Below, piece after piece: positions 1 through 23,934 of a DNA stretch of 23,934 nt; the stretch's first letter is position 1; each line of letters begins with the position of its first letter. Both the position numbers and the translations under genes were made by a program. Below the pieces are notes generated by a model. The model was not told the DNA's origin. It made no database searches and saw only the letters and a list, made by a program, of their open reading frames with translations. The stretch is from a virus. The stretch spans positions 1 through 23,934 of the IMG/VR virus record IMGVR_UViG_3300025889_010579; one strand, given 5' to 3'.

Positions 1-661
1 GTCATCAAGGCTTGAGGCTCTCAAGCAAGTAGCAATTGATGTTAACAAGGAGTTTGCAAATGCGTTCGATATTCCTCAATCGGCGGCAATTACGTGTGTC
101 AAGCCTAGTGGGACGGTTAGTCAACTTGTTGATAGCGCCTCTGGCATACATGCTCGTCATAGCTCTTGGTATATTAGACGGGTGCGTAATGATATTAAAG
201 ACCCTATATCGGCGTTTTTGGTAGCACAAGGAGTACCTGCTGAACCTGATGTAATGAAGCCTAACGACACTATGGTGTTTAGCTTTCCTATGAAAGCACC
301 TGAAGGGGCAATTACTAGGGAGGAGCTAGACAGTTTTCAACACTTGCGGTTGTGGCTAACATACCAGCGTCACTGGTGTGAACACAAACCATCTGTAACT
401 GTGTACGTCAAAGAACAGGATTGGCCAGCCGTAGGCGCATGGGTATGGGAGCACTTTGATGAAATTAGCGGAATTAGTTTCTTACCTTGGGATGGCGGAA
501 CCTACCGACAAGCACCCTACGAAGAAGTGGACGAGGCTACTTACAATGAGTTGCTATCTGCTATGCCTGATACTATCGACTGGAATGCTTTTATTGAGCA
601 TGAGGATAATGTAGAAGGCGCACAACAACTTGCTTGTGTAGCTGGTGTCTGCGAAATCTGA
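1..661 (+). CDS. nrdJ: Adenosylcobalamin-dependent (class II) ribonucleotide reductase, C-terminal part; 5' end off the window
   Basis: Reduces ribonucleotides to deoxyribonucleotides for phage DNA synthesis, using coenzyme B12 as radical source. The frame is open from the left edge (base 2) to TGA at 659-661, giving about 219 C-terminal residues. Seen directly: the conserved ITCVKPSGTVSQLVDSASG stretch followed by GIHARHS and YIRRVRNDIKDP, then the WCEHKPSVTVYV strand, the SGISFLP segment and a QAPYEE motif typical of monomeric B12-dependent triphosphate reductases. The protein ends in CVAGVCEI, a C-x4-C pair like the C-terminal redox cysteines that re-reduce the active site in that family. 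A GTG at 182 opens a shorter reading frame but lies inside the conserved core, so it is not the start. The sigma gene overlaps the last 17 bases. Class II assignment is strong; monomeric subtype is inferred from the C-terminal motifs. Confidence 0.93.
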   Translation, partial: SSRLEALKQVAIDVNKEFANAFDIPQSAAITCVKPSGTVSQLVDSASGIHARHSSWYIRRVRNDIKDPISAFLVAQGVPAEPDVMKPNDTMVFSFPMKAPEGAITREELDSFQHLRLWLTYQRHWCEHKPSVTVYVKEQDWPAVGAWVWEHFDEISGISFLPWDGGTYRQAPYEEVDEATYNELLSAMPDTIDWNAFIEHEDNVEGAQQLACVAGVCEI

Positions 662-1154
662 TTCAGAACTTATTGAAAGGGTTATAGCGGGGGATGAGAA
701 AGCTTGTTCCCTGCTATATAAAAAATATCACATACGTTTAAAAGCGTATGTAAGGGGACTACTGCATGATACATCTTACGTTGAAGACGTTGTACAAGAA
801 ACATTTGGACAAGTGTTTAGATATTTGGCATCATTTAGGCAAGACAGTGCCTTGTTTACGTGGATGTGTACCATTGCAAAAAACATTGTATTCCGTATGA
901 AACAGCCTGTGAACGTTATTAGTAACGAAAGTTATGACATGGAAACACCTGAAACTACCATCTCAAATTTAGATGTTTTAGAGAAATGGCTAGATGAAAT
1001 GAGTGAGACACAACGTATGGTAGTAAGTTTGCATTACATGCAGGGGTTGACAGCCAAGGAAATAACTAGTATAATACCGATGAAACGCAGGGCAGTTAGC
1101 ACAATGTTGTGGAGAGCAAAGCAGAAACTGAAAGGAATGATGTATGACGAATGA
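645..1154 (+). CDS. RNA polymerase sigma-70 family factor, ECF-like
   Basis: Predicted sigma factor of 169 residues that would bind host core RNA polymerase and direct it to specific promoters. Residues about 24-89 look like region 2: a helix with YVEDVVQETF, then FRYLASFRQDSALFTWMCTIAKN, the usual ECF pattern in which FxxWLxxIAxN follows the DxxQExF helix. Residues about 112-163 look like region 4: LDEMSETQRMVVSLHY, then a helix-turn-helix around LTAKEITSIIPMKRRAVSTML and a basic tail. There is no region 1.1 or 3, consistent with ECF length. The start is GTG at 645, the only usable start after the in-frame TAG at 639; its ribosome binding site is weak, so translation is probably coupled to nrdJ, with which it overlaps by 17 bases. 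Promoter specificity is unknown. A role in switching on the late - strand genes is inference. Confidence 0.85.
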   Translation: MSAKSDSELIERVIAGDEKACSLLYKKYHIRLKAYVRGLLHDTSYVEDVVQETFGQVFRYLASFRQDSALFTWMCTIAKNIVFRMKQPVNVISNESYDMETPETTISNLDVLEKWLDEMSETQRMVVSLHYMQGLTAKEITSIIPMKRRAVSTMLWRAKQKLKGMMYDE

Positions 1155-1302
1155 AGAAAGCTATCGCATGATGATGGCATTGCGCCAGCATTTAGTGCTT
1201 CAGATTATTCAGAACAAACATCAACTAGAAGTGATATTGAAGTTTAAAACTGCAGATGGGAAACTGCATCAAATTGCAAGTAGCCATAAGGAGAGAGAAT
1301 GA
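1144..1302 (+). CDS. Small hypothetical protein (52 aa)
   Basis: Unrecognised 52-residue protein beginning MTNEESYRMMMALRQHL and ending in IASSHKERE. Reality is supported by an AAAGGA ribosome binding site at 1131-1136, seven bases before ATG 1144, and by its packing: it overlaps the sigma gene by 11 bases and its TGA (1300-1302) overlaps the next ATG (1299) as ATGA. The first half is predicted helical; the second half looks like one short beta hairpin (EVILKFKTADGKLHQIA). No cysteine, signal or membrane segment. Tight linkage to the sigma gene leaves open a co-regulatory role, but nothing in the sequence shows one. Confidence 0.65.
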   Translation: MTNEESYRMMMALRQHLVLQIIQNKHQLEVILKFKTADGKLHQIASSHKERE

Positions 1303-1487
1303 AACTAGAAGTGCTGCAAGAAAACGAGGATGGTTCAGCAGATGTTCAACTAAAAGACATTGAACCTGAGATGTTACAACTTATTTTACAAACTGGGTTT
1401 GTAAAGCTATTAGAAGATGCTTTAAATCAAGCAAAGACTAATAATAAGATTCCAGCCCTTTTAAAGGAGAAGCCTAGTGGCGATTAG
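1299..1487 (+). CDS. Small hypothetical protein (62 aa)
   Basis: Unrecognised acidic 62-residue protein starting MKLEVLQENEDGSADVQL. An N-terminal beta hairpin (residues 2-18) is followed by an amphipathic helix (about 22-46, PEMLQLILQTGFVKLLEDAL) and a polar tail. The start is well supported by an AAGGAGAGAGA ribosome binding site directly upstream and by the ATGA overlap with the preceding gene. Its end overlaps the next gene's GTG start by 11 bases. Small proteins of this shape are frequent in phage metabolic regions, but I assign no function. Confidence 0.75.
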   Translation: MKLEVLQENEDGSADVQLKDIEPEMLQLILQTGFVKLLEDALNQAKTNNKIPALLKEKPSGD

Positions 1488-1860
1488 TTACGAAGATTTG
1501 ATGAAGGTTCAGTATGGTGGCACTCACTATAAAGACTACACCATACAACCGTGGGAGATTTGGGAAGCATATAAGATGGATGCTTTTGAAGGTTCTGTTC
1601 TAAAATATCTTCTCAGATATAAAGATAAAGGTAAGCCAATCGAAGACCTATACAAGTGTAGGCACAATCTTGAATATCTCATTGCACGAGAGGAAAGGAA
1701 AGCAAATGTACGTAATCAAATACAAAAAGGGCACTCTGCCCAAAGCACTCAAGGGTCTAACGTTCAAGACCTACGACATGGCACGAACCGCCTTGAGGAA
1801 ATTCGTGCGTACCAAAGTGACGTTGAAGCCGGGACAACATCCTACGGTGGCTCAAGCTAA
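1477..1860 (+). CDS. DUF3310 family protein
   Basis: 127-residue protein whose N-terminal about 77 residues match DUF3310, a small phage/bacterial domain often annotated, without firm proof, as nucleotide-kinase-like. Visible motifs: GGTHYKDYTIQPWEIWEAY (HY plus IQPxE) near residues 14-32, then FEGSVLKYLLRYKDKG and a helix with EDLYKCRHNLEYLI, the usual G-N/S-xxKYxxRxxxKG...DLxKxxxYL pattern. The start is GTG 1477 with AAAGGAGA at 1463-1470; an in-frame ATG at 1501 has no comparable ribosome binding site and would cut into the domain. Residues after about 77 are low in recognisable structure and overlap a second gene in another frame (1706-1891), so the tail is probably constrained by that gene. 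Location beside nrdJ agrees with a nucleotide-metabolism context. The biochemical role is not established. Confidence 0.85.
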   Translation: MAISYEDLMKVQYGGTHYKDYTIQPWEIWEAYKMDAFEGSVLKYLLRYKDKGKPIEDLYKCRHNLEYLIAREERKANVRNQIQKGHSAQSTQGSNVQDLRHGTNRLEEIRAYQSDVEAGTTSYGGSS

Positions 1861-1891
1861 CTCACTAGGGTACGTTATTAGTAAGACGTAA
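1706..1891 (+). CDS. Small basic hypothetical protein (61 aa), nested in the 3' end of the DUF3310 gene
   Basis: Basic protein starting MYVIKYKKGTLPKALKGL, with a short beta strand, a helix (about residues 23-36, YDMARTALRKFVRT) and a C-terminal GYVISKT. I prefer ATG 1706 over an upstream in-frame ATG at 1670, because AGGAAAGG at 1691-1698 sits at proper distance from 1706. It overlaps the DUF3310 tail by 155 bases in a different frame. Of the two frames this one looks more protein-like here, with a hydrophobic/basic periodicity and an SD, while the DUF3310 tail is polar and repetitive. It is the last + strand gene; its TAA lies four bases before the terminator stem. No family recognised; the basic charge would allow nucleic-acid binding, which is speculation. 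Confidence 0.7.
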   Translation: MYVIKYKKGTLPKALKGLTFKTYDMARTALRKFVRTKVTLKPGQHPTVAQANSLGYVISKT

Positions 1892-1895
1892 AGAA

Positions 1896-1917
1896 GGGGG
1901 CTTATGCCCCCTTTTTT
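1896..1917 (+). terminator. Rho-independent terminator between convergent gene blocks, probably bidirectional
   Basis: Perfect 6-bp stem GGGGGC (1896-1901) / GCCCCC (1906-1911) with a TTAT loop, followed by six T (1912-1917). It lies between the TAA of the last + strand gene (1889-1891) and the stop of the last - strand gene (1919-1921). Read on the - strand the hairpin is followed by TTCTTT, so it could stop late transcription as well, less efficiently. Confidence 0.9.
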
Positions 1918-1918
1918 G

Positions 1919-4834
1919 TTATCCCTGTAAGCTTTTTAAAACCCTATCTAAGTAGTTCTTAGTTTCTCTTGCTGTAGGGTCTTTACCAACCAACACTAGT
2001 TCAGCTTGTCTTGGCCCACCGTTGTAATCAGCAATTGCTGCGGCAACATTACCACTATATTGATTTTCTAGAGTAAACTGTAAATATCTAGCAGCCGCCT
2101 CCATTGACTCAAACGGATTGAATGGGTCATGCTGAAACAAACCATTTTCTAGCTTACGAGTTGACGGCATAAACTGCATTAGACCTTGAGCACCAGCCTT
2201 ACTAGTAGCGTCTGGATTACTACGTTCGCCAGCATTTTTAATGGCTACTAACAAGTTAGGGGGCAAATCATATTGTCGCTCTAAATGCATAGCGTATAGG
2301 TCAAAACGCTTGTCGTTATACGGCACTTTGCTCCATGCCTGTTTACCTTGACTTATTAGAGCATTAACTTCTGACGCCCCATCGTTTTTGCTAGTAACAG
2401 GCATAGAAGCACCAATTTCTTTTCTAGCTGCTGCAGAGCTTCTACGTGCTAGGGTTTGATTAGACGGTTCAGCAACTGATTTCATTGCTGCATCTTGAGC
2501 TTCAAGTACTGCTTGTCCTTCAGCCATCCTACTACGTTGCTGTGCGTCATACGCCTCACGTTCAGCTTGAGTACCTGAGTAAATGCTAGGAGGCTTTACT
2601 TCACCAGTTTCATAGTTGTAATTAGTAATGCCGGGAGAGCCTTCTGCTTGCCCACGACCAGCACCTGCTTGAGGCATAAACTCATACGGCAAGTTGTTAT
2701 TAATAGCGTTTGCAATTTGAGTTGCGTGTTCAAACGGACTTTTATCAGTTACCAATGCTGGGCCATAAGCAGCCGTTATCATAATGTTTCCATACGATTG
2801 TTGAAACTGTTTGTATGCTTTCATGTCTCGCAAATATTGCATTCCTTCAGGTGTAAGCGGTGAAGTTGGGCTTCCGTTTTTGCGAATCATAAATGGTTTA
2901 GTTGGCATTGCAGCTTGTAGTGTTTTATCAGGAGCAACCATAAAATTAATTCTTGCCCCAAACTGACGTTCATACATTGCTTTAGCGTCAGCGAGGCGTT
3001 CTACAACAGCAATATTAGTTTCTGCAACTTCGTCACGTAACACAGTAAAATTTGACCCTGTAATTTTTTCAGCAATTTGTTTTTTAGTTTTATTAAAGGT
3101 TAATGCTAAACGTTGTGCTCCTACACCCGTAGCTTGTTGTTCGTTTATAGCTACTTTAATAATGTTTTTAATTTTTTTCTCTGAGTCAAGAGTTAGGGTA
3201 TTGTCAAGCACTTGTTGTGCAGTAAGCTGAACAGCTTCTACGCCAGCTCGCTGCTCTTCTACAGCTTGTTGAGCATCTTCTAAAGAAGTAAATTGAGCAT
3301 CGAAACCGTCCCCAACTTCGTATGGATTAACGTAGTTAGTATAATCTCCTACAACTCCAAGCATTGCTTGAGCAACACGTTGTTGTATATACACTAGTCC
3401 TCTTCCCATTTTTAATGAGTCAAGCCTACCGCCTAAACTACGTGAACGTTCCATGTGGTCTTTTACTATTTTATACTGATTAGGATATTGTTTAGCAATA
3501 TCTTTTTCAGCCTCACCTCCCATTGCTATAGCGGCAAGTATAGGTCTGTTGCCTTCAGTTGCAAATACATCTTGATACATTTTCATTTGAGTTGTAATTT
3601 CTTCAACAGAAGCATTTTCTTTTTGTGCAAGCGCCGCAACCATTCCAATCATAGAACCTTTTCCTGAGTATTGCTCTGTAAGGTCTTTAGCGGCTTGTTC
3701 AATTTTGGCTTTAAAAAAATCGTAGTCCTCTTTAGTGTAAGAATCACCTACTTTATTTAAGTCTGCCAGTGCTTTCTCTTTAGCGGTATTAATGTGTGAT
3801 ATCATATTGTTTGTAAAAATTTTAGCTTCAGTTTCTAAAGAACGAGCACTAATATCAAGCTTACCTGTTTGTATGCCAGTTGCAAGTTCTTTAAAAGTAG
3901 TGAGCACTGTAGGTACAGAATCAGTTGTAAACAACTGTGTCGCATATGTTTGCACAAGAGTACCGTAGCCATTTGTATCCCTTATCGCTTTTATTTCGTT
4001 CCGACCTCTAAATTGGTCAATTGTCGTTTTTTGCTGCGTAACTGCCAGTTCTGCAGTTCTTTTATTATTAGCATCATTTAAAAGTCTTCTATATTCTGGT
4101 GGATTTTCTAGTCGTAAAGCATTAACTTGAGCCTGACTAAACGGAGAATTATCTGCGATAAATTTATCTTGGTCTTGTAGTAATGCTTCAGGACTTTTAA
4201 CTCCTTTACTTCCAGTACCACCAGCACTGCCTGACCCGCCAAATCGGTCTTGAACAAACTTACGAATGGCAAATTGGTCAGCGCCAACAAGACCAGTAAT
4301 ATCGCCAATTTTTTTACGAATTTCATCTTCCATGTACGGATATTTAGCAATAGCATTTTTAGCAATTGTAGCTACTCTAGTAACAAACTCTTCGTTTTTC
4401 ATCCCACCTTCAGCCGCTTTTTTAAGACCTACTAGCGCGTTCTCATAGGTTTTTAATTGAGCGCGAGATTTTGCTCCAAAATCTTCACTATCAGCCTCAT
4501 ACCCATACATATCAGACATACCTATTTCTGCTAATCTTTGTTGTTCTTCAGCAGCAAGTCTTTGCGTGTTTAACATTTTACCTTGAGCTTCTGCAGCTAG
4601 CTGGTGGCTTTTAAAGTAACTGGCTACTGTTTGTTCTGCATTTAATCCTTTATAAGTAGTATTTTTAATGTCTTCTTCACGATAATTACTATAAACTTTA
4701 CTAGCAATGTCTGCAACTGCAGTTATACCAGCAACTTTAGCTTTTCCGCCAGCTTCAATAGCTCTAGCGGCTGATGAATAATCAACGCTAGGAACAGCCA
4801 AAGGTTGTGTTAAATCTGTTTTATAAATAGCCAT
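1919..4834 (-). CDS. Internal virion (ejection) protein with C-terminal lytic transglycosylase domain
   Basis: 971-residue protein, the last gene of the late block. Most of it (about 1-840) is helical, rich in K, Q, E and A, with heptad-like stretches, as in T7-type core proteins that leave the capsid to build a channel across the envelope. The C-terminal about 120 residues resemble a soluble lytic transglycosylase (SLT) domain: NLLVAIKNAGERSNPDATS, KAGAQGLMQFMPSTRKL, then FNPFESMEAAARYL and AAAIADYNGG, the family order GLMQxMPxT ... NPxxxxxAxxxYL ... AxYNaG. The probable catalytic glutamate is E870 within GERSNP. The enzyme would locally cut peptidoglycan during DNA entry. ATG 4834 follows GAGGGA and is one base after the upstream gene's stop. 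In T7 the transglycosylase is at the N-terminus of gp16; here it is at the C-terminus of a separate protein, so I do not assign it as gp15 or gp16. Confidence 0.85.
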   Translation of the reverse strand: MAIYKTDLTQPLAVPSVDYSSAARAIEAGGKAKVAGITAVADIASKVYSNYREEDIKNTTYKGLNAEQTVASYFKSHQLAAEAQGKMLNTQRLAAEEQQRLAEIGMSDMYGYEADSEDFGAKSRAQLKTYENALVGLKKAAEGGMKNEEFVTRVATIAKNAIAKYPYMEDEIRKKIGDITGLVGADQFAIRKFVQDRFGGSGSAGGTGSKGVKSPEALLQDQDKFIADNSPFSQAQVNALRLENPPEYRRLLNDANNKRTAELAVTQQKTTIDQFRGRNEIKAIRDTNGYGTLVQTYATQLFTTDSVPTVLTTFKELATGIQTGKLDISARSLETEAKIFTNNMISHINTAKEKALADLNKVGDSYTKEDYDFFKAKIEQAAKDLTEQYSGKGSMIGMVAALAQKENASVEEITTQMKMYQDVFATEGNRPILAAIAMGGEAEKDIAKQYPNQYKIVKDHMERSRSLGGRLDSLKMGRGLVYIQQRVAQAMLGVVGDYTNYVNPYEVGDGFDAQFTSLEDAQQAVEEQRAGVEAVQLTAQQVLDNTLTLDSEKKIKNIIKVAINEQQATGVGAQRLALTFNKTKKQIAEKITGSNFTVLRDEVAETNIAVVERLADAKAMYERQFGARINFMVAPDKTLQAAMPTKPFMIRKNGSPTSPLTPEGMQYLRDMKAYKQFQQSYGNIMITAAYGPALVTDKSPFEHATQIANAINNNLPYEFMPQAGAGRGQAEGSPGITNYNYETGEVKPPSIYSGTQAEREAYDAQQRSRMAEGQAVLEAQDAAMKSVAEPSNQTLARRSSAAARKEIGASMPVTSKNDGASEVNALISQGKQAWSKVPYNDKRFDLYAMHLERQYDLPPNLLVAIKNAGERSNPDATSKAGAQGLMQFMPSTRKLENGLFQHDPFNPFESMEAAARYLQFTLENQYSGNVAAAIADYNGGPRQAELVLVGKDPTARETKNYLDRVLKSLQG

Positions 4835-4835
4835 G

Positions 4836-7800
4836 TTAATCCCTCTTGTCTGTGTTTACAACTAAATCTTGTACTTGCCATTGATTAATTGCTTGGTCTA
4901 AAATAAGTTCCCTTACCTTACTTTCTTTCCATCCTGTAAACAATTGCTTTTGCAATTGAATTCTATCTTGACCTGTGTACGTATTTAAAATCATTTTAAC
5001 TACGTTTTTGTACACTTCGTAAGAAGCTTCATCTTTGTTTTTTAAAGCAGTAAGTGCTTGCAATTGAAAAGCCCGAATATTTTTTGCAGCATTTTTAATA
5101 TCATCATCGTGCCTACGTTTACTTGTGTATAAAGCAGTTAAATCTGCTTCTGCTACAGTAGTAAAGCCAAGTGCTTTTGCATACACTTCGTAATCAGACA
5201 ACGTATACAAAGGGCTACCTGATGAACTATACGCAATGTTGTAGTTAGTGAACATAACACGTGCTTTTTCAGCGTTACTAAATGATGATAGCGTAGATGT
5301 TGCGAATACTTTAGCAGCTTCTTGCAAACTTGCTGGAGTTAAATCATTAGCAACAAACACATCCCAAGCTTTTCCAACACCTCCAAACAATCGTAAAGCA
5401 GCAAAACCACCGGGGCCACCTAGTACTTCTAACCAATTTTTTTCTGGATTCATAAAGCCATCAATAATTTGTTCATAGTAAGCAAATGTACCAAACCGTG
5501 TTCCCACTGCAAGTTTAAGTTGACCATCTGTTACATGAGATATTAAACCAGCAATTAAACCTTGTTGCGCTGTTATTGCTTCATCTTGTGTCATATCTTC
5601 AGGAAACATGTTTGTAACAATGTCTCTAAAAGGCCACAAGAAAGTGCCTGACGTACCCATCATAAGCGAGTGCATTATTAGTAACTGTACTGCTTCAACT
5701 CCAGTAAACGTTCTGCTTTTTTTGCCCGTAGCTAAAGCTCCAATGCTAGACAATAAACTCATAGCAATTTTTATTTGATACTGCGTAAACTGCATTGGAA
5801 TAGACAGTATACCTCGTTGCCACCAGTTTTGATTAGCCATAGTCATGTTTTGAGTCAGGTCATCTTGTCGCCGTAACATTGTTGACAAAGCATCATCTGT
5901 CCAAAATGCACCCCCTTTGTTAGCAGCCATCCATTCACGACGAGCAATGTCAAAACTAACAATGCGACTTAAACCTTCACCAGCGTTAAAAGGAGCAGCA
6001 GACACTTTACTACCTCTACGTCTCCATTTATTAAACAAACCATAAGTGCCAGTTGATGCTCCATACAAACTTGATGTGTTCATACCATCTAATAAACCAG
6101 AGCGTTTTAACATGCGAATTGTTTCTACAAACTCATCTACGCTCATTCCCAATCCCAAGTTAGTAAAGTTGTTTGCTTGTGCAATTTTACGCCAAATAAC
6201 TTCTTGGTCACTGGCTAGCGCCATGCTATAAAACAAAGCTGTCTTAGCGGCCTTTAAACCGTGTATAGGGCTAATAGCAATAGCGTTAAAAGTATTCATG
6301 CCTTGCATTACAAACTGCACAGGGTTTAATCCAAAATAAGAATGGAATGCAAATGTTCTAGCCCATTGAGTGTAATTTTGCGTAGAACGCATTGCTAGAC
6401 CTGTTTTAAGAATAGCTTTGTTAGTTGAACCACCTTCAAACCATTCACTAATTTTTCTTGTAAAGCCAATCATTGCTTGTTCTTCTTTAGTTGCAATATT
6501 CATTTGGCTCATAATGTAGTCTTGCACTTGTTTAGCAAAAATTCCTCGTTTATCTAAAGCTAAATAAGCACCTTTATTATTTAACATGTATCTAAATGCA
6601 TCTTCTGGAGACATTTCTTTTACATTTCTTGGAAGAATGTCTTGAAAAGATTGAAACCAACGAATAACATGCGACTCACGCCATTCGTGACTAGAAGCAA
6701 CAGCAGCCGTATTACCAATTTCAGCAGCAATAGCATCCATAGGATTAACCGTGTTTACCGTGTCATCTCCATAAATAGACAACACCCTATCGCCACGTTG
6801 AGAAGCAAAGTTAGAAGACATGCCTACTTGAGTGTTTGCCCAATCATCGTCCGTTCTATTGTAAACAACGTATACTTTAGGGTCAATGCCAAAAGCTTCA
6901 TTATCTAGTTGAGCAATAATCTCGTCAGGATTCCAACCATATTGTTCTAACAACTCACTTGCTTTAGTTCTAGTAAGGTTGCCTTCTTTATGAAGTTTAA
7001 TTGCAGTGCTAAAGTTTTTAATATATTTATCTGCTTCCCCACGACTTACAGCAGTGCGGTGAGTCATTGCTTTTACGTTTTTAACTTCACCGTCTATGTT
7101 TCGTGCAGAGTCAATTTTAATAAAATATTCATCAGAATAAATTCGCCTAAACTCTCCCTTACGGTATGGAATAGCGTCTTTTACAGCACCTACTTCTACA
7201 TCCTCACGTTTAATTAATATGCGTGTAAATGACTTATCTCCTGTAGTAATAGCGTCAGGCATTTCAAATGCACGATATGTACCGTTATTAACGTTATTAA
7301 TAACATCGTCAGACACAGCTACAAATTGATTTGTTTCTTGGTCAAATATCTTCATGCCTTTAGTAAGAGAAGCTTCTTTAGCAAAAAGAACAGTTTGACC
7401 TTCAATGGAATTTTTTAAATTAAGCTGAGAAAACCCTCTGCGAGTTAAACTTTTAGCAGCAACATCGTTACGAATTTGATGCATAATGTCGCGTAATGCC
7501 CGAACTCTAAAGTAAGCGTTACGTGTTTTTGAGTTTAACTGCATACCTGCAAGTTCTGTGTCAGAAAACACTTTACCTTCTTTATCACCTTTTACAAGTA
7601 CATCGGTTAATTTTGACTTTTCAACTCTGTTTAAAGACTCAACATCTTTGCGAACAAAATTAGTTAACAGTTTTTGATACCTGCTTTGTTGCATAATACC
7701 TGTAAGCCTGTTTGTGTACAGTTCGCTAGACGTAGCTAAAGCACGGTCTGCAGTAAACACTGTGGAGGCGCTATTAATATCGTCATCTGCATACTCGGTA

Positions 7801-10517
7801 ATAGCTCTATCATACGTAACAGTTTCAGTTATATTTTGCTCAACAAGATAGCCTGAACGAGCACCATCACGTGCACCTTTAATAGCTTCCAATTCTAAAT
7901 TAATTTCATTAAGCTCTGTTGCCATTGAATCAATACTACGCCCTGCTCCAGCAGATTCGCTAGCTATACGTGACAAATTTTGTTCAGTAGTTATTTTACC
8001 TTGTTTAACAAGTTCTACATGCCTGTTTAACATGCGAGCAATTTGTTTATTAGCATCTACTGCAATAGCAATGTTTTTAAAACGTAGTGTTTCGTATACG
8101 GCTTGTGCAATTTTTTTAAATTCAACTACAAGTTTTGCAAAAGCTTGTCCTAAAATTGTAGTTGGCACTTCGTCAGTAAATGCCCACTTAGCAAAATTCT
8201 CTGCAAAAAATTCGCTGTATTTAGAAGCCCATTGATGGATGTTTTTTTCAAGTTTTAAATAATGTTCGTAATTTCCACCCATCCAATCGTCAATCCACTC
8301 AGACATGTCTTGAGTTGTTCTGAGACTTCTATATTCTAACAAAGCTTCCATTGGAAATATGTCGTTAACATTTTGACCACCAACAACAGAAGTTAATTTT
8401 AATCCTTTTGTTTTTAGCCAATCTTGGAACGCAGTACGCATAGCCGACGCATATTTCATTTCAAATGCAGCTTCAAACGCATGACCATACTCGTGTGCGA
8501 GTGTGTCCATCACGTCAGTTAACGTTGCTTTTCTAACAGTTTTTCCCTGTTTAATTGTGTCGCCTACATCAAATGCTAAGTAAATAACACTTTCGTTTGG
8601 CCCCACTGCAAAATGCACTCCCTTAGCACCTGAGTGCGCTGCGTCAATTTCTGCTTGCAACCTACTAGAAACACTTTTATTACCGCTTCCCAATAAATCT
8701 GACCTAGTAATTACAGTAATTTTTCTACCGTCAAGTCCTAAAGCTGCTCCCATTTTTACGGTAAACTCAGATATAGCTACCTGAGCATTTTTTACACCTA
8801 CAGCTACATTACCTTGCCTAAGTAATTTATTGTTTTTACCTGCTTGTTCTAATGCACTCGTAAGAGTTTCTCTGCTTACTGCTTTTTTAACAGGAGCAGT
8901 TGTAGTTACAGCGGATTGTCCAGTAACAGTTTTTCCAATGCTAGGCGCAAGATTAGTTACTTTAAGACCATTAACACTTACTTTTTCTTCTACAGTTTTT
9001 TTAGCTGCCTTAATAAGTTCTGCTTCAAGAGCAGCTTTTTTAAGTTCTAATTCTTTAACTACAGTTTCTTCTACATAAAACTTAGTATTTGTAGTGTCAG
9101 GAACAACACGGAAATTACCTACGCCGCGAGGGTCAATGTTTTTAATAAATTCTGATGCAGCTTTTTCAGTAAGAAAACTGTTACTAGTAGCAGGTTTATA
9201 AACTACTCTTCCTTTTACAAAAGTTCCGTCAGTAGTAAACGGGTCTATTGTGTGTATGTTAGGGTTTTTAACAGGAGAATATTGTGCTTCTAAGTTTCGT
9301 AATGCAGCTTGTACTTCTTCTGGTCGAATGTTTTTAGCAGATTGCGTTTCTTTAAGTGCAGCAATAACATCGTCTACATCTTTAGTAAGGATAGCTTGAA
9401 AATCTTGAGAAGCCATTTTAACAGATGTAGGAAGTAATTTAGATGCGCTCATAGACACAAGTTTACCTAAATCAATAGCAGCACTAATTCCAGATAGTTC
9501 TCCAGCTACTGCTCCTACTGCTTGCAGTTGTTGTTTACGTGCAACTTGCCCAACAAGTTTAGCAGTTTCTCCTCGTGCAATTTCATTTTTACCACCAACT
9601 TTTGCTAGTGAATGCTCAGTGTTTAAAATTTCTCTAGATGATTTAAAAAGTTTAATTGCTTTACCTGCAGCAAACATCCATCCAGCTACTGTTCCAACAA
9701 CACCAAGTCTATCTAACCAATCATCTAAACCACCAATTTCAACGTCTTCTGGCCCAGCTACTTCCATTGCAATAAATGCTGCTTGCCATTTACTAATGTA
9801 GGTACTATTAGTTAAATCATTATATAAATTAGTAAGCCATTGGCCTTTGTCTTTTTCATCTAAGTTTCTATATACAAGTTGTAATTTAGCGCGAGTTTCG
9901 CTACGACCAGACAAAAAGTTTACGTTATCTACGTCATATTTTTTAGCAACATCGTCAATAGCTATTCCTTGTACAGCAGCTAACGCAGTAAATTCATAGC
10001 CAAATCCTTTTGCAATTGACCACGCACTATTACCATCCTCAATAATTTTTTCTAACGCTGTTTTAGCAGATAGTTCTTGCACACCCTCAGTAATTATTTT
10101 ATCAACTTGTTCTGGAGTATTTACTTCAATGTTAACATAATTTCTGTATAACAAATTTTCAATAGATTCTTTTGCTACTTCTGCAAGTTGAAAACGCAAC
10201 TCAGCTTGATTTTCAATTTTAGCTTTATCAATCATTTGTTGGCGAAGACGAATGTTTGTCATTTCAGTCTCAACCATATTTATGTCAATAGGATTGGAAA
10301 GAATTTGTGCAGATAGTTGATTTTGATAAGGCACAGTTTCCGCCCATATTTTATGTAGGTGCGTATTAAAATTAACTTTTTCTTCTTCAGGTTGTTCACC
10401 AGTTGCTAGAACGCCCATTCCTTTTAAATACGTATAATTACCAACGCTTGTATCAGGTTGGGTTTCTTCTGGAGTTTGAGGAAATAGTGGTTCTTGTGCG
10501 TTAGTTTCAAAATCCAT
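4836..10517 (-). CDS. Giant internal virion (ejection) protein with HEYGH zinc-peptidase motif
   Basis: 1893 residues, the largest gene in the window, lying between a gp14-like gene and the transglycosylase-bearing core protein; position and size fit a T7 gp16-type ejection protein (T7 gp16 is 1318 residues). A hydrophobic segment lies near residues 268-290 (VVGTVAGWMFAAGKAIKLF). Residues 675-679 read HEYGH, the HExxH zinc-binding and catalytic signature, preceded by VMDTLA; about 90 residues later comes SEFFAENFAKW, where E769 or E773 could be the third zinc ligand as in gluzincin-type peptidases. The C-terminal third (from about 1300) is rich in aromatic and hydrophobic helices (GLNPVQFVMQGMNTF, QFTQYQIKIAMSLL, LLIMHSLMMGTSGTFLW), suggesting membrane contact. 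No transglycosylase motif was found in it. Start ATG 10517 has AAGGAT upstream. Ejection role is inferred; peptidase activity is a motif-based prediction. Confidence 0.82.
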   Translation of the reverse strand: MDFETNAQEPLFPQTPEETQPDTSVGNYTYLKGMGVLATGEQPEEEKVNFNTHLHKIWAETVPYQNQLSAQILSNPIDINMVETEMTNIRLRQQMIDKAKIENQAELRFQLAEVAKESIENLLYRNYVNIEVNTPEQVDKIITEGVQELSAKTALEKIIEDGNSAWSIAKGFGYEFTALAAVQGIAIDDVAKKYDVDNVNFLSGRSETRAKLQLVYRNLDEKDKGQWLTNLYNDLTNSTYISKWQAAFIAMEVAGPEDVEIGGLDDWLDRLGVVGTVAGWMFAAGKAIKLFKSSREILNTEHSLAKVGGKNEIARGETAKLVGQVARKQQLQAVGAVAGELSGISAAIDLGKLVSMSASKLLPTSVKMASQDFQAILTKDVDDVIAALKETQSAKNIRPEEVQAALRNLEAQYSPVKNPNIHTIDPFTTDGTFVKGRVVYKPATSNSFLTEKAASEFIKNIDPRGVGNFRVVPDTTNTKFYVEETVVKELELKKAALEAELIKAAKKTVEEKVSVNGLKVTNLAPSIGKTVTGQSAVTTTAPVKKAVSRETLTSALEQAGKNNKLLRQGNVAVGVKNAQVAISEFTVKMGAALGLDGRKITVITRSDLLGSGNKSVSSRLQAEIDAAHSGAKGVHFAVGPNESVIYLAFDVGDTIKQGKTVRKATLTDVMDTLAHEYGHAFEAAFEMKYASAMRTAFQDWLKTKGLKLTSVVGGQNVNDIFPMEALLEYRSLRTTQDMSEWIDDWMGGNYEHYLKLEKNIHQWASKYSEFFAENFAKWAFTDEVPTTILGQAFAKLVVEFKKIAQAVYETLRFKNIAIAVDANKQIARMLNRHVELVKQGKITTEQNLSRIASESAGAGRSIDSMATELNEINLELEAIKGARDGARSGYLVEQNITETVTYDRAITEYADDDINSASTVFTADRALATSSELYTNRLTGIMQQSRYQKLLTNFVRKDVESLNRVEKSKLTDVLVKGDKEGKVFSDTELAGMQLNSKTRNAYFRVRALRDIMHQIRNDVAAKSLTRRGFSQLNLKNSIEGQTVLFAKEASLTKGMKIFDQETNQFVAVSDDVINNVNNGTYRAFEMPDAITTGDKSFTRILIKREDVEVGAVKDAIPYRKGEFRRIYSDEYFIKIDSARNIDGEVKNVKAMTHRTAVSRGEADKYIKNFSTAIKLHKEGNLTRTKASELLEQYGWNPDEIIAQLDNEAFGIDPKVYVVYNRTDDDWANTQVGMSSNFASQRGDRVLSIYGDDTVNTVNPMDAIAAEIGNTAAVASSHEWRESHVIRWFQSFQDILPRNVKEMSPEDAFRYMLNNKGAYLALDKRGIFAKQVQDYIMSQMNIATKEEQAMIGFTRKISEWFEGGSTNKAILKTGLAMRSTQNYTQWARTFAFHSYFGLNPVQFVMQGMNTFNAIAISPIHGLKAAKTALFYSMALASDQEVIWRKIAQANNFTNLGLGMSVDEFVETIRMLKRSGLLDGMNTSSLYGASTGTYGLFNKWRRRGSKVSAAPFNAGEGLSRIVSFDIARREWMAANKGGAFWTDDALSTMLRRQDDLTQNMTMANQNWWQRGILSIPMQFTQYQIKIAMSLLSSIGALATGKKSRTFTGVEAVQLLIMHSLMMGTSGTFLWPFRDIVTNMFPEDMTQDEAITAQQGLIAGLISHVTDGQLKLAVGTRFGTFAYYEQIIDGFMNPEKNWLEVLGGPGGFAALRLFGGVGKAWDVFVANDLTPASLQEAAKVFATSTLSSFSNAEKARVMFTNYNIAYSSSGSPLYTLSDYEVYAKALGFTTVAEADLTALYTSKRRHDDDIKNAAKNIRAFQLQALTALKNKDEASYEVYKNVVKMILNTYTGQDRIQLQKQLFTGWKESKVRELILDQAINQWQVQDLVVNTDKRD

Positions 10518-10526
10518 TATTTATCC

Positions 10527-11057
10527 TTATGCTAGTAGTTTGCCAATTTTTTGGTATCCACCAACACTGCCAAAAATAGTTTCTGTAATATCCCCAATAG
10601 CGCCGTACGTAGCAGCATCTGTGCCATACTTTGCTGCTTGTAAACCAGCTTCACCTATTTTTGTATTCATAGCTACCGTTTGATTTAGCTCGCCAATACG
10701 CCCTCCAGTTTGAGATATAGTAGAAGCAATGCCACCAGACAAACCACTACTACCCGCACCACCTGTTTGGTAAGCTTGATTTAACATTTGAGCTTGAGCT
10801 AGTCGTTGTTGTCGTATTGCTGCACGTGTTGCACGAACTTGTTGTATGTTAGCTTGTGTTTGTTGTAATTGAAATTGTTTTTGATAAGAAGCTTGTTGTT
10901 GTTTTAATGCTCTTTGCTGTGAAATTCTAGCGTCAACACTAGCGCCTAAAGTTGCTCCTAATAGTGCTCCACCAATAGCACTTAGTCCAATACTAGCTCC
11001 TAAAGCAGAAGCTCCCAAAGCGTAACCACCTATAGCTCCAACTACGAGAAATGGCAT
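10527..11057 (-). CDS. Internal virion protein, T7 gp14-like
   Basis: 176-residue protein with a long Gly/Ala-rich hydrophobic N-terminus (residues about 3-42: VVGAIGGYALGASALGAS and following), a Gln/Arg-rich helix (about 50-100, ISQQRALKQQQ onward) and a Gly-rich C-terminal half. That architecture, together with its place after a gp13-like gene and before two giant core proteins, matches T7 gp14, the smallest ejection protein, which forms the outer-membrane end of the DNA channel. I place the start at ATG 11057, since AAAAGGAGAT lies seven bases before it; an in-frame ATG at 11075 lies inside the previous gene and ahead of that ribosome binding site. Only three bases separate the genes. Family membership is inferred from composition and order, because gp14 proteins diverge fast. 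Confidence 0.75.
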   Translation of the reverse strand: MPFLVVGAIGGYALGASALGASIGLSAIGGALLGATLGASVDARISQQRALKQQQASYQKQFQLQQTQANIQQVRATRAAIRQQRLAQAQMLNQAYQTGGAGSSGLSGGIASTISQTGGRIGELNQTVAMNTKIGEAGLQAAKYGTDAATYGAIGDITETIFGSVGGYQKIGKLLA

Positions 11058-11058
11058 T

Positions 11059-11352
11059 TTATATCTCCTTTTCAAATAACATTACATTTTCTATTTGGTC
11101 AACAAAAACAAAATTATATTTTTTAGCAAACTTTTTTAGATAAGGTTCATTATCTGCTGGCAAAACATAATATGACCATAAAGTAGAAATGTTATTTTGT
11201 TTTAATAACTCAGTTAATTTTTTCATTTCATCCATCATTTTGCGATTTGCTTTTGCATTCCACTGTTTAATGTGATGATGAAAAAACGGCTCATTGTTTC
11301 TCCACTCAATACCTAATGCAATTAAATCATCTTCGTACACTACATCAAACAT
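11059..11352 (-). CDS. T7 gp13-like protein, GNAT-type acetyltransferase fold, short
   Basis: 97-residue protein between nozzle and gp14-like genes, exactly the T7 gene 13 slot. Its body (residues about 27-97) resembles my recollection of T7 gp13: a basic helix (QWNAKANRKMMDEMKKLTELL), then TLWSYYVLPADNEPYLKKFAKKYNFVFVD and a final hydrophobic strand (VMLFEKEI), parallel to gp13's A-x-R-K helix, TLW-NYV strand, FLK helix and C-terminal strand. This is the C-terminal half of a GNAT-like fold. T7 gp13 is about 138 residues; here the N-terminal part is cut to about 25 residues, so a complete acyl-CoA site looks unlikely. In T7, gp13 is needed for normal virion assembly but its biochemistry is unclear. 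The start ATG 11352 overlaps the nozzle stop by eight bases. Confidence 0.7.
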   Translation of the reverse strand: MFDVVYEDDLIALGIEWRNNEPFFHHHIKQWNAKANRKMMDEMKKLTELLKQNNISTLWSYYVLPADNEPYLKKFAKKYNFVFVDQIENVMLFEKEI

Positions 11353-14300
11353 TAGTACTTCCTACAAATGTTCCTGTCCAACCAACAATGTTAAAATCAT
11401 GCCCAGCTTTACTTTCAAACTTAAACTGCACTGCTTTACCTCTACCGCGCATTTTTGATTTACTAACAACAAGCGGATAACCGTCATCAAAAGTAGTTGG
11501 AAATGAGGGTATAATATATGCTCGTGGTTGCCTGTATACTTCTACTGGAGTTGACCATTTATTTGTAGAATATTGGTCTGTAAAATCCCATTGCAACGAC
11601 ATTTGAACACTGCCCGGATTAATTAATTCTCCTACGTCATCTACACCTGTTTCCGTGCGTTTAATAAATGTAGATAAATACATTCCAGTTTTATTTCGCG
11701 CAGGGCCAACATCACCTAACTCGTACCCTGTAATAACGTATGCACTTTGTTCTATAGCAGAACCTGATATAGAATAAAAATCTTTATACGTAGTATCAGA
11801 ACTTCTAGTATTTAAAAAATCTGCAAAACAAATACTTATGCCATTATCAGTAACAGTATTAGACCAGTTGTTTATTTGTGTTGATTCTTCAGGCATATCA
11901 TACCACAAATCGTCCCATCTTAAATAATATTGACCCGGAGTGCCAGTATATACACGTGTTATTTTAACAAAATTCCATTTTTCATTTGCATAATAATTAC
12001 CATTAGACGTACTATCTAACTGAGAATTTGTAATAAAAGTAAACGGGCTAGTACCGTCTTGAGGAAAAGCGTCTGCATTAAGATATTGTTCTGAAGAAGT
12101 ATAAGAAAAATCACGATATATTGTAGATAGTTTATAATTTTCTTGTAGTTGTAAAACTAAAAATCTTTGGTTGGAAGTTGCTTCTTGAGAATTTGTAGAA
12201 TATAAATAAACAAACTCACCTTTAGATTTAGTAATAAATGCAAAAGCATTTAAATAAACTTCATTGCTACCAGAACCATACGAACCGTCTATAGCCACAT
12301 TCTCAGAAGTATGAGTAGTAAGAACGCCTACGTCATAGTTAACTGCTTCTGCTAGCGTTAAAGGATACGTATACAAATAAAGTGTATAATTAACAGCATC
12401 AGGAGTGTAATTCCAAGCAGTATTTAAAAATGCATTGCCATTGTCATCAGTAATAAATTCTAAATCATGATGTAACACTTTTCTAGAAAGAATTCCTAAA
12501 GAATATAATACAGTTTCTAAAGTAACAAACGAACCTATTGTTGATAAATCATATCCAGTAGTTATTGGAAAATATCCCCAAATTACTTCAGTAGAATCGT
12601 TTTTAAGAGCAGACACATATAATCTTGTTCCATCTTTATTAAAAACTACAGCTTGCGCTCCAAAATTAGTAGGCAATAATGAACCTATACAACTAGAACC
12701 AAGTTCTATCGTATATTGGTCACCAGAATTTTGGTTATATAAACATAATGTACTTGTAAATGTGTTATTTGGATAATAAGAAAACCATGAGCTTAATGTA
12801 AAATATATGTGTTCAAACTGTCCTGTACGTTTAAACTGCATTACTCTAAATCTATCGTCACCACTAGCAGTTTGTGTATAAGGAGTAGAAAAATTTATTT
12901 CATCACTATACAAAGCGTAATTGCTAGTACTAGCAAAAAGAAGTTCACCACTTTTTTTATAATTGTAAACAATTAAAAATTTAAACTGTTGATTATAATA
13001 TTTGTTATCTATTACCGAAGCAGTAACAAGTTCGTCAGAAGAATTTTCTACCTCAGTTAAACTGTTATTAGTAACTGTTTCTTCAATTACTGAAGAAGGT
13101 TCTGTAGAAGTTAAAAATATAGATGCTACGTATTTTTCAGTAGATGTTTCATTATTAATTGGATTAAAAGAATGAGTGTAAAAACAAGTTAGTGTTCTAT
13201 TAAAAACTAATAAAGAATTGTTTCCATATAAATTTGAAGTTTCATCTTCTAGTTTAGAAGAATTATATAGCCACATAACTTCATTAGTAGAAGGATTGTA
13301 AACACCTGTAACATATTGTTTTCCAGAAAAAGGAATATTATTGTACAATGTTTTAATTGTTTTATCACTCATGTTGTCTACTTTATATTCTAGCCCAACA
13401 TTACTAATAACATAAATACCATCAGTAGCCCAATAAATAACATTACTTTCTACAGTTACAATACTATTGCTAGCAATACATCCTACGTTAGTTATTTTTT
13501 CTACTTGATAATTATTTGCACTAAAAACTGAATCAATACCACTAATGTTATACACACCATTAGTTGCAAAAACTAAAAGACCTTTACCTACTGCCACTAA
13601 TTTTTTAATTTGCCCTGCTTCAGGAATTTCAATTACTCCTCCATCGCTATCTAACACATCAGATGCAACTTCAGACGTAGGGTCATTTGCTTGGTAACAA
13701 TTACCAAGTTTATTTGTATTATCTAGCACTTGAGAAAAAAGAACTCTACCACTCATTGTGCCTTGTAATCCTGCGTACCAAGCTCTTCCTGCAAAAAATC
13801 CTACTTGAGTAGGTCTATAATCATATTGAGTAGTAAATGTAATTATAGCTGTTCTTTCTTGATAAAATAAATCAAGAATTGTTCGTCCTTTTGCTGCGTT
13901 GATACTGCCAAAATCTTGTTTATTTAAAAGAGCAGGGTCAAAATTATCACTAGCATCTTTACCATAAATCCACATTTTGCTGTTAGCAGGAAGTTTACTT
14001 GAGTTAGCTGTTTTATATGGATTAATTTGACTATCTGTCCATCCTTGATTATATAAATTGTATAGTGCTCTATTATAACCATCTGAAACACCTAAATCAT
14101 TATAATAAGTGTTCCATTCTGCTTGAGTTTTTTCTACAGATGTAGCAAGACCAAAAGTATCAATGCCTTCAAAATCTCTAATGCTAAGTGAAAAAGGAGT
14201 AATTATAAATTGACTACTTGTATTTTTGTGTTCTATACGTATAGGAGTTGTAACATTAGAAACAATAATAAGTTGCCCGTTAACTACAGCAAAACTACAA

Positions 14301-14737
14301 GGTTCTTTTCCTATTTTGTCTTTAGTATATATTTCATCTGATTGAAAATAATCTGCTGGATATGCAGTTAATGTAAATTGAAATAGTACTTCAGAAGAAG
14401 TAGTTAAACTATCATTATTAAAAATAACAATACGTGGCCCATACTGAACAACTAAAAAATTATATTTTTTACCTGCAACAGCATCTTCAGGAAGTGCGTT
14501 CCATTGTGCTGTTGCGTATGCCCATTTAGTGCTGTAATGTAAAGGCATTGCCGTAACACTACTACTAGCATTTTCTTCTAAATCTATGCCGTTTCTTCGA
14601 TTAATAGTACCGTCAACATTTGGTATAACGTTGTCACCTTCTTTCCACGCTTCTGGAGGAGTAACAAAATAGCCGCCTTCGGTGTTAAGACCGTTAACAA
14701 ACGTAAACCAATTTTTAATTGCGCCTTGTGCTGCCAT
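11345..14737 (-). CDS. Tail nozzle protein, T7 gp12-like (tail tubular protein B)
   Basis: 1130 residues. The N-terminus is diagnostic: FVNGLNTEGGYFVTPPEAW, then EGDNVIPNVDGTINRRNGID, matching the nozzle pattern F-x-x-GLxTEA...FPExA-x-DExN...R-x-G-x-x-RRxGxD. The rest is beta-rich with repeated aromatic/Gly turns, compatible with the propeller-like body of gp12 proteins; T7 gp12 is 794 residues, so extra domains have been inserted, probably in the central and C-terminal regions. Nozzles form a hexameric ring below the adaptor and carry the receptor-facing tip. It lies downstream of the adaptor and before gp13- and gp14-like genes, the T7 order interrupted only by four small genes. The ribosome binding site at ATG 14737 is weak, and the gene begins three bases after the preceding stop, so coupling is likely. 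The coding sequence is strikingly AT-rich. Confidence 0.85.
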   Translation of the reverse strand: MAAQGAIKNWFTFVNGLNTEGGYFVTPPEAWKEGDNVIPNVDGTINRRNGIDLEENASSSVTAMPLHYSTKWAYATAQWNALPEDAVAGKKYNFLVVQYGPRIVIFNNDSLTTSSEVLFQFTLTAYPADYFQSDEIYTKDKIGKEPCSFAVVNGQLIIVSNVTTPIRIEHKNTSSQFIITPFSLSIRDFEGIDTFGLATSVEKTQAEWNTYYNDLGVSDGYNRALYNLYNQGWTDSQINPYKTANSSKLPANSKMWIYGKDASDNFDPALLNKQDFGSINAAKGRTILDLFYQERTAIITFTTQYDYRPTQVGFFAGRAWYAGLQGTMSGRVLFSQVLDNTNKLGNCYQANDPTSEVASDVLDSDGGVIEIPEAGQIKKLVAVGKGLLVFATNGVYNISGIDSVFSANNYQVEKITNVGCIASNSIVTVESNVIYWATDGIYVISNVGLEYKVDNMSDKTIKTLYNNIPFSGKQYVTGVYNPSTNEVMWLYNSSKLEDETSNLYGNNSLLVFNRTLTCFYTHSFNPINNETSTEKYVASIFLTSTEPSSVIEETVTNNSLTEVENSSDELVTASVIDNKYYNQQFKFLIVYNYKKSGELLFASTSNYALYSDEINFSTPYTQTASGDDRFRVMQFKRTGQFEHIYFTLSSWFSYYPNNTFTSTLCLYNQNSGDQYTIELGSSCIGSLLPTNFGAQAVVFNKDGTRLYVSALKNDSTEVIWGYFPITTGYDLSTIGSFVTLETVLYSLGILSRKVLHHDLEFITDDNGNAFLNTAWNYTPDAVNYTLYLYTYPLTLAEAVNYDVGVLTTHTSENVAIDGSYGSGSNEVYLNAFAFITKSKGEFVYLYSTNSQEATSNQRFLVLQLQENYKLSTIYRDFSYTSSEQYLNADAFPQDGTSPFTFITNSQLDSTSNGNYYANEKWNFVKITRVYTGTPGQYYLRWDDLWYDMPEESTQINNWSNTVTDNGISICFADFLNTRSSDTTYKDFYSISGSAIEQSAYVITGYELGDVGPARNKTGMYLSTFIKRTETGVDDVGELINPGSVQMSLQWDFTDQYSTNKWSTPVEVYRQPRAYIIPSFPTTFDDGYPLVVSKSKMRGRGKAVQFKFESKAGHDFNIVGWTGTFVGSTNV

Positions 14738-14740
14738 AGT

Positions 14741-15001
14741 TTAGCGTATTACACCTTTCCATTTGTGTTCATTTATGTCACGCAAACTAGTTCCAGCAGT
14801 GGGATAACCCCCTCGTACTCTAGGTCTTGGTTGTGCCCTATAGTTTCGTGCATAATCATTTTTAGCTTTAACTACAGCTTGTTTAGTTTGTGCTTCAGTT
14901 TTTAAAAGCTCTGCTATTTTGCCCATCCATGCTTTTTCAAAATTGTTAAGACCATCATACGAAACTTTTTTACCATTTGGTTTTGCTGTATATGTTGGCA
15001 T
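14741..15001 (-). CDS. Small basic protein, downstream copy of a tandem paralogue pair (86 aa)
   Basis: 86-residue protein with no recognised family. Its last 48 residues (from TKQAVVKAKNDYA to NEHKWKGVIR) match the neighbouring 78-residue protein at 38 of 48 positions, while the first 38 (MPTYTAKPNGKKVSYDG...) are unrelated. The shared module is basic, with an AKNDYAxNYRAxPRxRVRGGYP core and an invariant LRDxNEHKWKGVIR end. ATG 15001 follows AAAGGAAC at a good distance. Location between adaptor and nozzle suggests a virion or assembly role; function unknown. The conserved C-terminal end and free N-terminus would suit a targeting or docking tail, which is inference. Confidence 0.75.
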   Translation of the reverse strand: MPTYTAKPNGKKVSYDGLNNFEKAWMGKIAELLKTEAQTKQAVVKAKNDYARNYRAQPRPRVRGGYPTAGTSLRDINEHKWKGVIR

Positions 15002-15013
15002 AGTGTTCCTTTC

Positions 15014-15250
15014 TTAACGAATTACGCCTTTCCATTTATGCTCGTTTACATCCCGTAGCTGACTTGCAGCATCAGGATAACCACCGCGAACTCTAGAACG
15101 CGGCTCTGCCCTATAATTTTGTGCGTAATCATTTTTAGCTTTAATTACAGCTTGTTTTTTAGCTTCTGCTTTAACTTCTTCATCTTTTATATGTTTTACT
15201 ACTTTTTTTGCTGTATTTTTAACTACTGGTGATAACACATTAAAACTCAT
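15014..15250 (-). CDS. Small basic protein, upstream copy of a tandem paralogue pair (78 aa)
   Basis: 78-residue protein starting MSFNVLSPVVKNTAKKVV. The C-terminal 48 residues (KKQAVIKAKNDYA through NEHKWKGVIR) are the same module as in the next gene at 79% identity, counted by eye. The N-terminal 30 residues are a Lys/Val-rich, probably helical segment with no counterpart in the sister protein. AAGGGGA precedes ATG 15250; the gap to the downstream gene is 12 bases. No signal peptide, cysteine or membrane segment. Unknown function; adaptor/nozzle neighbourhood suggests association with tail assembly or packaging of basic proteins in the head. Confidence 0.75.
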   Translation of the reverse strand: MSFNVLSPVVKNTAKKVVKHIKDEEVKAEAKKQAVIKAKNDYAQNYRAEPRSRVRGGYPDAASQLRDVNEHKWKGVIR

Positions 15251-15260
15251 ATCTTTCCCC

Positions 15261-15419
15261 TTATTTACCTATTTTAGGCATGTGGCGTTTCTTTTTATTT
15301 TTATTAACAAGTTCTTCTACTTGTTCCATTGATTTTTTTTTACGCAACGCACGTTGCATGGCATCTCCACCTTTAAGAGTAGATTGCAATGCTTCTTTAA
15401 TTTTTTTTGCTTTAGGCAT
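15261..15419 (-). CDS. Small basic hypothetical protein (52 aa)
   Basis: 52 residues starting MPKAKKIKEALQSTLKGG and ending in KNKKKRHMPKIGK; more than a third are Lys/Arg. The open frame reaches back to 15491, but that part lies wholly within the preceding gene and has no ribosome binding site. A GGAGG-like sequence just before the tandem ATGs at 15422 and 15419 fixes the start; the second ATG has better spacing and yields the MPKAKK start. It overlaps the upstream gene's last bases (CATGATGCCTAA). Probably one or two amphipathic basic helices that could touch nucleic acid; no family recognised. Confidence 0.65.
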   Translation of the reverse strand: MPKAKKIKEALQSTLKGGDAMQRALRKKKSMEQVEELVNKNKKKRHMPKIGK

Positions 15420-15672
15420 CATGCCCCTCCACTGCAATATTTTTACGAGAAGCAATTGAAAGAATTCGGTCTTTACGAGTAAACATACCACGCAACTCTA
15501 CAGGAACAGGCCCAGATAAAGAGTACTTAACAAAAAATAACCCGTTTGGAGCCATTTCAATTACAAGCTTATTAGTAATTCCCTGAGACTCACGTTCTTC
15601 TTTACGTTCTTTAGCTGCTTGTTTTTTGACAGCCTTTTCTTCCAACATTTTGTCAACTTTACTTTCTGCCAT
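15412..15672 (-). CDS. Hypothetical protein (86 aa) downstream of the adaptor
   Basis: 86 residues. The first 28 form a highly charged helix (KMLEEKAVKKQAAKERKEER); the remainder looks like a compact beta unit (KLVIEMAPNGLFFVKY, then GPVPVELRGMFTRKDRIL). The start, ATG 15672, lies 14 bases inside the 3' end of the adaptor gene, so translation is probably coupled. No family recognised. Proteins with this charged-helix plus small beta domain sit beside adaptor genes in various short-tailed phages, from memory, but I cannot name a function. Its stop overlaps the start of the next small gene. Confidence 0.75.
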   Translation of the reverse strand: MAESKVDKMLEEKAVKKQAAKERKEERESQGITNKLVIEMAPNGLFFVKYSLSGPVPVELRGMFTRKDRILSIASRKNIAVEGHDA

Positions 15673-16366
15673 AATTTACTCTCTTGTTATATTTAGTTTC
15701 ACCATATTCATTACGCCATGCTTCGTTACGCATAATGACTTTTGCACGCTGTGCCTTACGTTCTTCACGAGCATTTGATTGTTGTTTTAAATTAACAAAC
15801 GCTTGTGCTTTAGAGTCAGACAGCAATATTTGAAACATTTTTTCTGGAATGTCTGGAACAAACGTATCTGAGTGTGTCCATGTTGGTTGAATTGAAGCAT
15901 ATACTTTTGTTTTTTGTTGTTGTAACGTAGACTCAACACTAGCATTATATGCGTCAAAAACTACATATTCGTCGTCATATGTAGTCCAATAAGTAGGGTC
16001 ACGAGTGAGCACTATGCCATTAGCATCTACTACGTTTGCTTGAGCCGTTCTATTATCTAATAGCTCTGTAAAATCACTTGGAGAAAGATACTCAACTTCT
16101 TGTTTATTGTACCTAATCCATTTGATTTTATTCCACGTGTCTTTCATTTGCATTTTAGTAGGATTGTTTAAATCAGACAACGCTATAAGACTATCTAAGT
16201 CAAACATAAAAGGCCAATCACGTTGGCTAATTAAATCAAAAAAAGATTCTTTAACAAGCTCTGCTACTTGAATAGATTCTACTGTATCATCAATGCTGTT
16301 AACATTGTCGCTATCCATTGCATTTAAAATACTTTGTGTAAGTTCTAATAGCGTGTATTTAGCCAT
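15659..16366 (-). CDS. Head-to-tail adaptor, T7 gp11-like (tail tubular protein A)
   Basis: 235 residues (T7 gp11 is 196). Visible family features: an N-terminal helix TLLELTQSILNAMDSDNVNSI, then DTVESIQVAELVKESFFDLIS and the QRDWPFM segment, which is the adaptor pattern of SxxVxxxLxxIGExxVxSL followed by a helix and R-D/G-WxF. The C-terminal half includes KMFQILLSDSKAQAFVNLKQ and a basic tail (NKRVNYGRK). In the virion such a protein forms a ring under the portal and connects it to the nozzle. Gene order supports this: it follows the head genes and precedes the nozzle. ATG 16366 is two bases after the preceding stop. P22 gp4-type adaptors are an alternative relative, but the T7 type fits the rest of the tail genes. 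Confidence 0.78.
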   Translation of the reverse strand: MAKYTLLELTQSILNAMDSDNVNSIDDTVESIQVAELVKESFFDLISQRDWPFMFDLDSLIALSDLNNPTKMQMKDTWNKIKWIRYNKQEVEYLSPSDFTELLDNRTAQANVVDANGIVLTRDPTYWTTYDDEYVVFDAYNASVESTLQQQKTKVYASIQPTWTHSDTFVPDIPEKMFQILLSDSKAQAFVNLKQQSNAREERKAQRAKVIMRNEAWRNEYGETKYNKRVNYGRK

Positions 16367-16368
16367 TT

Positions 16369-17016
16369 TTAACTACCTGCAGTTGATGCCATAATAGACA
16401 TAGTGTATACGTTAATATCGCCACTACCACCGTGATTTTTAGCATATACTTCTACGTAATCATTTGTAGACATAGCTAAATCAGCATGACTACTCATTAC
16501 AAGTTTTTCGCCTGATTTACTTGTAGAAATAACTTGACTTCCTGCAACAATTACTCCATTTTTATAAACAGCCATTTCAATGTCTTTATTAGCGCCAGAA
16601 GATTGGTCAATTGACATATTAAAAACAACATCTAAATCTACAGTATTAGTGCCTGTATATGTAAGTCTAGCGTTTGTACCTTCAGTAATAAGTTGAGGTG
16701 ACCCAGTAGCGACTGTAGTAGCATTTACTTTTTGCCATGCGGTAGACGTTACAGTTAACGTATATGGAGAAGCTATGTTATAAAAATAAACATTGCCATG
16801 TGCAGTAGAAGCAAACAAAAACCCTCCGCTACCATCAGAAACAACAAAATCACCTGCAATTCCGTTTGCGGTGATTCCTTCTAAACTTGTTGGAGGTATT
16901 TTTTTCCAAGTTCCACTACCACTACTAGTTTTTACATACACGCCATTTGTAGGTGCAGATGTAATACCTTTTGGTTCATGTAACTCACTGCCAGTTAAAT
17001 CTGCATGTCGTACCAT
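16369..17016 (-). CDS. Head-fibre-like or trimeric decoration protein
   Basis: 215 residues. The first 20 carry HADLTGSELHEPKG, an anchor motif recurring at the N-terminus of phage head fibres and similar surface proteins. A short linker with GVYVKTSSGSGTWKKI follows. Residues about 75-215 are strongly beta-rich (VYFYNIASPYTLTV, ARLTYTGTNTVDLDVVFNMS, IEMAVYKNGVIVAGS, DINVYTMSIMAS) and read like a trimeric jelly roll of the C1q/TNF type, with alternating short strands and small polar turns. Probably displayed on the capsid, perhaps binding cell surfaces. It lies directly after a terminator, so its transcription depends on read-through or a separate promoter. GGAG precedes ATG 17016. Assigning it to the head rather than the tail is inference from position next to the capsid genes. 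Confidence 0.65.
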   Translation of the reverse strand: MVRHADLTGSELHEPKGITSAPTNGVYVKTSSGSGTWKKIPPTSLEGITANGIAGDFVVSDGSGGFLFASTAHGNVYFYNIASPYTLTVTSTAWQKVNATTVATGSPQLITEGTNARLTYTGTNTVDLDVVFNMSIDQSSGANKDIEMAVYKNGVIVAGSQVISTSKSGEKLVMSSHADLAMSTNDYVEVYAKNHGGSGDINVYTMSIMASTAGS

Positions 17017-17025
17017 ACAATCTCC

Positions 17026-17058
17026 AAAAAAATGGGGAGAGAGGCTACACCCCTCCCC
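17026..17058 (-). terminator. Rho-independent terminator downstream of the capsid genes
   Basis: On the - strand a 9-bp stem GGGGAGGGG (17058-17050) / TCTCTCCCC (17042-17034), with two G-U pairs and a 7-base loop, is followed by A and seven T (17032-17026). It lies in a 53-base gap, 14 bases after the stop of the capsid-adjacent gene. Its position is comparable to the terminator that follows gene 10 of T7, where it limits expression of later genes relative to the capsid. Confidence 0.85.
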
Positions 17059-17069
17059 CCTGTTACACC

Positions 17070-17531
17070 TTAGATGTAACGAACAATGATGTCAGCATCA
17101 CCAGCGGTATAAGAGCCAGCAAAAGCAACGTCCAAGGTGTCAGCCGTAGCGTACACTTTGCCCAGAGCTTTGGCAGTAGCATCCGTACCACCAACAGCGT
17201 ATGCACCACCAGCACGGATGGTAGCACCAGCCGTCAGGCTAGCCGTAGCACCTTGCGTGGTAGAAATCCAGCCATCGCCATCGCTGCCATCACCGACAGA
17301 AACTGACGTACCGCCTACCCAAGCAGTGCCAACTTTCATAATAACATCTAGCACAACCGAACCAGCCGGGATAGCTACATTAGCACCCGAAGATTCCCAA
17401 GTAATAGCTAGACGAGCTTCCTTAACCTGACCGTCGGTGTCATGCACTCCAGCCTCATTGCGTTCTGCAAAGTTAGGGCCAAAGCCTACAACCAAACCGT
17501 CAGCGTTCGTCCAAGTAGATTTACGAGTCAT
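17070..17531 (-). CDS. Capsid-adjacent structural protein, probable decoration protein
   Basis: 153 residues, rich in Gly, Ala, Thr and Val, with almost no Cys or Met. It begins MTRKSTWTNADGLVVGFGP and is mainly beta: LAITWESSGANVAIPAGSVV, VIMKVGTAWVGG, then a Gly/Ala/Thr-rich stretch and a C-terminal DADIIVRYI. It lies 17 bases after the major capsid gene and just before the terminator, and shares the capsid gene's unusually GC-rich codons, so it is probably made in similar, large amounts. A head decoration (cement) protein is the best fit; a minor capsid protein is possible. No characterised family was recognised. AGGGGAGA before ATG 17531 is a good ribosome binding site. Confidence 0.72.
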   Translation of the reverse strand: MTRKSTWTNADGLVVGFGPNFAERNEAGVHDTDGQVKEARLAITWESSGANVAIPAGSVVLDVIMKVGTAWVGGTSVSVGDGSDGDGWISTTQGATASLTAGATIRAGGAYAVGGTDATAKALGKVYATADTLDVAFAGSYTAGDADIIVRYI

Positions 17532-17548
17532 TTCAATTCTCCCCTAGT

Positions 17549-18505
17549 TTAGATGGTGCTCTTGGTAATGACGCCAACCAGACACTCAGGACGGTACAGC
17601 TTCAAACCAAAACGAGCGTTCATCACATACTCGTCACGGCGCAGGTCTTTGTTGCGCTCGTATTCAACACGAGGCAATTGACGATAAGCGCCAACGAACG
17701 GGGTAAGGTCGCCACCAACAGACATAAAGATGTTGGTAACAGGAGCAGCAGGAACCGAAACACTGTCGATGGTCGTGTCGGTAGGTGTAGCCAAGAAATT
17801 GGACACATACACATCAAAACCAAAGATGTTACGGATGAAACGCATACCCGTTACTTCGTTCACAAAACCACCATTTACAATACCACCAAAGGCGGGGTTG
17901 TTCGTGAAGGCTTGTGCGCCAACGAGGTTGTTAAACACATACTCTTGCGACGGGTCAATAATAGCAACACGAGTGCCACCAGCTTGAGCCTTGTCCAAAG
18001 CATATTTAGCTTTAGCAAAGTCGTCTAGCGCCAACACAGTGTTTGACGAACCCGAAGCCACAAAACGGTGGTCAGCACCGTTAATTTCATTGGTGTTGTT
18101 CACCGTTTGCGTGTTAGCCAAAGCAAACACAGAACCTTCAAGGTTCTCGTCCAAAGCGCGGCGCATTTTGGTTGGGAACATACCAATCAATTGTTGCGAA
18201 TAATAACTATCCTGCTTGGCTTTATCCGTGATGAAAGTAGCAGCCTCAACGTAGCGGTCGATGCTAAAGGTGAACTCACCAGTATCCATCGAATCATACG
18301 TAACAGGCGTATTTTCAGCCACTTCACGCATCGGCAATTCGCCAACAGAAGGAATGTTAAACGTATTCCCGTCAGGAAAACCATTGAGCATACGAACATA
18401 CTTCGTGCCCATTAGTTGTTCTTGCAGGATGTCTTTTAGTTCAGATGACCAGAGTTCAGTGCGAACCAGATGGTCATTGACTTTTGCATAATCAACACCA
18501 GCCAT
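17549..18505 (-). CDS. Major capsid protein, HK97 fold
   Basis: 318 residues. The sequence follows the capsid pattern of short-tailed phages: an N-terminal helix region (WSSELKDILQEQLMGTKYVR), an E-loop-like part with GNTFNIPSVGELPMREVAE, the long spine helix region (MFPTKMRRALDENLEGSVFA), a P-domain with DDFAKAKYALDKAQ and RVAIIDPSQEYVF, and a C-terminal A-domain (GFDVYVSNFL, RDEYVMNARFGLKLYRPE). It forms the icosahedral shell around the scaffold gene's product, which is encoded just upstream. The ribosome binding site AAGGAGATATAA is near-perfect, and the codons are noticeably richer in C/G at third positions than the surrounding genes, as expected for the most abundant virion protein. No N-terminal maturation-protease domain and no protease gene are seen here. 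Confidence 0.93.
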   Translation of the reverse strand: MAGVDYAKVNDHLVRTELWSSELKDILQEQLMGTKYVRMLNGFPDGNTFNIPSVGELPMREVAENTPVTYDSMDTGEFTFSIDRYVEAATFITDKAKQDSYYSQQLIGMFPTKMRRALDENLEGSVFALANTQTVNNTNEINGADHRFVASGSSNTVLALDDFAKAKYALDKAQAGGTRVAIIDPSQEYVFNNLVGAQAFTNNPAFGGIVNGGFVNEVTGMRFIRNIFGFDVYVSNFLATPTDTTIDSVSVPAAPVTNIFMSVGGDLTPFVGAYRQLPRVEYERNKDLRRDEYVMNARFGLKLYRPECLVGVITKSTI

Positions 18506-18515
18506 TTATATCTCC

Positions 18516-19247
18516 TTATCGACCAAAATATAGGTCGGGGTTTTTAGTAACAGTTTGTTGCAACTTGTATTGAAACTCTTGTGACCAGTACATTTCAGGG
18601 TTTTCCTTACGGATTTTAGCAGCCCATTCTTTAGTACCTTCAACAGTGTCACGAGGTGTTCCGCTATACGTTACAGACGTAGTATTTGCAGAGCCAGTAT
18701 CTATGTTATTAGTAACAGCAGGTGTTCCTGCAAACAAAGACACAAATTCTGCGGGGTCAGTTGCAGCCAATTCCATCAAGATTTTTTGTTTCTCAGGAGT
18801 GTTAGCTCGTTTTTGAAACACTTCTCCTGCTTTTTCACCAAACTTTTCTTTCATAAGTTTGTCTGCCATAAGCAAGTTTTGATTCTTGGTTTCAGAGGCT
18901 TTTCTACCCTCTAACGTTCTATCTACAAGTTGTTGCACATCTTCTGGGGTTAACCCTGAAACAGTAGGCTTGTCTGCCTCTGGTGCTGGTTCCTGTGTAG
19001 TGATACGTTCAAGCACTTCATCAATGGTTTTAGCTTGTGCTACTTGCTGACGTAGTTGTTGATTTTCCTCTTTCAAGGTGTTAATAAACTGGTCAGCATT
19101 TGCATAGGCTTTTGCCAAATCTTCCGGGCTTTTATATTTTTGTTTTTCACCAACAAGGGCGTTAAACAAAGACGCTTCAGTTGTCGCTTCAGCAGGTTCT
19201 GCAGATTGGTCGTCTGCTTGATTATTAAAAATAGTAGCATCGGTCAT
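18516..19247 (-). CDS. Capsid scaffold protein
   Basis: 243 residues, acidic N-terminus, mostly helical. Residues about 35-75 carry YKSPEDLAKAYANADQFIN followed by a coiled coil (LKEENQQLRQQVAQ), the signature arrangement of short-tailed phage assembly scaffolds, then a Pro/Glu linker and a second helical part with EKFGEKAGEVFQKRAN. A final segment (MYWSQEFQYKLQQTV) could bind the capsid. Scaffolds guide procapsid assembly and leave before packaging. The gene is immediately upstream of the major capsid gene with a ten-base gap; AAGGAGAAAAGC precedes ATG 19247. Upstream is a 47-base gap, the second-largest in the late block. Confidence 0.87.
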   Translation of the reverse strand: MTDATIFNNQADDQSAEPAEATTEASLFNALVGEKQKYKSPEDLAKAYANADQFINTLKEENQQLRQQVAQAKTIDEVLERITTQEPAPEADKPTVSGLTPEDVQQLVDRTLEGRKASETKNQNLLMADKLMKEKFGEKAGEVFQKRANTPEKQKILMELAATDPAEFVSLFAGTPAVTNNIDTGSANTTSVTYSGTPRDTVEGTKEWAAKIRKENPEMYWSQEFQYKLQQTVTKNPDLYFGR

Positions 19248-19294
19248 GCTTTTCTCCTTATATTATTTGCTTAGAGTCAAAAAAACACAAAAGT

Positions 19295-19546
19295 TTACAT
19301 TTTAGCTGATTTTGGCAAAATAGAGATAATATAGTCTATTACCTTTACTTGTCCCATATTATACGCTAGTTTAGCGTAATGGTTAGGGCAATCAAAATCA
19401 TCTTTTGTAATACTATTTACTTCTTCTTTTAAATCCACCAATACCTTGTACAGCGGTTCTAAAGTGTACCCAGCATTTTCCCACAGTTTTTTGTATTCTT
19501 CTGTAGATGTATCACTAGGTTTATTTTTAATAAGTTTTAAATTCAT
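19295..19546 (-). CDS. Hypothetical protein between portal and scaffold (83 aa)
   Basis: 83 residues starting MNLKLIKNKPSDTSTEEYKK. Mostly helical: EEYKKLWENAGYTLEPLYKVL, VDLKEEVNSI, then NHYAKLAYNMGQVKVIDYII. One cysteine (CPNHY), no signal or membrane segment. The ATG at 19546 overlaps the portal TGA as ATGA (19543-19546), so it is translationally coupled to the portal. Small unassigned genes at this place are common in podovirus genomes. No function assigned. Confidence 0.75.
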   Translation of the reverse strand: MNLKLIKNKPSDTSTEEYKKLWENAGYTLEPLYKVLVDLKEEVNSITKDDFDCPNHYAKLAYNMGQVKVIDYIISILPKSAKM

Positions 19547-21312
19547 TGTTGTTCAATGGGAATATCTGCTCCCATGTCTCCTTCTAAATCAACTTGTTGT
19601 TGTACAGCGAGGTCTTCTTGTAATTGATTAACAAGTTGCTGTGTTTCAGCTTGTTCAAACAACATTACATTATCTTGTACAATCTTGTAGTTTTGCCAGC
19701 CAAGGTTTTCTTCTAGAGCTTTAGCAATAGCTTTACCACTCATGTGAGCTGCAACAGTTGGAATAGCTTGTACAGCAGCAACTGTTTGAGAAAGCTCTTG
19801 AATAAACTTAGCTTGTTCTGCAAAATGACGAGCACCAACTGGATAAATTTTACCAGCAGCCATTAAGTCATCTTTTGTAATTTCAACAAAGTCTTCAGTA
19901 CCAAATTGCTCATCAACTGCACGAACACGTTCTACACCTTCAAAATTACGAATAGCTTCAGCTAACATACCGTTAAGTAATGGCTCAAGAATATTACGCT
20001 CAAACCAGCTTACTTTGCTTTGGAAAATACGACCAGCAGCATTTTCAAGACGCTGCACTTCATATTTAGTTTTTTCACCGGGGCTACGAATGCCCATAGC
20101 CTCACGAGGTGTGCCAGCAAGTTCTTCCATACGATTCATTAAATCACGAATTTGTAGGTCTGCTTGCAACGCAGTAGCATCAGGGCGCATAAAATCTACG
20201 TCACCCTCATCACCCACAAACACTGTAGCTCCGGGTTCATACTCAAACTCTTCTACAGTAGTTCCACGCACTTTTATTACTGGATACGCAATAAGGTCAA
20301 ATACGTCAGCTTTAAGGTTTTCTAAATGGTCAATACGATATTGCATACCAACCAATTGGTCTAATGGCCCTTGTGCCCACAGGTTGTCAGTACGTAGCCG
20401 CCACCCACAATGATGGATTGGTTTACGCCCTGTCCATAAAGGGTTAAGTTGTTTACGCAAAATCCATTTACGGTCAATAATAGTAATAAGTTGGTTACGC
20501 AGCATTTCTTGCGTTTCAGGGTCATAAATGTCGCCCCAAAATTCTAACAACTCTACCATGTCACTGTCAAGGTATTCGTCTAAACTTCCAAATCCGTCAA
20601 TAGCCAAGTTTACTTCTTTTTTAAACTCAGGGTCATCACGATAACTTTGACGAAATTGCAAAGCTTTTTTAACAGATGTTTTGTTGTAATTTAATGCAGG
20701 TTTAGTTTCAATGTCAGTAAGCAAGTCACCAATAGACTTAAGCATACGCCGAATTACAGGTGTTTTTTCAAACGATTCACTTACAGGATTAAATACAATG
20801 TCATTAGGATTAATACGATAGGCTTTAGGCCCAATATATTTAGATACAACTTGACCGTCGGGGCCTTCTACAATATCTCGTACATAATCGTATGTAACAA
20901 ACACATTACCAAAATCAATGTAATCATAGATAAGTTGCGATACTAGTAATTGAAAATTTGATGCTTTTAATTTTTGCATCATATAATTTGTAATTGCATA
21001 ACGTTTTTGCAACAAGTTTTCGTTTTTATCAACAGCTTCCCACATAAACCATTTTTCAGATGGGAACAATGCAGCAAGATAGTTTGCATGTAAGTTATCA
21101 CGAATCTGTGTTAATTTAGGAGTCACTGTAGAGTTTTTCCACGGCAGCTTACTGTTACTAGTACTGCGTGTATCTGTTGCAAACAAATATTGACGCAACT
21201 CTTGCATATTGTCTCGCCATGTTGCTCTAGCATCATTCCAACGTACCCAGAGGTCGCTAATTTTGCTTGCTAGCAAATCATCTTTTAAAGATACTTGTAT
21301 ATTTTCATTCAT
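19543..21312 (-). CDS. Portal (head-tail connector) protein
   Basis: 589 residues, in the usual range for T7-like portals (T7 gp8 is 536). Features: ISDLWVRWNDARATWRDNMQEL and LRQYLFATD near the N-terminus, LPWKNSTVTPKLTQIRDNLHANYL, a GNVFVTYDYVRDIV segment and PKAYRINPNDIVFNP, followed by NPLWTGRKPIHHCGW and QLVGMQYRIDHLENLKADVFD; these occur in this order in dodecameric portals of short-tailed phages. The C-terminus is Gln-rich, helical and acidic, as expected for the crown region. It forms the ring through which terminase packs DNA and onto which the adaptor docks. ATG 21312 overlaps the large terminase TGA as ATGA, showing coupled translation. Confidence 0.9.
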   Translation of the reverse strand: MNENIQVSLKDDLLASKISDLWVRWNDARATWRDNMQELRQYLFATDTRSTSNSKLPWKNSTVTPKLTQIRDNLHANYLAALFPSEKWFMWEAVDKNENLLQKRYAITNYMMQKLKASNFQLLVSQLIYDYIDFGNVFVTYDYVRDIVEGPDGQVVSKYIGPKAYRINPNDIVFNPVSESFEKTPVIRRMLKSIGDLLTDIETKPALNYNKTSVKKALQFRQSYRDDPEFKKEVNLAIDGFGSLDEYLDSDMVELLEFWGDIYDPETQEMLRNQLITIIDRKWILRKQLNPLWTGRKPIHHCGWRLRTDNLWAQGPLDQLVGMQYRIDHLENLKADVFDLIAYPVIKVRGTTVEEFEYEPGATVFVGDEGDVDFMRPDATALQADLQIRDLMNRMEELAGTPREAMGIRSPGEKTKYEVQRLENAAGRIFQSKVSWFERNILEPLLNGMLAEAIRNFEGVERVRAVDEQFGTEDFVEITKDDLMAAGKIYPVGARHFAEQAKFIQELSQTVAAVQAIPTVAAHMSGKAIAKALEENLGWQNYKIVQDNVMLFEQAETQQLVNQLQEDLAVQQQVDLEGDMGADIPIEQQ

Positions 21313-22829
21313 AGTGCTACACCACCAAATCTAGAATTAAAAGGAATTACATTCGATTTCCTACTCCACATACGAGTCATAGGTGCTTTACAAATCTCTA
21401 TACAAGCTGCTACAGCATCTTTAACGTCATCGTGTTCAGGATTGTTCAAAATAAGTTCTTCTTCCAAAATTTGGCAGTTACCTCCTTTGTAGTGCCAAAT
21501 CTGTCCATTGCTGTACCGAGGCTCAAGAATAGCTGCGATACGCTCCGCTTTGCTCATATTACGTGGAGGATTGTACTCATCAATGCTAAATGCAATTTGC
21601 TGTCCACGCATATACTCTTTAAACTGTTGTACAATAAGTCGCTGTGCTGCAACCACTTCACAACGTAGTCGTTTAAATTTCCACTTACGATATACTGCTT
21701 CTGCTCTATCATACATAACAGATATTTTATTAGTTTTAAATCTATCAATATCTAATATATAATAGTTATTATCTTCATCTACTCCAATAACAGCTATAAC
21801 AGTATAGTCAGCAGTATTACTGACAGAATATGCAAAGTCCATAGAAGCATACACACTTAACATATTATCACCAATATACCACGCCCCACTAATGTTGTCA
21901 ATCTGTTCTTTATTATAATATAAAAATCTGCTTTTGTCAATAAGCTGAGTTTCTACAGCATTAGGATTATTGTAGTATTGTGCATAAAATTGTGTTACAT
22001 CTAGGTATTTCGCTTTTTTTCTAGCCAACTCTTTAGCGTCAAAACCAAATGCTTTGCCATCAGCCCTCCGCTGTTTAGGCCAAAGGAACTCACCATTTGT
22101 TTCAACTGTTCTTTCAAAAGTTTCATAAACATGTTCTTCTGTCTCCTCATCTGTATCGTCATCAAAGTAGATTTCCGTCATGTCCATCATATCTTTATAT
22201 AAGTCACCCGGATGATAACGTGTGCCTACAGCCCATTCTTTTGCACCTGTAGATTCAATAGAAGACAACTGAGAGTAAAACGCCCTTACTTGTTCTCGTC
22301 CTGTATTCGTATACGCATTGTCAGGAACTACTACATCATCTAGCACTGCTACATTACAATGCAACCCTGTGACGTTAGCCGTAATACCTGCAGCTTTAAC
22401 AGTAGCGTCACGCACGCCTTCTTCTTTACGTTTAGGATGGTCTACCGATATTTCATCTACTGCCCAACGTTCACGTTTACCTTCTAATTCGTTTACCATC
22501 TCAGGCCAATAAAACCTATAGATGTCACTTGTTAATATATCTTTAATACTTTTCAATTGTTTTTCAGCAAGGTTAGCTGTCGCAGATACGTACAATACAG
22601 TAGTTTCTGGATGACGAGTAATCCACCATGCTACCCGATATGCAATCATTGCGCTTTTTTGATGGTCACGAGGCAACAACACAAGCTGGTTATCTTTAGC
22701 ATCATCACGTTGCCACCAGTAACATAGTTCTTCATGAATAGCGCCAAGCACCCTGTGGGGTGCTACTAACCTAATAAATGTAAGTAGGTCAGTTTCTGCT
22801 GCTTGTTTGATTAAGTCTTTATCGCTCAA
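21309..22829 (-). CDS. terL: Terminase large subunit (DNA packaging motor)
   Basis: 506 residues. ATPase half: deviant Walker A LPRDHQKS at residues 52-59, coupling motif SATAN near 82-86, Walker B-type AVLDDVV around 161-167. Nuclease half: ASMDFAYS with D331 opening the RNase H-like fold, D341, YILDIDRF near 358-363, and a C-terminal HDDVKDAVAA with the last conserved acid. The LPRxHxKS and LDDVV spellings match T7 gp19-type terminases. It pumps DNA through the portal and cuts concatemers. Start: TTG at 22829, with AAGGAA upstream and no earlier in-frame start after the previous gene's stop; the rare start may hold down the level of this toxic nuclease. No separate small terminase was recognised. 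Confidence 0.93.
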   Translation of the reverse strand: MSDKDLIKQAAETDLLTFIRLVAPHRVLGAIHEELCYWWQRDDAKDNQLVLLPRDHQKSAMIAYRVAWWITRHPETTVLYVSATANLAEKQLKSIKDILTSDIYRFYWPEMVNELEGKRERWAVDEISVDHPKRKEEGVRDATVKAAGITANVTGLHCNVAVLDDVVVPDNAYTNTGREQVRAFYSQLSSIESTGAKEWAVGTRYHPGDLYKDMMDMTEIYFDDDTDEETEEHVYETFERTVETNGEFLWPKQRRADGKAFGFDAKELARKKAKYLDVTQFYAQYYNNPNAVETQLIDKSRFLYYNKEQIDNISGAWYIGDNMLSVYASMDFAYSVSNTADYTVIAVIGVDEDNNYYILDIDRFKTNKISVMYDRAEAVYRKWKFKRLRCEVVAAQRLIVQQFKEYMRGQQIAFSIDEYNPPRNMSKAERIAAILEPRYSNGQIWHYKGGNCQILEEELILNNPEHDDVKDAVAACIEICKAPMTRMWSRKSNVIPFNSRFGGVAL

Positions 22830-22831
22830 GC

Positions 22832-22978
22832 TTATTTCCTTTTTGCTGTTTTTTTAGAATCTTTAAATGCTTTAGCAGTAGGAGCACCTTTGCTTCCGGG
22901 CTTACGCATTTTTTCTTTACTGCCTTCTTTAATGCGTTTACGTTTTGCATGAATATTTGCATATAAACCGGGTTTCAT
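22832..22978 (-). CDS. Small basic hypothetical protein (48 aa)
   Basis: 48 residues starting MKPGLYANIHAKRKRIKEGS and ending in KKTAKRK; about two fifths Lys/Arg. The KxGLYANIHxKRxRIKxGSxEKMRKPGSxGAPT pattern is, from memory, common in small genes next to terminase or structural genes of many phages. Its ATG overlaps the previous TAA (TAATG, 22980-22976), so it is coupled to it; its own tail supplies the ribosome binding site for the terminase TTG. Function unknown. The charge suggests nucleic-acid contact. Confidence 0.75.
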   Translation of the reverse strand: MKPGLYANIHAKRKRIKEGSKEKMRKPGSKGAPTAKAFKDSKKTAKRK

Positions 22979-23265
22979 TACCATTTCACCTTATCAGCCC
23001 AATACGCTGCTGACATTTTGCCTTTAGCAATGTTACGTCCATGCCGTGCTTTAAAACTAGCGCGTTTGTTTTTCATACGCTCAGATTCACCAGCTTTAGG
23101 TTTACCTGCAGTAGAAGCGCCTTGTTCACCAAAACGAATAGTCTTAACTTTGTCACCTTCTTTAGCTACAACAACGTGCGATTTTTTAGGATGGTTAGGA
23201 GTACGTTTTGGCTTGTTAAATCCAGACACTCCTGCACGTTTTAGTCGTGGGTCACGCTCACTCAT
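22978..23265 (-). CDS. Basic hypothetical protein (95 aa), phage-conserved type
   Basis: 95 residues, strongly basic, starting MSERDPRLKRAGVSGFNKPKR. The part from about residue 40 (KTIRFGEQGAS, then RMKNKRASFKARHGRNI and AAYWADKVKW) resembles a family of small proteins found in very diverse tailed phages that share IRFGxxG...RxSFxARH...YWxxxxW; I recall the pattern but am not sure of its Pfam number. AAAGGAGG precedes ATG 23265, and the start overlaps the preceding TGA as ATGA. It lies between lysis and terminase genes, where a small terminase could be expected, but no helix-turn-helix or coiled coil is seen. Function unknown. Confidence 0.8.
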   Translation of the reverse strand: MSERDPRLKRAGVSGFNKPKRTPNHPKKSHVVVAKEGDKVKTIRFGEQGASTAGKPKAGESERMKNKRASFKARHGRNIAKGKMSAAYWADKVKW

Positions 23266-23435
23266 ATCATACCTCCTTTTGCTGGAACACAGGCAGCGTT
23301 AAAAGGGACACTACCATCAGTGTTAATTTTATATGCCTCTTCTACACATTCCTGCATAGTTTCTACTGTCTTTTCTCCTTGTACTTGCAAAACGCCCGGA
23401 GAAAGGAACGTAAATAAAATAATAATAAATTTCAT
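23262..23435 (-). CDS. Small exported protein with two cysteines (57 aa)
   Basis: 57 residues. Residues 1-20 (MKFIIILFTFLSPGVLQVQG) form a Lys-plus-hydrophobic signal peptide or membrane anchor; there is no lipobox, so it is not a lipoprotein. The mature part has two cysteines (C30 in MQECVEE, C49 in NAACVPA), spaced to allow one disulfide in the periplasm. The reading frame is held by ATGA overlaps on both sides: its ATG with the endolysin stop (23432-23435) and its TGA with the next ATG. Position directly after holin and endolysin suggests a lysis or lysis-timing role, in the place where spanins usually lie, but the sequence is not spanin-like. No family recognised. Confidence 0.72.
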   Translation of the reverse strand: MKFIIILFTFLSPGVLQVQGEKTVETMQECVEEAYKINTDGSVPFNAACVPAKGGMI

Positions 23436-23881
23436 ATTTCAAAGTGTGGCGCATCAATAAATGGCCTCCGTCCTTCCTTACGGCGTGTGTCAATGTAATG
23501 GTTCATGGCTTCTTCCATTGTGCCTTCCCATTTTGTAATGTCATTAATATTCCATGCAGCACCCCAACGTACAGGCACTTGTAACTCACGAGCTGCTTCT
23601 CGCATAGCTTCCGCTACATCATCGTACACATTAAGTTCCCAGCAAACTTTAGGGCCAATGTAGGCTACCAAATCAACAGCCCTACCAGTAATGTGCATGC
23701 TTTTCATTGTCTGACTTGCACCTTGCTCTACAAGTTCCCTTTGTCTTTCTACAGAACGTAAACCTTCTGATACACCGAAGTCAACTTTAGACTTACCAAT
23801 TGCAAGATTAACAACTTGTACTAATTCTTTATTAACGCCAATAAGTCTTTCGTGTGACCGTTTAGAAAGTCGAAAGGTCAT
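23432..23881 (-). CDS. M15 family peptidase endolysin (L-alanyl-D-glutamate or D-Ala-D-Ala peptidase type)
   Basis: 149 residues, one catalytic domain. Zinc-peptidase motifs are visible in order: FGVSEGLRSVERQ near residues 35-47, SMHITGRAVD (61-70) supplying H63 and D70 (the SxHxxGxAxD signature), and DAPHFEI at the C-terminus supplying the acid D143 and zinc ligand H146. It should cut peptide cross-links or stems in murein at the end of infection. There is no signal peptide, so release depends on a holin. The upstream partial gene looks like one; its stop overlaps this gene's ATG as ATGA. Exact bond specificity cannot be read from the sequence. Confidence 0.92.
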   Translation of the reverse strand: MTFRLSKRSHERLIGVNKELVQVVNLAIGKSKVDFGVSEGLRSVERQRELVEQGASQTMKSMHITGRAVDLVAYIGPKVCWELNVYDDVAEAMREAARELQVPVRWGAAWNINDITKWEGTMEEAMNHYIDTRRKEGRRPFIDAPHFEI

Positions 23882-23934
23882 AGTTTTTTCCTTAAATCAA
23901 TAATTTTTTCTAGTGTACGACCCCCGAAATAGAA
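23878..23934 (-). CDS. Probable holin, C-terminal end only
   Basis: Open frame entering from the right edge and ending at TGA 23880-23878, whose bases overlap the endolysin ATG. The 18 visible residues, FYFGGRTLEKIIDLRKKL, resemble the C-terminal end of three-helix phage holins (GTA_holin_3TM type), in which an aromatic-FGxRxxEK motif follows the last membrane helix. The location before the endolysin agrees. The membrane helices themselves lie outside the window, so the call rests on the short tail and context. Confidence 0.55.
   Translation of the reverse strand, partial: FYFGGRTLEKIIDLRKKL

Follow-up and report, generated by a model that had tools for sequence, protein, structure and literature searches.

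An ECF-type sigma factor gene overlapping nrdJ and two predicted late promoters suggest a late-transcription switch in an uncultured clade of Zobellviridae

Introduction

Late phage sigma factors that work with the host core RNA polymerase are already known from Escherichia phage phiEco32 and Salmonella phage 7-11. In 7-11, the early genes are read with host sigma70, and the two-part late promoters, mapped by experiment as GTAAtg-16-aCTA, are read by the host core together with the phage ECF-like sigma factor gp47 (PMC8948821). An earlier in-silico prediction from 2015 had given TGATGT for this phage (PMC4331800), and its difference from the mapped promoters shows that predictions of this kind can fail. 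Phage 7-11 belongs to the Grimontviridae, has eight promoters, and carries its sigma gene in the arm opposite the late block, not joined to nrdJ. In phiEco32, gp36 is likewise an ECF-like sigma factor that uses the host RNA polymerase; it serves middle and late genes, acts with the inhibitor/activator gp79, and reads a single-element promoter, tAATGTAtA.

Sigma factors have also been annotated in the early arm of some Zobellviridae, namely gp21 of Salinivibrio phage CW02 and its counterparts in the oyster Zobellviridae PQ867839 and PQ867840, where the gene lies beside or between those for primase/helicase and DNA polymerase. On the bacterial side, E. coli sigmaE (RpoE) and Pseudomonas AlgU share the two-domain ECF fold and an AAC-type -35 element, but are host stress regulators held by the anti-sigma factors RseA and MucA. 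The literature searched contained no papers on promoters or sigma factors of Zobellviridae.

Here we analyze a stretch of 23,934 bases, an IMG/VR virus record that we call the window, together with its relatives. The original prediction for this DNA was that a sigma factor encoded at the end of a ribonucleotide reductase gene could be the switch for the late genes on the opposite strand. Our analysis makes that role very probable, with two predicted promoters as its targets.

Results

The window encodes an ECF-type sigma factor

Both sigma regions that had been read from the sequence, 2 and 4, score above curated cut-offs in the product of the sigma gene (Table 1): Pfam Sigma70_r2 (PF04542) with an E-value of 1.3e-9 (38.1 bits, cut-off 24) and Sigma70_r4_2 (PF08281) with 5.8e-8 (32.7 bits, cut-off 25.7). 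NCBIfam TIGR02937 (sigma70-ECF) matches at 3.9e-18 (65.6 bits, cut-off 42.9). Regions 1 and 3 are absent and the linker of the 169-aa protein is short and flexible, as in ECF sigma factors. The AlphaFold2 model (mean pLDDT 77) consists of two helical domains with a disordered linker (pLDDT <50) between them; Foldseek ranks E. coli sigmaE first among its matches. The closest relatives of solved structure are Pseudomonas SigH/AlgU (3.5e-16) and, again, E. coli sigmaE (4.6e-15). Among five close relatives (the window and contigs L002-L005), dN/dS for the gene is 0.02-0.20, indicating purifying selection. Profile matches and dN/dS together speak for a genuine coding gene that is maintained by selection; the reading as an artefact or chance ORF was ruled out by the profiles, the conservation and the dN/dS values. 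At the level of sequence, the product is thus confirmed as an ECF-type sigma factor with regions 2 and 4.

The protein is not a close homologue of the described phage sigma factors from the phiEco32 and 7-11 families. It is 19% identical to gp47 (hhalign 96.7% with the family profile), and gp36 aligns with it in region 2 alone, and weakly (hhalign 73%). The CW02 and oyster sigma factors are 24-29% identical to it and sit on a separate branch. Nor were the best bacterial matches informative about a source, as they reach just 24-29%, in Lachnospiraceae and Dysgonamonadaceae genomes. A cognate anti-sigma gene beside an ECF sigma gene is typical, but not universal, and no anti-sigma was recognized in the phage. 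A 52-aa ORF that overlaps the 3' end of the sigma gene possibly encodes a partner protein.

Table 1. Features of the window (positions count from its first base).
Feature	Position	Strand	Remarks
nrdJ, 3' part (adenosylcobalamin-dependent ribonucleotide reductase)	2..661	+	219 aa in window; TIGR02505 6e-26; phrog_367 3e-58
Overlap of nrdJ 3' end and sigma 5' end	645..661	+	17 nt; position kept in clade
ECF-type sigma factor gene	645..1154	+	169 aa, GTG start, open ORF
Sigma protein layout			sigma2 about residues 5-85; linker 88-108; sigma4 about 109-168
52-aa ORF overlapping sigma 3' end	1144..1302	+	about 52% conserved, against about 31% for sigma
Hairpin GGGGGC-TTAT-GCCCCC-TTTTTT between convergent early and late arms	1893..1918	+	read from sequence
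Strong terminator-like hairpin directly after capsid unit	17034..17060	-	same gap in 10/10 members compared, sequence changed
Major capsid gene, downstream of predicted promoter	17549..18505	-	phrog_267 2.5e-31
Scaffold gene, first downstream of predicted promoter	18516..19247	-	position and conservation
Predicted late promoter ATGTAAACTTTTGTGTTTTTTTGACTCTAAGCA	19268..19300	-	-35 GTAAAC 19298-19293; -10 CTCTAAG 19276-19270; 20 nt before scaffold ATG

The phage belongs to the Zobellviridae and no T7-type polymerase was found

TerL of the window matches Methylophilales phages MEP401/402 at 57% and Cobavirinae at 52-53%, and its MCP matches SIO1, P12053L and ICBM phages at 46-49%. By these two proteins, with MEP401/402 and Cobavirinae (CRP-5, SIO1) as nearest named relatives, the phage falls into the Zobellviridae, in an uncultured clade for which the phage collection searched holds no close named isolate; assignment to the Autographiviridae (T7 proper) was ruled out on the same grounds. 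The clade consists of uncultivated aquatic viruses of bacteria. As befits the family, the early and late arms are opposed. MEP402 and CRP-5 share the opposed layout, and their nrdJ lies towards the end of the early arm, but they lack the sigma gene, as do ctOsX, ICP2, SIO1, P12053L, T5S1, GX1, VP41s3 and Vibrio phage 1.015.O.

The original prediction would have been contradicted by a single-subunit RNA polymerase with matching promoters upstream of the late genes. A PF00940 search covered the window and ten longer clade contigs (34-46 kb) and found no polymerase of this type; run on T7 as a positive control, it recovered the polymerase at 1e-110. The clade records are fragments by IMG/VR class, several of which span both arms. 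The phage thus resembles phiEco32 and 7-11 in carrying an ECF-like sigma factor with no phage RNA polymerase found. The contrast with T7-type phages that had been drawn at the outset is less sharp than proposed, because the Zobellviridae are a T7-supergroup family whose tested members have no phage RNA polymerase. Similarly, the view of an ECF-like sigma factor as the rarer way to take over transcription has to be set against the well-studied precedents gp36 and gp47.

The sigma gene occupies a conserved slot at the end of nrdJ

The GTG start lies inside the 3' end of nrdJ, as originally read, and since nrdJ stops at 661 the two genes share 17 nt. From predicted starts, the overlap is 11-17 nt in the clade. 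Every clade contig with TerL of at least 80% and a readable nrdJ end has a sigma gene overlapping the nrdJ stop, and the same holds for L102 and L105-L108, which were found via nrdJ; a sigma factor is also contained in two further clade records, G053 and G054. The overlap suggests that the sigma factor is co-expressed with nrdJ.

A perfect sigma70 consensus (TTGACA-17-TATAAT) lies at 1047-1075 on the plus strand, within the codons for sigma region 4, and L002-L005 have kept it. It may be a promoter for the three small ORFs that follow, or may have arisen by chance. A consensus scan of window positions 1-20000 gave 45 sigma70 sites, fewer than the mean of 58 in shuffled sequences, and is therefore uninformative on early promoters.

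Two further observations concern other clade members. Six perfect DnaA boxes (TTATCCACA/TGTGGATAA) lie within 400 nt (L016, about 4800-4930, minus strand; in L003, the divergent region), with about one expected per 34 kb. Most other clade members did not show this cluster, which is possibly a replication origin that uses host DnaA. The G002 contig (L016/L017) has two adjacent early genes at 31665-34186 in window orientation, coding for a 580-aa protein and an AAA-type ATPase, which by position and look are candidates for a CobT/CobS-like pair such as that annotated in ICP2.

A two-part element precedes both late blocks

Upstream of the scaffold and capsid genes, on the late strand, the clade keeps a gap of 47-54 nt that contains a two-part, ECF-like element, GTRACRTTTT-N12-CWCTAAG (also written RRGTRACRTTTT-N12-CWCTAAG), 20-27 nt before the scaffold ATG. 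In the subclade of the window it reads GTAAACTTTT-N12-CTCTAAG, with AAC in the -35 and a short -10; AAC in the -35 is typical of ECF promoters. The window has a single exact match to ATGTAAACTTTT-N12-CTCTAA; allowing up to three mismatches yields two matches, against 0.11 expected.

The element is found again 25-62 nt before the tail fibre gene (start MAKLTLNTIGSRYGS or similar), the first of the late genes, in 11/11 contigs that cover the divergent region. For the window's own record this site falls outside the window and was read in L003 (TerL 99%); contig 3300007960_000333 has both late sites. The second copy bears on the reading of the element as an RNA or translational signal in the scaffold leader, for which a short hairpin that could form around CTCTAAG in several members, 20-27 nt before the ATG, might be cited. 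That hairpin is not kept across the clade, the two blocks stand at a fixed spacing around a variable middle as in a promoter, and the element is repeated in front of a gene unrelated to scaffold, at a different distance, which makes an RNA element very unlikely. We refer to both copies as predicted promoters.

Some of the surrounding sequence deserves separate mention. The roughly 40 nt (CTTAAAATTATCTCATAAAAATTATTGCTTGGGGGGTAT; L281, 5417-5455) that immediately precede the late -35 of the tail fibre gene do not differ between four contigs, although the DNA beyond them does, and are possibly an UP element or activator site. In the scaffold gap of L048, a contig too short to reveal presence or absence of a sigma gene, an extended -10 of sigma70 type, TGGTATAAT, stands just upstream of the scaffold at 5532 instead of the clade motif, and ICP2, which has no sigma gene, has an annotated sigma70-type promoter at the same scaffold position. 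Both contrasts are suggestive.

The motif is specific to the clade and varies together with the sigma factor

The scan proposed at the outset, for a shared -35/-10 motif before the late block, did find one, and this motif is specific. Across 2.9 million IMG/VR contigs, RGTRACGTNT-N13-CWCTAAGSC has 34 matches, all 34 in the clade at the two late positions, 24-26 nt before the scaffold or 33-43 nt before the tail fibre, many of these sites coming from close relatives and hence not being independent. As a control for spacing, a spacer one base longer gave six matches, five of them unrelated and one in a clade member whose spacer really is one base longer. The window-type ATGTAAACTTTT-N12-CTCTAA has 12 matches: one is unrelated, and the other 11 lie at the two late places in the subclade of the window. 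Each phage's own scaffold site was also used as query. In 9/9 phages the best other match in the contig was the site before the first late gene: of 19 informative positions it agreed at 17-19 in eight phages (next best 13-15) and at 14 in G031, level there with one other position. The search space was about 50,000-92,000 positions, and as the 19 positions were picked after the sites had been seen, exact probabilities should not be drawn from these scores.

Beyond the clade, nothing above background was found in the sigma-less MEP402, CRP-5 and ctOsX, and the more distant L256/L257 have neither the scaffold gap nor the motif. The clade motif did not turn up in the other sigma-bearing Zobellviridae CW02, KZY1 and T2S2 either, which counts against the late-switch reading. 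In these three, a motif shared between scaffold gap and divergent region was no better than in shuffled sequence, and no late motif common to the CW02/oyster group and the window clade was found.

Within genomes, the two copies change together. Both are GTAAACTTTT in L003, GGGTAACGT with CACTAAG in G050/G045, AAGTGACGTTT in G013 and AGGTAACGTTTTT in G052, and when divergent sites were reassigned to wrong genomes, equal similarity was reached in 2/720 permutations. The split of the -35 into GTAAAC and GTRACR follows the split between two sigma lineages, in both copies of a genome. This covariation ties the motif to the sigma factor better than co-occurrence alone, although close relatives do not count as independent cases.

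The same data bear on the question of which sigma factor reads the motif. With AAC in the -35 and TCTAA in the -10 it looks like a sigmaE promoter, and the nearest solved relatives of the phage protein are host sigmaE/AlgU, so that a host ECF sigma of the sigmaE/AlgU type might read it and leave the phage protein another job, such as control of early or host genes. Against this stand the restriction of the motif to the sigma-bearing clade, the -35 that differs between the two sigma lineages in both copies per genome, and the failure to find another conserved target for the phage protein. We consider a host reader unlikely and infer that the phage sigma factor itself recognizes the two sites.

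The sigma factor is less conserved than its surroundings

Between the window's subclade and other subclades, the sigma proteins are 27-36% (about 30%) identical, compared with 77-80% for nrdJ, 80-84% for TerL, 83-90% for MCP and 79-81% for the portal. In the sigma tree, which has long branches, the window protein is not firmly joined to those of the sister subclades (p-AU 0.051), a result compatible with replacement or with fast divergence. Taken by themselves, the low identity and the loose joining would also fit a host gene that was acquired recently and has no regulatory role in the phage. We regard this as highly improbable: the slot is kept across the clade, dN/dS is low, and the motif covaries with the sigma factor. 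The nrdJ slot may have swapped whole late-transcription specificities, with ECF sigma factors replacing one another and both late promoters rewritten to match. We put this forward as a tentative idea, on the doubtful side of plausible.

Discussion

Together, our data suggest a model in which the phage sigma factor is very probably the late switch and acts on two late promoters of the opposite strand. Host sigma70-holoenzyme would first read the early (plus) arm, and with it nrdJ and the gene for the sigma factor, which would be translated from its start within nrdJ. It would then bind the host core RNA polymerase and steer it to the two copies of GTRACRTTTT-N12-CWCTAAG, of which one is predicted to serve the tail fibre as first late gene and the other the scaffold and capsid genes. 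Core binding and timing in this model are inferred by us, as is the identity of the reader. With a sigma factor and a matching start signal before exactly its two late blocks, the virus probably redirects the host polymerase and does not rely on an enzyme of its own. The late role proposed in the original prediction is now well supported, through the two-site motif, its specificity and its covariation within genomes, all of them computational results.

The closest tested parallels are phiEco32 and 7-11; in 7-11, the two-part promoters upstream of late genes resemble the element described here, and the sigma gene also lies in the arm opposite the late block. The paired changes of sigma factor and promoter among the relatives amount to a natural data set on how ECF sigma factors read the -35 and -10. 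If the swap of specificities is true, a viral sigma factor and its two-promoter regulon evolve together as one exchangeable unit. A small orthogonal sigma factor with a two-promoter regulon could also serve gene control. For Zobellviridae such as SIO1, which have no T7-type polymerase, we found no published account of late-gene control in the literature searched; for one uncultured aquatic clade of the family, the sigma factor and its exactly two predicted promoters offer a concrete and testable answer.
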